From Nitrobacteraceae bacterium AZCC 1564 (lineage in GTDB: Bacteria > Pseudomonadota > Alphaproteobacteria > Rhizobiales > Xanthobacteraceae): a stretch of DNA of 64,000 nucleotides. The notes under the pieces are model-generated. The model was not told where the DNA came from. It did not search any database and worked only from the letters and a program-made list of their open reading frames with translations. The DNA is taken from positions 4,045,001 to 4,109,000 of the forward strand of contig JBAGRR010000001.1 of assembly GCA_036924835.1 (NCBI GenBank). The letters run 5' to 3'. How positions within the stretch are numbered: the first letter of the stretch is position 1; each line of letters begins with the position of its first letter. Positions 1 through 64,000 of this stretch are shown here, piece by piece. A program made the translations under genes and the position numbers.

Positions 1-221
1 CGCGCTGTATCCTTGTGATCGGACAGGTCAACCTGGATGTGGTCTTCGGGGCCGGCATCCCATGGGCACTGTTCGGGAAACGGATGGCGTGAACAGGTGA
101 TTACGCGCCATCCGGCGCTGGAAAAGCGGATGACGGTGGCATGGCCGATGCCACGGCTCGCGCCGGTCAGAAGCATCGTCCGCTTCGGCGCATTGGAATC
201 GGCTGGCGTGGGGTTGGGCAT
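1..221 (-). CDS. SDR family oxidoreductase, N-terminal fragment cut by window edge
   Basis: The 73 codons visible encode the start of a short-chain dehydrogenase/reductase. The nucleotide-binding motif TGASRGIG is at residues 19-26, followed by a second beta strand (WRVITCSRH) as in the Rossmann fold of this family. SDR enzymes reduce or oxidise carbonyl or hydroxyl groups with NAD(P)H; the substrate is not visible. The ATG at 219-221 is the natural start, as the motif sits at the usual distance. The gene lies 46 bp downstream of pdxH on the same strand, so the two may be co-transcribed. The catalytic YxxxK region lies outside the window. Confidence 0.75.
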   Translation of the reverse strand, partial: MPNPTPADSNAPKRTMLLTGASRGIGHATVIRFSSAGWRVITCSRHPFPEQCPWDAGPEDHIQVDLSDHKDTA

Positions 222-267
222 GGGAAGGGGTTCTCGGCTGCGGGCTGTCGCGTTTAAAAACTATGTA

Positions 268-909
268 TCACGGATAGAGCCGCGTTTTGTCCCAAGCAGC
301 ATCTGAAGACGCGCGGCGGAATTCGATACGATCGTGCAGGCGGAAGGGGCGATCGTGCCAGAACTCGAACGTCTGCGGGATGATGCGCCAGCCGCTCCAG
401 CCCGGCGGGCGCGGCACTTCGCCGATGGCATATTTTGCGGCATTGAGCGCGATTGCCTTTTCAAACGCCATCCGACTTTCCAGTGGCTGACTTTGCTTGC
501 TGGCCCAGGCGCCGATCTGGGCCTGCTTCGGCCGGGTGGCGAAATAGGCATCCGCCTCGGCTTCGGTCACAGTTTCGACCTTGCCGCGGATGCGGACCTG
601 ACGGCGCAGGGACTTCCAGTGGAAGAGGAGTGCGGCCTTGGGATTGGCGGCGAGCTCGCGGCCCTTGGCGCTGGCGACATGGCTGTAGAACACGAAGCCA
701 TGGGCGTCGTACCCTTTCAGCAGGACCATCCGCACATCCGGCAATCCATCAGCATCGACGGTTGCAAGCGCCATCGCGTTCGGATCATTGGGCTCGGATT
801 TGACCGCTTCGGCGAACCAGATGGCAAAAAGCGCAAAAGGCTCCTCCGCAGCGGTGAAATCACCGGAAATTAACTCACTTGGGCTTTTGATGGTGTCTGG
901 ACCGTTCAT
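268..909 (-). CDS. pdxH: Pyridoxamine 5'-phosphate oxidase
   Basis: This 213-residue protein is an FMN-dependent oxidase that converts pyridoxine or pyridoxamine 5'-phosphate to pyridoxal 5'-phosphate in the cytoplasm, the last step of vitamin B6 synthesis and salvage. Family hallmarks are [19 protein letters not shown] (FMN and substrate region, about residues 59-77), [15 protein letters not shown] (about 94-108), and the C-terminal block [27 protein letters not shown] ending in KTRLYP, the classic PdxH C terminus. Length matches the family. It starts only 16 bp from the putative start of the divergent lipoprotein gene, so the promoters must overlap one of the two coding starts. Confidence 0.95.
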
Positions 910-924
910 GTTTGGAGTACCGGT

Positions 925-1458
925 TTGCGTCCCGCCGCGCCACTCAGCGCCGAGCCCCTGTTGTGCGATCGTTCCCTATATAGGGCACACGGCGCCCGCG
1001 GCCTATCGTCGATCCGCAAGCTTTTGCTTGCCACCGCCCTTGTCATCATTGGTGTGTCCACCGGGGGATGCAGCTTCCGGCTGGGCAACGTGTTTGCCAA
1101 GAATGACAAGAAGGAAGATCTTTCCGATGTTACAGGCTCGATTGGTCCTGTAGTGCGGGTGAAGGACGATACGGATCTCACCGATGCGGATCTCGCGCTT
1201 GCCCGTAATGCGGCGTCTGACATTCTGACGCGCGGCGGTAAAAACGCCAGCCAGCCTTGGGAAAACCCTGAAACCGGCGCGCGTGGCTCGGTCACGCCTC
1301 TTGCCTCGACCTATACCAGCGAAGGACGGACTTGCCGTGACTTTCTCGCCAGCTACGTGCGCGGCAGCAATGAAGGCTGGCTGCAGGGCGAAGCCTGCCA
1401 GGGCGGCAAGGGACAGGCATGGGAAATTCGCAACATGAAACCTTGGAAGCGGAGTTAA
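925..1458 (+). CDS. RT0821/Lpp0805-type surface lipoprotein
   Basis: A small envelope protein with a hydrophobic leader and lipobox-like STGGC (Cys at residue 49 from the TTG at 925), followed by an acidic linker and a conserved C-terminal module [23 protein letters not shown] typical of the RT0821/Lpp0805 (17-kDa antigen-like) family. Its function is unknown beyond an outer-membrane-associated lipoprotein. The start is uncertain. The leader proper begins near residue 30 ([12 protein letters not shown]), and a TATATA-type element at 974-985 suggests transcription may begin inside the first 20 codons, but no better in-frame start codon is visible. Confidence 0.6.
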
Positions 1459-1582
1459 GTGATTTCGAAACTGCCGCGGCGGGGGTGGACCCGTTGCGGA
1501 AATATGACGAAAACCCCAAATAATCCCAAATTATTGGGTAAAGGCCGACCGGCCTGACTTGAATTCCAAGGAGATTCAACGA

Positions 1583-2569
1583 ATGCGCGACCCCTATGAG
1601 GTCCTGGGGGTGCAGCGGGGGGCCAGTGCTGCGGCGATCAAGAGCGCTTATCGCAAGCTCGCCAAGAAGCACCATCCCGATGCCAACAAGGGCGACCCGA
1701 AAGCGGCCGACCGCTTCTCTGAACTGAATATGGCGAATGAGATTCTCGGCGACGAGACCAAGCGCAAGCAGTTCGATCGCGGTGAAATCGACGCTGAGGG
1801 CAAACCGAAATTTCAGGGTTTTGAAGGCGGCTTCCCTGGCGGCGGCGGCGCGCGCCGTGCTGGGCCGGGCGGCTTTGAGTACACCTTCCGTCAGGGCGGA
1901 GCGGGGCCGGGCGGCGGCGCGGGCTTCGCCGGCGGCGGTGGTTTCGAGGATATTCTCAAGAGCATGTTCGGCCAGGCCGGGGCTGCGGGAATGCGCGGCG
2001 GACGCGGCGGCGCGGATACGTTCGAATATGAGACGCCTTTTGCGGCCGATCTTGATCTCAACGTCACCATGAACGTTGCGCTGGAGGAGGCCGTACAAGG
2101 TGCAACGCGCCGCGTGCGGTTGCCGACCGGCAAGGAGCTGAACGTCAAGATTCCGGCAGGCGTCGAATCCGGTCAGCAGATCCGGCTGAAGGGCCAGGGG
2201 CAGGAAGCCCCGGGCCATCGTCCCGGTGATGTGCTGATCACGGTGAACATCGCTCCGCATCCGTACTTCAAGGTCGATGGCGCAAACTTGCGGCTCGATC
2301 TGTCGATCACGCTGTATGAAGCCGTGCTCGGCGCCAAGGTCCGCGTGCCGACGCTCGACGGCGCGGTGCAGTTGTCGATCCCGAAGAATACGTCGAGCGG
2401 ACGTACCTTCCGCCTGAAAGGCAAAGGACTTCCCAACAAGGGAGAGCCAGGCGATCTGCTCGTGACCACGCGTATCGCACTGCCGAACGGCAATGACGCG
2501 GAGCTCGAGGCGTTGATGGAAAAATGGCGCACCGATCATCCCTATAATCCGCGCACCGATCTCGAATAA
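1583..2569 (+). CDS. DnaJ-type co-chaperone (CbpA-like, J domain plus C-terminal substrate domains)
   Basis: This 328-residue protein is a type II Hsp40 that would stimulate DnaK ATPase and deliver substrates. A J domain occupies residues 1-65 with the HPD motif at 31-33. A Gly/Phe-rich linker follows (about 75-135), then two beta-rich C-terminal domains (about 145-320; [20 protein letters not shown] and [20 protein letters not shown]). The four-repeat zinc-finger cysteines of true DnaJ are absent, so this is a CbpA-like protein. The ATG at 1583 is preceded by AAGGAG (1568-1573) at a good distance; an in-frame TTG at 1559 has no such site. A strong hairpin terminator follows the stop. Confidence 0.9.
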
Positions 2570-2585
2570 CACTACAGGACATACG

Positions 2586-2615
2586 ATGTCGTCTCCGCGA
2601 ACGTGGAGACGACAT
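2586..2615 (+). terminator. Hairpin terminator after the DnaJ-like gene
   Basis: An 11-bp perfect stem (ATGTCGTCTCC with GGAGACGACAT) encloses an 8-nt loop and is followed by GTTTATG. It begins 16 bp after the stop codon. The T-tract is short, so it may act in both directions or be moderately efficient. Confidence 0.7.
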
Positions 2616-2759
2616 GTTTATGCTACGCGCCCCGCATAGCCCGTCTGACTCGTCGCACAAACGCGCCTTCTTCTAAGACACCAGACCGCCCTGTTCCTAT
2701 GTGGGCAAGCGATCCGGACACTGCCACCAGACGGTGGTTCGGACGCCACAAATCTGCGT

Positions 2760-2795
2760 TGATCTATATATAAGTATATACTTATATATAGATCA
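2760..2795. promoter_or_regulatory. 36-bp perfect palindrome at the ArsR start: probable autoregulatory operator
   Basis: The two halves (2760-2777 and 2778-2795) are exact reverse complements, AT-rich and centred on a TATA step. The palindrome ends one base before the ATG of the ArsR-type regulator, so it would overlap the promoter or leader. ArsR-family dimers bind AT-rich inverted repeats, so autorepression is the simplest reading. Confidence 0.7.
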
Positions 2796-2796
2796 G

Positions 2797-3132
2797 ATGG
2801 CTGCCGCAGCACCGAAACTTGACCTCGTCTTAAAGACGCTCGCCGATCCGACGCGCCGGGCGATGTATCAGCGCATCGTCAATGCGGGCGAAGTGACGGC
2901 AACGTCGTTGGTGAAAGGAGCGCGTGTCTCGCAGCCTGCGGTCTCGCAGCATCTGCGGGCATTGCATGGTGCAGGGCTTGTGAGCGAGCGGCGCGAAGGC
3001 CGCAACGTTCATTACAGCGCGACACCAAAGGGACTCGCTCCGCTAGTGGATTGGCTCGGCCACTACGGTCAGTTCTGGCGCGAGCGCTTTGGCGAACTAG
3101 AAAAGCTGCTTGGAGAGTTGAGTGATGAGTGA
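2797..3132 (+). CDS. ArsR-family winged-helix regulator
   Basis: This 111-residue DNA-binding protein has a single winged helix-turn-helix: ADPTRRAMYQRIVNAGEVTATSLVKG, recognition helix VSQPAVSQHLRALHGAGLVS, and wing ERREGRNVHYSATPKG. It lacks cysteine pairs in helix alpha-3, so it belongs to the metal-independent ArsR subgroup usually paired with an AHSA1/SRPBCC protein, as here. The start is set at the ATG at 2797. The upstream in-frame extension would translate the palindrome, which is implausible. It overlaps the next gene by 8 bp, so the two are translationally coupled. Confidence 0.9.
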   Translation: MAAAAPKLDLVLKTLADPTRRAMYQRIVNAGEVTATSLVKGARVSQPAVSQHLRALHGAGLVSERREGRNVHYSATPKGLAPLVDWLGHYGQFWRERFGELEKLLGELSDE

Positions 3133-3568
3133 GACCCAATCGATCGTCGTGGAGAAGACGCTGCTGCATGCGCCCGAGAAGATCTGGCGTACGCTGACCC
3201 AGAGCGCATTGATAGCAAAGTGGCTGATGCCCAACGATTTCGAGGCGAGGGTTGGACATCGCTTCACCTTCATGACAAAGCCGGTGGGCGATTGGGACGG
3301 CGTCGTCCATTGCGAGGTGCTCGACTGCGATCCGCCGCGTTTGCTTCGCTACTCGTGGAAGGGCGGCTCGGATGCAAATCCGAAATACGGGTCAAAGCTC
3401 GATACCATCGTGACGTGGACGCTCACGCGCGCCGATGACGGCACTCACGTTCGCATGGAGCATTCTGGCTTCCGCCTGCCGGAAAATCAGTTCGCATGGG
3501 GTGCGATGAGCCCGGGCTGGGGGCGCGTGCTGGATGGCATTGCGAGAGTGACGGCGGAAAATGCTTAG
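3125..3568 (+). CDS. SRPBCC/AHSA1-domain protein
   Basis: This 147-residue single-domain protein has the START-like fold: EKTLLHAPEKIWRTLT, then LIAKWLMPNDFEARVGHRFTF, a central beta sheet ending in RLLRYSWKGG, and the C-terminal helix WGRVLDGIARV. AHSA1-like proteins bind hydrophobic ligands or, as eukaryotic Aha1, Hsp90. Bacterial members encoded with an ArsR regulator have no settled role. The ATG at 3125 overlaps the ArsR stop; an adjacent GTG at 3122 is an alternative. A hairpin follows the stop directly. Confidence 0.85.
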   Translation: MSETQSIVVEKTLLHAPEKIWRTLTQSALIAKWLMPNDFEARVGHRFTFMTKPVGDWDGVVHCEVLDCDPPRLLRYSWKGGSDANPKYGSKLDTIVTWTLTRADDGTHVRMEHSGFRLPENQFAWGAMSPGWGRVLDGIARVTAENA

Positions 3569-3569
3569 C

Positions 3570-3593
3570 TGCGCAGATTGAGCGATCTGCGCA
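3570..3593 (+). terminator. Short hairpin after the ArsR/AHSA1 operon
   Basis: A 9-bp perfect stem (TGCGCAGAT with ATCTGCGCA) with a 6-nt loop starts just past the AHSA1 stop. The T-rich tail is weak (TCACGACTTCT), so termination is probable but not certain. Confidence 0.5.
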
Positions 3594-3683
3594 TCACGAC
3601 TTCTGCGCAGAGCTGCATGGCCCGCATGAGGCAGTCGCGGTGGTCGCCGGAATCACCCGCAGCTATAAGCTGGCGCATCGCGA

Positions 3684-3761
3684 CTAGTGTGGTGGTTCAG
3701 AAGTTCGCGCCATCTTTCCCGCGAGTCCTTTCAGCGAACTTCTGAACCTGAACCACACTAG
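3684..3761. repeat. CTAG-bounded palindrome 1 (family A)
   Basis: Both ends are CTAGTGTGG/CCACACTAG. The inner arms TTCAGAAGTTCGC and GCGAACTTCTGAA pair, with an asymmetric bulge near the base and a loop of about 28 nt. It is the first of four consecutive elements filling 3684-4016. Confidence 0.9.
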
Positions 3762-3774
3762 AGTCATAGATTTA

Positions 3775-3851
3775 CTAGTGTCCTCTCGAATCCAAAGTCC
3801 GCTACGGAGCGTGCTGCACCATGAGGCGGACTTTGGATTCGGGACACCTAG
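3775..3851. repeat. CTAG-bounded palindrome 2 (family C)
   Basis: The ends are CTAGTGTCC and GGACACCTAG. The inner arms CGAATCCAAAGTCCGC and GCGGACTTTGGATTCG pair perfectly. The loop holds ACGGAGCGTGCTGC, which recurs in the element at 25536. Its right-hand CTAG is shared with the next element. Confidence 0.9.
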
Positions 3852-3924
3852 TGGTTCGATTCTAACATTCGCATCCCGTTTCAGTAGGCACCTCCTGCGA
3901 ATGTTAGAATCAAAGGACCACTAG
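3848..3924. repeat. CTAG-bounded palindrome 3 (family D), sharing its left CTAG with element 2
   Basis: Arms GATTCTAACATTCGC and GCGAATGTTAGAATC pair. The base is CTAGTGGTTC against GGACCACTAG, with a mismatched internal loop. The loop begins with ATCCCGTTT, as in the element at 32432. Confidence 0.9.
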
Positions 3925-3937
3925 CAAATATAAATTT

Positions 3938-4016
3938 CTAGTGGAGTTTTGGATTTGACATTCGCTTGACGAGCTCGCTGCAAGGTGGGTAGCGAATGTC
4001 AAATCCACTCCACTAG
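3938..4016. repeat. CTAG-bounded palindrome 4 (family E)
   Basis: Arms GGATTTGACATTCGCT and AGCGAATGTCAAATCC pair. The base CTAGTGGAG/CTCCACTAG has an extra TTTT on the left side only. It ends 24 bp before the start of the DMT transporter gene. Confidence 0.9.
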
Positions 4017-4040
4017 CAGGATTCAAGGCCGCAACATTCG

Positions 4041-4913
4041 ATGGATAGATCAAGATGGATCGGCTTTGCCTGCTTGGGTGTAACTGCGCTGGGATGGGGT
4101 TTTAACTGGCCCGGTATCAAGCTGTTGCTGCGCGAGTGGCCGCCGTTGTTCGCGCGGGGACTGGCCGGCGTAACAGCCGCAATTATTCTTGCCGGCATTG
4201 TGCTCGCGCGAGGAGAACGATTAAGCGTGCCGCGCAAAGCGGTGCCCCCGCTGCTGTTTGCAACGTTCACCAACGTTTTCGCGTGGATGGGCTTTACGAC
4301 CATCGCCATGAAATGGGTCAGCGTCAGCGAAGGCGCGCTGCTGGTCTACACCATGCCAATCTGGGCGACGCTGTTCGCGTGGCCGATCCGAGGGATGCGG
4401 CCGACGACGCGTGACGTTATCGCGCTGGTTCTTGGGCTCGCTGGGCTCGTTGTTCTATTTGGCGGTCAGGGCTTCGCGTTTAGCCACGACAAGTTGGTGG
4501 GCATCTTTCTCGCACTCGCGGCGGCCATTCTTTTTGCGCTTGGAAATGTGCTGAACCGATCGCAGATCCCGTTGTCACCAACTGCACTTGTTGCTTGGCA
4601 GGTTGGGCTGGGATGTTTCGTGATGCTCGTGCTCGGGCTAACGTTTGAAAAGCTCGATTTCAGTGCGTTGTCTCCCACCGGCTGGATGGTCATGATCTAC
4701 ATGACGCTTATCCCGATGGGCGTGTGCTACCTGACCTGGTTTGAAACCTTGCGACGTCTTCCGCCGGCGTCGGCATCGACAGGAATGTTGCTGGCGCCTG
4801 TGATCGGCGTGGTGTCGGCAGCGATTGTGCTGGGTGAGCCGCTAGGCGTGCGAGAGATGATTGCGATGGTGCTGACGCTCAGCGGCGTCACGATCGCGTT
4901 GCAGAAATCGTGA
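4041..4913 (+). CDS. DMT-superfamily transporter (EamA domains)
   Basis: This 290-residue inner-membrane protein has about ten predicted helices in two EamA repeats (about residues 8-135 and 150-288), the usual drug/metabolite exporter design. A repeat-start motif GWGFNWPGIKLLL is in helix 1 and WMGFTTIAMKWVSVSEGALLVYTMPIWATLFAW ends repeat 1. Relatives export amino acids, nucleobases or other metabolites; the substrate is not evident. It stands alone between the repeat array and the convergent anti-sigma gene, with only 21 bp to the latter's stop. Confidence 0.88.
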   Translation: MDRSRWIGFACLGVTALGWGFNWPGIKLLLREWPPLFARGLAGVTAAIILAGIVLARGERLSVPRKAVPPLLFATFTNVFAWMGFTTIAMKWVSVSEGALLVYTMPIWATLFAWPIRGMRPTTRDVIALVLGLAGLVVLFGGQGFAFSHDKLVGIFLALAAAILFALGNVLNRSQIPLSPTALVAWQVGLGCFVMLVLGLTFEKLDFSALSPTGWMVMIYMTLIPMGVCYLTWFETLRRLPPASASTGMLLAPVIGVVSAAIVLGEPLGVREMIAMVLTLSGVTIALQKS

Positions 4914-4934
4914 CGCCGGTTTCTCGATAGAAGC

Positions 4935-5705
4935 TTACAGCCCCGTTTTCTCGGTCTGGTCGTAAACCAATCGCGCAACATGCTGCAGCCGGTCGCGGTC
5001 GGTCGGTCCTGACACCACGTAGCCGACGCCGCGGTCGGCCCAGAACATGGCCCCGTTGCCGTCATTCGCCGCGTAGCGCATCTGCGTCGCTTCGGTGGGC
5101 GCTCGCGAGCCGTAAATCGTATAGCGTTCGCCCGAAGCATTCTCATACATCAGAAACGCTGCGGGCCCATTGGGGCCGGGCAGCAGCCTGCCGCCGACCA
5201 GCTTCAATCCGCTCGCGTCGAGTTCAGGTGCGCGAACTTCATATCCGCAGCGTTTGGACAACCATTGCTGCAGATGGGCGCGTTCGCTGCCTACCACTTC
5301 CACAGGATGGCGAACTTCGACCACATACAGTCTGTGGGCGTCGAGCGCATCGATGGTGAAATTCGCGAACATGGATTGCTTTGTGTTGGCGCCGCGCGCG
5401 ATCCAGCCGACGCTGCCGCCGGCAACGAACGCCACAAGCGCCGCGGCGATCGCGCTCATCATCCAGCGCCGGGGTGGCCGCGCCAGTGCGTCGAGGGACA
5501 GGCGAGAGGGTACGGGCTCATCGGCAACCGCACCATATTTCGCCTGCAGTGCATCTCTCATCGAACGCCATGATGCGACGCGCGCTGCGTCGTCCGGATG
5601 AGTTGCCAGCCATGCCTCGACGGCGGCGTGGCGCTCTCCCGGCAATTCATTGTCCACATAAGCGTGGAGTTCGTCTTCCGTGACGGGAATGTTACTGTTG
5701 GTCAT
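4935..5705 (-). CDS. Anti-sigma factor, single-pass membrane protein
   Basis: The 256-residue protein follows the ECF sigma gene after 30 bp in the same direction. An N-terminal cytoplasmic domain (residues 1-80: VTEDELHAYVDNELPGERHAAVEAWLATHPD) resembles sigma-binding domains. One transmembrane helix is at about 83-105 (MMSAIAAALVAFVAGGSVGW), followed by a C-terminal domain of about 150 residues outside the membrane with VVEVRHPVEVVGSERAHLQQWLSKR. The HxxxCxxC zinc motif of ZAS anti-sigma factors is missing. By family logic it would hold the sigma factor at the membrane until a signal arrives. Confidence 0.85.
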   Translation of the reverse strand: MTNSNIPVTEDELHAYVDNELPGERHAAVEAWLATHPDDAARVASWRSMRDALQAKYGAVADEPVPSRLSLDALARPPRRWMMSAIAAALVAFVAGGSVGWIARGANTKQSMFANFTIDALDAHRLYVVEVRHPVEVVGSERAHLQQWLSKRCGYEVRAPELDASGLKLVGGRLLPGPNGPAAFLMYENASGERYTIYGSRAPTEATQMRYAANDGNGAMFWADRGVGYVVSGPTDRDRLQHVARLVYDQTEKTGL

Positions 5706-5735
5706 CAGAATATCTTTTCCGTCCTTAATCTGATT

Positions 5736-6227
5736 TCATTTAACGCGCCGTAATGCCGGGCGCTCGCCGTCCAGGCTTGCCCTCACGTGCGCTCTCGCCC
5801 GAGCGAGGCGCGACATCACGGTGCCGATCGGCACCCCCTGGATGTCGGCGACATCGCGGTAGCTCAAACCTTCCAGCACGACGAGCAGCAGCACCGTACG
5901 CTGGTCCTCAGGAAGCGTCGCGAGCGCCCGGGAAATATCCCGGCCCTCGGCCTCCGTGCCGCTGGCATCCGCCGTGGTATCGTACAGTTCCGTCATCGTC
6001 GGCTGCCGGGCCAGCGACCGGCGGCGGTTCCGGTTGAGGTTGGTCAGGATCGTGTACAACCAGGCGCGCAGGTCGCCGCCGACGAACAGTCTTTCCGAGC
6101 GCAATGCGCGGACCAAGGTATCCTGCACCAGATCGTCAGCGAGATCGGTGTCCCGGGTTAACGCCCGCGCATAGCGCCGCAAGGCCGGAATCAAGGTTTC
6201 GACGTCGTGGCGAAAATCGTGGTTCAT
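5736..6227 (-). CDS. ECF-type RNA polymerase sigma factor
   Basis: This 163-residue sigma-70 family protein contains only regions 2 and 4. Region 2 is at residues 10-75 (YARALTRDTDLADDLVQDTLVRALRSERLFVGGDLRAWLYTIL). Region 4 is at about 100-150 (ALATLPEDQRTVLLLVVLEGLSYRDVADIQGVPIGTVMSRLARAR). The start at the ATG 6225-6227 gives the standard ECF length; an upstream extension to 6362 would run through a palindromic repeat and is rejected. The partner anti-sigma gene is directly downstream. Its own promoter may be the weak GGAAT/TGTT pair at 6275-6299. Confidence 0.92.
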   Translation of the reverse strand: MNHDFRHDVETLIPALRRYARALTRDTDLADDLVQDTLVRALRSERLFVGGDLRAWLYTILTNLNRNRRRSLARQPTMTELYDTTADASGTEAEGRDISRALATLPEDQRTVLLLVVLEGLSYRDVADIQGVPIGTVMSRLARARAHVRASLDGERPALRRVK

Positions 6228-6274
6228 CAGGGGCTCTGTGCGGGCCGGCACCTCCGCCCCGTTTGTACAGATAA

Positions 6275-6299
6275 AACACCGAGAAGACGGCACTATTCC
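6275..6299 (-). promoter_or_regulatory. Possible ECF-type promoter for the sigma/anti-sigma operon
   Basis: On the minus strand GGAAT is followed after 16 nt by TGTT, about 48 bp upstream of the sigma start. The -35 resembles many ECF promoters; the -10 does not match a specific group well. Autoregulation is typical of such operons, but this is a weak call. Confidence 0.25.
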
Positions 6300-6322
6300 G
6301 CAACTTCGGAGGGTAAGGTTAG

Positions 6323-6397
6323 CTAGTGTCCCGATTCCGAAGTTTGCATCATTGCGCTGCACGTTCGTCTGCGAACTTCGGAATCGAAGGACACTAG
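6323..6397. repeat. CTAG-bounded palindrome 5 (family B)
   Basis: CTAGTGTCC...GGACACTAG with arms GATTCCGAAGTTTGC and GCGAACTTCGGAATC (one G-T pair). The right base has an extra GAA before GGACACTAG. Confidence 0.88.
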
Positions 6398-6410
6398 CAA
6401 GCTATTGTTC

Positions 6411-6487
6411 TTAGTGTGGCTTTGGTTCAGAAGCCCGCATTCCGGACTCGCCGCACGAATGATGCGGACTTCTGAACCGCCACACTG
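6411..6487. repeat. TTAG-bounded palindrome 6 (family A, diverged)
   Basis: Left end TTAGTGTGG and right end CCACACTGG. Arms GGTTCAGAAGCCCGCAT and ATGCGGACTTCTGAACC pair with one mismatch. The right CTAG has mutated to CTGG. Confidence 0.8.
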
Positions 6488-6570
6488 GGTCCGCCCCTTG
6501 TCCAGCTTGAACGGCTATTGCGGCTATGCCATGAGGAGCGCTCGTTTCTCCGGCAATGGACATGAGTTAA

Positions 6571-7389
6571 ATGGCTGAAAATATGGGCCTGATGCGCGGC
6601 AAGCGCGGTGTGATCCTGGGGGTCGCCAACAACCGGTCGATTGCCTATGGGATCGCGAAATCCTGCCGCGACCAGGGCGCGGAACTCGCCTTCACCTGGC
6701 AGGGCGATGCGCTGAAGAAGCGCGTGGAGCCACTGGCCAAGGAGCTCGGCGCCATTACGCTGGGCCACTGCGACGTCACCGATTTCTCGACCATCGATGC
6801 GGTGTTCGATGAAGTGAAGAAGCAATGGGGCAAGATCGATTTCCTGGTCCACGCCATTGCCTTCTCCGACAAGGACCAGCTCGACGGCCGCTACATCGAA
6901 ACCACGGCGGACAATTTCTCCAAATCGATGCTGATCTCGTGCTACTCGCTGACCGCGATTGCGCAGCGCGCCGAACACCTTATGACCGATGGCGGCTCGA
7001 TTCTGACGCTGTCCTATTACGGCGCTGAAAAGTGGATGCCGCATTACAACGTGATGGGGGTCGCCAAGGCCGCGCTTGAAGCCAGCGTCCGTTATCTCGC
7101 GGCAGACCTCGGCGAGAAGAACATCCGCGTGAATGCGATTTCGGCGGGACCGATCAAGACGCTCGCCGCATCAGGCATCGGCGATTTCCGCTACATCCTG
7201 AAGTGGAATGAATACAACGCGCCATTGCGCCGAAACGTCACCCAGGAAGAAGTCGGTGATAGTGCGATGTATTTGTTGTCTGACCTGTCACGCGGCGTGA
7301 CCGGCGAAGTGCATCACGTCGATTCCGGTTATCACATCGCGGGAATGAAGCGCCCCGATGCGCCGGATATCTCACTGTCGAAAGAATAA
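6571..7389 (+). CDS. fabI: Enoyl-[acyl-carrier-protein] reductase (NADH)
   Basis: This 272-residue FabI catalyses the last reduction in each fatty acid elongation cycle in the cytosol and is the target of triclosan-type inhibitors. The FabI-type nucleotide motif GVANNRSIAYGIAK is at residues 17-30. The Tyr-x6-Lys catalytic pair is Y159 and K166 (HYNVMGVAK), and ISAGPIKTLAASGI (about 190-203) forms the substrate loop. Length and motifs match orthologues. The next gene starts 12 bp downstream on the same strand, so they are probably an operon. Confidence 0.95.
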   Translation: MAENMGLMRGKRGVILGVANNRSIAYGIAKSCRDQGAELAFTWQGDALKKRVEPLAKELGAITLGHCDVTDFSTIDAVFDEVKKQWGKIDFLVHAIAFSDKDQLDGRYIETTADNFSKSMLISCYSLTAIAQRAEHLMTDGGSILTLSYYGAEKWMPHYNVMGVAKAALEASVRYLAADLGEKNIRVNAISAGPIKTLAASGIGDFRYILKWNEYNAPLRRNVTQEEVGDSAMYLLSDLSRGVTGEVHHVDSGYHIAGMKRPDAPDISLSKE

Positions 7390-7401
7390 GTCTCCCCGCG
7401 C

Positions 7402-7995
7402 ATGCCCACCGTTTATTTCGTCCGCCATGGACAGACCGAATGGAACGCCGCTGGCCGTTTTCAGGGTTCGCAAGACATTCCGCTGAATGATATTGGCAAG
7501 GGGCAGGCCGTTCGCTCCGGTGAGCTGCTGGCCGACATTCTTGCCGGCGATTCTCATGATCCGGTGAAGATGCCATTCGTGTCCTCTCCGCTTGGCCGCG
7601 CCCGCAACACCATGGAATTGTTGCGCGGTGCCCTCGGCGTCCAGCCGCATGGTTACGAGCTTGACGATCGCCTGCGCGAAATCGGCTACGGGCACTGGGA
7701 AGGTTCGACCCTGGCGCAGATGGAAGTCTCCCATCCCGAGCTCTTCGCGGAACGTCAGGCCGACAAATGGGGCGTGCCTCCGCCAGGCGGCGAGAGCTAC
7801 GCTTCCGTCACCATTCGTGTGCGCGATTGGTACGACTCGCTGTTGCAGGATACGGTCACGGTCTCCCATGGTGGGACGATGCGCGCGCTGATGGTGGCGC
7901 TCGACGTCGAAACGCCAGTGAGCGCGGTTGATATGTTGGTGGAGCAGGGCGTGGTGTACGTGTTCCGCGACGGCCAGGTGACGAAGCATAGTTAA
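7402..7995 (+). CDS. Histidine phosphatase family protein (phosphoglycerate-mutase-like)
   Basis: The 197-residue protein has the family signature FVRHGQTEWN at residues 6-15, with the catalytic His in RHG. The second half-site SSPLGRARNTMELL lies at about 63-76, the acid/base region REIGYGHWEGSTLAQ near 95-108, and the second catalytic histidine in VSHGGTMRALM at about 154. Members dephosphorylate sugar phosphates, nucleotides or cobalamin precursors; the substrate cannot be read here. It follows fabI closely, a common arrangement in this group by my recollection. Confidence 0.88.
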   Translation: MPTVYFVRHGQTEWNAAGRFQGSQDIPLNDIGKGQAVRSGELLADILAGDSHDPVKMPFVSSPLGRARNTMELLRGALGVQPHGYELDDRLREIGYGHWEGSTLAQMEVSHPELFAERQADKWGVPPPGGESYASVTIRVRDWYDSLLQDTVTVSHGGTMRALMVALDVETPVSAVDMLVEQGVVYVFRDGQVTKHS

Positions 7996-8073
7996 TGCTT
8001 CGTTAAAGTGGCACTTTAAGCGTATTTGACGCTCCCGACCCCGCGCGTTACGACATCGCATCAAAATCGCGAT

Positions 8074-8151
8074 TTAGTGCCGCGGGTTTGAAGTTCTTCC
8101 GCGTGAGACCACAAGTTCGATGAAGAACTTCAAATCCAAAAGCGGCATTAA
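8074..8151. repeat. TTAG-bounded palindrome 7 (family F)
   Basis: Starts TTAGTGCCGC and ends GCGGCATTAAG. Arms GGTTTGAAGTTCTTC and GAAGAACTTCAAATCC pair; the right arm has an extra AAAA. It is close kin of the element at 18621. Confidence 0.85.
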
Positions 8152-8164
8152 GATCATAGGCTTG

Positions 8165-8240
8165 CTAGTGTCCCTTTGATTCCGAAGTTCGCATCTGAGC
8201 AAGCCGCAAGCCCGTGCGAACCTCGGAATCGGGACACGAG
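8165..8240. repeat. CTAG-bounded palindrome 8 (family B), right end decayed
   Basis: CTAGTGTCCC on the left and GGGACACGAG on the right, so CTAG is mutated. Arms GATTCCGAAGTTCGCA and TGCGAACCTCGGAATC pair with one mismatch. The loop AAGCCGCAAG recurs, inverted, in the element at 18532. Confidence 0.85.
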
Positions 8241-8268
8241 CGGCTTCACCGAGGTCGGGTAATTTATT

Positions 8269-9351
8269 ATGTCTTTCAATACGTTCGGCCATCTGTTTCG
8301 CGTGACGACCTTCGGCGAAAGTCATGGGGTTGCGATCGGCTGTGTCGTCGACGGTTGCCCGCCGCGCATTCCTCTAACGGTTGAAGAGATCCAGCGCGAT
8401 CTCGATCGCCGCCGCCCCGGACAGTCACGGTTCACGACCCAACGGCAGGAAGCTGATCAGGTCAAAATCCTGTCCGGCGTGATGGACACGGAGCATGGGC
8501 AGGTCACGACCGGCACGCCGATCGCACTCCTGATCGAGAACACCGACCAGCGCTCGAAAGATTATTCCGAGATCAAGGACAAGTTTCGCCCCGGCCACGC
8601 CGACTTCACCTATGAGGCAAAGTACGGTCTGCGCGATTATCGCGGAGGCGGACGCTCGAGCGCGCGTGAAACCGCAACGCGCGTTGCGGCCGGTGCCATT
8701 GCGCGCAAGATCTTGCCCGGTTTGAACGTGCGCGGCGCGTTGGTGCAGATGGGGCCGCACAAGGTTGATCGCGCCAACTGGGACTGGGACGAAGTCGATC
8801 GCAATCCATTCTTTTGCCCGGACAAGGCCAAGGCGGAATTCTTCGCCGAATATCTCGATGACATCCGAAAGAAGGGCTCCTCCATCGGTGCGGTGATCGA
8901 AGTGGTCGCTGAAGGCGTTCCGGCAGGGCTGGGGGCGCCGATCTACGGCAAGCTCGACAGCGACCTCGCGAGTGCTCTGATGAGCATCAATGCGGTCAAA
9001 GGCGTGGAGATTGGTGCGGGCTTCGGTGCGGCTGAATTGCACGGCGAGGAAAACGCCGATGAAATGCGCATGGGCAATGACGGACCCGTATTCTTGTCTA
9101 ACCATGCCGGCGGCATTCTCGGTGGCATTTCCACGGGGCAGGCTGTGGTGGCGCGCTTCGCAGTGAAGCCGACATCGTCGATCCTGACGCCACGCCGCAC
9201 CATCGACAGGTCCGGTGCTGATACCGACATTATGACAAAAGGACGTCACGATCCGTGTGTTGGAATCCGTGCAGTTCCAGTCGGCGAAGCCATGATGGCC
9301 TGCGTGATCGCTGATCACTTCCTGCGTCACCGCGGCCAAGTCGGCGGCTAG
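8269..9351 (+). CDS. aroC: Chorismate synthase
   Basis: This 360-residue enzyme converts 5-enolpyruvylshikimate 3-phosphate to chorismate using reduced FMN, ending the shikimate pathway. Signatures are [18 protein letters not shown] (residues 15-32), the basic FMN region [25 protein letters not shown] (about 123-147) and the C-terminal [25 protein letters not shown] (about 315-340). Length matches the bacterial family. The stop codon TAG (9349-9351) is part of the CTAG end of a palindromic repeat, so the last codons and the repeat insertion are physically linked. Confidence 0.96.
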
Positions 9352-9411
9352 AGTCCCGAAACCAAAGTTCGCCGTGCTTGCGGCTTGCTCGGATGCGAAC
9401 TTCAGAATCCA
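9348..9411. repeat. Palindrome 9 (family B, degenerate), overlapping the aroC stop
   Basis: The left end CTAGAGTCCC includes the aroC TAG stop. Arms ACCAAAGTTCGC and GCGAACTTCAGAATC pair imperfectly. The right base is missing; the sequence runs straight into the next element. Confidence 0.7.
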
Positions 9412-9475
9412 GGCTCAGAAGTTCGCTGGAAGGACGCGCGGGGAAATGGAGCGAACTTTTGAACCACCACATGAG
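9412..9475. repeat. Palindrome 10 (family A, truncated left base)
   Basis: Arms TTCAGAATC are lost on the left, but TCAGAAGTTCGCT and AGCGAACTTTTGA pair, and the right base AACCACCACATGAG keeps the family A end. The loop ACGCGCGGGGAAATGG matches that of the element at 18697. Confidence 0.7.
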
Positions 9476-9518
9476 CCCGGGCTTGACCCCGGCTCGCTAG
9501 GTAACGCAAAACTGGCGC

Positions 9519-10712
9519 ATGCTGGCCGGTGAACTTCAAAGCGTTGCGGACTGGTTGATCGATGGCGCGCGCTCCGCGTCACGTGTTGACGAGTTCATGG
9601 CGCAAACCTGCGAGCGGATGGTTGATTGCGGCGTACCGCTGTCGCGGGTCGGCGTGTTCGTCAGTACGCTACATCCCAATATGATCGGCCGCAGTTTCAT
9701 CTGGCGCCAGGGTTCCGGCGTCAGCATGGGAAGCATGGCCTACGGTTCCGAGGAGTCCGACGATTATCTGTCGAGCCCGTTGTCCATCGTTTTCGAACAG
9801 GGGCTTGAGGTGCGGCGCCGGCTGCTGGATTCAAGCGTCGGCAACTCGCCGTTTCTGGCCGAAATGCGTGCCACCGGCGCGACGGACTACATCGCCCTTC
9901 CGCTTCAGATGTCCGATGGCGAAGTCCATGCATCGAGTTGGCTGACCAAGGATCCCGACGGCTTCAGCGATGCTCATATCGACGGTATGCGGTCACTGCT
10001 GCCGCCTTTGACGCGCATGATCGAAATCTGGCTGCTGCGGCGAACCGCTGCCGGGCTGCTCGACAATTACGTTGGCCCACGGGCGGGCGCGCGGATTTTA
10101 GCTGGGCAGATTCGCCGCGGTCATACGGAAACCATGCACGCCGCGATCTGGCTCTCTGACCTGCGCGGTTTTACGCCACTGTCCGATCGCCTGCCACCGC
10201 AAACGATCGTGAACCTCCTGAACGCCTATTTCGATTGTCAGGTTGCTCCAATCCTCAAGCACGGTGGCGAAGTCCTCAAGTTCATGGGCGACGGGCTGTT
10301 GGCGATCTTTCCCATCGCCGAGAATGAAGGGGACGCTGCCACTGTGTGCAGCCGGGTTCTGGAGGCCGCGCGCGAATGCCGGGCCAATGTCGAAGCAATG
10401 CGCTACGAAAACGGTTCAGAAATCCTCGATGGTTTTCGTTTCGGGCTGGCCTTGCACACGGGTAAGGTGCTGTACGGCAATATCGGCGGCGGTGATCGTC
10501 TCGACTTCACCTGTATTGGGCCGGCAGTGAACCTGGCCGCCCGGATCGAAAAAATCACCAGCCGGCTCAATCGCACCGTTCTGGCGTCAGCCGACTTTGT
10601 ACGCCATACGGATTGCCAGTGGACAGACCTTGGACTGTTCTCAGTCGCGGGATTTTCAGCCGACGAACGGGTTTATGGTTTACCCGAGGAGTCGAGCGGG
10701 GCCTGTTCATGA
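9519..10712 (+). CDS. Class III adenylate/guanylate cyclase domain protein
   Basis: This 397-residue soluble protein has an N-terminal sensor-like domain of about 180 residues and a C-terminal class III nucleotide cyclase domain (about 205-395). The first metal-binding Asp lies in IWLSDLRGFTPLSDR, the second in KFMGDGLLAIFP, and the transition-state region is PAVNLAARIEKITSRLNR. The residue pattern K(F)MGDG suggests adenylate specificity, but this is not decisive. No membrane segment is evident. It would make cAMP in the cytosol in response to a signal sensed by the N-terminal half. Confidence 0.88.
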   Translation: MLAGELQSVADWLIDGARSASRVDEFMAQTCERMVDCGVPLSRVGVFVSTLHPNMIGRSFIWRQGSGVSMGSMAYGSEESDDYLSSPLSIVFEQGLEVRRRLLDSSVGNSPFLAEMRATGATDYIALPLQMSDGEVHASSWLTKDPDGFSDAHIDGMRSLLPPLTRMIEIWLLRRTAAGLLDNYVGPRAGARILAGQIRRGHTETMHAAIWLSDLRGFTPLSDRLPPQTIVNLLNAYFDCQVAPILKHGGEVLKFMGDGLLAIFPIAENEGDAATVCSRVLEAARECRANVEAMRYENGSEILDGFRFGLALHTGKVLYGNIGGGDRLDFTCIGPAVNLAARIEKITSRLNRTVLASADFVRHTDCQWTDLGLFSVAGFSADERVYGLPEESSGACS

Positions 10713-10852
10713 GTTGTACGACACAACCCAGGTGCACCCGGCGGGACTTGGTCATCGCTTTGTGATTGGTCACTGAGCAAAAGCTGCGGAATGAATATCG
10801 CTTTCAGAGGCATTGCGCCAATGCGGCGCGACTTGTTTCGGGGCAGTATTTC

Positions 10853-12022
10853 ATGACCGAGGTCATTTCCGGCTCCATTAGCGCATCTTTTTCCTTACGC
10901 ATCATCACGCGCGCCGAATTGAAAGACTGCGATGCTTGGGCGTCCGCCTTTGCAGAGCTCAGGAAAGATCGCCGCTATTACGAGATTATCGAAGATACCC
11001 TGCGGGACCGGTTCGACTATGGTTACCTCGCCATTGTCGATGCGGCCGGGACGATCCGCGCGGTGCAGCCGTTCTTTCTTCTGGATCAGGATCTGCTGGA
11101 GGGGTTGGGGTCAGATTGGCGTCTCGTATCGTACATCCGGCGACACTTTCCCCGCCTGTTGAAAATGCGAACGATGATGGTCGGCTGCTCCGCAGGTGAG
11201 GCGCATCTTGCAGGGACAGACGATCTACCGTCAGGACTGGTCGCAAAAATCCTGTCCGAGGGGATCGTGCAGAGCGCTCGCTCCGTTCGTGCTCATCTGA
11301 TCGTTCTGAAGGAATTTCCGGCGGAGTATCGCGAACCACTCAGCTGCCTTCTTGAAAAAGGCTTCACCCGTATTCCCAGCATGCCGATGACCAAGATGGA
11401 CACCGGGGGTTTTCCCGATTTCGGTGCCTATGCGCTGGGGAAATTAGGCGGTCACACGCGCAGGCAGTTGCGGAAGAATTTCAAGGCGACGGAAGGCATC
11501 GAAATCCGCATGAGCGTTACCGACGATGCGGGGAGCTTTATCGGCGAGATATATCCGCTTTATTTGCAGGTGTTCGAGCGATCGAAATTTCATTTCGAGA
11601 AGCTTACGGAAGATTACTTCCGTCAGCTCGGCGAACGGATGAAAGATAAGACGCGTTTCTTTGCCTGGCGTCGTGACAACGCGCTGGTCGCATTTGCCCT
11701 GTGCATGGTGCAGGGTGATGCACTCTTTCTCGAATATATCGGCCTGGATTACGCCGTCGCGATCGATCTGCACCTGTATCACTGCATCGTGCGCGATGTT
11801 TTCAATTGGGCCGTCGCGCACCAATATTCATGTATTCGAAGTAGCGGGCTGAACTACGAGCCGAAATTGCGTTTACGCCATCGCCTCGATCCGATCGATC
11901 TCTATGTCCGCCACACGTCATTGCCGGCCAACGCCGTGCTCAAACGGGTGTTGCCGCGCATCGTTCCAGCGCGTTACGACGCGGTGCTGAAGAAGTTTCC
12001 CGATTACAGCTCCCTCTGGTGA
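10853..12022 (+). CDS. GNAT-type acyltransferase (BioF2/FemAB-like)
   Basis: The 389-residue protein has a long N-terminal part and a C-terminal GNAT/FemAB-like half: GGHTRRQLRKNFKATEGIEIRM, LYLQVFERSKFHFEKLTEDYFRQL, FFAWRRDNALVAFALCMVQGDALFLEYIGLDY and VFNWAVAHQYSCIRSSGLNYEPKLRL. Such proteins transfer acyl groups to amines or hydroxyls, sometimes in exopolysaccharide or peptidoglycan contexts. No substrate can be assigned. The ATG at 10853 is preferred over the GTG-type start at 10766, since residues before it look non-conserved. Its only close neighbour is the cyclase gene 140 bp upstream. Confidence 0.7.
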   Translation: MTEVISGSISASFSLRIITRAELKDCDAWASAFAELRKDRRYYEIIEDTLRDRFDYGYLAIVDAAGTIRAVQPFFLLDQDLLEGLGSDWRLVSYIRRHFPRLLKMRTMMVGCSAGEAHLAGTDDLPSGLVAKILSEGIVQSARSVRAHLIVLKEFPAEYREPLSCLLEKGFTRIPSMPMTKMDTGGFPDFGAYALGKLGGHTRRQLRKNFKATEGIEIRMSVTDDAGSFIGEIYPLYLQVFERSKFHFEKLTEDYFRQLGERMKDKTRFFAWRRDNALVAFALCMVQGDALFLEYIGLDYAVAIDLHLYHCIVRDVFNWAVAHQYSCIRSSGLNYEPKLRLRHRLDPIDLYVRHTSLPANAVLKRVLPRIVPARYDAVLKKFPDYSSLW

Positions 12023-12212
12023 GGCATCGTTCTATGCCGTAGCTGGTAAATCACTACGGTTACATAAAATTCACATAAGCGTAACGGGTCGCATAATCTC
12101 GATGAGGCTTCGAACCACGAAATCGGGACGATTTTCTGGGTAGCATTCTTTGTCGGGAGGCGTAAAAGCCCGCTTTAAATCCCACTGTTCCTCATGCTTC
12201 AAGCCTAGCTCG

Positions 12213-13973
12213 ATGGTCCCCTCCGGCTTTTATCTCGAAGCTCCGCGAAGACTACGAGCGCTCGTCCGAGCGCGTGAATCCAGCCTGATCGTCATCGCGG
12301 CGCTGATCGGCGCCATCTCTGGTCTGCTGGTGGCCGCCATGAGCGGCGCGGTTGAAGTGCTCCATGTCGCGCTGTTCGATATTCCGATCGGCGCGCGCCT
12401 GTCGGGTCAGATATCGATTGACCCGGCACGGGCCGTCGCCGTGCCAGCCCTTGGCGGGTTGGTGCTCGGCCTGGTCCTGCTGGTCTTGCTGCGGTGGCGG
12501 CCGGGGCGGGAGATCGACCCGATTGAGGCGAATGCGTTGCACGGCGGCTATATGTCGTTTCGGGGTAGCATCATCGTGGCGCTGCAAACGATCTGGTCGA
12601 GCGGTGTTGGTGGCTCGGTCGGGCTCGAGGCGGGCTATACGCAACTTGCGAGCGGAGTGGCATCGTCCGTCGGCCGGGGCTTTCATTTGCGGCGTGTGGA
12701 CCAGCGCGTGATGGTCGGTTGCGGAGCTGCTGCAGCAATCGCCGGGGCGTTCGGAGCGCCTCTTGCCGGTGCCTTTTATGCGTTTGAGCTTGTGCTCGGC
12801 AGTTACGCTCCCGCGAGCCTTGCTCCCATCGGCATCGCAGCGGTCACAGGCTATGCGGTGACGCATGCCTTTGCTCCACTGTCCCTCGGCATCATGGTCC
12901 GGCAAGTCGGCGAAGTCGTGGGGCAAGATCTCGCCATCGCATGCGTTCTCGGATTGCTTGCAGCGCTGACCGGCATCGCCATTATGCGCGGCGTCGCGTT
13001 GTTCGATACGCTGTTGTCGAAAATCAACCTTTGGTCTCCGCTACGCCCCGCGCTCGGCGGATTTGTTGTCGGTCTCATGGCACTCATCACGCCGCAGATC
13101 CTCGCATCTGGCCACGGAGCGTTGCATCTCAACAGCATGGTTGTGCTGCCCGTGACGACGATCGCCATCATCTTCGTTTTGAAGGCCTTCGCATCCATTG
13201 CTTCACTCGGCTCCGGCTTTCGCGGTGGCTTGTTCTTTGCGTCGTTGCTGCTTGGATCGCTGGGGGGACATTTGTTCGCCGCGGGGCTTGCCGTCGTGTT
13301 CCCGCATCTGAGTTTTGATCCCAACGTCTACGCCGTCATTGGGATGAGTGCGTTGTCGGCTTCGATCATCGGTGGTCCGCTGACAATGTCCTTCATCGCG
13401 CTCGAGGCGACGGGGAACTTCTGGCTGACAACGGCGGTGCTGATTGCAGTGATTATTTCGATGCAGGTCACACGGGAGCTGTTCGGCTACTCCTTCGCGA
13501 CCTGGCGTTTTCACCTGCGCGGTGAAACCATTCGCAGCGCGGCGGATGTGGGCTGGATCAGGGATCTGACAGTGAAGACCATGATGCGAGCCGATGCGGT
13601 GACGATCGGTGCGGATACGCCGATCAACGATTTTATCACCAAATTTCCGCTCGGATCGAAAACGCAGGTGGTGGGTATCGATGCCAAGGGTAGCTATGCG
13701 GGCGTGATTTTCGTCGCGGAAGCACATGGGATGAAAGACACGCCCGGAGCGAGCGTGAAGGATATTTTGCGCTATCGCGATGCAACCTTGTCGCCGGGAA
13801 TGAACGTGAAGCAGGCTGTGGCCGCGTTCGACTCCGCAGAAGCTGAATCCCTCGCCGTCGTGGATTCCGCGGATCATGGACGAGTGATCGGAATTCTCAC
13901 TGAGGCGCATACGCTGCGCCGGTATGCCGAAGAATTCGACAAGCACCGCCGCGATGTTCTTGGAGAAATATAA
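12213..13973 (+). CDS. ClC-family chloride channel/transporter with CBS domains
   Basis: This 586-residue membrane protein carries the ClC core (about residues 15-440, roughly 10-12 hydrophobic segments). Signature regions are SSGVGGSVGLEAGYTQ (ion-selectivity loop corresponding to GKEGP-type motifs) and SGFRGGLFFASLLLGSLGG (GxFxP-type loop). A pair of CBS domains fills the C terminus (about 465-575: VKTMMRADAVTIGADTPINDF and LSPGMNVKQAVAAFDSAEAESLAVVD). The protein moves chloride or a similar anion across the inner membrane, with CBS domains sensing nucleotides. The glutamate of the canonical gating loop appears replaced (VGLEAG in place of REGP), so channel versus antiporter mode is open. 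Confidence 0.9.
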   Translation: MVPSGFYLEAPRRLRALVRARESSLIVIAALIGAISGLLVAAMSGAVEVLHVALFDIPIGARLSGQISIDPARAVAVPALGGLVLGLVLLVLLRWRPGREIDPIEANALHGGYMSFRGSIIVALQTIWSSGVGGSVGLEAGYTQLASGVASSVGRGFHLRRVDQRVMVGCGAAAAIAGAFGAPLAGAFYAFELVLGSYAPASLAPIGIAAVTGYAVTHAFAPLSLGIMVRQVGEVVGQDLAIACVLGLLAALTGIAIMRGVALFDTLLSKINLWSPLRPALGGFVVGLMALITPQILASGHGALHLNSMVVLPVTTIAIIFVLKAFASIASLGSGFRGGLFFASLLLGSLGGHLFAAGLAVVFPHLSFDPNVYAVIGMSALSASIIGGPLTMSFIALEATGNFWLTTAVLIAVIISMQVTRELFGYSFATWRFHLRGETIRSAADVGWIRDLTVKTMMRADAVTIGADTPINDFITKFPLGSKTQVVGIDAKGSYAGVIFVAEAHGMKDTPGASVKDILRYRDATLSPGMNVKQAVAAFDSAEAESLAVVDSADHGRVIGILTEAHTLRRYAEEFDKHRRDVLGEI

Positions 13974-14092
13974 CTTTCCTGTGCGCGGTTTCAGTGATGC
14001 GCGCGCTGGTTGATGACTTTAGCAAATCATTAATAGCGACCTATGTGAAATCACGGCCCTGCGGCTCTGTAGACGGCCAATTAGCAAAATAA

Positions 14093-15660
14093 GTGCAGGT
14101 TCACGCAGCCTTTTGGTCGATTTGGAGCAGCGCGTTGGAGTTTCTGCGGTCGATGCTGATGCATTCCAGCCGGACCTTTGTCTGGTCGGCGACCGCATGC
14201 GGACTCGTGGTGCTGCTCTCGTTTTTTACCGCGATCGGCTACGATTTCTATCGAGCAACCATCCAGATGAACGAGCAGGCGGCGATGAATATCGCTTCTC
14301 TCGCCAGTCAGACCGTCGAACGCGACATTGAACTTTATGATCTGTCACTACAGTCGGTTCTCGATGGCGTGAACGATCCCGATATTCTCTATCAGGAGCC
14401 GGGATTGCGGCAGAAAGTCCTGTTCGACAGATCGGCGACGGCACCGGGACTGGGGTCCCTCGTTGCTCTCGATGAAAAGGGAGATTTTTTTCTCGACTCC
14501 CATGGATTTCCGCCACGCGTCGGAAATTTTGCCGACCGGGAATATTTCAATGTCCATCGCGATCCCCGGATCGGGCTTTATATCAGCAAGCCCTTCAGGG
14601 CTCGTTTGCAGGAGAGCATTTGGAGCATTTCCGTCAGCCGGCGCATCAACAAGCCTGATGGTGGATTTGGCGGCATCGTTTCCGGAACAATACGGCTCAG
14701 CTATTTCGAGCGGATATTTAACAAGGTCGCCGTGGGGCCACGAGATTCGATCGTGCTGCTCAAGGATGATGGCACACTGGTCGCGCATAATCTCAACGTA
14801 ATGGATCAGATTGGCGCCGACTGGCATGTGGCGCCGGTCTTTACGCATTTGCGGAGCCGTTCCGAGGGAACGTTCGCCAGCGATCGGTCAATGGACGGCG
14901 TTGCCCGTCACTTTGCATTTCATAAAGTCGGTCAGTTGCCGCTTGTCGTCGTTGTCGGGTTGTCGACTGATCAGATCCTTGCACCGTGGCGATCGAAGAT
15001 GCTGGTGCTGGCCGGCATCTTCGCGATCATGGCGAGCAGCGTGCTCATGCTCGTTTGGATGCTGGAAAGCGAGCTCCGGCGGCGGGCTGCGGCAGAAAAG
15101 GCCGCTGAATTGCTGGCGCGCACGGATGGCCTCACAAAACTCTCCAATCGCCACTGGTTCGATCGCGGGCTCGCGCGCAAATGGAGCCGCGCCGCGCGCG
15201 ATAGCAGACCAATGTCGTTGCTGATGATTGATGTCGATCATTTCAAGTCGTTCAACGACACCTACGGCCATCAGGGCGGCGATCATGTTCTACGGGCAAT
15301 CGCCGGCGTCATCAGCAATTCCATCAGGCGACCTGATGATCTTGCTGCCCGCTATGGCGGTGAGGAGTTCGCGGTGGTGCTGCCGAACACCGATAGCCGC
15401 GGGGCAAGTCACATTGCGGCGGCTATTCGTGATGGTGTGCGCGCCCTACAGATCGGTCATGGCGGCAGTGAACACAACATCGTGACGGTCAGCATCGGAT
15501 TGGCGACAGCGGTGCCCGGTTCCGGCGCCGCGAACCGCTGCTCCTGGTTCGGGAAGCAGACGCTGCGCTTTATCGCGCGAAGGACAGCGGCAGAAATGCC
15601 ATCTGCGTATGCGATACGACACCGCTCGATTCTGGATCGCTTATCAGCCGCGCGGGATGA
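14093..15660 (+). pseudogene. Cache-GGDEF diguanylate cyclase, frameshifted near the C terminus
   Basis: An N-terminal membrane helix (about residues 25-48), an extracytoplasmic Cache-like sensor (about 50-300) and a second helix (MLVLAGIFAIMASSVLMLVWML) precede a GGDEF domain. The active site is RYGGEEFAVVLPN, and the product-inhibition site RPDD sits five residues before it. This enzyme class makes cyclic di-GMP from two GTP. The reading frame is lost around 15525-15532: the expected end EPLLLVREADAALYRAKDSGRN continues in the next frame, to a TGA at 15658-15660. In the original frame translation runs to 15700 with an unrelated tail. Either the gene lost one base or the sequence has an error; the catalytic loop itself is intact. 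Confidence 0.85.
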
Positions 15661-15793
15661 TCACTGCGAAATACGATTGCGGCCTGCGTCAATTCTCTAG
15701 TTCTCAAGAAAATTTTAGCTCTGCGATACGCAATAAATCCCGGCATGGAACGTTATGTTTTTCGGGGGCGCACACCTTCGGTGGGAGTGAGCC

Positions 15794-16543
15794 ATGCTCA
15801 GAAAATTCATGATTGCAGTTGCCGCCGTTGCGGCAATTGCTGCGTTTTCACCAATTGATGCTTACGCGCAGCGCGGTGGTGGCCACGGCGGCGGCGGTGG
15901 CGGTTTCCACGGCGGCGGTGGCTTCGGCGGTGGTGGCTTTCGCGGTGGCGGTTTCGGCGGGGGTGGGTTCCGCGGTGGAGCCATTGGCGGTGGTGGCTTT
16001 CGTGGCGGAGCTATGACGGGCGGAGGATTCCGCGGCGGAGCTATGATGGGGGGCGGCGGATTCCGCGGCGGTAGCTTTGCTGCCGCGCCGGGTTTCCGCG
16101 GCGGTGGCTTCGGTGCTGCACGGGGCTTCCGAGGTGGAAGCTTTGCTGCTGGGCCTGGCTTCCGAGGTGGAAGCTTTGCTGCTGCGCCGGGCTTCCGAGG
16201 TGGTCGCTTCGCCGCTGCGCCGGGTTTCCGCGGTGGTCGTTTCGCCACCGCGCCGGGTTTCCGCGGAAGCTTTGCTGCCGTCCCCGGTGGTCGCTTTGGT
16301 CCCCGTTTTGCTGCCGTGCCTAGAGGCGCGCGCTTTGCCGCCTTTCGTCCAGGATTCCGTCACGGCTTCCGTCGTGCGCATTTCCGGCGCTTCGCTCCGT
16401 TCGCAGTCGGCTTTGGCGTTGGCCTTGGTTGGCCTTACTACGACGACTACTACTACGCGTCGTATGATTCGGGATGTTTCGATTGGCAGCAAGTTCCAAC
16501 ACGGTTTGGATGGCGCTGGCGACGCGTCTATGTCTGCGGCTGA
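15794..16543 (+). CDS. Glycine-rich secreted protein with FRGG repeats
   Basis: The 249-residue protein starts with a clear signal peptide (MLRKFMIAVAAVAAIAAFSPIDAYAQ). A low-complexity GGGG(F/H) segment follows to about residue 75, then an imperfect repeat of PGFRGG(S/R)FAAA about eight times (75-165). It ends in a conserved-looking aromatic tail YYDDYYYASYDSGCFDWQQVP and GWRWRRVYVCG. The function is unknown; the tail with two cysteines resembles small periplasmic or surface proteins of Bradyrhizobium relatives. A second, decayed copy of the 3' end lies at 21321-21398. Confidence 0.75.
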   Translation: MLRKFMIAVAAVAAIAAFSPIDAYAQRGGGHGGGGGGFHGGGGFGGGGFRGGGFGGGGFRGGAIGGGGFRGGAMTGGGFRGGAMMGGGGFRGGSFAAAPGFRGGGFGAARGFRGGSFAAGPGFRGGSFAAAPGFRGGRFAAAPGFRGGRFATAPGFRGSFAAVPGGRFGPRFAAVPRGARFAAFRPGFRHGFRRAHFRRFAPFAVGFGVGLGWPYYDDYYYASYDSGCFDWQQVPTRFGWRWRRVYVCG

Positions 16544-16572
16544 GGTTATGCCTCAGAAAATCAGCGGCCTCG
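16493..16572 (+). repeat. Left copy of an 80-bp duplicated gene end
   Basis: The last 17 codons of the glycine-rich gene plus 29 bp after its stop match 21321-21398 in direct orientation with a few differences. The two copies bracket the IS110 remnant, MFS, GDCCVxC, XRE and SulP genes. Confidence 0.75.
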
Positions 16573-16620
16573 AACTATCATGAACCGGGGCGTCGCGTTG
16601 TTCTGCGCGGTTCGAGGTCG

Positions 16621-16885
16621 CGAGCTGTCACCTTCGCGAGCTGCTAGCCGAAGTTCCGGATAAGACCGCGCATTTCGTTCTCGACGTCCTAGAGCTTGTT
16701 GCGGAGCAGGCGTCGCGCCGCGAGAAAGTTACGAAGGGCCGGCTGCTCGGCGGCTCGACGTGAACCGAGCTTGAATTGGCCGAGGCGCATCATCTGGGCG
16801 ATCCCGCGCGTATCAGTCGGTCTCGTTTAAGCTGGGCCGAAAGCGCCGCCGCGCTCGTTCTTACGAAAGCTCCGCCAAGAGCCTT
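16621..16885 (-). mobile_element. IS110-family transposase remnant
   Basis: Translation of the minus strand gives SAAALSAQLKRDR, then after a frameshift DTRGIAQMMRLGQFKLGSRR, AAEQPALRNFLAARRLLRNK, a stop, and DVENEMRGLIRNFG with another stop. These pieces match, in order, the region after the DEDD motif of IS110 transposases (AALSAQ..KTDRNDARGIAQMMR...ENEMRG.LRNFG). At least one frameshift and two stops make it non-functional, and both ends are missing. The stretch from 16886 to 17139 that follows shows no recognisable gene. Confidence 0.75.
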
Positions 16886-17139
16886 CTGTGGTGCGGCTTT
16901 AATTATCGGGCCTCGCTCATAGCGAGCGGACCTCGCCTGTCATCATCTGCTGTCTAAATGTTGTGTACGAACGACTTTGTTGCGATGGTTGCATCGTTAC
17001 GCAGCTATGTTTGCGCCCTCATGGCTCTTGCTCACGTGTAAGATCCCCCGAACCGGCCACGAAGCGCATTGCGCTGCGGCACGCCTCAGGGCCTGCCGGG
17101 AGCTTGTTGGACAGTTACGCCCAGAGTGTCTTCGACGCC

Positions 17140-18403
17140 ATGATGAGAACCGCCGAGATCAGTGACCAGGCCGGAGAGCGTGTCATCCCCGTCGAGACGG
17201 CAGCGTTCCCCGGAACACGACAGCGCATTCCTGCGGGAATTTGGGCGCTCGGCTTTGTCTCGATGCTGATGGATATCTCCTCGGAGATGATTCACGCGCT
17301 GCTGCCAGTCTATATGGTGGTCGTGCTCGGTACCTCGACGCTGGCCGTCGGCATCATCGAAGGTATTGCTGAGGCGACTGCCTCGATCACCAAGGTCTTC
17401 TCGGGAGCGCTCAGCGATTGGCTCGGCAAACGCAAGTTGCTCGCGGCTCTTGGCTATGGTCTTGCTGCTTTCACCAAGCCAATCTTCCCGTTGGCCGCAT
17501 CGCTCAATTGGCTCGTTGTCGCCCGTTTCATCGATCGTGTGGGCAAGGGCATAAGAGGTGCTCCACGTGATGCTCTCGTCGCGGACATTGCTCCGCCCGA
17601 ACTGCGTGGCGCGAGCTTCGGCCTGCGCCAATCGCTTGATACGATCGGTGCCTTTGTCGGCCCGCTCCTCGCCATCGGCTTGATGTGGCTAACAGCGGAT
17701 CATTTCCAGACGGTATTCTGGATCGCCGTCATTCCGGCATTTTTCGCCGTCGCGGTGCTCCTGGTTGCCGTGAGGGAGCCTGAACGACCGAAGGGAATGC
17801 GTAGGGTTCGGATGCCCCTGCATCGCGAGGAGCTACGTCGATTGGGCGCGGCCTACTGGTGGGTTGTGGCGATTTCCGCGATCCTTCACGCTCGCTCGGT
17901 TCAGTGAGGCGTTTCTTATCCTTCGTGCGCAGTCGATCGGCCTACCGCTGGCGCTCGTGCCGATCGTGATGGTCCTTATGAGTCTCGTCTATTCGCTGTC
18001 GGCTTATCCTATCGGCATCCTGTCCGACCGAATGGACAAGGTGACGATCCTGATCATTGGGCTGGTTCTGCTCGTTCTAGCCGATCTGGTCTTGGCCTTC
18101 GCAACCGGCGTTTTCGCAGTTGGTGTGGGCGTCGCACTATGGGGCCTTCACATGGGATTTACTCAGGAGCTGCTTGCCGCGTTTGTGGCCGAGGCAGCGC
18201 CAGCGGAGCTGCGCGGCACCGCCTTTGACATGTTCAATCTGATTTGCGGTCTGGCAATGCTTGCCGCCAGCGTTATCGCTGGGGCGCTGTGGGACACGGC
18301 CGGCCCGAAGGGGACTTTTCTCGCGGGCGCTGCCTTTGCGGCACTGACTGTCCTGGGTCTTCTTCGTATCCGAGGACGGTTGGGCGAATTACGCCATAGC
18401 TGA
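17140..18403 (+). pseudogene. MFS transporter split by a one-base frameshift
   Basis: Two overlapping frames together form one major facilitator protein of about 420 residues. The first (17140-17907) carries helices 1-6 with the loop motif GALSDWLGKRKLLAALGY and RFIDRVGKGIRGAPRDALVAD. The second (from about 17886) carries helices 7-12 with YPIGILSDRMDKVTILIIGL. The family is the small group of multidrug/metabolite MFS proteins with a GKGIRGAPRDAL motif. The frames join at the TT of 17885-17886: removing one T restores AILTLARFSEAFLILRAQSIG. The start ATG at 17140 (or 17143) is chosen since the upstream in-frame stretch lacks protein character. Confidence 0.8.
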
Positions 18404-18448
18404 GATCAGATCACTGATGCGCTGCGGCCTGCGGCTCGAGTGCTGACC

Positions 18449-18518
18449 CTAGTGTCCCGAATCCAAACTTCGCCTCATGGTAAGCGCGCTCCGTAGCGAA
18501 CGTTGGAGAGGACACTAG
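18449..18518. repeat. CTAG-bounded palindrome 11 (family C, diverged)
   Basis: CTAGTGTCCCGAATCCAAA on the left against a weaker right arm CGTTGGAGAGGACACTAG. The loop holds CGCGCTCCGTAGCG, the inverse of the family C loop. Only the base still pairs well. Confidence 0.75.
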
Positions 18519-18531
18519 TAAATTTACGATC

Positions 18532-18607
18532 GCAGTGTCCCGATTCCGAAGTTCGCAAAGGCTTGCGGCTTGCTCGGATGCGAACTTCGGAATCAAAGGG
18601 ACACTAG
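18532..18607. repeat. Palindrome 12 (family B)
   Basis: Left end GCAGTGTCCC (CTAG mutated), right end GGGACACTAG. Arms GATTCCGAAGTTCGCA and TGCGAACTTCGGAATC pair perfectly. An extra AAA on the right side forms the basal bulge. Confidence 0.9.
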
Positions 18608-18620
18608 CAAGCCTATGATT

Positions 18621-18699
18621 TGAGTGCCGCTTTTGGATTTGAAGTTCTTCATCGAGCTTGCGGCTTCACGCGGAAGAACTTCAAAATCCGCGGCACTCG
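18621..18699. repeat. Palindrome 13 (family F)
   Basis: Ends TGAGTGCCGC and GCGGCACTCG. Arms GGATTTGAAGTTCTTC and GAAGAACTTCAAAATCC pair, with TTTT extra on the left side. Confidence 0.88.
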
Positions 18700-18773
18700 T
18701 GTGGTTTAGGTTCAGAAGTTCGCTGAAAGAACTCGCGGGAAAAATGGAGCGAACTTCTGAACCACCACACTAG
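18697..18773. repeat. Palindrome 14 (family A), abutting element 13
   Basis: Left TCGTGTGG, right CCACACTAG. Arms GGTTCAGAAGTTCGCT and AGCGAACTTCTGAACC pair perfectly. It ends 45 bp before the GDCCVxC gene. Confidence 0.9.
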
Positions 18774-18817
18774 TTAGGCTTCTGATTGGAGTGGCCTACT
18801 CCTGGCAGGGTGCACCC

Positions 18818-19048
18818 ATGCCTGACACAACTCTCGTTCTGGAATCTACGATCACATGTCCGAACTGCGGCCATCGCGCGACCGAAATCATGCAGGCCGA
18901 TGCGTGCCAGTATTTCTACGAGTGCAAGGCATGCGGCGCCCTTCTGAAGCCGAAGCCGGGGGACTGTTGCGTGTTCTGTTCGTACGGCACCGTGCCGTGC
19001 CCGCCAGTTCAGGCTGGTGGCGGCGAGGCTAGCGATCGCATGCAGTAG
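18818..19048 (+). CDS. GDCCVxC-domain small cysteine-rich protein
   Basis: The 76-residue protein has a CPNCG knuckle near residue 13, a second CKACG near 37 and then GDCCVFCSYGTVPCPPVQ (about 48-65), the motif that names the GDCCVxC (seleno)protein family. Eight or more cysteines suggest a metal or iron-sulphur binding fold. In homologues the first position of the CC pair can be selenocysteine; here both are TGT/TGC cysteines. By recollection such genes often travel with heavy-metal resistance genes; here it sits inside the presumed imported block, next to the XRE/SulP pair. The start ATG at 18818 is preferred. Confidence 0.8.
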   Translation: MPDTTLVLESTITCPNCGHRATEIMQADACQYFYECKACGALLKPKPGDCCVFCSYGTVPCPPVQAGGGEASDRMQ

Positions 19049-19122
19049 GTGAACTGGGCCAGCATCGATAGTTCCGACATGCCATTCCCCGCCAGCGGTT
19101 TGCTGTATTTCATCACGCTGTG

Positions 19123-19141
19123 TTGATGTTCTAGACATCAA
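19123..19141. promoter_or_regulatory. Inverted repeat upstream of the XRE gene: candidate operator
   Basis: TTGATGT, a 5-bp spacer, then ACATCAA. It lies 49 bp before the XRE start, followed by an AT-rich TATGCATATGG stretch that could be the promoter -10. XRE repressors usually bind such short dyads to control themselves. Confidence 0.5.
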
Positions 19142-19189
19142 AAGCAATGTTTTGTATATGCATATGGTAGTTTCATAAATGAGTCTTTC

Positions 19190-19444
19190 ATGATCACAGC
19201 CGCACAAATGCGGGCCGCCCGCGCGCTCCTTGGGATCGATCAGCGCCAGCTTGCGGAAATGGCCGGTCTGTCTGTGCCGACCATCCAGCGAATGGAGGCC
19301 AGCGAAGGCAATGTGCGCGGCGTGATCGAGACTTTGACCAAGCTGGTCGAGGCCCTCGACAGGGCGGGTATCGAATTGATCGGCGACAAAGCCGTGAGCA
19401 CGGGTGGGGGACGAGGGGTTCGCCTCAAGGCACCTCCATCCTGA
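19190..19444 (+). CDS. XRE-type helix-turn-helix regulator
   Basis: The 84-residue protein is a single Cro/CI-type HTH: AQMRAARALLGIDQRQLAEMAGLSVPTIQRMEASEG occupies residues 4-40 and carries the recognition helix VPTIQRME. No effector domain follows. It lies 88 bp upstream of the SulP transporter gene, and the pair is a plausible operon in which the regulator controls anion uptake. The dyad at 19123-19141 is its likely target. Confidence 0.88.
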   Translation: MITAAQMRAARALLGIDQRQLAEMAGLSVPTIQRMEASEGNVRGVIETLTKLVEALDRAGIELIGDKAVSTGGGRGVRLKAPPS

Positions 19445-19532
19445 ATCTCGTCATCCAATTAAACGAAAGAGCGGCGCCGACCGCGATCCGGCCGACGATC
19501 CCGCCCGAATGGTGGCAAAGGAAAGGATCGTC

Positions 19533-21248
19533 ATGGCTGCCGCGACAATGAAGCCAAGTTTCGTCGAGCTCTATACGCCCAAGCTTTTCACAGTCCTGAA
19601 GGAAGGCTACGGGCTGGCGAGCCTCAAGGCCGACGCCGTGTCCGGCCTGACGGTCGCCATCGTAGCATTGCCGCTCTCCATGGCCATCGCGATCGCGTCG
19701 GGTGTGACGCCAGACCGGGGCCTGTATACGTCCATCATTGGCGGCTTCATCGTTTCCGCCTTCGGCGGCAGCCGATTTCAGATCGGTGGGCCGGCGGGTG
19801 CCTTCATCGTGCTGGTTTCAGCAACAGTCGCTCAGCACGGCGTCGATGGCCTTTTGCTGGCGACCTTCCTCTCGGGGCTGATGCTGGCAGCGGTCGGGCT
19901 GCTGCGGCTCGGTACCTTCATCAAGTACATTCCGTATCCGGTCACCGTCGGCTTCACGGCCGGTATCGCGGTGATCATATTCGCCAGCCAGATCAAGGAT
20001 CTGCTCGGCCTCAGTCTCGAAAAGGAGCCGGGGCCGCTGTTGCCGAAACTGGAGGCGATCGGTCATGCGTTGCCGACGGTCAGCCCGGCGGCAGTGCTGG
20101 TCACCTTGGTCACGGTAGGCATCATCGTCGCGGTCCGGCGCTATCGCCCGCATTGGCCATCCTTCATCATCGCGGTCGCGGTCGCTGCCGGCGGCGCGGT
20201 GCTTTTTGGCTTGCCGGTCGAGACGATAGGCACCCGTTTCGGCGGCATCCCGCAAACGTTGCCCATGCCGCACCTGCCGGAAATTTCCTATGCGCGGGTG
20301 ATGACAGTGCTGCCCAATGCACTGTCCTTCGCGCTGCTCGGCTGCATTGAAAGCCTGCTGTCGGCGGTCGTGGCCGATTCCATGACGGGGCGGCGGCATC
20401 GCTCCAATTGCGAGTTGGTGGCTCAGGGGCTCGCCAATATCGCCTCGCCACTGTTCGGCGGCATTTGCGTAACTGGCAATATCGCTCGCACAGCGACCAA
20501 TGTGCGCTCCGGTGCGCGTGGGCCGGTCTCGGGCATGCTGCACTCGGTCTTCCTGCTGCTTTTCATGCTCCTGGCCGCGCCGCTCGCATCATACATTCCG
20601 CTGGCAGCGCTGGCAGGCGTGCTTGCGGTGGTGGCCTGGAACATGGCCGAGAAGCACGAATTCGCAACCCTGATGCGGGCTTCATGGGGCGATGCGGTCG
20701 TTCTGCTCGTCACCTTCCTTCTGGTGATATTCCGCGACCTAACGGAAGGCATCCTCGTCGGCTTCGCCCTCAGCGCGCTTCTTTTCCTGCATCGCATGGC
20801 CCAGGCGGTGGAGGTCGAAAACGCCCGGCCCCAGGTCGAGGAGGATAAGGCCGATAGTGTCAACGGAAACGGCCGCGGGCCCTATGACGTCGGGTTGGCC
20901 ACCGATCCGGACGTGGCCGTCGTGCGCGTGTCGGGCGCCTTCTTCTTTGGTGCGGCCGCCGCGGTCGGGGCAGCACTCGACCGTATCGGCGATAAGCCCA
21001 AGGCGTACATCTTCGATCTGTCCGCCGTATCCGTCCTGGATTCGACGGGGGCCGCCACGATTGAAGGCTTTGTGCGCAAGGCCAGCCGTCGGGGCGCCGC
21101 CGTCTATGTCGCCGGCGCGACGCCCGCGGTCCGTCGCGTGCTCCTGATTCATGGCATGAAGCCGCCGCGCGTTCGCTTCCGACAACACCTGGAAGATGCC
21201 GTCGTTAGAGCTGGCAAACAGCCGGTCGTCGCGACGACAGACGCTTGA
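19533..21248 (+). CDS. SulP-family inorganic anion transporter with STAS domain
   Basis: The 571-residue inner-membrane protein has the SulP core with about 12-14 hydrophobic segments (residues 25-420: VSGLTVAIVALPLSMAIAIASG, GLYTSIIGGFIVSAFGGSRFQIGGPAGAF) and a C-terminal STAS domain (about 450-560: VAVVRVSGAFFFGAAAAV, YIFDLSAVSVLDSTGAATIEGF). The family moves sulfate, bicarbonate, nitrate or other anions. The start is set at the ATG 19533, which has AAAGGAAAGGA just upstream; the longer frame from 19404 overlaps the XRE gene. The protein is complete. Confidence 0.92.
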   Translation: MAAATMKPSFVELYTPKLFTVLKEGYGLASLKADAVSGLTVAIVALPLSMAIAIASGVTPDRGLYTSIIGGFIVSAFGGSRFQIGGPAGAFIVLVSATVAQHGVDGLLLATFLSGLMLAAVGLLRLGTFIKYIPYPVTVGFTAGIAVIIFASQIKDLLGLSLEKEPGPLLPKLEAIGHALPTVSPAAVLVTLVTVGIIVAVRRYRPHWPSFIIAVAVAAGGAVLFGLPVETIGTRFGGIPQTLPMPHLPEISYARVMTVLPNALSFALLGCIESLLSAVVADSMTGRRHRSNCELVAQGLANIASPLFGGICVTGNIARTATNVRSGARGPVSGMLHSVFLLLFMLLAAPLASYIPLAALAGVLAVVAWNMAEKHEFATLMRASWGDAVVLLVTFLLVIFRDLTEGILVGFALSALLFLHRMAQAVEVENARPQVEEDKADSVNGNGRGPYDVGLATDPDVAVVRVSGAFFFGAAAAVGAALDRIGDKPKAYIFDLSAVSVLDSTGAATIEGFVRKASRRGAAVYVAGATPAVRRVLLIHGMKPPRVRFRQHLEDAVVRAGKQPVVATTDA

Positions 21249-21320
21249 AATGGCAATAGCGAGAATGGCCGACGGCTCATGCTGCTGCCGTGGGACCGAT
21301 TCAATGGTCGAGAGTGGCGC

Positions 21321-21398
21321 GTTCGAACACGCTATGGATGGCGCCGGCAACGTCTATGTCTGCGGCTGACTATGCCTCAAAAAAAATCGGCGGCCTCG
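21321..21398 (+). repeat. Right copy of the glycine-rich gene end, decayed
   Basis: The segment starting GTTCGAACACGCTATGG matches the glycine-rich gene 3' end through the stop and into its downstream sequence (CCTCAAAAAAAATC, CGGCCTCG). One base is missing in the CGTCTATGTC portion, so it can no longer be translated like the original. It merges with the terminator of the chemoreceptor gene. Confidence 0.7.
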
Positions 21399-21411
21399 CA
21401 GCCGCCGATTT
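21379..21411 (-). terminator. Rho-independent terminator of the first chemoreceptor gene
   Basis: Read on the minus strand: an 11-bp stem AAATCGGCGGC with GCCGCCGATTT, a 6-nt loop, then eight T. It starts 22 bp past the stop of the chemoreceptor gene at 21434. Confidence 0.88.
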
Positions 21412-21433
21412 GCTTTTAACCGAGGAACGTTGA

Positions 21434-23125
21434 TTAGGCGGCGCGAACCGTCGCCAGGAATTTTTCAACTTCGGTCTTGAGGCGGCTGCTGTCGCTGGAC
21501 AGCATCTGCGCCGAAGAAAGTACCTGACCGGACGCGGCACCGGTTTCGCCGGCACCGCGGCTGACATCGGCTATGCTGCTCGCGACTTCGCCGCTGCGTT
21601 CGGCTGCGTACTGCACGTTGCGAGCGATTTCCTGCGTCGCAGCACCTTGTTCTTCCACCGCCGCAGCGATGCTCGAGGAGATTTCCGAGATCATGTTGAT
21701 GGTCGTGCCGATTTCTTTGATCGTCGCGACCGATTCCTGTGTTGCCGACTGCATACCGGCGATCTGGGCGCTGATCTCGTCGGTGGCCTTCGCAGTCTGG
21801 GCTGCCAGCGCCTTGACTTCCGAGGCGACGACCGCGAAGCCGCGGCCGGCTTCACCCGCACGCGCAGCTTCGATGGTCGCATTAAGTGCAAGCAGATTGG
21901 TCTGTTCGGCAACGGCGGTGATCAGCTTCACCACGTCGCCGATACGGGCCGCGGCCTGTGAGAGTTCGGCGATGCTGGTGTCAGTCTTCTGTGCCTGACG
22001 CACGGCCTCGTTGGCAATGCGGCTGGATTCCTGGACTTGGCGGCCGATTTCGGCGACCGACGAGGTGATTTCCTCGGTGGCAGTTGCGACCGACTGGACG
22101 TTATTGGAAACTTCCTGTGACGCGGTCGCGGCAGAGCCGGAGGTCTTGCCGGTGGTTTCCGCGGTCGTGGTCAGCGTGTTGGCCGCAGCTTCAAGCTCGG
22201 TCGAGGAGGACGAGAGCGAGTCGACCAATTCGCCGATCAGCGTTTCGAAGTCACGCGTGATCCGGTCCACGCGCTGGCCGCGCTGGATTTTGGCTTCCGC
22301 ATCGGCTGCAGCCGCTTCGTCGGCAGCCTTCTTGGCAATGAGGGCTTCTTTGAAGACTTGAAGCGCATCCGCCATTGTGCCGATTTCGGTCTTCTCGCCC
22401 TGGTGCGGGACTTCAGCGCTGAGATCGCCTTCGCCGAGCGCTTTCATTGGGGTGACGATGGATTCGATGCCGCGCGAAACGTCGCGGACGAGGTAGAAGC
22501 CGACGAGCAAGCCAGCGATAACGGCGAGGCCGAGGGTGCCGACCACCAATTTGATGGCCATCGCGTAGCTGTCAGCGGCCCGCTTGCCAGCCGCTGCGGA
22601 GCCGGCATTGTTGAGGTCGATGTCCTCTTTCAAAATCTGGTCGGCCTTGACGCCGATCAGATTGACGGTTGTCGTGTTCAATTCGTGCGCTTCATGGGTC
22701 GAGGTGGAATCCGCTTTGCGCGACAGCTCGAGCACTTCCTTGGCAGCCATTTTGTAGCGGGTCCATTGTTTCACCCACTCGTCATACAGAGCTCGTTCTT
22801 CTGGCGACGTAATCAGCGGCTCGTAGATCGCGCGGATCTTGTCGTTGCTTTCTACGATGGCGGCGAGCAGTCCTTCTTGCGCCTGTTTCTCCTCGATGGT
22901 CTCCGCAAGCATGTGCTCGCGAATCACGTTGCGGTAGCTGATGACACCGGCGCGCAGGTCGCCCAATGCGCGGACGCTGGGCAGCCAGCTGGTTTGGATT
23001 TCGGTCGCGTTCGCGTCGATGTCCTGCATCTGGCGAAGAGCAAGCAAGCCCATCGCGCCCATGGCGACGAGCAGGAACGCGATCACAGCTGTGAGCTTGG
23101 CGCGGATGGAAACCTTGGATAGCAT
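21434..23125 (-). CDS. Methyl-accepting chemotaxis protein
   Basis: The 563-residue transmembrane chemoreceptor has one helix at 10-30, a periplasmic four-helix-bundle domain (4HB_MCP type, about 35-185), a second helix ([19 protein letters not shown], about 190-210), a HAMP domain (about 212-265) and a long coiled-coil signalling domain. The highly conserved hairpin tip is [31 protein letters not shown] (about 418-448), followed by [18 protein letters not shown]. It would bind a ligand outside the membrane and control CheA. A close paralogue with a stop codon lies directly upstream. Confidence 0.93.
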
Positions 23126-23275
23126 GATGAAAATCCTTGGGTTTTTTCTAACCCGTTGCGGACGAGACTGATGCCGGAGCCGTTTGGGGGAAGCCGGTAG
23201 ACGAACAGGGCAGGCCGTCGAACTCCAATCGCCTTGCGGCGGCTGGAATCCGTCAGCTTACTTTCGCCATATTGG

Positions 23276-23293
23276 GTGAAGGGTTGGTAAAGG
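23276..23293 (-). promoter_or_regulatory. Conserved block upstream of the first chemoreceptor gene
   Basis: GTGAAGGGTTGGTAAAGG (plus strand) has a near copy at 25265-25282, at almost the same distance (about 150 bp) from the start of the other chemoreceptor gene. A shared promoter or regulator site is the simple reading. Nothing else was seen in the 303-bp gap 23126-23428 except the terminator at 23384. Confidence 0.4.
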
Positions 23294-23383
23294 TACGTTC
23301 GGCTAAAGGAGCCGCGGCTTGTGCGTCTTGTTGGCGCTGAGCGGCTCTGCATTCAGCGAACACAGAGTGTTGGCCAAAGAAAA

Positions 23384-23403
23384 CGGCGGCCGGTTGGCCG
23401 CCG
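23384..23403 (-). terminator. Rho-independent terminator of the second chemoreceptor gene
   Basis: On the minus strand: 8-bp GC stem CGGCGGCC/GGCCGCCG with a 4-nt loop and a TTTTCTTT tail, 25 bp beyond the stop at 23429. Confidence 0.85.
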
Positions 23404-23428
23404 ATCATGTGATCTGACGTTTGGAAGG

Positions 23429-25111
23429 TCAGGCTGCCCGGATGGTCGCCAGGAAGTTCTGCACCTCGAGCTGAAGGTGGTTGCTTTCCTTCGAGAGCGA
23501 TTGGGCGGCGGTCAGGACCTGAACTGAGGCCGCGCCCGTTTCGCTATTGCCGCGATCAACATCCGCGATGTTTGCAGCCACCTGGGCGCTGAGTTCGGCT
23601 GCCTTCTGCACGTTGCGGGCAATCTCTTGGGTCGCCGCCCCCTGTTCCTCCACGGCGGCCGCGATGGTCGATGAAATCTCGGACATCAAGTCGATGGTGG
23701 AGCTGATCTCCTTGATGGTCGCAACCGAATCCGTTGTCGCGGCCTGCATCCCGGCGATCTGTGCGCTGATGTCGTCCGTCGCCTTGGCGGTTTGGGAAGC
23801 GAGGGCCTTGACCTCAGAAGCCACCACGGCGAAGCCCCGGCCGGCTTCGCCCGCGCGGGCGGCCTCGATGGTCGCATTGAGCGCAAGCAGGTTGGTCTGT
23901 TCGGCAATGGCCGTGATCAGCTTGATGACGTCGCCAATACGGGTCGCGGCCTGGGACAGCTCGCCGATGCTGGCGTCGGTCTTCTGCGCCTGCTGAACCG
24001 CCAGCTGGGCGACGCGGCTCGATTCCTGGACCTGCCGGCTGATTTCATTGACGGACGAGGTGATTTCCTCACTGGCGGTCGCGGTCGATTGGATGCTCTC
24101 GGAGACGTTTTTCGAGGCGCTTGCAGCCGAATTCGAGAGCTGCCGGGTCAGGTCGGCCGCATTGGTCAGCGTGCCCGCAGTGGCTTCCATCTCTGTCGAG
24201 GCGGACGATAGGGAGCCGATCATCTCCCCGATCATGGACTCGAATTTACGGGTGGCGCTGTCCATGGTCTCGGCCCGGCGCATTTTGGCGCTGGCCTCCT
24301 GAGCCGCGGCCTCGTCAGCCGCGGACTTTGCGATCATGGCATCCTTGAAGACCTGCACGGCATCGGCGATCTGGCCGATTTCGGTGGCTTCGCCCTGGTG
24401 AGGAACCTCGACACTCAAGTCTCCGGTCGCGAGGGTGCGCATCGGCCGGAGGATAGAGCCGATTCCGCGGGCGATGTCGCGAACAATGGTGACGGCTGCA
24501 CATAGTCCGATCACGACCATGACGGCGAGAACACCGAGCACGATGCGGAAGGCGAGGATGTAATCGCTCTTGGCGGTTTACGCGGAGGTTGCCCCGCCTT
24601 TTTCATTGAGGTCGACCAGCTTGAACAGGACGTCGTCCATGGCGCGGCCCGGCGGCGTCGCCTTGTCGGTATTGATCTCCACAGCCTTGGCGAAATCGCC
24701 CTTGGCGGATGCCGCGATCACGTCGTTAGCGGCATTGCGATAGTCCTGCCAGAGCTTGCCGAGCTGGTTGAAAAGCGCCCGTTCCTCGGCGGAGGAAATC
24801 AGCGGCTCGTACTTGCTGATCGCGAGATCGTAGGCCTTGACCCGGTCGTCGAGGGCTTTGTTGATGCTGGCCTTCTTCTTCTCGTCGGAGATCAGGATGT
24901 GATCGCGCAAGATCGCGCGATAACGCGCCGCCTGAACGCGCAGTTCGCTGATCTGGCGGATGCTGGGCAGCCAGGTCACCTGAGTGTCCTGTGCGGACTC
25001 ATTGATCGCCCTCATCTCGTAGATGGCGAAGGTGCCGAGGGAAATTGGGGCAATCAGCAGAACGGAAACAAGAGCAATCAACTTGTTGCGAATTGAGAAC
25101 TTCGAAAACAT
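23429..25111 (-). pseudogene. Methyl-accepting chemotaxis protein with an in-frame stop
   Basis: The gene encodes a full-length chemoreceptor of about 560 residues parallel to its neighbour: signal/TM helix (10-30), four-helix sensor domain with TWLPSIRQISELRVQAARYRA, second helix LGVLAVMVVIGLCAAVTIV, HAMP, and signalling tip [29 protein letters not shown] at 24578-24580 interrupts it after residue 177 (LNEKGGATSA), just before the second membrane helix; the frame continues with TAKSDYILAFRIVLG and no shift. The gene is otherwise intact, so the change is recent or an error. An in-frame GTG at 24539-24541 could at best restart a truncated cytoplasmic part. Confidence 0.85.
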
Positions 25112-25264
25112 CTCCGGTATCCCTTGGGCGGCTTATCTGCGCGCAAAAAAAGGCCAGTCGAATGGAATTCGACTGCCGGGGGCAGCGTGGTCGTGTCGGC
25201 AAGTTCCAGTCGGACAATGACGCAAAATGTGCGTAATCCGCACATGACAGCCTAAAGAAATTGC

Positions 25265-25282
25265 GTGAACCGTTGGTAAATG
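25265..25282 (-). promoter_or_regulatory. Conserved block upstream of the second chemoreceptor gene
   Basis: GTGAACCGTTGGTAAATGG corresponds to the block at 23276. It lies about 154 bp from the start codon at 25111. The stretch 25283-25444 between it and the next repeat shows no recognisable feature. Confidence 0.4.
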
Positions 25283-25444
25283 GCCACCGTTATGCCGCCC
25301 GAAGTGATTAGAAACAGGGCAGATCGTTCGAAGCGGCAGCCTATCCCTTCGCCATCCAGGACGCCTCTAGGCAGGAGCGGTCGCACACAGCTACGTGCGT
25401 AGCGCAGGTTTCCGCTTTTCCGCTTCGGTTCGTCGTGACACGAT

Positions 25445-25522
25445 CTAGTGTGGTGGTTCAGGAGTTCGCCCGGTTTTTTCTGCGAGTCGTTCAAGCGAAC
25501 TCCTGAACCTGAGCCACACTAG
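25445..25522. repeat. CTAG-bounded palindrome 15 (family A)
   Basis: CTAGTGTGG/CCACACTAG ends, arms GGTTCAGGAGTTCGC and GCGAACTCCTGAACC. Compared with element 1 both arms carry the same compensated change (GAAGTT to GGAGTT with AACTTC to AACTCC). Confidence 0.9.
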
Positions 25523-25535
25523 AATCATAGAGCTA

Positions 25536-25609
25536 TTAGTGTCCTCGAATCCAAAGTTTGCTACGGAGCGCGCTGCACGACGAGGCGGGCTTTGGATTCG
25601 GAACACTAG
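25536..25609. repeat. TTAG/CTAG-bounded palindrome 16 (family C)
   Basis: Left TTAGTGTCC, right GGAACACTAG. Arms CGAATCCAAAGTTTGC and GCGGGCTTTGGATTCG pair with one G-T and one mismatch. It ends 24 bp before the DUF1194 start. Confidence 0.88.
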
Positions 25610-25632
25610 GTATCAGTCCAGGGAGGGTCGCC

Positions 25633-26475
25633 ATGCGCTGGTGTGTCTCGATCGGAGTGGTTCTTGCCGCTGGCGCGTTGTTGGCGAGTGATGCAACGAG
25701 CGTGGCGGCGCCGAACACAACACCGGTACAGGATCAGAAGGTCGACGAGTCCAAGCGCGTCGATGTCGAACTGATCCTCGCTGTTGATGTGTCCTATTCG
25801 ATGGATATGGATGAACTGGCGCTTCAACGCGAAGGCTACGCTGGTGCCATCACGTCAACAGAATTCCTGCAGGCACTGAAGACTGGCCCGAGCGGGAAGG
25901 TCGCTGTGACCTACGTTGAGTGGGCGGCTTCCAACGACCAGAAGGTTGTCATGTCCTGGCGCATTATCGATGGTCCGGAATCCGCCGACGCCGTCGCCGA
26001 AGAGATTTTGAAGGCGCCATTGCGCCGCGCCTCACGAACCTCGATCTCTGGTGCGATCAATTTCGCGATGCCGTTGTTCGAAGCAAATGAGTACCACGGT
26101 CTTCGCCGCGTGATCGATATCTCCGGTGATGGTCCGAACAACAACGGCGAGCCTGTCACGGAGGCGCGTGACGCGGCCCTCGCCAAAGGCATCACCATCA
26201 ACGGCCTGCCGATCATGGCCAAGGAAACCAACTACGCGACCATGGATATCGAAAATCTCGATTTCTACTATGAGGATTGCGTGATCGGCGGAGCGGGATC
26301 ATTCGTGGTGCCGATCAAGAGTAAGGAAAAATTCAAGGAAGCGATCCGCACAAAATTGGTGATGGAGGTCGCAGGCCGCGTGCCGGAGCCTCGGATCATC
26401 CCCGCCGCGACACGCGAGCCTCGCGTGTCGTGCTTGATCGGTGAGAAGATCTGGCAGGAGCGGTGGGGGCGTTGA
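25633..26475 (+). CDS. DUF1194 secreted VWA-like protein
   Basis: The 280-residue protein has a signal peptide (MRWCVSIGVVLAAGALLASDATSVAA) and a von Willebrand A-like fold: a MIDAS-type motif AVDVSYSMDMDE (DxSxS, about residues 48-59), RTSISGAINFAMPLF and VIDISGDGPNNNGEPV. DUF1194 proteins are exported and of unknown role; the metal-ion motif suggests ligand binding. The start ATG at 25633 has GGGAGG ten bases upstream; the longer frame from 25558 runs through a repeat. It converges with the RNA methyltransferase gene, 10 bp between stops. Confidence 0.88.
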   Translation: MRWCVSIGVVLAAGALLASDATSVAAPNTTPVQDQKVDESKRVDVELILAVDVSYSMDMDELALQREGYAGAITSTEFLQALKTGPSGKVAVTYVEWAASNDQKVVMSWRIIDGPESADAVAEEILKAPLRRASRTSISGAINFAMPLFEANEYHGLRRVIDISGDGPNNNGEPVTEARDAALAKGITINGLPIMAKETNYATMDIENLDFYYEDCVIGGAGSFVVPIKSKEKFKEAIRTKLVMEVAGRVPEPRIIPAATREPRVSCLIGEKIWQERWGR

Positions 26476-26484
26476 TATGCCGTA

Positions 26485-27723
26485 TCAGCGGCGGAAACGT
26501 GCCACCAGCTCGACATGTGGCGTGTGGCGGAATTGATCCACAGGCGTGACGCTGTCGAGTTTGAAGCCGCCGTCGAGAAGGATGCGCGCATCGCGGGCGA
26601 ATGTCGCCGGATTGCACGACACGGCCACCACCCGAGCGATCTTGCTAGCGGCGAGCTGTTGGGATTGCGCCTGTGCGCCTTGCCGCGGTGGATCGAACAC
26701 CACGCAGTCGACATCCCGCAACTCCTGCGGCATCAGCGGCCGGCGAAACAGATCGCGCGCTTCGGCTTTGATCGGCTTCAAGCCTTGAGTGTTCTTCACA
26801 GCGTGCTGTAGCGCCGCCACCGCAACCGCGTCACTGTCGAACGCCGTCACCTTGAATTTTTCCGCAAGTCGCAGGGCAAACGGGCCGAAACCGCAAAACA
26901 GATCAGCGACATGCTTCGCACCTTTGCAGAGTGTGACCGCCAGTCCGGCCAGCGCTTCTTCGCCCGCCAACGTTGGCTGCATGAAGGAGCCCGGCGGCAG
27001 GGTCACTTCGGCTTTGCCGATGCGCATAACAGGCGCCCTGCGCATAATGACGAGTTCGCCGTGCCGGGTTAGCCGTGCGAGATCATGCTTTGCTGCGAGC
27101 TTCGAGAGAGCTGAGAGCATCGCGGTGTTGAGTGGGCCTGAGCCGCGTACATCAATGTCGAGGCCGTTGTCCGCAGCGGTGATCTGGATGTCGAGCGGCT
27201 TGCTGACGGGTTTGAGCAGTTCGGCGATCTCGTTGGCCGCTTCAACGGCGCCGCGCATGGCGGGGGCGAGGATCGGACAATGGTCGATGGCGATGATCTC
27301 ATGCCGTCCCGCAGCGGCGAAGCCGACACGCAGGATGCCCTGCTGGCTTTGGCGGGCGTGCATGGTCATACGCCGCCGGCCGGTGCCGTGCGCGTCGATC
27401 AGATCCTCGACCTCGCAGGCGATGCCAGCATGGGCAAACGTATCCACGACAAGCTGCCGCTTCCAATTTCGATAAGCGCTGTCCTGCCAGTGCTGGATCG
27501 CACATCCGCCGCAAGTGCCGAAATGCGGACAGAACGGATCGATGCGCTCAGGGCTTGCTTCGATGACATGAGCAAGTGTTCGACGGTCAGCATGGCCGGG
27601 GGAGGGGAGGACATCAACTGTCTCGCCACCCAACGCATAAGGCACGTAGATGCTCGCGCTATCAATGAGGGCCACGCCGTCACCGAAATGGCCGACATGA
27701 TCGATGGTGAGGCGTTCAGACAT
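26485..27723 (-). CDS. Class I RNA m5U methyltransferase (RlmD/RumA type)
   Basis: This 412-residue enzyme is a TrmA/RlmD-family uracil-C5 methyltransferase acting on rRNA or tRNA with S-adenosylmethionine. An N-terminal TRAM-like segment (1-60) is followed by an iron-sulphur motif [14 protein letters not shown] plus HCPIL. The SAM domain starts at [21 protein letters not shown], the motif [13 protein letters not shown] is next, and the catalytic cysteine is in [17 protein letters not shown] near the C terminus. Which of the family's uridines it modifies cannot be told. It starts 23 bp downstream of the TlyA gene stop on the same strand, probably co-transcribed. Confidence 0.88.
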
Positions 27724-27746
27724 TCAAGACCATCTTGTCCCGGTGA

Positions 27747-28478
27747 TCAGCCGCGCCGCGCGCCGAGGAAAAATTCCGTATTGCCGTCGCCACCCGTGAT
27801 GGATGACGGAAATACCTTGATCTCAGCGCAGCCAAGCGAAGCCGCGAACGCCGAAATATCGTCGCAGACCGCGCGATGCACCGCCTCGTCGCGAATGATA
27901 CCTTTCTTGGAGTGCTTACGATCTGCTTCGAATTGCGGCTTGATCAAAGCGAGCAGATGCATCGGCGCTGCGGCGAGCGGCAGCACCGCGGGCAACACAT
28001 GTTTGAGGGAAATGAAGCTGACATCGATCACCACGATATCGGGACGCTTCTCCAAACGCTTGCCTGCCAGCGAACGGATATCGGTTTCTTCCATCGAGAT
28101 GATTTTGGGGTTGCCGCGCAGGCTGGGATGCAATTGCTCCCGCCCGACGTCGATGGCATAGACAAGGCTTGCGCCGTAGTTCAGCAGTACCTCGGTGAAG
28201 CCGCCGGTCGACGCGCCGACATCGACACAGACATGGTCTTCAATATCGATGGGATATTGTTCGAGCGCGCCAGCGAGTTTGACCCCGCCGCGCGATACCC
28301 ACGGGTGGGCCGGCTCGGCATTGATTACGGCGTCGTCCGGGATCGTCTCGGAGGGCTTGGCGATCGGTTTTCCGTTGGCTGTCACCCGGCCAGCTTCGAT
28401 CGCAGCCTGAGCTCTTGCGCGGCTTTCGAACATGCCGCGCTCAACCAGCAACAGGTCCGCGCGCTTGCGTCCGCCCAT
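27747..28478 (-). CDS. TlyA-family 2'-O-ribose rRNA methyltransferase
   Basis: The 243-residue protein combines an N-terminal S4 RNA-binding domain (KRADLLLVERGMFESRARAQAAIEAGRVTANGK, residues 4-36) with an FtsJ-like methyltransferase domain: WVSRGGVKLAGALEQY, CVDVGASTGGFTEVLL (SAM motif I, about 87-102) and DIVVIDVSFISLKHVL. TlyA proteins 2'-O-methylate 16S and 23S rRNA and in some bacteria act as haemolysins. It is followed by the m5U methyltransferase in an RNA-modification operon. Confidence 0.88.
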   Translation of the reverse strand: MGGRKRADLLLVERGMFESRARAQAAIEAGRVTANGKPIAKPSETIPDDAVINAEPAHPWVSRGGVKLAGALEQYPIDIEDHVCVDVGASTGGFTEVLLNYGASLVYAIDVGREQLHPSLRGNPKIISMEETDIRSLAGKRLEKRPDIVVIDVSFISLKHVLPAVLPLAAAPMHLLALIKPQFEADRKHSKKGIIRDEAVHRAVCDDISAFAASLGCAEIKVFPSSITGGDGNTEFFLGARRG

Positions 28479-28495
28479 GCCTTTCCTTTCGGATA

Positions 28496-28575
28496 CTAGT
28501 GGAGCGGATTTGACATTCGCTACCGGACACGCAACGGGGCTCGTTTAGCGAATGTCAAATCCAAAGCTCCACTAG
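28496..28575. repeat. CTAG-bounded palindrome 17 (family E)
   Basis: CTAGTGGAGC...GCTCCACTAG. Arms GGATTTGACATTCGCTA and TAGCGAATGTCAAATCC pair perfectly; the right side has an extra AAA. It lies between the TlyA start and dxs. Confidence 0.9.
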
Positions 28576-28588
28576 CATTTTATTTTTG

Positions 28589-28664
28589 CTGGTGGTTCTT
28601 TGATTCTAACATTTGCAACGGTATCCGCCGAAACGGGATGCAAATGTTAGAATCGAACCACTAG
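28589..28664. repeat. CTGG/CTAG-bounded palindrome 18 (family D), supplying the dxs stop
   Basis: Arms GATTCTAACATTTGCA and TGCAAATGTTAGAATC pair perfectly, which is a compensated change from family D GCG/CGC. The right CTAG contains the dxs TAG stop read on the minus strand. Confidence 0.9.
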
Positions 28665-30583
28665 GCCAGCTTCGCAGTTTCGGACTTTACATCTTTGCCG
28701 AGCGCTTCGAACACTTTGTTCACGATGCCCTTGGCGTCAAGACCCGCCTGCGCGTACATCGTCGCAGGCGAATCCTGGTCGATGAAGATATCCGGCAATA
28801 CCAGCGTGCGGACCTTCAGGCCACGATCAAGCGCGCCATGATCGGCCAACGTTTGCAACACGTGGGTGCCAAAACCACCGATAGAGCCTTCCTCGATGGT
28901 GATGAGGACTTCGTGTTCGCGCGCAAGCTTCAGCACCATATCGAGATCGAGCGGCTTCATGAACCGGGCGTCGGCCACCGTCGTGGACAGGCCGAGCGTT
29001 TCCAGATCGTCGGCGCCCTTGAGGCATTCACCGAGGCGGGCGCCAAAGGACAGCAGAGCCACCTTGGAGCCTTCACGCATGATGCGGCCCTTGCCGATTT
29101 CCAGCGGAATGCCGACTTCGGGCATCTCGACGCCGCGGCCTTCGCCGCGTGGATAGCGTAGCGCGCTCGGCGCGTCGTTGATCGCCACCTGGGTTGCGAT
29201 CATGTGGACCAGATCGGCTTCGTCGGCCGCCGCCATGATCACCATTCCCGGAAGGCATCCGAGATACGCATTGTCGAAGGCACCTGCGTGGGTCGGGCCG
29301 TCAGCGCCGACGAGACCCGCACGGTCGATCGCGAAGCGCACAGGCAGGCGCTGGATTGCCACGTCGTGCACCACCTGGTCATAACCGCGCTGCAGGAAGG
29401 TCGAGTAGATCGCGCAGAATGGCTTAAAGCCTTCTGTCGCGAGACCGGCTGCAAAGGTCACCGCATGCTGCTCGGCGATACCGACGTCGAAAGTACGCTT
29501 CGGGAAGGCCTGACCAAACATGTCGATGCCGGTACCGCTCGGCATGGCGGCGGTGATGGCGACGATCTTTTCGTCCTTCTGTGCTTCCTTGATCAGGCTT
29601 TGCCCGAACACAGCCGTATAGGATGGCGCGTTGGACTTGGCCTTGGCCTGGGCGCCGGTCAAAACGTCGAACTTTACCACGCCATGATATTTGTCGGGTG
29701 CAGCCTCGGCAGGCGCGTAGCCTTTGCCCTTTTGCGTGACGACGTGAATCAGGACCGGGCCATTGCCAGCATCGCGCACGTTCGTGAGGACGGGCAGCAG
29801 GTGGTCGAGGTTATGACCGTCGATCGGCCCAACATAGAAGAACCCAAGCTCTTCGAACAGCGCGCCACCAGTGACCATGCCGCGCGCATATTCTTCCGCG
29901 CGCAATGCACGATCTTCGAAGAACTTCGGCAAGCGGTGCGCGAGGTTCTTCAGCGCTTCACGGGCGGAGCCGTAGGTGTGGCTCGAAATCAGCCGCGCGA
30001 GATAAGCCGACATCGCGCCCACAGGCGGAGCGATCGACATATCATTGTCGTTGAGGATGACGATCAAACGCGAGTGCATGGCGCCCGCGTTGTTCATGGC
30101 TTCATACGCCATGCCTGCAGACATCGAGCCGTCGCCGATCACCGCGATGACGTTGTTCTTGCCGCCAGTGAGGTCGCGCGCAACAGCCATACCGAGGCCG
30201 GCCGAAATCGAGGTCGAGGAGTGCGCGGCGCCGAACGGATCGTATTCGCTCTCTGCCCGCTTGGTGAATCCGGACAGGCCATTGCCCATGCGCAGCGTAC
30301 GAATGCGGTCGCGGCGGCCGGTGAGAATCTTGTGAGGATAGGCTTGATGGCCGACGTCCCAGATGATGCGATCATCGGGTGTGTTGAAAACATAGTGCAA
30401 CGCCGTGGTCAGTTCGACGACGCCGAGACCTGCGCCGAGGTGTCCCCCCGTCACCGACACCGCGTCGATGGTTTCCTGACGCAGTTCGTCGGCGAACTGG
30501 CGCAACTGCTCGGGCTTGAGCTTGCGCAGCAGGTCCGGCGTCGGCGCGGCATCAAGAAGGGGGGTCTTGCTCGAATATGACAC
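28661..30583 (-). CDS. dxs: 1-deoxy-D-xylulose-5-phosphate synthase
   Basis: This 640-residue thiamine-diphosphate enzyme joins pyruvate and glyceraldehyde 3-phosphate in the first step of the MEP isoprenoid pathway. Typical features are [18 protein letters not shown] (about residues 74-91), the TPP motif [18 protein letters not shown] (about 148-165), [14 protein letters not shown] (near 415) and the transketolase C-terminal domain ending [15 protein letters not shown]. The GTG at 30583 is chosen because it has GGAAG upstream and gives the usual N terminus ([10 protein letters not shown]). A TTG at 30598 is possible. The TAG stop is supplied by a repeat end. The 335-bp stretch to xseB holds nothing recognisable. 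Confidence 0.95.
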
Positions 30584-30918
30584 GTCAATCTTCCGCAATG
30601 AACAAGGGGATGAGCCGCCGGCCCCGGCAACAGAAAGGCCATCAGAGGTCCGAAGCGGCCCCGTGGCTTATACCAATTCCAAAGGCATGCCAATCCGTCA
30701 GGTGGACGTAGGCAGGCTCACTTCTTGGTCATTTTGGACCGGAAACGGGTTCAAATGGCCGAATTTCGGCTGATTTTACCGAAGTCTCTATCGCGTGTGC
30801 AGGCATGCCCCACGCGCATGCATCACCCCTCGAACATATGTGGGGAACGTAAACCCGAGGAGGGCGCGCGCTATGCCGAGTCTGGAAAAGGGCGGTCGGT
30901 GTGGCGACTCGCGTCTGC

Positions 30919-31170
30919 TTACTGCACGTCGAGCGGCTCGGTCCCGGCAGGTTGTCCGTTGGCGTCGGTGGTGATCTTATCGACGCGCGCTTCTGCTTGC
31001 CGCAGCAGCTCTTCACAGCGCCGCTTCAGGCTTTCGCCGCGCTCATAGATCGCAACGGATTCCTCAAGCGGCACTTTGCCGTCTTCAAGCCGCTTCACGA
31101 TCGATTCAAGCTCTTCGATCGCGCGTTCGAAGCTCAGCGTCTTGACGTCCGCATGAGTGTTATCGGCCAT
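30919..31170 (-). CDS. xseB: Exodeoxyribonuclease VII small subunit
   Basis: The 83-residue protein is the XseB subunit that combines with XseA to degrade single-stranded DNA. The pattern SFERAIEELESIVKRLEDGKVPLEESVAIYERGESLKRRCEELLRQAEARVDKI matches the family over almost its whole length: an antiparallel two-helix coiled coil. It reads in the same direction as dxs, as is usual in this order of bacteria, where xseB lies near isoprenoid genes. No large subunit is visible here. Confidence 0.93.
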   Translation of the reverse strand: MADNTHADVKTLSFERAIEELESIVKRLEDGKVPLEESVAIYERGESLKRRCEELLRQAEARVDKITTDANGQPAGTEPLDVQ

Positions 31171-31279
31171 TCAGTATCCCCAATTCAGTTCCACGCTGCA
31201 GAATCTAAGAATGATTTACGGGCGCAATGTGGCGGCTCTTTAGCCTGATTTGCCGTGTGCTGGAAGCGGATGGTGAATC

Positions 31280-32209
31280 CTAGTTGTTCATCAGCGCTGC
31301 GACATGCACGGCAACGGAATCACGTAAGCCCTGCAGATCATAGCCGCCTTCGAGCACCGAGACGATTCGTCCCTGCGCGGACTTGTCGGCGATTTCCATC
31401 ACCTTGCGTGTCACCCACGCATAGTCTTCTTCCTTGAGTTCAAGGCTGCCGAGCGGGTCACGCCAGTGCGCGTCGAAGCCGGCGGAAATCACGATGAGCT
31501 CCGGCGCGAATTGCTCCAGGCGCGGCAGGATCGCCAGCTCGAAAGCTTCGCGGAATTCGCGGCCGCCATTGCCAGCGCGCAGCGGCGCGTTGACGACGGT
31601 GTCTTGCTCGCCACGCTCTGAGGTCGAACCGGTGCCGGGAAACAGCGGCATCTGATGGGTCGAGGCGTACATCACGGTCGGATCGGACCAGAAAATTTCC
31701 TGGCTGCCATTGCCGTGATGGACATCGAAATCGACTATGGCTGCGCGGCTGATGCCGTATTTGCGTTGCGCGTAGCGCGCGGCAATGGCTGCGCTATCGA
31801 AGAAGCAGAAGCCCATCGGCTTCGCGGTTTCGGCGTGATGACCCGGCGGGCGCGTCCCGACGAACGCGTTGGTCTTGGCGTTGGTCATGACGGCATCGAC
31901 CGCAGCAACGGCACCACCGGTGGCGCGCAATGCGGCTTCGAGTGTGCCGGGGGACATCGATGTATCGCCGTCGAGATAAATCATCCCCTCTTTCGGAGAG
32001 ATGTGACGCAGCTCATCGATGTATTCGTTGCTATGGCACAGCGCGATGGTGTCGAAGTCGGCTTCCGGCGCTTCAATGCGGACCAACGGTTTGAAATGAT
32101 CCGCCGCCAATCCCTGCTCGATGGCACGCATACGGTCCGGGCGCTCGGGGTGACCGGGAGAGGTCTCGTGATTCAAGCACGCGGAGTGATAATAGTAGAG
32201 TGTCGGCAT
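31280..32209 (-). CDS. Histone-deacetylase-superfamily protein
   Basis: This 309-residue zinc amidohydrolase belongs to the class II HDAC/acetylpolyamine deacetylase family. Motifs are HPERPDRMRAIEQGL, RPPGHHAE (tandem active-site histidines, about residue 130), GFCFFDSAAIAARYAQ, VDFDVHHGNGSQEIFW (zinc-binding Asp/His, about 168-183) and VISAGFDAHWRDPLG (zinc-binding Asp). A C-terminal EGGYDLQGLRDSV holds the catalytic Tyr. The ATG at 32209 has AAAGGA ten bases upstream. Bacterial members deacetylate polyamines or other acetylated amines. The substrate here is unknown. Confidence 0.9.
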   Translation of the reverse strand: MPTLYYYHSACLNHETSPGHPERPDRMRAIEQGLAADHFKPLVRIEAPEADFDTIALCHSNEYIDELRHISPKEGMIYLDGDTSMSPGTLEAALRATGGAVAAVDAVMTNAKTNAFVGTRPPGHHAETAKPMGFCFFDSAAIAARYAQRKYGISRAAIVDFDVHHGNGSQEIFWSDPTVMYASTHQMPLFPGTGSTSERGEQDTVVNAPLRAGNGGREFREAFELAILPRLEQFAPELIVISAGFDAHWRDPLGSLELKEEDYAWVTRKVMEIADKSAQGRIVSVLEGGYDLQGLRDSVAVHVAALMNN

Positions 32210-32228
32210 GGACAATGGTCCTTTAACG

Positions 32229-32302
32229 CTAGTGTCCCGATTCTGACATTCGTTTAATTGCGGCTAGCTCGTTTACGAATGTCAGACCCTGAGGGACACT
32301 AG
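32229..32302. repeat. CTAG-bounded palindrome 19 (family E variant)
   Basis: CTAGTGTCCC...GGGACACTAG. Arms GATTCTGACATTCGT and ACGAATGTCAGA pair. It combines the family B basal stem with a family E-like inner stem. Confidence 0.85.
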
Positions 32303-32315
32303 CAAAAATATGTAT

Positions 32316-32394
32316 CTAGTGCGGTTTTGGATCTGACGTTCGCATGATGGACTCGCGGTCAATACTGATACGAATGTCAGATCCACCGCATTAG
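32316..32394. repeat. CTAG/TTAG-bounded palindrome 20 (family E variant)
   Basis: CTAGTGCGG...CCGCATTAG. Arms GGATCTGACGTTCG and CGAATGTCAGATCC pair with one G-T; left side has the extra TTTT. Confidence 0.85.
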
Positions 32395-32431
32395 AGGCGC
32401 CTGATGGCGCCGATCTCCCGTTCATTTTGGC

Positions 32432-32508
32432 CTAGTGGTCCGATTCTAACGTTCGCATCCCGTTTGAGGCAGGCACTTTTGCGCACGTTAGAATCAAAGG
32501 ACCACTAG
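32432..32508. repeat. CTAG-bounded palindrome 21 (family D)
   Basis: CTAGTGGTCC...GGACCACTAG. Arms GATTCTAACGTTCGC and GCGCACGTTAGAATC pair with one mismatch; right side has an extra AAA. Confidence 0.9.
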
Positions 32509-32521
32509 CAGATATTGGTTG

Positions 32522-32601
32522 CTAGCGGAGTTTTGGATTTGACATTCGCTTTGCCGGTCTGTGGCCAAACGGGGTAGCGAATGTCAAATCCACTCCACTA
32601 G
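32522..32601. repeat. CTAG-bounded palindrome 22 (family E)
   Basis: CTAGCGGAG...CTCCACTAG, arms GGATTTGACATTCGCT and AGCGAATGTCAAATCC, left-side extra TTTT. The fourth element in a 370-bp array between the HDAC-like and hydratase genes. Confidence 0.9.
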
Positions 32602-32707
32602 GCGCTTGATCAGGTCGCCCCTGTTCGGGTTCCTCGAATAACACGGGGATGCCCAGCACAGGTCAGGGAGCGACACTCATATAAACCTTGGTTCTGACGT
32701 TTAAATA

Positions 32708-33469
32708 TCACGCTTTCTTGCGGGCGAAGAAGGCCTTGAAGGCGTCCATCGCCTCTTTCGAGCTCATGCGCTCACTGAAAAGGTGACTTTCCTGCTCGAT
32801 GCGGCGAACCAGTTCGTCTGGCGGCTGCTTCAGTAGTTTGCGCGACAAGGCGACCGCTTCGGCCGGAAGCGCACAAATCTCCCGCGCAACCTTCCGAGCT
32901 TCAATCTCGGTGTGGCCCGGCGCGACCACGGCGTTGACAAAGCCGGCTTCCTTGGCCTCCTCTGCACTCACGGTGTGCCCCATCACCAACATTTCGAACG
33001 CACGCTGATGACCCATCATCATCGGCACCAGCAGGCTGGAAGCTCCTTCGGGGACAAGGCCAAGATGGATGAACGGCGTCGAGAACGTTGCCGCTGTGCT
33101 GGCGAGCACGTAGTCGCAGTGGAAGGTGAGGGTGGTGCCGATGCCGATGGCAATGCCATCCACTGCGGCGATGATCGGCTTGGTGTTGTGCACCAGCGAA
33201 TGCAGGAACTTCACCGCGTTCATGGGGCGCGCTTCGCCCTGCGCTGCACCGCCCGCTTTCAGAAAATCGTCGAGATCGTTGCCGGCAGTGAACACGCCGG
33301 AGCCGCCGGTGATGATCAGGCAGCGGATTGCGGGATTGTTCTGCGCCGTGTCGATGGCGTTACTCATCGCCGCGTACATGTCTTGCGTCAGCGCATTCTT
33401 CTTTTCCGGCCGTCGTAGCGTAATGACGCGTGTTGCGCCCTCGTCGGTTACCAGTACGTGCTCTGTCAT
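32708..33469 (-). CDS. Enoyl-CoA hydratase/isomerase family protein
   Basis: This 253-residue crotonase-fold protein has the two oxyanion-hole segments SGVFTAGNDLDDFLKAG (about residues 58-74) and AVDGIAIGIGTTLTFHCDYVLAS (about 100-122), and a C-terminal helix ending KAFFARKKA. Compared with classic hydratases, the catalytic glutamate pair is not obvious. In the second segment the family's GGG/GGA is replaced by GIG, so hydration may not be its chemistry. The ATG at 33469 has GAGG seven bases upstream, a better choice than the TTG at 33475. It stands alone between two repeat arrays. Confidence 0.85.
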   Translation of the reverse strand: MTEHVLVTDEGATRVITLRRPEKKNALTQDMYAAMSNAIDTAQNNPAIRCLIITGGSGVFTAGNDLDDFLKAGGAAQGEARPMNAVKFLHSLVHNTKPIIAAVDGIAIGIGTTLTFHCDYVLASTAATFSTPFIHLGLVPEGASSLLVPMMMGHQRAFEMLVMGHTVSAEEAKEAGFVNAVVAPGHTEIEARKVAREICALPAEAVALSRKLLKQPPDELVRRIEQESHLFSERMSSKEAMDAFKAFFARKKA

Positions 33470-33500
33470 GATCAATCCTCGAAATGCGCGGCTGATTTAT

Positions 33501-33574
33501 TTAGTGATCCGATTCTAACATTCGCATCCGGTTTCTGCAGGCACCTCCTGCGAACGTCAAATCCACTCCACTAG
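33501..33574. repeat. Palindrome 23: chimera of families D and E
   Basis: The left half TTAGTGATCCGATTCTAACATTCGC is family D, while the right half GCGAACGTCAAATCCACTCCACTAG is family E. Only the innermost bases pair, so the stem is broken. Its right CTAG is shared with the next element. Confidence 0.8.
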
Positions 33575-33649
33575 TGTGGCCTCTCGCAATTGCCGATCAC
33601 TCTTGCGGCTGGTCTTATATCGGCAATTGCGAGACAGAAGCCACGCTAG
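33571..33649. repeat. CTAG-bounded palindrome 24 (family G)
   Basis: CTAGTGTGGC...GCCACGCTAG with an inner stem TCTCGCAATTGCCGAT / ATCGGCAATTGCGAGA that differs from every other family but keeps the same size and layout. Confidence 0.85.
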
Positions 33650-33662
33650 CATTTTGATTCTG

Positions 33663-33736
33663 CTAGTGTCCTTCCTCTCCGAATAACCGTGCGAACATGC
33701 CGCAAATTGGTCGGTTATTCGGAGACGGGAGACTAG
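33663..33736. repeat. CTAG-bounded palindrome 25 (family H)
   Basis: CTAGTGTCCTTCC...GGGAGACTAG, inner stem TCTCCGAATAACCG / CGGTTATTCGGAGA. Last element of this kind found; none was seen from here to 64000. Confidence 0.85.
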
Positions 33737-33830
33737 CTGGCGCAGCCCAAAAACCCGTCTTACATCATCGGTCAGAACGGTCATGTTGGCCAATGGATTT
33801 CCGGCGTCATTTCTACAAAGGGAGAGTTCG

Positions 33831-34778
33831 ATGCAACTCACCGGCATTCATCACCTCACCGCGATTTCCGCCCACGCCAAGGGAAATCTCGCATTTTACA
33901 CCGGTGTTCTTGGTATGCGGCTGGTGAAGAAAACCGTCAATCAGGACGATGTGAGCGCATATCATCTATTCTACGCGGATGGAAAAGCCTCGCCTGGCAC
34001 GGATCTGACCTTCTTCGACTGGCCGACGGCGCGGGAGCATCGCGGTACGCGCAGCGTGGCGCGCACGGGGCTACGGGTGAATGGAGAGAAGGCGCTTGGC
34101 TTCTGGCATGATCGCTTGCTCAAACTTGGCGTGCACACCGGCAAGGTGACAGAGGTGGATGGCCGCCTGACACTGCCGTTCGAGGACCCTGAAGGCCAGC
34201 GTTTGGTGCTACTGGATGACGGCGGGAGCGGTCAGGCGAATCCGTGGGAAAAAAGCCCGGTGCAGGCTGAACACCAGATTCGCGGACTTGGCCCTATCGT
34301 GTTGAATGTGCCTGAGCTCTCGCGAACCGAGCGCGCCTTGGTTGACGTCATGAACATGAAGCGCGTTCGTGATTACGCGTCGCCCGACGGAGAACACCGC
34401 ATCCATGTCTATGAAATGGGCGCGGGCGGACCCGCGGCGGAAATCCATGTTATCGAGCAGAAGGACCTTCCTCCCGCGCAGCAGGGCGCCGGCGGCGTTC
34501 ATCACGTCGCATTCCGCACGCCAGATGAAGAGAGCTATCACGGGTGGACCAAACGGCTGTCCGATTTCGGCATCAACCACAGCGGTGAAATCGACCGCTT
34601 CTATTTCCGCAGTCTGTATTTTCGCGAGCCGAACGGAATCCTGTTTGAGATCGCAACTGATGGGCCCGGCTTCGCGACCGACGAGGCCATGGAAACCCTC
34701 GGCGAAAAGCTTTCGCTACCGCCGTTCCTTGAACCGCGCCGCCGGGAAATCGAGGCGGGTCTCAAGCCGCTCACATAG
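33831..34778 (+). CDS. VOC-superfamily ring-cleaving dioxygenase
   Basis: The 315-residue protein has two vicinal-oxygen-chelate modules: [40 protein letters not shown] (1-40) and [21 protein letters not shown] (near 220). The metal ligands are histidines in GIHHLT and GVHHVAF plus a glutamate in [15 protein letters not shown]. Members near PcpA/LinE or MhqO open hydroquinone or catechol rings. Other members of this group act on unknown quinones. The ATG at 33831 is preceded by AAAGGGAGAG; the upstream frame from 33783 lacks a ribosome site. It is not in an operon. Confidence 0.85.
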
Positions 34779-34925
34779 GCAAGCGCATAAATTGAGCCGT
34801 TCTCTTCGCGCCTCTCTCACCTGTGTGTGATCGCGTAACGTGAAACCTTTTGATCCGAACCTGATAATGCATGACGGAAGTCGCTTGAGTTTCCGCCGGA
34901 CAGTTGCATCGGAAAGGAGACGATC

Positions 34926-35213
34926 ATGACAAAGTTTGCGCTTGCTGTTTTTGCAGCAATCTCGCTGTTCGCGGCGTCAGGTCTTGCCCATGCCGGCGAG
35001 GTGATTTCGGACCAGCGTTACTGGCCGAGTGAGGTGATTCAGGATCAGCGTTACTGGCCGAGTGGAGTGTACGGATACTACACCGACAGGACACATCCCC
35101 GATTCAACGCCATGGCCAGCATGTACGGCGTCCGTACCACTGGAAGTTCGTTCGTCTATCGGGGCGGACCGAAGACGGGTACGCGCGATTATGTACCAAG
35201 CACGCCCTGGTAG
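34926..35213 (+). CDS. Small secreted protein with an 11-residue tandem repeat
   Basis: The 95-residue product has a signal peptide (MTKFALAVFAAISLFAASGLAHA). Two copies of the unit EVI(S/Q)DQRYWPS follow at about residues 25-46, encoded by a 33-bp DNA tandem repeat with few differences (35000-35065). The remaining tail is Gly/Tyr/Pro-rich. I do not recognise the family. An AAAGGAGA ribosome site precedes the ATG. It ends with its own hairpin and has no functional neighbour. Confidence 0.7.
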   Translation: MTKFALAVFAAISLFAASGLAHAGEVISDQRYWPSEVIQDQRYWPSGVYGYYTDRTHPRFNAMASMYGVRTTGSSFVYRGGPKTGTRDYVPSTPW

Positions 35214-35249
35214 CGCAAAGATGGGTTTTCGCGTTGTGCCGGATCTATG

Positions 35250-35276
35250 TTCGGTTCTGATTGAATCAGAACCGAA
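35250..35276 (+). terminator. Hairpin after the small secreted protein gene
   Basis: A perfect 11-12 bp stem TTCGGTTCTGAT/ATCAGAACCGAA around a short loop, then GCTTTAGATCTTT. It also faces the convergent acyl-CoA dehydrogenase gene, so it may serve both. Confidence 0.75.
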
Positions 35277-35315
35277 GCTTTAGATCTTTGAGGGTTTTCT
35301 TCACGCGAAAATGCT

Positions 35316-37100
35316 TTAGGCGATCAGCACGGCGTCAGCGCCATTGACGGCATCGGCGCTGTCAATCACGGCGCGTTCCAGCGCACCAGACTGCACAGTT
35401 ACGTTCTCGGCGAAGAAACGGGCCAGCGTGACGTAACGGCCGGCGTCGCCCTGCACGGCGTTGGCGCTGCGTGCAGCGAGCGCTTCGTTCGCCAGCATGC
35501 AGCCGCCGAGGGTGGTCGAGAACAGGCGGAGGTAGGGCGTTGCGCCAGCCAGCGCATCATTCGGTGCGCTCGCGATCTTCTCCAGCAGCCATTTGCTGGT
35601 GCGCTCGACTGAGGCGACTGCATCGCGCAGCTTCTCGCCGGCAGTGCCAAAGGCCGGATCATTCGAGGCTTCAACCTTTGCGACAACCTCGGACAGTTCC
35701 TTCAGCAGATCCCACACGGCTTCACCGCCGGACATCGCCAGCTTGCGCATGACGAGATCGTTGGCCTGTACGCCGTTGGTGCCTTCATAGATGGTGAGAA
35801 TGCGGGAATCGCGAACGTACTGCGCTGCGCCGGTTTCCTCCATGAAGCCCATGCCGCCGTGCACCTGCACGCCGATTGCCGCGACCTCGTTGCCGATGTC
35901 GGTAGAGAAAGCCTTCGCCATTGGAGTCAGCAATGCGCCACGCGCAGCGGCCTTGGCGCGTACTTTCGGATCGCTCGCGCGATGCGAGATATCGATGGCG
36001 ACGGCGGTTGCGTAACAGATGGTCCGCGCTGCAGCCGTGAGCCCGCGCATCAACATCAGGTTGCGCTTCACGTCCGGGAACATGATGATCGGATCGGAGC
36101 CGTCGCCCTTGCTGCCTCGTGCCTTGCCCTGCCTGCGTTCCTGCGCATAGGCGAGCGCGCGCTGATAAGCGCGGTCGGCGATGCCGACGCCTTGAATGCC
36201 GACGCCAAGCCGCGCTTGGTTCATCATCGTGAACATCGCGGACATGCCGCCGTTCTCCGCGCCGACGAGATAGGCCACCGCGCCGCCCTTGTCGCCCATG
36301 GTCATGGTGCAGGTCGGCGACGCATGAATGCCGAGCTTGTGCTCGATGCCGCTGGCGTAAATGTCGTTGCGTGCGCCGAGGGAGCCGTCGGCGTTGACGA
36401 GATATTTCGGCACCAGGAACAGCGTGATGCCCTTGGAGCCGGGTGGAGAGCCGGGCAGGCGCGCCAGCACGAAATGAACGATGTTGTCGCTCATGTCGTG
36501 GTCGCCATAGGTGATGAAGATCTTGGTGCCGAACAGGCGGTAGGTGCCGTCGGCCTGCTTCTCCGCGCGGGTGCGCAGCGCACCGACGTCGGTGCCGGCT
36601 TGCGGTTCGGTGAGCTGCATTGTGCCAGGCCATTCGCCGGAGATCAGCTTTTCGAGATAGATTTTCTTGAGTTCCTCGCTGCCGTGGGCATCGAGGGCGT
36701 CGATTGCGCTTAAAGTCAGCAACGGACACAGCCCAAAGGATAAGTTGGCCGCGCTCCAGATTTCGTTGACTGCGGAATGCACCGCGAGCGGCAAGCCCTG
36801 GCCGCCCCATTGTTCCGGGCCGGACACCGCGTTCCAGCCGCCGTCGCACCAGCGCTTGTAGGCATCAGGCCAGCCCGGGGCGGTGACCACGCCCTTGTCT
36901 GTGAGCTTGATGCCCTCGCGGTCGCCGATTTGGTTCAGCGGCTCCAGGATTTCGCTGGCGAACTTGCCGGCTTCCTCGATCACCGAGGCGGAAAAGTCGC
37001 CCTCATAGCCATTATAGTGTCCGGCCTCGATGGCGGCCAAAAGCCCGGCGCCGTGATTGAGAGACAGCAGCATATCGTTAATGGGGGCGCGATAGGTCAT
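35316..37100 (-). CDS. Acyl-CoA dehydrogenase (large, with C-terminal extension)
   Basis: The 594-residue flavoprotein belongs to the subgroup with a C-terminal extra domain. N-terminal helical part 1-160; the acyl-CoA dehydrogenase signature GTMQLTEPQAGTDVGALRTRA and GTKIFITYGDHDM lie in the middle domain (about 160-260). HGGMGFMEETGAAQYVRDSRILTIYEGTNGVQANDLV contains the FAD/active-site region, and the C-terminal domain follows to 594. Such enzymes pass electrons to ETF. Close relatives act on 3-methylmercaptopropionyl-CoA or other branched acyl-CoAs, so the substrate is open. The gene sits just outside the tRNA-Gln island border. Confidence 0.93.
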   Translation of the reverse strand: MTYRAPINDMLLSLNHGAGLLAAIEAGHYNGYEGDFSASVIEEAGKFASEILEPLNQIGDREGIKLTDKGVVTAPGWPDAYKRWCDGGWNAVSGPEQWGGQGLPLAVHSAVNEIWSAANLSFGLCPLLTLSAIDALDAHGSEELKKIYLEKLISGEWPGTMQLTEPQAGTDVGALRTRAEKQADGTYRLFGTKIFITYGDHDMSDNIVHFVLARLPGSPPGSKGITLFLVPKYLVNADGSLGARNDIYASGIEHKLGIHASPTCTMTMGDKGGAVAYLVGAENGGMSAMFTMMNQARLGVGIQGVGIADRAYQRALAYAQERRQGKARGSKGDGSDPIIMFPDVKRNLMLMRGLTAAARTICYATAVAIDISHRASDPKVRAKAAARGALLTPMAKAFSTDIGNEVAAIGVQVHGGMGFMEETGAAQYVRDSRILTIYEGTNGVQANDLVMRKLAMSGGEAVWDLLKELSEVVAKVEASNDPAFGTAGEKLRDAVASVERTSKWLLEKIASAPNDALAGATPYLRLFSTTLGGCMLANEALAARSANAVQGDAGRYVTLARFFAENVTVQSGALERAVIDSADAVNGADAVLIA

Positions 37101-37370
37101 AACCTTGAACTTTCCTGTGCGGCAGGACCGAGCACGCCTTTGAAAAATGGCGGATTCTCAAAGCCTGCGGGCTGTGTTTGGGACAAGGTTAGCGGCGAAA
37201 CTCATTTCGCGAAATGGCTGATTTGCCTGTTGAAACTCTCGAATCCGGTCTATAGACCAGCGTTGCTACGAGGGATCGGCGCGGCTATGGTCCCGCCACT
37301 TCCCAGACAGAGCGGATTTCGGCAGCGGGGCGGGTAACCCTCCGGCATTTGTTGAAACGCTCGGCGCTGT

Positions 37371-37445
37371 TGGGGCGTCGCCAAGTGGTAAGGCAGTGGA
37401 TTTTGATTCCACCATGCGGAGGTTCGAATCCTCCCGCCCCAGCCA
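37371..37445 (+). tRNA. tRNA-Gln (anticodon TTG)
   Basis: A complete cloverleaf: acceptor TGGGGCG (37371-37377) pairs with CGCCCCA (37435-37441). The D arm is GCC AAGTGGTAA GGC, the anticodon arm GTGGA TTTTGAT TCCAC with TTG at 37403-37405, and the T arm GGAGG TTCGAATCC TCC. G73 and an encoded CCA end it. A frameshifted phage-type integrase starts 98 bp downstream, the usual arrangement when a tRNA 3' end is an attachment site. Confidence 0.95.
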
Positions 37446-37542
37446 GAAATCTCCCAACCCATTGAAATGGCTTTAATTTCCTGGATGATCTGGGGAGTTC
37501 AAGTGAAACTGTATCACGCGCCTGTAGCACAGGAGTGTTCAC

Positions 37543-39505
37543 TTGCGCGCAGTTCAACACGTCTTTCGTCGCGGCGCGGTCTACTGGTGGCGGCGAAGGC
37601 TTTTGAAGAAACCCGGGGAGAGTGAACTCACCCCGATTGCCCTCAGTCTCAGAACACGTGAGCTTTTTAAGGCGCGCATTATCGCTGCGCATTTGGTGGT
37701 CGCCAGTGATCGCATCTCGCGACAGGAGGGAAGGGAAGTGCTGTCGCCTGTTCAGGTCCGCTCGATATTGGAGTCCGTTGCGCGTACTCATTTGGCCAAA
37801 CTGGATCGGCTGGCGGCGCTAGAGACTGCTGATGGCATTCCTGCTGCTGAAAGCCGCGCCTCTGATCTTACGATGGGATGGGCCAGACGGCTTCAGGCTT
37901 CCCAGGGCATGGCTGCGGTGGTTGGTGATGATGAGCATCGCGTGCTGGCGGAAAACGGCCTCAGCCCTGATGAGATTGAAGAGGTCAACTTAACACTTGA
38001 GCTCCTTCGTAGAGCGTCGCGCGGCACCTTTCCACGCCAAAAGTTCACAGCCTTGCTGGAGGCTTGCGGCGCACCTCAAGGCGAGGGGGACATTCGTCAG
38101 GCCGAGCGCATCTATTATCGCGGGCAAGCCGCGGCGCTGCTTGCGGTCGATCGTCGATGGTCCGGAGATTTCGTCGAGGATGATCATCTCATCGATGAGT
38201 TACTAAGCCAGCAGCAGCCGATCGTTTCGAAAGCGATAACTGGGGTTGCTCAGCAGGACATTCCAACCACACAGCCGCAAGCCATCGATCGAGGTGCCTC
38301 CCCGCAAGAAACCAGCGCGCCAGCTGTGACCGTTGCCGATGAGGCAAAGGAAACCTCAATCCTAAAACTCGCAGAACGCCTTTTTGAGGAAAAGGCGAAG
38401 CTTGGGGAATGGAATGCCAAGACCCAGCGCCAGGTCGCATCTGTGGCCGCTCTTTTCGTGGAGATGATCGGTGACGATCATGTGCGGTCGCTGGCCCAGA
38501 ACAGGATTGCTGAATATCGTTCTCTTCTGCTCTCACTCCCACGAACATACGGTAAAGGCCAAAACGATCGGAAAACGCGTCTTGCAGTCTGGCTCGAGCG
38601 CGCCAAGGGAATGCCGAAAGATCAGGTCGGACGCGAGCCCGGCACGCTCAATCGCCATCTTTCGCAACTTCAAGAGGTGCTTGTTTATATCGAAGCGTGC
38701 GGCCACAAGATCTCGGAATTCACCGGAGTTTCAAAGCTGCTTTCGAAAAAGAAGGGGCGTGCCCGCGACGAGCGAAATCCTTTCTCTCCTGAGGACCTGG
38801 CGGCCATTTTCCGACAACCGCCTTGGACTGGCTGTGAGAGCCTCGAAAACCGGATGACACCGGGACCGATGATTTATCACGATGCCCTGTATCTCGTGCC
38901 CTGTCTTGCACGATACACGCTCGCGCGGCGTGAGGAGCTTTGCGGCCTCGACGTTGAGGACCTGTTGGAAGAAGACGGGATCCCCTACATCTTTATTCGT
39001 CCCAACAAACATCGAACACTGAAGAATGCACAATCGAAACGCCGAATTCCACTCATCAACGAAGTCGTCCGCCTTGGATTTTCTTCAATACCACTCAAAG
39101 ATTAAAGCGCTCGGCCATCGATTGCTTTTCCCCGAGCTCCGCGCCGCAAGTGATCGGACGCCCTTGGGTGACGTCTTCTATGACGATTGGATCAAGGTTC
39201 AGAACGTCGCGGTCCCGAATGCTGCGGAAGAACGCAAGGTCTTTCATTCATTCCGAAAAACAGGTGGAGCTGATCTGAAGCACATGGGTGTCGCCTCGGA
39301 ATTAAGGGCGGATATTCTTGGGCACCGTGGTGCGAATACCACAGAAGAAAGATACGCAAGCACTGCCAAGCTACATCGGATGCTTGAGGCGCTGCAGAGG
39401 CTTCCGATAGTAACAGCGCATATCGAAGCGAGAGAGATTTTCTTGCGGCGCGATGTTCGTCAAAACCGACCACGTCCGTCAGCTCGACCCAGAAGACAGA
39501 TTTAA
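37543..39505 (+). pseudogene. Tyrosine recombinase/integrase with a one-base frameshift
   Basis: Together two frames encode a phage-type integrase of about 650 residues. An N-terminal DUF6538-like part (VQHVFRRGAVYWWRRRL) leads to a core-binding region (about 280-390), then the catalytic domain. The first catalytic Arg is in YTLARREELCGLDVED (first frame). HSFRKTGG with HxxR, DILGHRG and the nucleophile region TEERYA are in the second. The first frame ends at 39105; the sequence continues as LGFLQYHSKIKALGH if one T is removed from the TTTT run at 39079-39082. The start is a TTG with AGGAG upstream. It likely excised or integrated an element at the tRNA-Gln. Confidence 0.85.
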
Positions 39506-39533
39506 GAAGATACGAGAATCATGATTCCGAGTC

Positions 39534-39566
39534 GGGGGGGGGGGTCGAGTCCCTCCCTCGCTACCA
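39534..39566 (+). other. tRNA 3'-end-like fragment with a G11 run (possible attachment-site relic)
   Basis: After eleven G (39534-39544) the sequence TCGAGTCCCTCCCTCGCTACCA has the layout of a T-arm, acceptor strand and CCA end, resembling a serine tRNA 3' end. No 5' half is present. It lies 35 bp after the integrase stop and differs from the tRNA-Gln 3' end, so it is not a simple direct repeat of it. Confidence 0.4.
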
Positions 39567-39740
39567 AACCCAGCATAACCGCTTGATTTCCCATACTTGA
39601 CCGATCGAAATTTCGAGATGAGGGATGTCTTATTGATCCATCCCAATCATCGTCGGATCAATGTGTAGGGAAAGATCATCACAAGATCGCCCTCGCGATT
39701 GATATGAAATCTGTCGACACGGCGTTGGCGACAGCGCGAG

Positions 39741-42077
39741 TCAACCGCTTGCCGCTGTCTTGCCTTTCAGCCACGTCACTATTTGGTGAGGCGAGATCGG
39801 GTGCACGGGAATGAAGGGTCCGTTCGGGCCTAATGCGTCTTCCACTGCCGAGATCACGCAGGCCGCCGCGGGAATCGTGCCGCCTTCTCCGGCGCCCTTT
39901 ACGCCGATTGGATTGCGCGGCGAAGGCGTCTCCATGTGATGGATCTCAATCGGCGGCATTTCCGACGCCATCGGCAGGAGATAATCGCCGTAGGTGGTTG
40001 TCAGTGGTTGGCCTTGCTCGTCATAGATCATGCGTTCGAACAACGCATTGCCGATGCCGTGCACGACACCGCCACGAATCTGGCCATCGACGATGAGCGG
40101 ATTGATCAGTTTGCCGCAGTCGTGGACCACGACATAGCGAACCACTCTGACATCTCCTGTTTCGGGGTCGATTTCGACCTCGCAGGCATTCGCGCCATAG
40201 GCGAATGTCAGGGCATTGGAGTTGAAATATGCCGTCGCGGCGAGATCGGGCTCCATGTTGCCAGGCAAGGGGACGCCGGTGGTGCCCGCGAGCGCACGCG
40301 CGATCTCGGATAGTTTGATCTTCATCTCTGGCACGCCCTTCACCTGGACCGCTCCGCCTTCGAGTTCGAGGTCGTGCGCACCCACCTCCAGCTGGTGCGA
40401 GGCGAAGGTGATGGCTTTCGCCCGCACCTTATCTGCCGCGAGCTGAACCGACGAACCTGCCGTCACGGCGATCCGGCTGGCGATGGTGGAGATGCCAAGC
40501 GGAAACTTCGCGGAGTCCGCCGTTTCAACCGTCACATCTTCCAGTTCGACGCCGAGCGCGTCGGCAGCGATCTGCGCGAATGCGGTGCGATGGCCCTGGC
40601 CCTGGCTGGAAGCGCCGGTGGCGACAATAACCTTGCCAGCCGGTGTCACACGAATCGAGGCACCTTCGAACGGACCGAGCCCGGTGTCCTCGACGCAGGA
40701 CGCAATGCCGAGTCCACGGAGCTTGCCGCGCCGCTTGGCCTCGTTGCGCCGCGCTTCGAAATCCTTTGCCGCAATTTTGTCGAGCACAAGATTCAGCGCG
40801 CCGGTATAGTCGCCGCTGTCATAGGAGATAGGAGAGCCATCGCGCGTCTTCAGGCCGGTGATGTAGGGCATCTGCTCGGCCTTCACGAAACTGCGCCGCC
40901 GTACCTCCTGCCGGTCCATGCTAAGATGGCGCGCGATGCGGTCGGCAAGGCGCTCGAGCAGGAATGCGACATTGGGCCGACAGGCGCCGCGCACCGGCGA
41001 TGTCGGCACCAGATTGGTGAGCACGACGTCAATAGTAAGATCGAGCGCTTCGAGCGCATAAGGGCCGGGGAAACTGGCGATGGCCGTTGCGGGCAGGATC
41101 AGGCCGTAGGGCGCATAGGCGCCATTGTCGTGAATGCAGTGGCCACGAATTGCGCGCATACGCCCGTCGTTATCGAACGCCACGTCGAGCGACCAGACCT
41201 GGCCGCGCTGCTGCGTCGTCGCAACAAAATGCTCCTGGCGGTCTTCGATCCACTTCACCGGCCGCCGGATTTTGATCGCCGAAAGCGCGACGGCGAATTC
41301 CTCGGCATAGACATTGGCTTTTGGCCCGAAGCCGCCGCCCACGTCAGGCGTCATGACCCGAACGTCGTTTTCGTCGCGTTCGAGATAGGCCGCGAGATGC
41401 CGCCGAACCATGTAAGGCGACTGCGATGAGGTCGAGATGGTCAGCGCGTCGGTCAACAGGTCGATGTTCGCGACCACGCCACGGCACTCCATCGCATGGC
41501 AGCCACCGCGATGGATGTCGAATTGTTCGGTCAGAACATGATCGGCCTTGGCAAACACTTTGTCGCAATCGCCGAAGCCTGCCGTCATGGTAGCGGCGAT
41601 GTTACTGGCATGTTGCGAATGCGTCGTCGGCGAATTGGCCTCGTGGGCGAGGACGACATCCGACACCGCAGGCAGATACTCGACATCCAGCATCACCGCG
41701 GCCGCGGCATCCTCCGCGTTGGCGCGGCTGTCGGCAAGCACGATAGCGATGGCTTCCCCGACGTGGCGCACCTCCGTATCGCTGAGCGGATGATAGGTGA
41801 TCGGCGTCTTCAGAAGCGGATGCTGCGCCATCGGCGGCATCGGTCCCTGCGCGATGTCCGCGAAATCGTCCATCGTATAGATCGCGACCACCCCCGGCAT
41901 CGCCAGCGCGTCACTCTTGTCGATGCTGCGAATTCGGCCATGGGCAAAGCTCGCGCGGACGAAGGCGGCATGGAGCATGCCGGCCAGCTCGATGTCGTCG
42001 ACATAGTGACCTTTACCCGTGAGCAGGCGCGCATCTTCCACGCGGGTGACGGCAGCTCCAAAGAAACGTCCACTCAT
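39741..42077 (-). CDS. Molybdenum hydroxylase large subunit (xanthine dehydrogenase/CoxL superfamily)
   Basis: The 778-residue subunit binds the molybdopterin cofactor and the substrate: FGAAVTRVEDARLLTGKGHYVDDI at the N terminus, TPDVGGGFGPKANVYAEEFAVALSA (about 240-265), and the C-terminal GVKGAGEGGTIPAAACVISAVEDAL with the catalytic Glu (about 735-760). The CO-dehydrogenase active-site motif AYxCSFR is absent; the corresponding loop reads SPVRGACRPN. This is therefore an aldehyde/aromatic or N-heterocycle hydroxylase, not a CO dehydrogenase. Its partner small and medium subunits follow upstream with 4-bp overlaps. Confidence 0.9.
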   Translation of the reverse strand: MSGRFFGAAVTRVEDARLLTGKGHYVDDIELAGMLHAAFVRASFAHGRIRSIDKSDALAMPGVVAIYTMDDFADIAQGPMPPMAQHPLLKTPITYHPLSDTEVRHVGEAIAIVLADSRANAEDAAAAVMLDVEYLPAVSDVVLAHEANSPTTHSQHASNIAATMTAGFGDCDKVFAKADHVLTEQFDIHRGGCHAMECRGVVANIDLLTDALTISTSSQSPYMVRRHLAAYLERDENDVRVMTPDVGGGFGPKANVYAEEFAVALSAIKIRRPVKWIEDRQEHFVATTQQRGQVWSLDVAFDNDGRMRAIRGHCIHDNGAYAPYGLILPATAIASFPGPYALEALDLTIDVVLTNLVPTSPVRGACRPNVAFLLERLADRIARHLSMDRQEVRRRSFVKAEQMPYITGLKTRDGSPISYDSGDYTGALNLVLDKIAAKDFEARRNEAKRRGKLRGLGIASCVEDTGLGPFEGASIRVTPAGKVIVATGASSQGQGHRTAFAQIAADALGVELEDVTVETADSAKFPLGISTIASRIAVTAGSSVQLAADKVRAKAITFASHQLEVGAHDLELEGGAVQVKGVPEMKIKLSEIARALAGTTGVPLPGNMEPDLAATAYFNSNALTFAYGANACEVEIDPETGDVRVVRYVVVHDCGKLINPLIVDGQIRGGVVHGIGNALFERMIYDEQGQPLTTTYGDYLLPMASEMPPIEIHHMETPSPRNPIGVKGAGEGGTIPAAACVISAVEDALGPNGPFIPVHPISPHQIVTWLKGKTAASG

Positions 42078-42547
42078 TTCTGGTTCGCCTTTGCCGTATC
42101 AAGTGCCGACTGCACGATGCCCTGATAGCCGGTACAGCGGCAGATATTTCCGGAGATCGCGGCCCGCACGTCCTGTTCTGTCGGGGCTGGCGTCGTCCGC
42201 AAAAAAGCTTCAAGCGTCATCAGCATGCCCGGCGTACAGAAGCCGCATTGGAGCCCGTGATTGGCCGCAAACGCCTGTTGAAGCGGAGACAACTCGCCGG
42301 GTTTGCCAAGGCTCTCCACGGTCTCGACCCTGCAGCCGTCAACCTGCACCGCCAGCATCAGGCATGAGCGGACCGGCGCACCGTCGACGATCACCGTGCA
42401 CGCGCCGCAGACGCCATGCTCGCATCCGATGTGGGTGCCGGTCAGTCCGAGCGAATGGCGCAGAAAGTCGCCAAGATGCATGCGCGGGTCGATCTTTGCC
42501 TCGCGCTGTTCCCCATTGAGCGTGAACGCCACGGATCGTTCGGTCAT
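42074..42547 (-). CDS. Molybdenum hydroxylase iron-sulphur subunit
   Basis: The 157-residue electron-transfer subunit carries two [2Fe-2S] clusters. The first, plant-ferredoxin-like, is in GCEHGVCGACTVIVDGAPVRSCL (about residues 40-62). The second, in the four-helix domain, is LQCGFCTPGML and NICRCTGYQGIV (about 98-140). It passes electrons between the molybdenum site and FAD. The start ATG 42545-42547 overlaps the stop of the FAD subunit gene by 4 bp; a longer frame to 42616 is a shadow. Confidence 0.95.
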   Translation of the reverse strand: MTERSVAFTLNGEQREAKIDPRMHLGDFLRHSLGLTGTHIGCEHGVCGACTVIVDGAPVRSCLMLAVQVDGCRVETVESLGKPGELSPLQQAFAANHGLQCGFCTPGMLMTLEAFLRTTPAPTEQDVRAAISGNICRCTGYQGIVQSALDTAKANQK

Positions 42548-43413
42548 GGCTGGCGCTCCAGCATGCTGCAGGCCTCGTTCAGTGCGCGGCGGATGAGTAC
42601 GCCGGCGAGATGGCACCTGTAATCGGCGGTCACGTGAACGTCTTCCATGGCCTTGAGCGCACGGGAGGCGGCCACGGCAGGTTCGGGGTCAAGACTATCG
42701 ATGTGCTGGCCGATCAAGGATGCTTCGGCCTGCGACAGCCGCCGTGGTGAAGATTCGACGCCGAACGACAGGAGCGCCGCGCGGGTTATCCGACCATCCG
42801 TGTTGGACTCGATCAGAGCCGAGCCGCCGGCAATGGCGAAGTCACCGTGTCGTCGCGCATATTCCGCGAATCCGTACCCATGCCCCTTCGCCCACGGTTT
42901 GATTCGGATCGTTTCGAGAAATTCCTGCTCGCCAAGCGCAGATTGCAGCAGCCCACCAAACCACTCGCTTGCTGGAATGACACGGCGACCATCCGGACCA
43001 CCGACGATGAACTCCGCGTCCAATGCTGCGCACATCGCCGGCTGTTCGGCCGATGGATCAAGATGACAGCAGCTGCCTCCGATCGTACCACGTGCGCGGG
43101 TCTGGATATGGCCGACATGTTCCAGTGCGCGGCTCAACAAGGGAAGCCGGGTTTTGATAATGTCGGATGACAGAACGTCAGCCTGCCGCGTCATTGCGCC
43201 GATTTCGATACCTTCCGCCGTTTCACGGATTCCCGCGAGGTCTGAAATGCGGTTGATGTCGATCAGGTGATCGGGGGCGAGTACCCGGAGATTCATCATC
43301 GGCATGAGCGATTGCCCGCCGGCGAGAATCTTAGCGTTCTCCAGATGGGCGAGCAGTGAGCTGAGTTCTTCGCGCGTTTGCGGGCGGTGATATTGAAACG
43401 GCGGAGCCTTCAT
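42544..43413 (-). CDS. Molybdenum hydroxylase FAD subunit
   Basis: The 289-residue medium subunit has the FAD_binding_5 fold: AKILAGGQSLMPMMNLRVLAPDHLIDINRI (about residues 27-56) and GTIGGSCCHLDPSAEQPAMCAALDAEF (about 108-134), the latter binding the FAD. The CO dehydrogenase C-terminal domain follows. It completes a typical three-subunit hydroxylase with its two downstream genes. The start ATG at 43411-43413 overlaps the alpha/beta-hydrolase stop. Confidence 0.92.
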   Translation of the reverse strand: MKAPPFQYHRPQTREELSSLLAHLENAKILAGGQSLMPMMNLRVLAPDHLIDINRISDLAGIRETAEGIEIGAMTRQADVLSSDIIKTRLPLLSRALEHVGHIQTRARGTIGGSCCHLDPSAEQPAMCAALDAEFIVGGPDGRRVIPASEWFGGLLQSALGEQEFLETIRIKPWAKGHGYGFAEYARRHGDFAIAGGSALIESNTDGRITRAALLSFGVESSPRRLSQAEASLIGQHIDSLDPEPAVAASRALKAMEDVHVTADYRCHLAGVLIRRALNEACSMLERQP

Positions 43414-44201
43414 GTCGATTGTGCCAGATCGAGGAACTTCGAAATCGTCTTGATGAATCCCTCGGGCGCCTGCGCCATTGGCGCATGACCACATCCTGGC
43501 ATCTCGACCAAATCGGCCTTGGGCAGCGCCTTCGCCAACTCGTGGGCCATTTCGGGCGGCGTCGCCGCATCAAGGCTACCAACCACGACCAGAGTCGGAT
43601 TGCGTATAGTGCCGATGTGAGGCGTCAGATCCAACGCAGCAAGTGCGTGGCAGGCCTCGGCGAAGAAATCGGGATTGGTCTTGACGAGCGCGGCGCGGCG
43701 CTCGGCCATGATGGCGGGATTGGCGGCAATGAAATCTTCCGGGAATAGCCGTTTCAGAGCGACATCGACGATCGCCTCCATGCCGCTTTGGCGCACGCGA
43801 TCGGCCATCGCATAAAATGACTGCTTGCCCTCCGGCGAAAAGCCAAGGCCGGTATCGGCGAGCACCAGCCGGTCGAACTTCCCGCCATGACGGATCGCGA
43901 GCGTGCTCGCGACGAACCCGCCAAAGCCATTCCCCAGCACGTCGGCAGTTGTCCCGAGGTTGAGGGCATCGAACAGACCTGAAATGCGATCCGCGATTCC
44001 CTCGATGGTCGAGCCGGCCGATGACGAGCCGCCGAAGCCGGGCAGGTCCGGAACGATGACACGCCGCTGGTTTGCCAGTGCCGGAACGATTCTATCGAAA
44101 ATGGCGCGGTCTGCGAGCAGCGAGTGCAGAAGAACCAGCGGCTTGCCGGTGCCGGTTTCGACAATATCAAGCGTGCCATCGCGTAGGCGAACGGATGTCA
44201 T
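43410..44201 (-). CDS. Alpha/beta-hydrolase-fold protein lacking the nucleophile serine
   Basis: The 263-residue protein aligns with 3-oxoadipate enol-lactone hydrolase/MhpC-like enzymes: GKPLVLLHSLLADRAIFDRIVPAL and VIVPDLPGFGGSS (about residues 15-55). At the nucleophile elbow the usual GNSMGG is GNGFGG (about residue 95), so the serine is replaced by glycine. The acid is probably the Asp in VVGSLDAATPPEMA and the histidine is in MPGCGHAPMAQAPEGF. Without the serine, hydrolysis is doubtful, though enol-type or cofactor-free chemistry could remain. It is the first gene of the hydroxylase operon. Confidence 0.85.
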   Translation of the reverse strand: MTSVRLRDGTLDIVETGTGKPLVLLHSLLADRAIFDRIVPALANQRRVIVPDLPGFGGSSSAGSTIEGIADRISGLFDALNLGTTADVLGNGFGGFVASTLAIRHGGKFDRLVLADTGLGFSPEGKQSFYAMADRVRQSGMEAIVDVALKRLFPEDFIAANPAIMAERRAALVKTNPDFFAEACHALAALDLTPHIGTIRNPTLVVVGSLDAATPPEMAHELAKALPKADLVEMPGCGHAPMAQAPEGFIKTISKFLDLAQST

Positions 44202-44210
44202 GGGAACCTC

Positions 44211-44930
44211 TCAATAGACGCCGAGCAGTTGCTCGACCAAACGATCATTAGAGCGAAACGAGTCAGCGTCGCCTGCATGCGCGACGTACCCGGTGTTGAG
44301 CACGACAACTTCGTCTGCGATGTCCAGCGCCAGCTTGATGTTCTGTTCGACGAGAATGATCGACAGGCCGCTGTCGCGCAGTTTCTTGAGCACGATAGCC
44401 ACCTCGGCGACGATCTGCGGCGCTAGGCCCTCGGAGGGTTCATCGAACAGGACGAGGCGCGGGTTGGTCATCAGGGCGCGGCAGATCGCAAGCATCTGCT
44501 GTTCTCCACCGGAGAGCGAGCCGGCGAGTTGACGCTGACGCTCGTGCAAGCGCGGGAACGTCGCATAGACCTCATCAAGTCCCCAGCCGGAGCCGTCTTC
44601 GGAACGGCCGGGGCGGGCAGCCACGGTTAGGTTCTCGTAAACAGTGAGCGACGGAAAGATGCGTCGGCCTTGCGGCACGAGCCCGACGCCTTTGAGCGAA
44701 ATCGCTTCAGGCGACAGTCCCGCGATGGATTGGCCGAACAGATCGATGCGGGCAGCTTTGGCCTTGACCAGTCCCATGATCGCGCTGATGCAGGTGGTCT
44801 TGCCGGCACCGTTGCGTCCGAGCAGCCCGAGTACACGGCCCTTCTTCACGTTGAAGGAGAGATTATGCAGCACGTGGCTCTCGCCGTAGAAGGCGTTCAA
44901 GCCGTCGATGGTGAGTGCGTCAGTGTCCAA
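44211..44930 (-). CDS. Branched-chain-type ABC transporter ATPase, LivF-like
   Basis: The 239-residue ATPase has Walker A GLLGRNGAGKTTCISAIMGLVKAKA (about residues 32-45), signature LAGSLSGGEQQMLAICRALMT (about 130-150) and Walker B PRLVLFDEPSEGLAPQIV. It energises transport with LivG, LivH, LivM and the binding protein encoded just after. The start codon is a TTG (44928-44930) with GAGAGG a few bases before, 11 bp inside the LivG gene. It ends 10 bp before the hydrolase start, so transporter and enzyme genes form one operon. Confidence 0.9.
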   Translation of the reverse strand: MDTDALTIDGLNAFYGESHVLHNLSFNVKKGRVLGLLGRNGAGKTTCISAIMGLVKAKAARIDLFGQSIAGLSPEAISLKGVGLVPQGRRIFPSLTVYENLTVAARPGRSEDGSGWGLDEVYATFPRLHERQRQLAGSLSGGEQQMLAICRALMTNPRLVLFDEPSEGLAPQIVAEVAIVLKKLRDSGLSIILVEQNIKLALDIADEVVVLNTGYVAHAGDADSFRSNDRLVEQLLGVY

Positions 44931-45663
44931 GATACACCTCTCGGGTCTTGGGATTGGCGACAACGTCGGCGCGGTTTCCTTCCACGACCACCCGCCCATG
45001 CTGCATCACCGTGATGACATCCGCAAAGGCGAGAGCAACATCCATGTCGTGCTCGATCATGACGATGGTCACGTCGCGTGGAATGGATTGCAGGAGGCGT
45101 TGCACATCCTGGCGCTCGTCCGCGGAGAGACCGGCCAGCGGCTCATCGAGCAGCAGTAGTTTCGGTTTTTGCGCGAGCGCCATGGCAATCTCGAGCCGGC
45201 GTCGCTCGCCATAGCTGGTTTCCATCACGGTCCGGTCGGCAAGATGGTCTAGCCCGACGAGTGCAAGTGTGGCGTGCGCTTCATCCCACAGTGCCGCTTG
45301 CCGGCGCAGGTCGGACCACGGGTTGAACCGAATCTCGCGCAGGCCGACAAGAGAAATGACGACGTTATGGAGGAGCGTATTTTTCGGAAACAGCGTGATG
45401 ATCTGGTAGGTTCGCGCCATGCCAAGATGGGTGCGCTGGTTGGCGGACTTCCGGGTCACGTTCTCGCCGAAAATTCGGATCTCGCCTTGCGAGGGCGGAT
45501 AATCGCCGGCAATGAGGTTGAAGAACGTCGTCTTGCCGGCGCCGTTGGGGCCGAGCAATAGCCGACGTTCGCCGGCAGGAACGCGCATTGTGACGTCGCG
45601 CACCGCCGGCAATCCGCCGAAGTAGCGGCAAAGCCCGGTCACTTCGAGAACAGGCATTGTCAT
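44920..45663 (-). CDS. Branched-chain-type ABC transporter ATPase, LivG-like
   Basis: The 247-residue ATPase has Walker A LLLGPNGAGKTTFFNLIAGD (about residues 36-55), a signature segment MVETSYGERRRLEIAMALAQKPKLLLLDEPLAGLS (signature SYGERRR, a variant of LSGGQ, with Walker B) and the H-switch VMIEHDMDVALAFAD. The start ATG at 45661-45663 overlaps the LivM stop (ATGA). A much longer upstream frame is a shadow of LivM. Confidence 0.93.
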   Translation of the reverse strand: MTMPVLEVTGLCRYFGGLPAVRDVTMRVPAGERRLLLGPNGAGKTTFFNLIAGDYPPSQGEIRIFGENVTRKSANQRTHLGMARTYQIITLFPKNTLLHNVVISLVGLREIRFNPWSDLRRQAALWDEAHATLALVGLDHLADRTVMETSYGERRRLEIAMALAQKPKLLLLDEPLAGLSADERQDVQRLLQSIPRDVTIVMIEHDMDVALAFADVITVMQHGRVVVEGNRADVVANPKTREVYLGH

Positions 45664-46661
45664 CGGGCACGATCCTCGGCGATGGATGCTACGCTTGCGG
45701 TCTTGTCCGCGCGCGGCGAATTCCTCAACGCGCGGAAGGCACGCTTCGCGCCCGGTACCAGACCCTCGGGCATGAACAGAACGATGGCAACAAAGATGAC
45801 GCCGAGCAGGATCAACCAACGAGTGATATAGGCACTGACGACGTTCTTGAGGATGACGACAAGCGCTGCGCCGACCACCGGCCCGAGCAGCGTCCCGGTG
45901 CCGCCGGCGATGACCATCAGCAACGTCTCGGCCGATGTCGTGAGGTGAAGCGCTTGCGGGCTGACGAACTGGTGATAGTAGGCATAGAGCAGACCGGCGA
46001 CCGCGCCCCAGAAACCGGCGAACACAAAGCTCAGCCACTGGATCAACCACACATTATAACCGAGCGCGCGCATCCGTCGCGGTTGGTCGCGCGTGCCTTG
46101 TAGGCTTTGTCCCAATCCTGACTGGATAAAGCGCGCAATGCACCAGAGAGCGACGGCAAGAAGGAAGAGGACGAAATAGAAGAAGATCGTCGGGTCCGTC
46201 AGATCGAGATTAAACGGATGCGGCCGTTTTAATCCGCCGAGACCATTGTCGCCGCCGGTGAGGCTCGCCCATCGATAGGCGACACCCCACAGGATCTGAC
46301 CGAGGGCCAGCGTGATCATCAAGAATCCGAGGCCGGAGGCACGCAGCGCCAGATAGCCAAACACCATCGCAAGGATAGTCGTTGCGCTGATGGCGATGAG
46401 CGCGCCTGCGAGATGCCCGAACCCTGCATGGGCCGTAAGATAGATCGACAGATAAGCGGCGACACCAAGGTAGGCTGCATGACCCAGCGAGATCATGCCG
46501 CCGAAGCCGATCAGCAGGTTCAGACTGAGAGCGAGAATGGCCGCAATCGCGATCTGGCTCGCGATATTGACGTAATACTCGGAGGTCACGAGCCACGGCA
46601 TGGCCAGCAATACGGAGAGCGCAATCAGCCACAGCAGGAGAGGGGAAGCGAGAATGCGCAT
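45660..46661 (-). CDS. Branched-chain-type ABC transporter permease, LivM-like
   Basis: The 333-residue membrane protein has about nine helices and the LivM signature region LSLNLLIGFGGMISLGHAAYLGVAAYLSIYL (about residues 45-75) and GAVAGLLYAYYHQFVSPQALHLTTSAETLLMVIAGGTGTLLGPVVGAAL. The Gly-rich cytoplasmic loop binds the ATPases. It overlaps LivH by one base (TGATG). Confidence 0.92.
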   Translation of the reverse strand: MRILASPLLLWLIALSVLLAMPWLVTSEYYVNIASQIAIAAILALSLNLLIGFGGMISLGHAAYLGVAAYLSIYLTAHAGFGHLAGALIAISATTILAMVFGYLALRASGLGFLMITLALGQILWGVAYRWASLTGGDNGLGGLKRPHPFNLDLTDPTIFFYFVLFLLAVALWCIARFIQSGLGQSLQGTRDQPRRMRALGYNVWLIQWLSFVFAGFWGAVAGLLYAYYHQFVSPQALHLTTSAETLLMVIAGGTGTLLGPVVGAALVVILKNVVSAYITRWLILLGVIFVAIVLFMPEGLVPGAKRAFRALRNSPRADKTASVASIAEDRAR

Positions 46662-47521
46662 CAGATCGCCTGCCTTCCGAACAGGCCCGTCGGCCGCAGT
46701 GTGAGCACCAGAACCATCGGCAAAAATAAGATGACATAAGCGAGATCGGGAAACAGGGCCTGTCCGTAGCTGTAGATGAAGCCGATGATCAGGCTGCCGA
46801 CGAAAGCGCCGAGCAGGCTGCCGACGCCGCCGAGGATGACGACGACCAGTGCCAGCGGCAGCATGTCCGTATCGAGGCCTGGATAGACCGACAGAATAGG
46901 CCCGGCGAGAACGCCGCCGGCACCCGCGAGCGCAGAGCCGAGGCAGAACACCATGGAGAAGAGCACGGAGGTCCGGATTCCCATGGCGCGCGCCATGGTG
47001 AGATCGTCGACGCCCGCGCGGATCATTGCGCCCAGGCGGCTGCGCTCTAGCAGAAACCAAAGGGCGGCTGCCAGGGCGAAGGCGACGCCGATCACGAACA
47101 GACGATAGATCGGAAACGCCAGATGCGAGACGCGAAGCGCGCCGGTCAATTCGCTCGGCATCGGCACAGGACGCGGATCACCAGTCCATATCCAGACGCA
47201 GGTGTCCGCGATAATGAACGCGATGCCGAGCGTCACCAGAACTTGCGCGAGCGGCTGACCATTGAGCCTGCGAAGGATAAAGCGCTCTATAATGGCGCCG
47301 AGAATGCTGATGGCGGCGGCGCCGAGCAGGATCGCGATCCAGAAATTCACGCCAGCTTCGATCGCCGACAGCCCGACATAGGCGCCAAGCATGAAATAGG
47401 CACCGTGGGACAGATTGACGATGCGCATCAGGCCGAAAATCAGCGAAAAGCCTGATGCAAGAATGAACAGGAGGGACCCGAACGCCAGACCGTTCAAACC
47501 CTGAATGATCCAGAAGTTCAT
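46661..47521 (-). CDS. Branched-chain-type ABC transporter permease, LivH-like
   Basis: The 286-residue permease has the LivH pattern GLAFGSLLFILASGFSLIFGLMRIVNLSHGAYFMLGAYVG (residues 10-50) and LAGAGGVLAGPILSVYPGLDTDMLPLALVVVILGGVGSLLGAFVGSLIIG. It pairs with LivM to form the pore. It starts 21 bp after the binding-protein gene. Confidence 0.93.
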   Translation of the reverse strand: MNFWIIQGLNGLAFGSLLFILASGFSLIFGLMRIVNLSHGAYFMLGAYVGLSAIEAGVNFWIAILLGAAAISILGAIIERFILRRLNGQPLAQVLVTLGIAFIIADTCVWIWTGDPRPVPMPSELTGALRVSHLAFPIYRLFVIGVAFALAAALWFLLERSRLGAMIRAGVDDLTMARAMGIRTSVLFSMVFCLGSALAGAGGVLAGPILSVYPGLDTDMLPLALVVVILGGVGSLLGAFVGSLIIGFIYSYGQALFPDLAYVILFLPMVLVLTLRPTGLFGRQAI

Positions 47522-47542
47522 GCGGTCCCTCCCGACGATGCG

Positions 47543-48757
47543 TTACTTCGCCGGCGCCCAGTCGCGTGAGTAGACGGGACTCTTGAGAAATTCATCCGCG
47601 CCGTAGGTCCAGAACTGGCTCACGGACGGATAGGTCTTGATCACGACGTTCTGCAGTCGGCCGTCCTTCTTCTCGACCTTGCGGATCGCGATATCGAGGA
47701 TCGGTTGGCCGTAATTGTCGAGCTTCACAGGGCCGTAGGGGCTCTGAGGAATGTTGACGTTGCGCAAGGCCTTCATGAAGGCTTCCTTGTTCGAGATGTC
47801 GCCCTTCACCTGTTCCAGCGCATTGTTGAGGAACTGGCAGGCCATGTAAGCGCCGACGGTGTAGTAACCGGGGTCCGCGCCGTAAGCCTTGCGGACGGCT
47901 TCAACGAACTTCTTGTTGGCAGGTGTGTCGATGGCGGCGCTGTACCAGCCGGCCGAGACCACGCCGGCGGCTTCGTTGCCCATGCGCTTCAGGATGCCTT
48001 CATCCACGGTCGTCATGGCGCCGAGAACCGGCTTCTGCATCCCATAGTTCTTGTACTCGCTCAGGAACTTGATGCCGTTGCCACCGGCGAACGCCGCAAA
48101 AACAGCGTCGACGTTCGGATCGATCTGCGTGATGTAGGTGCCGTATTCCGCAGCATTGAGCGGCGACCACAATTTCTGGACGACCTTGCCGCCGTTCTGC
48201 TCGAACGTGCGCTGGAAACCGGCCGCGATTTCATGTCCGAACGCGAAGTCGTCAGCGATGATCGCGATCTTTTTGTAGTGCAGATCCTTGGCAGCGTATT
48301 CGCCAAGCGGATGGTGAGCCTGAGCGGATGTGCCGACGGCACGCACGAACCAGGGATTGGGTTTACGCTGGGTCAGATCTTCCGCGGCGGCGGAGGGCGA
48401 GATGATCGGCGTTTTGGTCTGGCGGATGTAGTCGTCGATTGCGAGTGCTTCGAAGGCAGCGAGCGGGCCGATCAAGACTTGTGCGCCGTCACGCTCGACC
48501 AGTTCCTGCGCCTTGGTTTTTGTCACCGCGGGCTGGCCGGCGGTGTCCGCGATGATGACGTCGATCTTTCGTCCGGCCATTTCGCCGTGATGCTCGTCCA
48601 TGCACAGCTTGAGTCCTTCCTCCATCTGTCGGCCACCGGCGGCCAGGGCCCCGGACCGGACGGTCATGAAGCCGACTTTGAGCGGCTCTGCCGCCTGTGC
48701 GGGCGCCAGAGCGAACGCCGCAAGAATCGTCGTCGATAGAAGGATGCGGAAACGCAT
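47543..48757 (-). CDS. ABC transporter periplasmic substrate-binding protein, LivK-like
   Basis: The 404-residue protein begins with a signal peptide (MRFRILLSTTILAAFALAPAQA) and is a type I periplasmic-binding protein: LKVGFMTVRSGALAAGGRQMEEGLKLC, VLIGPLAAFEALAIDDYIRQTKTPIISPSAAAEDL. It is the first gene of the seven- to nine-gene leftward operon. By context with a molybdenum hydroxylase its ligand may be an aromatic or heterocyclic acid, but this is inference. A divergent GntR gene starts 166 bp away. Confidence 0.9.
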   Translation of the reverse strand: MRFRILLSTTILAAFALAPAQAAEPLKVGFMTVRSGALAAGGRQMEEGLKLCMDEHHGEMAGRKIDVIIADTAGQPAVTKTKAQELVERDGAQVLIGPLAAFEALAIDDYIRQTKTPIISPSAAAEDLTQRKPNPWFVRAVGTSAQAHHPLGEYAAKDLHYKKIAIIADDFAFGHEIAAGFQRTFEQNGGKVVQKLWSPLNAAEYGTYITQIDPNVDAVFAAFAGGNGIKFLSEYKNYGMQKPVLGAMTTVDEGILKRMGNEAAGVVSAGWYSAAIDTPANKKFVEAVRKAYGADPGYYTVGAYMACQFLNNALEQVKGDISNKEAFMKALRNVNIPQSPYGPVKLDNYGQPILDIAIRKVEKKDGRLQNVVIKTYPSVSQFWTYGADEFLKSPVYSRDWAPAK

Positions 48758-48837
48758 GCCATACCTCCCCTAAATCCAGGCTTGATACATCTGGTTTTAT
48801 ATTTTTATCGACTCATAAGATGTCACTTGGTTCTCGG

Positions 48838-48854
48838 TTGAGTCAATGACTCAA
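48838..48854. promoter_or_regulatory. 17-bp palindrome in the divergent transporter/GntR region: candidate operator
   Basis: TTGAGTCAATGACTCAA is a perfect dyad with one central base. It lies 84 bp from the binding-protein start and 70 bp from the GntR start, where a FadR/VanR-type GntR dimer would repress both directions. Confidence 0.55.
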
Positions 48855-48923
48855 ATCAGTTTGATGGATTTTAGCCGATTTTATTGGATATTTTGACCAT
48901 TGACCCGCTATGTTGAGGACCAT

Positions 48924-49622
48924 ATGAATGTTGTCGGTCAGTTTTGTGATATCTCACAAAGTCAAATAGAGCAGTCGCAGATAGGCATGCAGGGACAACG
49001 GATTTATGATTCTTTGAGGCGGGGAATTTTGACCTGCGATCTGCCGCCGGGGCGTGAATTGCGGGAGCAAGAGCTCGCCCAACAGTTCGACGTCAGCAAG
49101 TCGCCGGTGCGCGAGGCGCTTCAGCATCTCGTTAGCGAGGGGCTGGTGATCGTGATTCCTCGCCAGGGTTACCGGGTGTCCCCCGTCTCACTGCGAGATG
49201 CCAATGAGATTTTCGCGTTTCGCAAGGCGCTCGAACTCTCCTGTATCGCGGAGTCGGTCAAGAGCGCGTCCGACGAGGAATTGAAGGCGCTGGATCGGTT
49301 TCGCGAGTTCGATGGCGACTATGAGAACGAGTTCATCAACTACAATCGAGATTTTCACTGCGCTCTGGCACGATGCTCGAACAACGGCCGCATGGCGCGG
49401 ACCACCTGCGACCTGATTGAAGAGACCGAACGTCTTGTCAGGATGAGCGTGGCTGCTGTTCGCGGACCCAAGGCTCACAAAATCGTCGAAGAGCACAACG
49501 CGATCATCACCGCGGTGCAGGAGCGGGATTCTCGCCGGGCTGTGGGCTTGCTCAAATCCCACGTCTCGGCTGCGGTGAAGCGCTTTAGTACAGCTCTCGA
49601 ATGGACGGCGATGCAGGCCTGA
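48924..49622 (+). CDS. GntR-family transcriptional regulator (FCD type)
   Basis: The 232-residue regulator has an N-terminal winged helix (QRIYDSLRRGILTCDLPPGRELREQELAQQFDVSKSPVREALQHLVSEGLVIVIPRQGYRVSPV, about residues 25-90) and a C-terminal all-helical FCD effector domain with metal-ligand histidines (NRDFHCALARCSNN, EEHNAIITAVQERDSRRAVGLLKSHVSAAVKRF). It would sense an aromatic or carboxylate effector. The ATG at 48924 is preceded by GAGGACC and preferred over the TTG at 48900. The amidohydrolase gene follows in the same direction. Confidence 0.9.
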   Translation: MNVVGQFCDISQSQIEQSQIGMQGQRIYDSLRRGILTCDLPPGRELREQELAQQFDVSKSPVREALQHLVSEGLVIVIPRQGYRVSPVSLRDANEIFAFRKALELSCIAESVKSASDEELKALDRFREFDGDYENEFINYNRDFHCALARCSNNGRMARTTCDLIEETERLVRMSVAAVRGPKAHKIVEEHNAIITAVQERDSRRAVGLLKSHVSAAVKRFSTALEWTAMQA

Positions 49623-49661
49623 CTGCGCTTTCCTCAATCGCAACAAGAACGGGACACGTCA

Positions 49662-50735
49662 ATGATCGACCGCAAGAATCGTTATGGCCTCACGGCTGCC
49701 CGCATCCATGATGCCGATGGCAGTGCTCGCCGCCCCTCATCGGCGACCATCGATGTTCACTCGCATATCTTTGTGCCGGAAGCCGCCAAAGTCGCGCAGC
49801 CACATCTCGATATCAGTCGCATCTCGCTGGCCCATTTCGCCGACGATGCCACCAAGGCGATCAACGCGGGTCAGGAAAAAGACATCAACGAGGTGATGAC
49901 CACGATTGATCGGCGGTTGCGCGATCTCGACAGGATGGGAATCGATATCCAGGTGGTCGCGCCTGCGCCTGGCCAGTGCTACTATCATCTCCCTCCAAAA
50001 ATCGCGGAACAGGCGCATCGGATCGCCAATGACGGTGTTGCGGAATTTTGCGCCCGCAAGCCGGACAGGTTTCTCGGCATCGGAGGCGTCACACTGCAGG
50101 AGCCTGAGTTGGCCGTGCGCGAACTCGACTATGTGATGACCCATCTGAAGCTGAAGGGCGTCCAGATCCTCACCAATGTCGACGGCAAGGAGTTGTCAGA
50201 CCCCGCTTACAGGCCGTTCTTCGTCAGGGCCGAACAGCTCGGCGCGTTCATCATGCTGCATCCCAACGGCTTCACCCACGGCGAGCGCCTGACTCACTTC
50301 TATTTCAACAATGTGGTCGGCAATCCGCTTGAGACCACGCTGGCGCTTCACAATCTGATATTCAGCGGAACGTTGGCGAGATTTCCGGATCTCAAGCTCA
50401 TGGCCGTACATGGCGGCGGTTATCTGCCGTCCTATTCCGGGCGCATCGATCATGCCTGGGGTGCGAGACAGGATTCGCACGGTGATTTGCCATTGCCGCC
50501 GACGACCTATCTACGTCAGGTTTATCTCGACACTGTCGTCTTCAGCTATCACCAACTGGCGTATCTGCTCGACGTGTTCGGTCCCGACCGGATCCTGATG
50601 GGAACCGATTATCCCTATGACATGGCCGAATACAATCCAATCGGGCACATCGCGGGTGTCAACGGCATGGACGAGACGACGCTGGCGCAACTGGCCGGGG
50701 GCAATGCGAGTCGGCTGCTGCAACTCGATTTGTAG
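49662..50735 (+). CDS. Amidohydrolase/ACMSD-type decarboxylase
   Basis: The 357-residue protein is a TIM-barrel metal enzyme of the aminocarboxymuconate-semialdehyde decarboxylase type: HSHIFVPEAAKVA (first metal histidines near residue 30), LMAVHGGGYLPSYSGRIDHAW (metal and catalytic His near 230) and ILMGTDYPYDMAEYNPIGHI (catalytic Asp). Members decarboxylate carboxymuconates or hydroxybenzoates or cleave related rings. Together with the hydroxylase, hydrolase and transporter this suggests catabolism of an aromatic or N-heteroaromatic acid. No such pathway can be named from these genes alone. It ends before the IS630 remnant. Confidence 0.88.
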   Translation: MIDRKNRYGLTAARIHDADGSARRPSSATIDVHSHIFVPEAAKVAQPHLDISRISLAHFADDATKAINAGQEKDINEVMTTIDRRLRDLDRMGIDIQVVAPAPGQCYYHLPPKIAEQAHRIANDGVAEFCARKPDRFLGIGGVTLQEPELAVRELDYVMTHLKLKGVQILTNVDGKELSDPAYRPFFVRAEQLGAFIMLHPNGFTHGERLTHFYFNNVVGNPLETTLALHNLIFSGTLARFPDLKLMAVHGGGYLPSYSGRIDHAWGARQDSHGDLPLPPTTYLRQVYLDTVVFSYHQLAYLLDVFGPDRILMGTDYPYDMAEYNPIGHIAGVNGMDETTLAQLAGGNASRLLQLDL

Positions 50736-50894
50736 CACTGCATGATGTGCAATCCGACGGGTGGAACTGGCAGCATAAACCGCTGTTTGCTCTTGACTGT
50801 TTCGGCAAGCCATTCGGCGATGCCCCACGGTTGATCGGCCGTGGATACGGATTTAACGGGGCATATTCGCCGTACCGTCACGCGGGCGACAATC

Positions 50895-51567
50895 GGTGAC
50901 GACGGACTGGCCGCGCGCGGGATCAAGACAGATGTGCGGGCGGTGTGGACGTTTGTTCATGCCGAAGGGCTGAGCTTCAAAAAAAGATCCGGCCGACCGA
51001 ACAAGAACGCCCCGATATCGCGCGTAAACGGACGCGCTGGAAGGCTCATCAGGGCAGGATCGACGCTTCGCGTCTGGTCCTTATCGACGAGACATAGATC
51101 AAGACCAACATGGCGCGGCTGGGCGCCGAGCGGACAGCGTCTCCAAGCATCTGCGCCTTTCGGTCATTGGAAGACCATGACCTTCATCGCGGCGCTGCGC
51201 CACGACCGGATCAGCGCGCCGTGGACGCCCCCATCAATGGCGAGCTGTTCACCCTGTATGTTGAACAGGTGCTGGCGCCTACCTTGGCAAGGGCGAACTC
51301 GTCATCCTCGACAATCTCGGCAGTCACAAAGGCAAATCGGCGCGCAATGCCATCCGCACCACCGGAGCCCATCTGCTCTTCCTGCCGCCCTACAGCCCAG
51401 ATCTCAATCCGATCGAGCAGGTCTTCGCCAAACTCAAACACCTGATGCGAGCCGCACAGCCTTGCGACGTCGAGGCGACATGGCGAAAGGTCGGCGAACT
51501 CCTCGATCTCTTCTCCAACGATGAGTGCGCCAACTATCTCAAAAACTCAGGATATGTTTCCGTATAA
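50895..51567 (+). mobile_element. IS630-family transposase remnant
   Basis: Fragments of one transposase appear in three frames: LAARGIKTDVRAVWTFVHAEGLSFKK, TEQERPDIARKRTRWKAHQGRIDASRLVLIDET followed by a stop where IS630 has Trp, and finally LVILDNLGSHKGKSARNAIR with the DDE region, FLPPYSPDLNPIEQVFAKLKHLMR (the DDE glutamate segment) and FSNDECANYLKNSGY to TAA at 51565-51567. At least three frameshifts or stops, so it is not active. The inverted ends could not be identified. Confidence 0.88.
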
Positions 51568-52291
51568 AAACAGCACGCTCTTAGATGCTATTAGAACGCG
51601 CGTGCCGCTCGTGGTGCTTCACGCGCTGCAGAAGGCAGTTTCACGATCAATCCCTTCGCCGCTGCTCAAATGCCGAAACCTGCCAAGCAGCGAAACCAAC
51701 CTCGCCAGCCCTAACAGGGAAATCGTCGACGCCTCCGTCCGCGCCTACCTCAGCGTCCTCGACGTGGCGTCCGAACTTGACGCACCCTGGCTCACGATCA
51801 ATTCCGGCTGCAAGCACATGCTGCTGCCGCCAGACGACCGGTTAGTGCACATCTTCCGCGCGAGCCTGGAGCGCCTCGTACGCACCGCCGAGCGGCGCGG
51901 CGTGCGCCTCCTTCTCGAGAATATTCCTGGGACGCTGCTGGGCGATGCCCCAGCCGCGAAGCAGTTCCTCGACGCGGAGGATTACGGTGCCATCGATGTC
52001 CTCTATGGCGTGACGAATGCCGCCGCGCTTGGCGAGCGGCCGGCGGACGGCATCCGTCTCCCGGCCGACCGCATCCGCCTCGTGCATCTCTCGGACGCAC
52101 CCGCCGGGCAGTGGCGACACGATCCCGTCGGCACCGGGGCGATCGACTTCGCGGAGATCCATGGCGCGCTGGGTGACATTGGCTACAAGAACGGTGTCGT
52201 GCTTGAGGCAATCAGCGACGACACGCTGAACGACCTAGTTGCGTCACGACAGCGTCTCGCCGAATTCGGCTGGAAATTCGGGGCTGGCTGA
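51568..52291 (+). pseudogene. Sugar-phosphate isomerase/epimerase, 5' truncated
   Basis: The 3' two thirds of a TIM-barrel (AP endonuclease 2-like) protein: INSGCKHMLLPP, RGVRLLLENIPGTLLGDAPAAKQFL (metal-ligand Glu), DRIRLVHLSDAPAGQWRHDPVGTGAIDFAEIHGALGDIGYKNGVVLEAI with the family's HxxD and Glu ligands. Family proteins have about 90 more N-terminal residues, which would lie in the IS630 remnant that runs to 51567. The frame itself is open from 51521, but the first 60 residues bear no family features. Loss of the N terminus by the insertion is the simplest explanation. Confidence 0.65.
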
Positions 52292-52311
52292 GCACCGAAC
52301 GAACACTCACA

Positions 52312-53274
52312 CTAGTCGGGCACGACATAGTTACAGACGTAGGAAACGTCGCGGGCGGATAGCAAATTGTTGCAACTTGAGCAGACCGCGACTGGCGTAA
52401 CGACCTTACCCGAAGGATGGACGAAGTCGAAGTTGCTACGTCCGCCGCGGACGACCCATTTCTCCCCCCATACTTTCATGAGTATCATTGGCCCGTAGCT
52501 GTCCAGCCCCGTCTCAGTCAGGTTATAGCCGCCGAGTTCTTCGTTCTTTTCGATGAAGCCGGCTCGTTGCAGGTTGAGAAGTCGCCCGGACAACACGCTC
52601 GGAGCAATCAAAAGGGCATTGATGAAATCGTCGAAGCGGTGATTGCCGTGAAAGAGCTCCTGAAGAACAAGGAAGGTCCATCTGTCACCGACAATCGACA
52701 ACATCCGTTCCACTGAGCAAGGACGTCGACCCTGTACCGACCCGTCCCAGGTAGATCTCCTGTGCCGCTGGGCGGTCTTGGGACGTGGAATCCAGTAGTC
52801 CTTCGGAATGCGAATACGTATGTCGCGTGCTTGGACGGCCTCACCCGTCTCTCGCCAAACGACCCTAGCCGAAAACCAGGATCTACAAGTCTTGTGGAAC
52901 AGCGCGAGCGGAGGTGTGCCGTCGCACATCCACTTGTCCCCGAACCACATCATTCCAAGCGTTATGGGGTAAACGTCCCGTCCACGATCGGTAAGCCGAT
53001 ATTGTTTGTGCTGGCCCGGCTTGCCGATCCGCTTCAGGATTCCGTTCTTCTGTAGCCGTTCAAGTCTTTTGCTCAGGGTGGCGCGAGGAATAGCCAGTTT
53101 GCGTTGGAATTCAGCGAATCGGCATGCGCCGAAAAACGCCTCCCGAATGATCAAGTAAGTCCAAGTATCCGCAAGGATATCGATGGTCGCCGATTCCGCC
53201 GAATGTCTGACGTAACCCTGAGGAGGGTAACGGTCAGGACGCACACCCCCGTTGGGGCCGGGAGCGCCTTCCAT
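52312..53274 (-). CDS. Tandem HxlR-family regulator (two winged-helix domains)
   Basis: The 320-residue protein holds two HxlR domains. Domain 1 is about residues 25-115 (LADTWTYLIIREAFFGACRFAEFQRKLAIPRATLSKRLERLQKNGILKR). Domain 2 is about 185-275 (VGDRWTFLVLQELFHGNHRFDDFINALLIAPSVLSGRLLNLQRAGFIE), a repeat of the same fold. A C-terminal CSSCNNLLS could bind metal. HxlR proteins normally act as dimers of one domain, so this protein may form an internal pseudo-dimer. It is the last gene of the leftward operon, after the CoA ligase. The ATG at 53272-53274 is used. Confidence 0.8.
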   Translation of the reverse strand: MEGAPGPNGGVRPDRYPPQGYVRHSAESATIDILADTWTYLIIREAFFGACRFAEFQRKLAIPRATLSKRLERLQKNGILKRIGKPGQHKQYRLTDRGRDVYPITLGMMWFGDKWMCDGTPPLALFHKTCRSWFSARVVWRETGEAVQARDIRIRIPKDYWIPRPKTAQRHRRSTWDGSVQGRRPCSVERMLSIVGDRWTFLVLQELFHGNHRFDDFINALLIAPSVLSGRLLNLQRAGFIEKNEELGGYNLTETGLDSYGPMILMKVWGEKWVVRGGRSNFDFVHPSGKVVTPVAVCSSCNNLLSARDVSYVCNYVVPD

Positions 53275-53311
53275 CTTCCGCACGGGTAATTTGGGGACGC
53301 GAGACGGCAAC

Positions 53312-54970
53312 TTAGCAGGCAATCGGATCGGGCCCCGTTGCCGAGCGCGCCAATTCGAGCTCAGCTTCTCGCATCTTGAAATACTGCACTTTGCCGCTGG
53401 CTGTCGTCGGAAATGCGTCAACAAGTCGGATATATCGCGGAATCTTGAACGTCGCGATCCTGCCTTTACATCTCTCTCTCAGTTGCTCGGCTGTCATATT
53501 CGCGCCGGGCTTCAATTTGATCCAAGAACAAACTTCCTCGCCGTACTTCAAGTCTGGAAGCCCGAATACATAGGCCTCGGCAATTTCGGACATTGTAAGG
53601 AGAAATTCTTCGATCTCGCGAGGATAGATGTTCTCTCCGCCGCGAATTATCGTGTTCTTGCTTCTTCCGACGATCTGTAGATAACCGTCGGAAGTCATCG
53701 CTGCTAAATCGCCCGAATGCATCCAGCCGTCCTTGTCGATGGCTTCGCTGGTGCTTTCCGGGTTCCGCCAATAGCCCTGCATAACCGAATAGCCCCTGAT
53801 GCAGAGTTCGCCACTGACACCGCGCTCGACCGTTTGGCCGGTCTTAGGGTCGATGATCTTGGCTTCGATGTGAGGGTGGACCGTTCCGACGGTGGTAACT
53901 CGCTGTTCATTGCTATCGTCGGGAAGCGTTTGGAAAGATATTGGAGACGTCTCCGTCATGCCGTAGGTCACCGTGACTTCGCGCATGTTCATGCGTTCGA
54001 CCGCTTGACGCATCGTTTCGATCGGGCAGGGCGCGCCACCCATGCAGCCAGTCCTGAGAGTAGAAAAATCGGCTTTGTGAACCGCTTCATGCGTGAGCAA
54101 CGAGATGTACATTGTCGGAACGCCGTAGAAAGACGTGCAGCGTTCGCGCCGGATCGCATCGAACGTCGTCTCCGGATCGAAGCTTTCCCCAGGCAGCACG
54201 ATTGCGCTGCCATGGGTCATTGCGGCAAGCGCCCCGAGAACGAGACCGAAGCAGTGAAAGAACGGAACAGGCAGGCATATGCGATCAGAGCTCGTCAGCT
54301 TTTGCCGCTCACCGACGAAATGTCCGTTGTTGAGGATATTTCGGTGCGTCAACAGCGCACCTTTCGGACGTCCGGTCGTCCCCGAGGTATACTGAAGACT
54401 GCAGGGATCGTCAGGAGAGACCGCGTCCTCGGCCGCCTCGAGCCGTCTTCTGTTTTGTGGCGAGCGGTTCAGGAATTCGAACCAGTTCGAGCCGGACTCG
54501 TCAAAATCGAAGTAGATGATTTCTTCGAGATCGGAAAGTTCGGAGCGAATGTTCTCGAGCGCGCCCACGAACGAATAGCCACGAAACGCACGCGCGGCAA
54601 AAACGAGCCTAGCCCCTGAATCGGCCAAAACGTGCCGTGCTTCTTCTTGCCTTAGAGCAGGGTTGACCGTCACAACGACTGCGCCAACGCGCACTGCCCC
54701 ATGATGCACGACCAGCCACTCGATCTTGTTCGCCGACCAGATCGCGATTCGATCTCCCTTCTGGACTCCTATCGCGAGCAGAGCTCCGGCCACCCGATCT
54801 GCATCGCGATCCAATTCCTTGTAGGTCAATCGTTGGCCCTGGAAGATGCTTACGACAGCATCGTTCGCACCGTATCGAGCGGCAGCATCGCGCAAGGCCC
54901 CTCCGATGGTAACCTCAAGAAGCGGGGACTCTGTGGCCCCTATGACATACGAAAGTTCGGCGCTCGCCAT
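53312..54970 (-). CDS. Acyl-CoA ligase (AMP-forming)
   Basis: The 552-residue ANL-family ligase has the ATP motif LQYTSGTTGRPKGALLTHRN (about 190-209), VTYGMTETSPI (near 335), GELCIRGYSVMQGYWRNPEST, DGWMHSGDLAAMTSDGYLQIVGRSKNTIIRGGENIYPREIEEFL and the C-terminal catalytic Lys in FPTTASGKVQYFKMREAELE. Such enzymes activate carboxylic acids via acyl-AMP to acyl-CoA. In this operon it probably activates an arylacetic or related acid for the DpgC-like enzyme. It is the fourth gene downstream of the thioesterase. Confidence 0.93.
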   Translation of the reverse strand: MASAELSYVIGATESPLLEVTIGGALRDAAARYGANDAVVSIFQGQRLTYKELDRDADRVAGALLAIGVQKGDRIAIWSANKIEWLVVHHGAVRVGAVVVTVNPALRQEEARHVLADSGARLVFAARAFRGYSFVGALENIRSELSDLEEIIYFDFDESGSNWFEFLNRSPQNRRRLEAAEDAVSPDDPCSLQYTSGTTGRPKGALLTHRNILNNGHFVGERQKLTSSDRICLPVPFFHCFGLVLGALAAMTHGSAIVLPGESFDPETTFDAIRRERCTSFYGVPTMYISLLTHEAVHKADFSTLRTGCMGGAPCPIETMRQAVERMNMREVTVTYGMTETSPISFQTLPDDSNEQRVTTVGTVHPHIEAKIIDPKTGQTVERGVSGELCIRGYSVMQGYWRNPESTSEAIDKDGWMHSGDLAAMTSDGYLQIVGRSKNTIIRGGENIYPREIEEFLLTMSEIAEAYVFGLPDLKYGEEVCSWIKLKPGANMTAEQLRERCKGRIATFKIPRYIRLVDAFPTTASGKVQYFKMREAELELARSATGPDPIAC

Positions 54971-55002
54971 TGTCTCCCCCGATCGGTCAATTCGTTTTTC
55001 AA

Positions 55003-56496
55003 CTATGATCTTGCTCCCAGCAGGAAATTATCCAACGCATCCCCCTCGGGGTCTGCGTTCGCAGCGGCGCGGGCGCCGCGTACGGCGGTCGTCGCTGATT
55101 TCACCTGGCGTATTGCGGGATCTACAAGCTTGTCGAAGATCAGATCGAAGCTGCGTACGCCCCGTCGATACGTGCCGCTGTATCCTTTCACGAGGTCTGC
55201 GCATTCGGCGACCTCGATACCGAAGGCGTAGTCCAATAGGGCGGCATCCTTGACTGCCGTCAACCAGCGTGTTGTGAGCGCCTCCTCCTGCGCGAACCGC
55301 CAGGAACGACGACGAAGCACTCGGGCGCGCGCAAGCAGCCGCATTAGCAAAAAGCCGGATATGGTGTCGCTTCTTACGTGAAGTCCGACGTGGAAACGAT
55401 GCTCGAGTCCGCGCTTTCTGAGCCAACCGAGAAACGCATCGCTGACCTTGGGGGGGAGCAGCGCGCAAATCTCTTCAGGACCAGGCTTGAGATATTCGAC
55501 GATCCGCAGACCTTCGCCCGCCTTCACGCGTGTTTCACGGCGCACAATCGCAAACCGATCCGCGCGAGTCTTCAGATCGGCGACCCTGATGACGTCCTCG
55601 TACGTCATGCGGAGCGCTAGAAGCCGCGCTGCTTCCAGCGTGAGCTTCCAACCCTGATCGGCTCCGCGGACCTCACGGTCCGTCGAAAGCACATCGCGCA
55701 CCCGCCGCAGATATAGATCAGCGTAGGCCTTGTCCTGATAATCGAGGCATCGCCTGTACCCGGTTCCGACGACATGTCGTGTTTCCACGGGAAATTCGGC
55801 GTCGACAAGCTGAGATGCAGTCGCTGCTGACGCGGCCGGCGCCGGAGAGGCGGGAAGAGTTCCTCTCGCGGCTTCGAAGCCATAGCGATATCCCTTGAGG
55901 CTTGCCGCAACCGATTTTCCGGATTTCTTGATGGCGGCTTCGAACAGCTCGGGGGCGATGCCGAGGGCGTTCGAGCCCGCGAGGGTGCCGAGGATCACCG
56001 CGTTGATGACTGTTCCGGCTTCGAGCGCTGCGCTCTGCATGTCAAACACGAGAGGTCGCTTGGCGGCCGCATGGATCGCGTTCAACGCCGCCTGGGAGTC
56101 GAACCGTCCGTCGAGCATAGAAATTTTTTCGGTCGTCGCATAAACTCGGTGATTGGATGCGATCAGAGTCGTCCTGTCGGGCGAGATATAGCCTCCCTCT
56201 GCTGCCCGAGCTGCTTCGAGTAGCTCGGACGCCATCATTACATCCACACGCCCCGGAATGGGGGTAAGAGCGAAGACAGGACGGGCTTGCCCAAGTTCTT
56301 CCTTTGGGACCGGCAGGTACTCGATGTAGTAAGTTGTTGCACCTGTGCGCTGAGCGACACCCGGAATCGACGTTCCCTGGACGAGGAAGCCCGCGCTGCG
56401 AATGGCTTCGATGGTCCAGTCCGATAGAACGCCACCTCCTTCACCGCCGAGAGCAGCAATCAAGATGGAGCGCGTCTTGGAAGATCCCATGGTCAT
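55003..56496 (-). CDS. 2-oxoacid:acceptor oxidoreductase beta-like subunit (indolepyruvate oxidoreductase type)
   Basis: The 497-residue protein has the gamma-type domain of IorB at its N terminus (SILIAALGGEGGGVLSDWTIEAIRSAGFLVQGTSIPGVAQRTGATTYYIEYLP, about 8-61, with the nucleotide-like loop). About 300 residues of helical extension follow, with DFKT and RLLALRMTYEDVIRVADLKTRADRF. The classic IorB is about 190 residues, so the extension is a feature of a larger subgroup found in alphaproteobacteria. The start ATG 56494-56496 overlaps the alpha-subunit stop. Together they would oxidatively decarboxylate an aryl 2-oxoacid to an acyl-CoA. Confidence 0.85.
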   Translation of the reverse strand: MTMGSSKTRSILIAALGGEGGGVLSDWTIEAIRSAGFLVQGTSIPGVAQRTGATTYYIEYLPVPKEELGQARPVFALTPIPGRVDVMMASELLEAARAAEGGYISPDRTTLIASNHRVYATTEKISMLDGRFDSQAALNAIHAAAKRPLVFDMQSAALEAGTVINAVILGTLAGSNALGIAPELFEAAIKKSGKSVAASLKGYRYGFEAARGTLPASPAPAASAATASQLVDAEFPVETRHVVGTGYRRCLDYQDKAYADLYLRRVRDVLSTDREVRGADQGWKLTLEAARLLALRMTYEDVIRVADLKTRADRFAIVRRETRVKAGEGLRIVEYLKPGPEEICALLPPKVSDAFLGWLRKRGLEHRFHVGLHVRSDTISGFLLMRLLARARVLRRRSWRFAQEEALTTRWLTAVKDAALLDYAFGIEVAECADLVKGYSGTYRRGVRSFDLIFDKLVDPAIRQVKSATTAVRGARAAANADPEGDALDNFLLGARS

Positions 56497-58634
56497 GCTA
56501 CGACCCTTTGACGTTGCTGCATGTAGCGGATGAATGTGCTGCGGATGCGCTCCGCGGTACGATCGAGGAACGTCGGGTTTTGGATCACTTCCGCGCGGTA
56601 GAACGACGGACAAAGGACCGCGGCATGCGCTACTTCACCGCAATTGCCGCAACCGACGCACCCGTCGTTGACATAGGCAACGGGACTTTTTCGCAGTGGA
56701 TCCGAGTTGCTTTTTACGGTGAGCGTCGGACAGCCCGAAAGACGAACGCAAGAGTGATCACCGGTGCAAGTCGTCTCGTCCACTCCGTACTTGGTCCGGA
56801 TGACGCGCTTTCCTTCCTTGACACGGGCCGCCGTCGCGGGTTTCTCCCTCCGCTGGCGAGCCAACATGCATTCGCCTTCTGCGATGATGACCCGAAGCCC
56901 TTTCCCTTGGGCGAGAATGGCCCGTTTGAGAGCCGTGATCATCCGGCCAATGCGGTACGAACCGACCGTCTCGATCCAAGTGACGCCCACACCGCGCAAC
57001 GCCTTCTCGATATCCATATCGCTGACTTGGTTGCGGGAGTTCGAGCCGGTAGACGGGATGTGCTGATGGCCAGTCGCCGAGGCGTAACCGTTCTTGAGCA
57101 GAACGAGTACACCCTCATCCTTGTTGAAGACGTGGTTGGCGACGCCTGTCGTGAGACCCTGGTGCCAAAAGCCGCCGTCTCCCATGATACTGACAACCGG
57201 TCTCTTCATCATCGACGAGAGCCCGACGGATGACGCTAAGCCTAAGCCATACCCAAGGATCGTATTACCTATCTTGAACGGTTCCAGAGTCGCGAAGCTG
57301 TGGCACCCGATGTCTGCGCTGACGTGCACTTTCCCCACCTGCTCCTGAACAAGTTTGAGTGCGCTGAAGACCGGACGTTCAGGACAGCCGGTGCATAGTC
57401 CGGGAGGACGACCAGGCAGCGGTCCTCCGAGCAACTCTGCGGCTCTGCGCTTGTTATCCTGAAACGATTTCACCGCGAGCGCGGCCTCTTTGGTGTCGAG
57501 ACGGGCCGGGCGGGCGCGCACCAAGAATTTGTCGAATCCATCGATTAGAACCGCGCCGACGTATTCGCCTGCCATTGGCAGGCAATTCTTTCCATGGATC
57601 TTCGTTGCGATGCCGGCATCGGACAGGAGGGCTTTGATATCGTTCTCTATGTAATTGGGCTGACCTTCCTCGATGACGAGGATCGCCTTCTTGTCCCGAC
57701 AGAAGTTCTCGATCTCGTCCGGGACGAGCGGATAGACGCAATTGAGGACAAGCAGAGGTATGCGCGAGTTGCCAAAGTCATCCGCAAGGCCGATAGCCCG
57801 TAAGGCGGAGATGACGTGATTGTACATGCCGCCCTGCATCACGAAGCCGACGTCGTCGAACTCGCCTGGAAAGATCTCGTTGATCTTTCGCTCCCTGACG
57901 AAATCGACCGCTGCGGGGTACCGGACCTCGATCTTGAGCTTTTCCTGAACGTATGTCGCCGGAGGTAGGCTGATCCGATTCTTGTCGAAAACGGGAGATT
58001 CGATCACGCTTCGCTTCGACATCGGCGCGCGCCGGTTCTCGTTCGCCTCGAACCTGCCGCTCAAATGGCAAGCCCGAATGCGGAGCTCCATCATCACCGG
58101 AGTATTAGAGGCCTCCGAAAGCTCGAATGAACGCTCGACGATGTCAACGACCTTCTGCAGGTCCGGACGCGGATCCATGAGCCAGATCTGCGACTTTGTC
58201 GCGATCGCATGGCTGCGCTCTTGGATAATACTGGATCCTTCACCGTAGTCCTCACCGACGACGATCAGCGATCCGCCAACGACGCCCGCCGAAGCCAGAT
58301 TTGAGATCGCATCGGCAGCGACGTTCGTCCCCACGATCGACTTGAAAGTCACGGCGCCGCGAATGGGATAGTTGATGGAGGCGCTTAGCATCGCTGCCGC
58401 GCCAGCCTCATTCGCGCATGTCTCGAGATGGATGCCCAGCTCCTCCAGCAAGTCGTGCGCGTCGCTCAACACGTCCACGAGCGCGGATACTGGGGCTCCT
58501 TGATATCCGCCGACGTAGGATACCCCCGATTGAAGCAGAGCCTTGGTCACGGCGAGGATGCCTTCGCCCTCGAAGACCTCACCCTTGCCGACACGAAGCT
58601 GCTGTACTTCCTCGTGAAAAGAACGCTCCGGCAT
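56493..58634 (-). CDS. 2-oxoacid:acceptor oxidoreductase alpha-like subunit (IorA type)
   Basis: The 713-residue subunit combines a pyruvate:ferredoxin-type alpha part (1-330), a TPP-binding part with SIMGDGGFWHQGLTTGVANHVFNKDEGVLVLLKNGYASATG (about 480-520), and a C-terminal ferredoxin-like tail with CTGDHSCVRLSGCP and NDGCVGCGNCGEVAHAAVLCP (two [4Fe-4S] sets). The family, typified by indolepyruvate:ferredoxin oxidoreductase, makes arylacetyl- or aroyl-CoA, CO2 and reduced ferredoxin. Neighbours indicate an aromatic 2-oxoacid as substrate. It lies 12 bp after the thioesterase stop. Confidence 0.9.
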   Translation of the reverse strand: MPERSFHEEVQQLRVGKGEVFEGEGILAVTKALLQSGVSYVGGYQGAPVSALVDVLSDAHDLLEELGIHLETCANEAGAAAMLSASINYPIRGAVTFKSIVGTNVAADAISNLASAGVVGGSLIVVGEDYGEGSSIIQERSHAIATKSQIWLMDPRPDLQKVVDIVERSFELSEASNTPVMMELRIRACHLSGRFEANENRRAPMSKRSVIESPVFDKNRISLPPATYVQEKLKIEVRYPAAVDFVRERKINEIFPGEFDDVGFVMQGGMYNHVISALRAIGLADDFGNSRIPLLVLNCVYPLVPDEIENFCRDKKAILVIEEGQPNYIENDIKALLSDAGIATKIHGKNCLPMAGEYVGAVLIDGFDKFLVRARPARLDTKEAALAVKSFQDNKRRAAELLGGPLPGRPPGLCTGCPERPVFSALKLVQEQVGKVHVSADIGCHSFATLEPFKIGNTILGYGLGLASSVGLSSMMKRPVVSIMGDGGFWHQGLTTGVANHVFNKDEGVLVLLKNGYASATGHQHIPSTGSNSRNQVSDMDIEKALRGVGVTWIETVGSYRIGRMITALKRAILAQGKGLRVIIAEGECMLARQRREKPATAARVKEGKRVIRTKYGVDETTCTGDHSCVRLSGCPTLTVKSNSDPLRKSPVAYVNDGCVGCGNCGEVAHAAVLCPSFYRAEVIQNPTFLDRTAERIRSTFIRYMQQRQRVVA

Positions 58635-58646
58635 GTTACCTCCTAT

Positions 58647-59024
58647 TTATAGCTGGCCGATTCTGGCTTTGAGGTCCGCTACGGAAACGATCGTCCGGAC
58701 GTGGCTGGCGTTTGCGATTGCGCGGCCATCACAGGTGACCGACGCGGAGAACGTAATCCTGCGCTTATTCGTTTCCGCCACGGTCACGACGACGTCGGCG
58801 CTCCGGCCGAGCTTCGCAGCCCCCACATGCTCGAGAGTGACCTGGGATCCGACGCTGTCCATCCCGTCGTCGATCATGGTCAGGAGCAGATCGCGACACG
58901 CGAATTCGATATCGGCGAGGATGCTCGGAGTCGCATAGACGCGAAGTTCCGGCCCCATAAACGAAATTGCCCTTGCTTCGTCGATCTCGATCGTTCGACT
59001 GAGTTCTTTGCCAACTTCAACCAT
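58647..59024 (-). CDS. Hotdog-fold thioesterase (fluoroacetyl-CoA-thioesterase-like)
   Basis: The 125-residue single hotdog domain matches the FlK-like group: PELRVYATPSILADIEFACRDLLLTMIDDGMDSVGSQVTLEHVGAAKLGRSADVVVTVAE (about 25-85), with candidate catalytic residues in the helix LADIEFACRDLL (Glu) and in LEHVGAAK (His). It would hydrolyse an acyl- or aroyl-CoA. RBS GGAGGT is six bases before the ATG. It is the first gene of the leftward operon, and its promoter region carries the GAACTAAAT motif. Confidence 0.85.
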   Translation of the reverse strand: MVEVGKELSRTIEIDEARAISFMGPELRVYATPSILADIEFACRDLLLTMIDDGMDSVGSQVTLEHVGAAKLGRSADVVVTVAETNKRRITFSASVTCDGRAIANASHVRTIVSVADLKARIGQL

Positions 59025-59055
59025 TGAAGTACCTCCAAAGGCCTCCGTTTACACC

Positions 59056-59070
59056 ATTTAGTTCAGATAT
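59056..59070 (-). promoter_or_regulatory. GAACTAAAT motif upstream of the thioesterase operon
   Basis: Plus strand ATTTAGTTCAGATAT, with GGAAGT following; read toward the thioesterase gene it is ATATCTGAACTAAAT, 31 bp before the ATG. One of four related sites in this region. Confidence 0.5.
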
Positions 59071-59305
59071 GGAAGTCACATCGCGCGGAATGCTATTGTA
59101 CGGTGTTCTTTTGCGACGAAAAGAACGAGGCGGCCGAAAAATCGAGCGGAATGATTTTCTGTGGTCGGTTGTCGGCCTGATGCGATCTGTGATGGAGTGC
59201 AGTAGATTTCGACGGAAATTATAGCATATCGCGCACTCACGCTGCCTGATGTGTCCTTGCTGATAGCTGTGTCTGGGGCAGCTTTGCCGCCCACGTGTTT
59301 GCTTT

Positions 59306-59321
59306 TATAGTTGAACTAAAT
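59306..59321 (+). promoter_or_regulatory. GAACTAAAT motif, second copy
   Basis: TATAGTTGAACTAAAT on the plus strand, containing the 11-bp dyad TAGTTGAACTA. It faces right into 59322-59659, where no intact gene follows. Confidence 0.45.
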
Positions 59322-59428
59322 GCGTTGGGTGGTCTCAGGTTTGAAAAATGCGCAATCGTCGCGACTGAACCTTGCCTCTGTCGATTGGGGGGGCAGTCGA
59401 CCTCCGGTGTGAGAAGGTGGCCGGCGAT

Positions 59429-59632
59429 TCAAAAAGAAGCGCCCCCAAAGAGGAGGTGTCTGGCCGCGCCTCCGATACCATCGAGGACTCGCGCCAGATG
59501 TGCTGCGGTCATCGCGCGTTCCCGCGAATCCATGGCCTCTGCATTCTCTCGTATCTGCGAGGTGGCTCATTTGGCTGAGGCAGAGTGACGCGGCGCGCTA
59601 CGATCGCTCGGCTGTTTGCTGATCTCGATCAT
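59429..59632 (-). pseudogene. Possible decayed small ORF in the divergent region
   Basis: A leftward frame from the ATG at 59630-59632 reads MIEISKQPSDRSAPRHSASAK, a TGA, then ATSQIRENAEAMDSRERAMT and AAHLARVLDGIGGAARHLLF to a stop at 59429. Its start lies 28 bp after the motif at 59660, the same layout as for the thioesterase. The family is not recognised and it may be chance. The rest of 59025-59966 shows no gene. Confidence 0.2.
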
Positions 59633-59659
59633 CGTTGCGTCCGGACCTGCAACGACGTC

Positions 59660-59675
59660 ATTTAGTTCAGATATG
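59660..59675 (-). promoter_or_regulatory. GAACTAAAT motif, third copy
   Basis: ATTTAGTTCAGATATGGGAGT is nearly identical to 59056-59076. The distance to the fourth site (251 bp) equals that between the first and second (250 bp). Confidence 0.45.
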
Positions 59676-59910
59676 GGAGTAATAGAGTAAATGGGTGCGG
59701 GATTTGCCCCTATTTTCAATGATGAAAGGCCGCGAATAGCGTCATTTATCCCTGCCGTATCCTTCGGTTGGTGCGCAGTATCTGTCCGAGGTTTGGCGCT
59801 TGGGGCATCAAAAAATCCCGCTAGATTAAGGCATTTCTGGCTGACTCTTGCTCAGAGTGCTCATCCTTTTGCCGCGTCTGCCTCGGTTCAGGCGGCTAAA
59901 AAGAGACTTT

Positions 59911-59926
59911 TATAGTTGAACTAAAT
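59911..59926 (+). promoter_or_regulatory. GAACTAAAT motif upstream of the DpgC-like gene
   Basis: TATAGTTGAACTAAAT, identical to 59306-59321 and preceded by CTTT. It lies 40 bp before the ATG of the DpgC-like gene, the mirror image of the arrangement at the thioesterase. Confidence 0.5.
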
Positions 59927-59966
59927 ATGTTATGGCTTCGTTCAGGTTAGACAAAGGAGAAGAGAG

Positions 59967-61343
59967 ATGGTTGCGACGAAATCGGCGCCGACGCCGCTTG
60001 CTCAAACGTCAGGTCGCGCTGGATGGCCGGATATCTCGGGGGACTACGCGGCCGACACCAGGGCATTCGCGCAATACTGGCGGGAAGGGCTGGCGAAGCT
60101 TGATGGCCTTCCAGCGCGTCGCGATCGCAGCGAGGAGCAGAAGATGGCCGCAATTGCCGTCATCGATGATGCGCGAAAGTCTCGGTCTCGCTTTCTGTCC
60201 GCCCATGCGGTTCGCCTCTATCGTGAGCTGACAAACGATCTGGGGCGCTTCAGGCGGGTGGAAGATCTTGCATATGCGGTTGCCGAGGCCGTACCGGGCC
60301 TATGTCCCACCAAGGAGCGCGTGGCGAGCGAGTCGACCTTAGTGCAGGCGGACAAGGACGGTCATGAGGTCGACCAGGGGCTGTTCTTCAACGCCGTGCT
60401 TGCCGATCGCGAATGCGGACTCCATCTCTGCCATGCGATGTTGCTGCCGCGGAAAGAGGCGGTGGATCGGCTCGATCAGCTCAAGAAGGAGGGGCGGGTC
60501 AATCTGGAGCATGCCGCGGTCGAGCGACAGGGCAAGGCCTCCTTCGTGTATCTGAAGAACTCCCGCTATCTCAATGCGGAGGATGATACGACCGTCGCCG
60601 ACGTCGAAACGGCGGTCGACCTGGCGCTTCTCGACCCCGAGACCTCCGTTTGCGTTCTCCGCGGTGGAAAGATCGAAGCCGGTAAGCATGCCGGACAGCA
60701 CGTTTTCTGCACGGGCATCAATCTCACGCACATCTATTACGGTCGCCTGTCGTACCTCTGGTACCTTATTCGCGACCTGGGCTTCATCAACAAGTTCTAC
60801 CGCGGCCTGGCGCTGCCGGACGTTCCGCCGGACGAGATGGTCGGCGATTCGATCGAGAAGCCATGGATCGCGGCGATCGACAAGTTCGCGATCGGAGGTG
60901 GCTGTCAGTACATTCTCTCGACCGACTACAACATCGCCGGCAAAGACGCGTACATGACGCTGCCAGCCCGGAAGGAAGGCATCATCCCCGGCATCGCGAA
61001 CATGCGGATGCCACGTTTTGTGGGAGATCGGGCCACGCGGCAAGCGATCATGGCGGACATGCGCATCGATTGCGATAGTCCCACGGGACGACAGATCTGT
61101 GACTTGCTCGTCGAGCCCGAAGCGATGGATGCGGCAATTCAGGACACGATCGATCGCTTAACGAACTCGGGCGTCGTTAGCGCATCCGGTAATCGGAGAG
61201 CCATGCGTATCACGGCAGAGCCGCTCGATATGTTCAGAACATACATGTCGGTCTATGCGCGTGAGCAGGCCTACTGCCATTTCTCGCCAGCGCTGATCAA
61301 CAATCTTGAGCGGTTCTGGAACGCTCAAAGCCGAAAAATCTGA
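59967..61343 (+). CDS. DpgC-like cofactor-independent dioxygenase (enoyl-CoA hydratase superfamily)
   Basis: The 458-residue protein is far longer than crotonases. It has an N-terminal helical part of about 190 residues and a crotonase core (about 195-400) with LNAEDDTTVADVETAVDLALLDPETSVCVLRGG, HVFCTGINLTHI (first oxyanion segment), EKPWIAAIDKFAIGGGCQYILSTDYNIAGKDAYMTLPARKEGIIPGIANMRMPRF (second oxyanion segment). From memory this layout and wording match DpgC, (3,5-dihydroxyphenyl)acetyl-CoA 1,2-dioxygenase, which adds O2 without metal or flavin and releases CoA and an arylglyoxylate. No alignment was run. AAAGGAG precedes the ATG; a hairpin follows the gene. Confidence 0.85.
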   Translation: MVATKSAPTPLAQTSGRAGWPDISGDYAADTRAFAQYWREGLAKLDGLPARRDRSEEQKMAAIAVIDDARKSRSRFLSAHAVRLYRELTNDLGRFRRVEDLAYAVAEAVPGLCPTKERVASESTLVQADKDGHEVDQGLFFNAVLADRECGLHLCHAMLLPRKEAVDRLDQLKKEGRVNLEHAAVERQGKASFVYLKNSRYLNAEDDTTVADVETAVDLALLDPETSVCVLRGGKIEAGKHAGQHVFCTGINLTHIYYGRLSYLWYLIRDLGFINKFYRGLALPDVPPDEMVGDSIEKPWIAAIDKFAIGGGCQYILSTDYNIAGKDAYMTLPARKEGIIPGIANMRMPRFVGDRATRQAIMADMRIDCDSPTGRQICDLLVEPEAMDAAIQDTIDRLTNSGVVSASGNRRAMRITAEPLDMFRTYMSVYAREQAYCHFSPALINNLERFWNAQSRKI

Positions 61344-61350
61344 CTGATCC

Positions 61351-61377
61351 GCGGCGCGCCCGGAGAAGGTGCGCCGC
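61351..61377 (+). terminator. Hairpin after the DpgC-like gene (possible partial terminator)
   Basis: A 7-bp GC stem GCGGCGC/GCGCCGC around a 13-nt loop, then TCTTTCAATT. The ABC binding-protein gene starts 24 bp later, so it may attenuate rather than stop transcription. Confidence 0.5.
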
Positions 61378-61401
61378 TCTTTCAATTATAGGGAGCCAGG
61401 G

Positions 61402-62568
61402 ATGAGCAATATTTGGAAATCACTTCGCTTGACGTTTTCGACGGCGGCGACGGCATTATTGATGGCGCAAGCAAGCTACGCCCAGCAGCCGATCAAGATC
61501 GGAGCGATTCTTTCCGTGACCGGTCCAGCTTCGTTTCTCGGTGAGCCGCAGAAGCGGACAATCGAGATGCTCGCGCAGCAGGTGAATGCGGAGGGTGGTA
61601 TCGCGGGCCGGAAGATCGAACTGGTCGTCTACGACGACGGAGGCGATGCCAACGCTGCCCGGACATTCGCGAGCCGCTTGATCGATCAGGACAAGGTCAT
61701 CGCAATGGTCGGCGGATCGACGACCGGCACGACCATGGCCATGCTGCCCGCCTTCGAGGAGGCGGAGATCCCGTTCATGTCTATGGCTGGCGCGCTGCAA
61801 GTAGTCCAGCCCGTCAAGAAGTGGGTCTTCAAGACGCCGCAGACCGATACGATGGCCTGCGGGAAGATCTTCGAGGACATCAAGGCGCGAGGTCTTTCGA
61901 GTATCGCCGTCGTCTTCGGAACGGATGGGTTCGGGCGGTCGATGCGCGACCAGTGCGTCGCCGTCGCTCCGAAATACGGCATCAACATCGTGCATGAGGA
62001 GAGCTTCGGACCCAAGGATTCCGACATGACTCCTCAGCTCACGAATGTGAGAGGCAAGAAGGACGTGCAGGCGATCGTCGTTCCCGGTATCGGACAGACC
62101 CCCGCGATACTGGCCCGCAACTACAAGCAGCTCGGTATGACGCTGCCGCTGTACGTCAGCCACGGTGTCGCCTCCAAAGAGTTCATCGATCTGTCCGCGG
62201 GAGGCGCGGAAGGTGCGCGATTGCCTGTTCCGGCGCTTCTGGTCGGGTCCAAGCTGGCGACCGAGGATTCCCAGCGGGCTCCGGTTTTGGCCTACACGCA
62301 GGCCTACGAGAAGACAGCAAATCAGCCAGTGTCGGCGTTCGGTGGCTTCATGCATGACGGCTTCCAAATGGTAGTCGAGGCGATCAAGCGGTCGGGATCG
62401 ACGGAGCCGGCCAAGATTCGTGATGCGCTGGAGGCCACGAAGGGCTTCGTGGGCGTCAACGGCATCTATTCGATGACCGCGAAGGACCACATGGGTCTCG
62501 ACCTCGCGGGATTCCGAATGGTGGAGATCAAGAACGGCAACTGGTCGCCTATCGCTTCCGGGAAGTAA
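61402..62568 (+). CDS. ABC transporter substrate-binding protein, Liv-type
   Basis: The 388-residue protein has a signal peptide (residues 1-27, ending ASYAQ) and the type I binding fold: IKIGAILSVTGPASFLGEPQKRTIEMLAQQVNAEGGIAGRKIELVVYDDGGDANAARTF, VGGSTTGTTMAMLPAFEEAEIPFMSMAGA and GFMHDGFQMVVEAIKRSG. The usual GPxS/T ligand-binding segment suggests an acid or amide ligand. Placed after the DpgC-like gene, its ligand is probably an aromatic acid. The ATG at 61402 with GGGAG upstream is chosen over 61369. Confidence 0.92.
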   Translation: MSNIWKSLRLTFSTAATALLMAQASYAQQPIKIGAILSVTGPASFLGEPQKRTIEMLAQQVNAEGGIAGRKIELVVYDDGGDANAARTFASRLIDQDKVIAMVGGSTTGTTMAMLPAFEEAEIPFMSMAGALQVVQPVKKWVFKTPQTDTMACGKIFEDIKARGLSSIAVVFGTDGFGRSMRDQCVAVAPKYGINIVHEESFGPKDSDMTPQLTNVRGKKDVQAIVVPGIGQTPAILARNYKQLGMTLPLYVSHGVASKEFIDLSAGGAEGARLPVPALLVGSKLATEDSQRAPVLAYTQAYEKTANQPVSAFGGFMHDGFQMVVEAIKRSGSTEPAKIRDALEATKGFVGVNGIYSMTAKDHMGLDLAGFRMVEIKNGNWSPIASGK

Positions 62569-62597
62569 CGGGCAGAGCTCCTAGCCGCTCCTATAGA

Positions 62598-63485
62598 ATG
62601 GGTATTGGCATGGCCGCTGATCTACTACAGTACGCTTCCTCCGGCGTTACGATTGGTGCAGTCTACGCTCTCGTCGCGTTGGGTTTCACGCTGATCTACA
62701 ACTCGACGCACGTAGCCAACTTCGCGCAGGGCGACTTCGCGATGTTGGGGGCCATGACGACCGTTTTCGTCGTGACCGGCGGCTTGCCGACATTCCCCGC
62801 TGCGATACTCGGCACCGGGGTCGCAGCGGTGGCCGGTCTGGCGCTGTACCGGCTCGCTATCGATCCGGCACGCAGCAGTCCCGTCCTTGGATTGATCGTT
62901 CTCACAATCGGTGCATCGATCTTCGCAAAAGGGGTCGCGCAGCTCGTCTTCGACAAGAGGTTTCATTCGTTGCCTTCTTGGTTCGACGCGGGTCCGATAA
63001 AACTCCTCGGAGCCACGATTCAGACGCAGAGCTTGGTGGTTCTTGCGGGAACGATCGTCGTCGTTGGAGCGCTCGCGGCGTTCACGACGAAGACGCTACT
63101 GGGCAAGGGAATCCTTGCAGTCTCGCAGAATCCCCTGGCGGCGACCCTGATGGGAATGAACGTGCGCTCGATCGTCACGCTGGCTTTCGTGGTCTCGGCC
63201 GCGATCGGCGGTTTGGCGGGCATCATGGCTGCTCCCATCACCCTCACCAGCTACGACGCTGGCACCATTCTATCGCTCAAGGGATTTGCCGCCGCGATGT
63301 TGGGCGGCATGGGAAATCCAGTTGGAGCGGTCGTTGGGGGCATCGTCCTCGGGATCGTTGAGGCGTTCGGTGGTGGCCTGATCTCATCAGCCTACAAGGA
63401 TGCATTCGCCTTTCTGGTCATTCTGATCGTGTTGGCAGTGAGGCCGCAGGGCTTCTTCGGCTCGATTGCAAGGGAAAGAGTCTGA
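62598..63485 (+). CDS. ABC transporter permease, LivH-like
   Basis: The 295-residue permease has the family N terminus GVTIGAVYALVALGFTLIYNSTHVANFAQGDFAMLGAM (residues 16-53) and the cytoplasmic loop/pore region IGGLAGIMAAPITLTSYDAGTILSLKGFAAAMLGGMGNPVGAVVGGIVLG (near 200-250). It is 29 bp after the binding-protein gene and just before LivM. ATP-binding genes of this set would be beyond the window. Confidence 0.93.
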   Translation: MGIGMAADLLQYASSGVTIGAVYALVALGFTLIYNSTHVANFAQGDFAMLGAMTTVFVVTGGLPTFPAAILGTGVAAVAGLALYRLAIDPARSSPVLGLIVLTIGASIFAKGVAQLVFDKRFHSLPSWFDAGPIKLLGATIQTQSLVVLAGTIVVVGALAAFTTKTLLGKGILAVSQNPLAATLMGMNVRSIVTLAFVVSAAIGGLAGIMAAPITLTSYDAGTILSLKGFAAAMLGGMGNPVGAVVGGIVLGIVEAFGGGLISSAYKDAFAFLVILIVLAVRPQGFFGSIARERV

Positions 63486-63486
63486 C

Positions 63487-64000
63487 ATGCGCTCGGTACG
63501 CTCACGATTACTGCAATTGGCGATCCTGGTTGCGATCATCGCCATAGCTCCGCTCTTGGTGCCCTCCAACTACTACCTGCGCGTCATGACCCTGATATAC
63601 GTCTTCGGCTTGGCAGCCGTCGGGCTGAATCTGCTCATGGGCTTTGCCGGACAAGTCAGCCTGGGGCACGCCGGTTTCGTCGGCATCGGGGCGTATTCGG
63701 TCGCACTGGGCTCGGTGCACTGGGGGCTACCAGGATTATATTCGGTTGTGCTCGGTGCCTTTGTGTCGGCCGCGATCGCCGCCCTGGTCGGTCGTCCAAT
63801 TCTCCGGCTGAAGGGACATTACCTGGCGGTAGCGACGTTGGGATTCGGCTTCCTGATCGCTCTGCTGATCACAAACGAAGCAGGTCTGACCGGGGGCCCG
63901 GACGGAATCAGCGTACCTCGACCAGTCGTATTCGGATGGCGCCTCCGGACGGTCGAGCAGTGGTACTGGATTTCGGGCGTGGCCCTCGTCGTGGGCGTGT
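63487..64000 (+). CDS. ABC transporter permease, LivM-like, cut by window edge
   Basis: The 171 residues present start at the ATG 63487-63489, one base after the LivH stop. They contain the LivM core AAVGLNLLMGFAGQVSLGHAGFVGIGAYSVAL (about 42-73), GRPILRLKGHYLAVATLGFGFLIALLITNEAGLTGGPDGISVPRP (about 103-147), typical of the family. The gene continues past the end. Confidence 0.93.
   Translation, partial: MRSVRSRLLQLAILVAIIAIAPLLVPSNYYLRVMTLIYVFGLAAVGLNLLMGFAGQVSLGHAGFVGIGAYSVALGSVHWGLPGLYSVVLGAFVSAAIAALVGRPILRLKGHYLAVATLGFGFLIALLITNEAGLTGGPDGISVPRPVVFGWRLRTVEQWYWISGVALVVGV

What the first reader, a model, noticed from the sequence alone, without database searches (positions are those of the whole stretch)
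59025..63485. Candidate O2-dependent arylacetyl-CoA pathway: DpgC-like dioxygenase plus 2-oxoacid oxidoreductase
A DpgC-like enzyme (59967), an IorAB-like pair (58634-55003), a CoA ligase (54970), a thioesterase (59024) and a Liv transporter are divergent with shared motifs. Known DpgC makes an arylglyoxylate from an arylacetyl-CoA using O2. IorAB-type enzymes turn aryl 2-oxoacids into acyl-CoA. Ligase, DpgC, IorAB and thioesterase would thus convert an arylacetate to an aroyl-CoA and then aroate, an aerobic counterpart of the anaerobic phenylacetate to phenylglyoxylate to benzoyl-CoA route. DpgC is best known from glycopeptide antibiotic synthesis, so a catabolic setting would be unusual. The function is inference; no substrate is shown.
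Basis: partly seen in the sequence, partly recalled or inferred. Interest (0 to 1): 0.85.

Follow-up and report, generated by a model that had tools for sequence, protein, structure and literature searches.

The report
Oxygen-using arylacetate-to-aromatic-acid gene cluster
A soil-type bacterium carries a gene cluster that most likely shortens aromatic acetic acids by one carbon, using an oxygen-consuming enzyme so far known from antibiotic manufacture where known anaerobic bacteria use an oxygen-free one; the enzymes have not been assayed.

Summary
A DpgC-family enzyme (59967-61343) is divergent from a FlK-type thioesterase, an IorA/IorB 2-oxoacid oxidoreductase pair and a CoA ligase, and is followed by a Liv-type transporter. 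Four exact copies of an operator-like 15-mer, the only ones in the 6-Mb genome, lie between the arms. The DpgC catalytic positions I could place are kept. IorAB lies beside DpgC in 11 of the 80 relatives fetched and beside two more distant DpgCs, in alpha- and betaproteobacteria, in different gene orders. PadBCD-family genes (the anaerobic arylacetyl-CoA to arylglyoxylate enzyme) sit in four DpgC operons, three with IorAB in view. One beta locus has DpgC-IorAB within 10 kb of a box (aerobic benzoyl-CoA) cluster; another DpgC has pobA 194 bp away. The window's genome lacks PaaA/PaaC but has pobA. Most likely route: arylacetate > arylacetyl-CoA > (O2, DpgC) arylglyoxylate > (IorAB) aroyl-CoA > aroate, perhaps from 4-hydroxyphenylacetate. 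Chemistry and substrate are inferred; 69 of the 80 loci show no IorAB. Two corrections: DpgC relatives are common in this bacterial family, and the neighbouring 'HpaB' is a 4-hydroxybutyryl-CoA dehydratase relative.

The parts
52312..53274 (-). Tandem HxlR-type regulator (two HxlR domains in one chain), probable regulator of the cluster
   Evidence: Pfam HxlR, 2 stretches; start chosen at ATG 53274; a homologue stands beside the ligase in L020, L022, L024
53312..54970 (-). AMP-binding acyl/aryl-CoA ligase, proposed arylacetate-CoA ligase
   Evidence: Pfam AMP-binding 357 bits; nearest NCBIfam PRK12583 697 bits, below its cut-off of 832; nearest PDB chains are fatty-acyl-CoA synthase 8weu and feruloyl-CoA synthetase 8wev; homologue near DpgC in 13 of 80 loci (cluster 20)
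55003..56496 (-). IorB-type subunit fused to DUF6537
   Evidence: PRK08312 535 bits, over cut-off 348; POR and DUF6537 domains
56493..58634 (-). IorA-type ThDP subunit with C-terminal Fe-S domain; proposed arylglyoxylate oxidoreductase (aroyl-CoA forming)
   Evidence: TIGR03336 297 bits, below cut-off 651; GDG...N ThDP motif at 485-515 and Cys 623, 629, 635, 659, 662, 665, 675 invariant in the 13 aligned sequences
58647..59024 (-). FlK-type hotdog thioesterase, proposed aroyl-CoA thioesterase
   Evidence: Pfam FlK 76 bits, cut-off 27; T32, E40, H66 invariant in the 10 aligned sequences, the spacing of the FlK triad T42/E50/H76 (recalled)
59056..59070 (+). Operator-like site ATTTAGTTCAGATAT
59307..59321 (-). 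Operator-like site ATTTAGTTCAACTAT
59660..59674 (+). Operator-like site ATTTAGTTCAGATAT
59912..59926 (-). Operator-like site ATTTAGTTCAACTAT, 40 bases before dpgC
59967..61343 (+). DpgC-family cofactor-free dioxygenase, proposed arylacetyl-CoA 1,2-dioxygenase
   Evidence: PDB DpgC E 2e-90, 179 of 421 aligned residues identical; residues matching DpgC E189, I235, R254, G296, Q299, A319, I324 kept; model matches DpgC entries
61369..62568 (+). Liv/HAAT-type substrate-binding protein
   Evidence: Peripla_BP_6; nearest PDB chains 3sg0 and 4dqd
62598..63485 (+). LivH-type permease
63466..63999 (+). LivM-type permease, cut by the window end; LivG and LivF follow in L010

Best explanation
The cluster encodes an O2-dependent one-carbon shortening of an arylacetate. 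The Liv transporter imports the acid (inferred). The ligase makes arylacetyl-CoA (inferred). The DpgC-like enzyme, which needs no cofactor, adds O2 at the alpha carbon and releases CoA, giving the arylglyoxylate (inferred from the kept catalytic residues and the known DpgC reaction). IorAB, a ThDP/Fe-S 2-oxoacid oxidoreductase, decarboxylates the arylglyoxylate and forms aroyl-CoA, passing two electrons to a ferredoxin or other acceptor (inferred). The FlK-type thioesterase releases the aroate (inferred), which enters ring cleavage. In the window's organism 4-hydroxyphenylacetate to 4-hydroxybenzoate, then PobA, is the best fit; in a relative with box genes it is phenylacetate to benzoyl-CoA. 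A tandem HxlR regulator acting at the four operator-like sites probably controls both arms (inferred). In some relatives a PadBCD-family enzyme may do the DpgC step without O2.
For: Shown directly or by tool: DpgC fold and active-site residues kept (R254, A319 and V425 are named in PDB titles, the roles of the others are recalled). IorA and IorB in the fetched stretch around DpgC in 11 of 80 loci, the stretch being cut by a contig end on the relevant side in 3 more (L019, L068, L086); also around a DpgC only 42% identical in L153 and L154. In 296 genomes of the window's family 5 of 59 DpgC genomes, the window's included, have IorA within 15 kb; about 0.18 expected, P about 4e-5 for 4 or more without the window (places matched and IorA places counted by eye; two of the four, G516 and G485, appear to be the genomes of L020 and L024). 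Linked IorAs lie in separate parts of the IorA tree: 3 changes, at least 2 forced by starred branches. PadBCD-family genes in the operons of L020, L029, L154 and L068. No PadI over cut-off in 12 of 12 genomes, 11 of them with IorAB beside DpgC in view. Thioesterases of two families, FlK or 4HBT_2, in these operons. BoxA, BoxB, BoxC, BoxR-like, aldehyde dehydrogenase and benzoate-CoA ligase, all over their cut-offs, within 10 kb of DpgC in L056, which also has IorAB; BoxB and BoxC beside PaaK-DpgC-FlK in L060; PobA 194 bp from DpgC, beside PaaK, in L095 and about 16 kb from DpgC on the same contig in the L029 genome. Window genome: no PaaA/PaaC match, PobA 700 bits over cut-off 539.
Against: No activity, substrate or expression data. 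IorA misses the IOR_alpha cut-off (297 of 651) and DpgC the equivalog cut-off (404 of 530), so both may have shifted substrates. 69 of the 80 DpgC loci show no IorAB in the fetched stretch (3 of them cut on that side, others on short contigs). PaaK is near DpgC in 16 of 80, 15 of them without IorAB in view. L023 and L157, close relatives of the window's DpgC, have the ligase but no IorAB in reach. IorAB of this family is more often without DpgC: of 38 of 300 genomes of another order with an IorA hit, I fetched 14, chosen by high IorA identity, and 0 of 14 showed DpgC or PadB-like genes. Box genes in 2 of 80 loci and PobA in 1 of 80 are few: one copy per 4.5-Mb genome would give up to about 0.4 loci by chance for each (my arithmetic). 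In L056, with box genes, a thioesterase would work against benzoyl-CoA use. PobA is over cut-off in 13 of 15 genomes tested, but no matched baseline was run, and the Xanthobacter tagetidis genome (G003) and G011 have none. The PadBCD-family proteins are only 27-28% identical to the PadB that stands beside a true PadI.
Confidence: 0.66

Rival explanations
1. IorAB works upstream: it turns arylpyruvates into arylacetyl-CoA, as known IORs do. The ligase is a second entry for arylacetate, DpgC then makes the arylglyoxylate, and an unlinked enzyme (for example a benzoylformate decarboxylase) takes it on.
For: Known IorAB activity is arylpyruvate to arylacetyl-CoA (passages of PMC9765128 and PMC5109826). 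A related IorAB without DpgC sits with a ThDP enzyme that has some likeness to benzoylformate decarboxylase (L159).
Against: Among the neighbour families shared by three or more IorAB-DpgC loci that I identified (ligase, thioesterase, Liv or TRAP transporters) there is no aminotransferase or decarboxylase; not every neighbour was scanned. PadBCD-family and box genes in the same clusters fit a route that ends at aroyl-CoA. D. multivorans makes IorA3B3 at lower level also on phenylacetate, called possibly gratuitous by its authors (PMC5109826, passages).
Confidence: 0.14
2. Same chemistry but another arylacetate in the window's organism: indole-3-acetate or a heteroarylacetate such as thiophene-2-acetate, giving the (hetero)aryl carboxylate.
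For: The substrate is not fixed by any test here. Xanthobacter tagetidis, whose genome carries the cluster (L024) but no PobA hit (G003), is recalled to grow on thiophene-2-acetate and thiophene-2-carboxylate; that is memory, not a call. IOR-type enzymes accept indolepyruvate (recalled).
Against: Linked downstream genes found so far are for benzoyl-CoA and 4-hydroxybenzoate. PobA is present in the window's genome.
Confidence: 0.1
3. The DpgC homologue is not an oxygenase here but a hydrolase or hydratase of the crotonase superfamily, and the cluster serves another acyl-CoA route.
For: It misses the DpgC equivalog cut-off; some sources name relatives 'thioesterase DpgC' or enoyl-CoA hydratase.
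Against: The catalytic positions placed, including R254 and A319, are kept, and V425 is replaced only by Leu; the part before the crotonase core aligns with DpgC too (query 23-451).
Confidence: 0.06

Closest known systems
DpgC, 3,5-dihydroxyphenylacetyl-CoA 1,2-dioxygenase of glycopeptide antibiotic clusters
   Same: Fold, length, N-terminal region, active-site residues; proposed reaction type
   Different: About 40-43% identical; below the curated cut-off (404 against 530); set in a transport-ligase-oxidoreductase cluster, none of the 30 neighbouring proteins scanned being a DpgA or HpgT type; product would feed IorAB, not an aminotransferase
Anaerobic Pad pathway (PadJ, PadBCD, PadEFGHI) of Thauera and Aromatoleum
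   Same: Same sequence of intermediates: arylacetyl-CoA, arylglyoxylate, aroyl-CoA (definition from PMC5109826 passages); some relatives carry PadBCD-family genes in the operon
   Different: First oxidation would use O2 and DpgC; the second step would use IorAB instead of PadEFGHI; no PadI over cut-off in 12 of 12 genomes tested (the window's genome not among them)
Indolepyruvate:ferredoxin oxidoreductase IorAB
   Same: ThDP subunit with Fe-S domain plus a POR-type subunit; IorB over the PRK08312 cut-off
   Different: IorA below the IOR_alpha cut-off; IorB carries DUF6537; proposed substrate one carbon shorter (arylglyoxylate)
Aerobic phenylacetate (Paa) epoxidase pathway
   Same: Aerobic use of arylacetate as CoA ester
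   Different: No ring epoxidation: the side chain is shortened instead; no PaaA/PaaC match in the window's genome, over cut-off in 3 of 15 genomes tested, one of them marginal

Membership tests
DpgC (NF042432 equivalog) | Curated score cut-off of 530 bits | tested here: not met
   404 bits: a DpgC-family relative, not filed as the 3,5-dihydroxy enzyme
DpgC-type dioxygenase superfamily | Crotonase core with the DpgC N-terminal part | tested here: met
   Alignment over 23-451; Foldseek TM 0.93 by target length, 0.85 by query length
DpgC-type dioxygenase superfamily | Active-site residues E189, I235, R254, G296, Q299, A319, I324, V425 (roles recalled; R254, A319, V425 named in PDB titles) | tested here: met
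   E205, I251, R269, G311, Q314, A334, I339 kept; V425 is L443
DpgC-type dioxygenase superfamily | O2-dependent 2-oxoacid formation from an arylacetyl-CoA | not testable with these tools
   Needs assay
Dpg biosynthesis operon | DpgA, DpgB, DpgD, HpgT beside DpgC (definition from PMC3849588 passages) | tested here: not met
   No polyketide synthase, further crotonase or aminotransferase among the 30 proteins scanned around the gene; not searched genome-wide
Indolepyruvate:ferredoxin oxidoreductase IorAB | IorA over TIGR03336 cut-off 651 | tested here: not met
   297 bits
Indolepyruvate oxidoreductase beta family (PRK08312) | Over cut-off 348 | tested here: met
   535 bits
ThDP/Fe-S 2-oxoacid oxidoreductase | ThDP GDG...N motif and Fe-S cysteines | tested here: met
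   Invariant in 13 aligned sequences, seven cysteines in the C-terminal domain; model too weak (pLDDT 64) for fine detail
FlK thioesterase | FlK domain over cut-off and Thr/Glu/His triad (recalled) | tested here: met
   76 against 27 bits; T32, E40, H66 in 10 of 10
Pad pathway | PadBCD in the window's genome | tested here: not met
   Best hit of the L020 PadB-like protein E 1.7e-6 over 67 residues
Pad pathway | PadEFGHI phenylglyoxylate dehydrogenase in genomes with the cluster | tested here: not met
   PadI over cut-off in 0 of 12; several are drafts; PadEFGH not searched; G000, G403 and G571 not tested

The most novel reading that the evidence does not exclude
A modular arylacetate route in Proteobacteria in which one ligase and one IorAB are shared, while the arylacetyl-CoA to arylglyoxylate step is done either by a cofactor-free, O2-consuming DpgC or by a PadBCD-family molybdenum enzyme, several genomes keeping both so that the same substrate can be used with and without O2; IorAB would then be the missing arylglyoxylate dehydrogenase of organisms without PadEFGHI.
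Probability: 0.45. Interest if true: 0.85.

Novelty: new variant of a known kind. Interest (0 to 1): 0.72.

Why it matters
[quoted passage not shown] If the reading is right, soil and water bacteria of several proteobacterial groups degrade arylacetates by a further aerobic route that leaves the ring intact until the side chain is gone. It would give a function to part of a large family (7,883 proteins at E <= 1e-20 among the 8,000 candidates scored), suggest how aerobes without PaaABCDE use arylacetates, and offer a candidate for the step phenylglyoxylate to benzoyl-CoA in organisms without PadEFGHI (called unclear for Desulfococcus multivorans in PMC5109826, passages). Ten paper searches listed no paper on such a route in the open-access library; most subscription papers are not in it.

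Tried and rejected
HpaB as an aromatic hydroxylase of the pathway: the gene after the Liv operon (L010:7954-9483) hits Pfam HpaB, but its nearest solved relatives are vinylacetyl-CoA isomerase and a GABA-metabolism dehydratase/isomerase (E 9e-203 and 9e-151, against 7e-30 for HpaB), so I dropped the idea that the substrate is first ring-hydroxylated here. The operator-like site before it has 2 mismatches and at that level is no better than background genome-wide, though it has a TGAACTAAA core.

PadBCD name taken at face value: JGI names the L020 protein phenylacetyl-CoA:acceptor oxidoreductase, but the PadB beside a true PadI is only 27-28% identical, so I write PadBCD-family.

Substrate from the binding protein: the nearest solved proteins, 3sg0 and 4dqd, are recalled as Rhodopseudomonas proteins with benzoylformate and phenylpyruvate as ligands; no paper on them could be read, so this is not used as evidence.

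IorA structure model: pLDDT 64; its hits only say ThDP enzyme and, lower, 2-oxoacid oxidoreductase; no PDB chain was found by sequence. DpgC on plasmids: 15 records, all below 60% identity, and no IorAB was found in the Tistrella stretch. Ring-pocket specificity from sequence was not attempted beyond the residue list.

First gene calling gave false frames in GC-rich loci and was redone.

Full report
OBSERVATION. The window is G000:C1:4045001-4109000 of a one-contig, 5,994,409-base genome whose nearest listed DpgC homologue is a Bradyrhizobium japonicum protein at 91%. On the minus strand, reading away from the intergenic region: FlK thioesterase (58647-59024), IorA (56493-58634), IorB fused to DUF6537 (55003-56496), CoA ligase (53312-54970) and a tandem HxlR regulator (about 52312-53274). 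On the plus strand: DpgC-like (59967-61343), a Liv-type binding protein and permeases, with the two ATPases after the window end. The 942-base intergenic region has four exact copies of ATTTAGTTCARMTAT, two in each direction, and none elsewhere in the genome. Related L156 keeps a TTTAGTTCA site, and L020 has a changed but again inverted pair; L022 and L024 show no such 9-mer within one mismatch.

THE DpgC-LIKE PROTEIN. It scores 404 bits against the DpgC equivalog model (cut-off 530), E 2e-90 to PDB 2np9, and its model (mean pLDDT 79) finds 19 DpgC chains ahead of other crotonases. DpgC positions E189, I235, R254, G296, Q299, A319 and I324 are kept, V425 is Leu. The numbering and roles are recalled, but R254, A319 and V425 are named in the PDB titles. 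Positions of E189, R254, G296, Q299 and I324 are the same in 22 of 22 aligned relatives, I235 in 19 of 22 with Val in 3.

RELATIVES. A scan of genome contigs gave 240 relatives, of which the best 80 were returned. IorA and IorB lie within the fetched stretch in 11 of 80: L020, L022, L024 (alphaproteobacteria) and L029, L045, L054, L056, L062, L064, L065, L082 (betaproteobacteria by label). L019, L068 and L086 are cut by contig ends on that side. Gene order differs: divergent arms in the alphas; IorA-IorB-(TRAP transporter, thioesterase)-ligase-DpgC or DpgC-TRAP-IorA-IorB-ligase in the betas. Two genomes of the window's own family with a DpgC only 42% identical (L153, L154) again have ligase-like, FlK, Liv genes and IorAB around it; they were picked because both genes fell on one contig. 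In the family sample 59 of 296 genomes have DpgC and 112 of 296 IorA; they lie within 15 kb of each other in 5 of 59, about 0.18 expected (broken drafts lower the observed number, kinship raises it, and G516 and G485 appear to be the genomes of L020 and L024). Within the window's genus as listed, G000 and G516 have DpgC and the 20 listed others do not. The rest of the 80 loci have other neighbours: PaaK in 16 of 80 (cluster 18; L021 PaaK 710 bits over cut-off 646; the L095 one 577, below it), and a large Reyranella group with an acyl-CoA dehydrogenase and a two-component system whose role I cannot read.

IorAB WITHOUT DpgC. IorA of this family is found in 38 of 300 genomes of the order of G004. 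I fetched 14 of these, the ones with high identity, and 8 loci from the window's family picked for high IorA identity; 0 of these 22 show DpgC or a PadB-like gene in the fetched stretch. The IorAB family is thus broader than this pathway.

TREES. IorAs linked to DpgC occupy separate places among 40 IorAs: 3 changes, at least 2 forced. DpgCs with IorAB need 6 changes among 87, but three of the rows counted as not linked are contig-cut (L019, L068, L086) and L156 is identical to L019, so the true number is lower. The link has therefore formed or been kept in more than one lineage.

WHAT THE NEIGHBOURS SAY ABOUT THE CHEMISTRY. (a) PadBCD-family genes stand in the operon in L020, L029 and L154, with IorAB, and in L068, where that side is cut off. 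The Pad pathway runs phenylacetyl-CoA, phenylglyoxylate, benzoyl-CoA by PadBCD and PadEFGHI (PMC5109826, passages; also PMC9765128, passages, and PMC2755013, passages). The proteins of L020, L029 and L068 are 27-28% identical to the PadB that stands beside a PadI of 832 bits in L110, with the PadC parts of L020 and L029 40-42%, and the L020 protein carries the JGI name phenylacetyl-CoA:acceptor oxidoreductase. (b) PadI is over its cut-off in 0 of 12 genomes, 11 of them with IorAB beside DpgC in view, so IorAB is the only candidate I see for the next step there; PadEFGH were not searched. (c) L056 has IorA, IorB, TRAP, 4HBT-like thioesterase, ligase, DpgC and then, after a crotonase, BoxA, BoxB, BoxC, a BoxR-like regulator, 3,4-dehydroadipyl-CoA semialdehyde dehydrogenase and a benzoate-CoA ligase family protein, each of these six over its cut-off. 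L060 has BoxB, BoxC and a BoxR-like regulator beside PaaK, DpgC and FlK, but no IorAB in the stretch. (d) PobA (644 bits, cut-off 539) ends 194 bp from DpgC, convergent, in L095, a PaaK locus without IorAB in view, and lies about 16 kb from DpgC in the L029 genome, with a type III secretion ATPase gene beyond it. These are few cases (box 2 of 80, pobA 1 of 80 loci). (e) Where FlK is missing, L045 and L056 have a 4HBT-type thioesterase (Pfam for L045; by likeness for L056); L054, L064 and L065 show neither at the threshold used. FlK is within reach in 14 of 86 DpgC loci.

THE WINDOW'S ORGANISM. No PaaA/PaaC family match in the genome, one PobA of 700 bits over cut-off, no PadB. Of 15 genomes tested (G000, the 12, G403 and G571), PaaA/PaaC is over cut-off in 3 (G004, G011 and a marginal G571) and PobA in 13; G003 (Xanthobacter tagetidis) and G011 have no PobA match. 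PobA is over cut-off in 1 of the 14 control genomes, which is no matched baseline. Several betas show weak PaaA-family hits in frames of BoxB length, which I read as BoxB from the L056 example; this was not checked in each.

MECHANISM. Ligase, then DpgC with O2, then IorAB, then thioesterase, as in Best explanation; every catalytic step is inferred. A hydroxylation by an HpaB-type enzyme is set aside: the gene in question is a relative of vinylacetyl-CoA isomerase / 4-hydroxybutyryl-CoA dehydratase. The main surviving rival is IorAB acting before DpgC, as known IorABs do on arylpyruvates. It is less likely because no arylpyruvate-making gene was seen among the shared neighbours, whereas acid uptake, ligase, thioesterase and, in some, PadBCD-family and box genes were.

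LITERATURE. DpgC is described in what was read as part of Dpg biosynthesis (PMC3849588, passages) and as a peroxidation without charged residues acting as base (PMC10138960, passages). The hit PMC10470551 uses DPGC for another enzyme (passages). Ten searches of the open-access library showed no DpgC-IorAB or catabolic DpgC paper in their listings, judged by titles and abstract starts; subscription journals are mostly not held.

VERDICT. Observation confirmed; the pathway idea is supported by context, unproven in chemistry; substrate most likely a phenyl-type arylacetate. New variant of a known kind.

Noticed in passing
window 52312-53274 and L010:9688-10743: Two regulators of about 320-350 aa, each with two HxlR domains in one chain, flank the cluster on both sides.
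   Followed up: partly
L010:7954-9483 (just after the window's Liv operon): A vinylacetyl-CoA isomerase / 4-hydroxybutyryl-CoA dehydratase relative (E 9e-203 to 6vjr) with a TGAACTAAA core like the cluster's operator upstream; its link to the pathway is unexplained.
   Followed up: partly
L139, L142, L151, L152: IorAB of the same family without DpgC stands near gentisate 1,2-dioxygenase in four genomes of the order of G004 (family model on L139; the others by likeness); L139 and L141 have two IorA genes in a row.
   Followed up: no
L159-L161, L163-L166: A different conserved IorAB cluster in the window's family with a TRAP transporter and 4HBT-like thioesterase; in L159 also a thiolase, short-chain dehydrogenase, ligase and a ThDP enzyme.
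   Followed up: no
Reyranella-type loci, e.g. L027, L047: The largest DpgC clade in the sample (38 of 87 tree rows) sits with an acyl-CoA dehydrogenase, a response regulator and a kinase, and I saw no partner for a 2-oxoacid.
   Followed up: no
L028: A MAG labelled Chloroflexi carries a DpgC inside the Reyranella clade; probably a misbinned contig.
   Followed up: no
G367:C1:1039830-1041893: An IorA homologue with one TGA inside its frame in an otherwise complete-looking genome; not looked into.
   Followed up: no
window 42544-48757: A second Liv-type transporter operon with a CO-dehydrogenase-type FAD subunit and a hydrolase lies upstream, next to a GntR regulator and an amidohydrolase.
   Followed up: no
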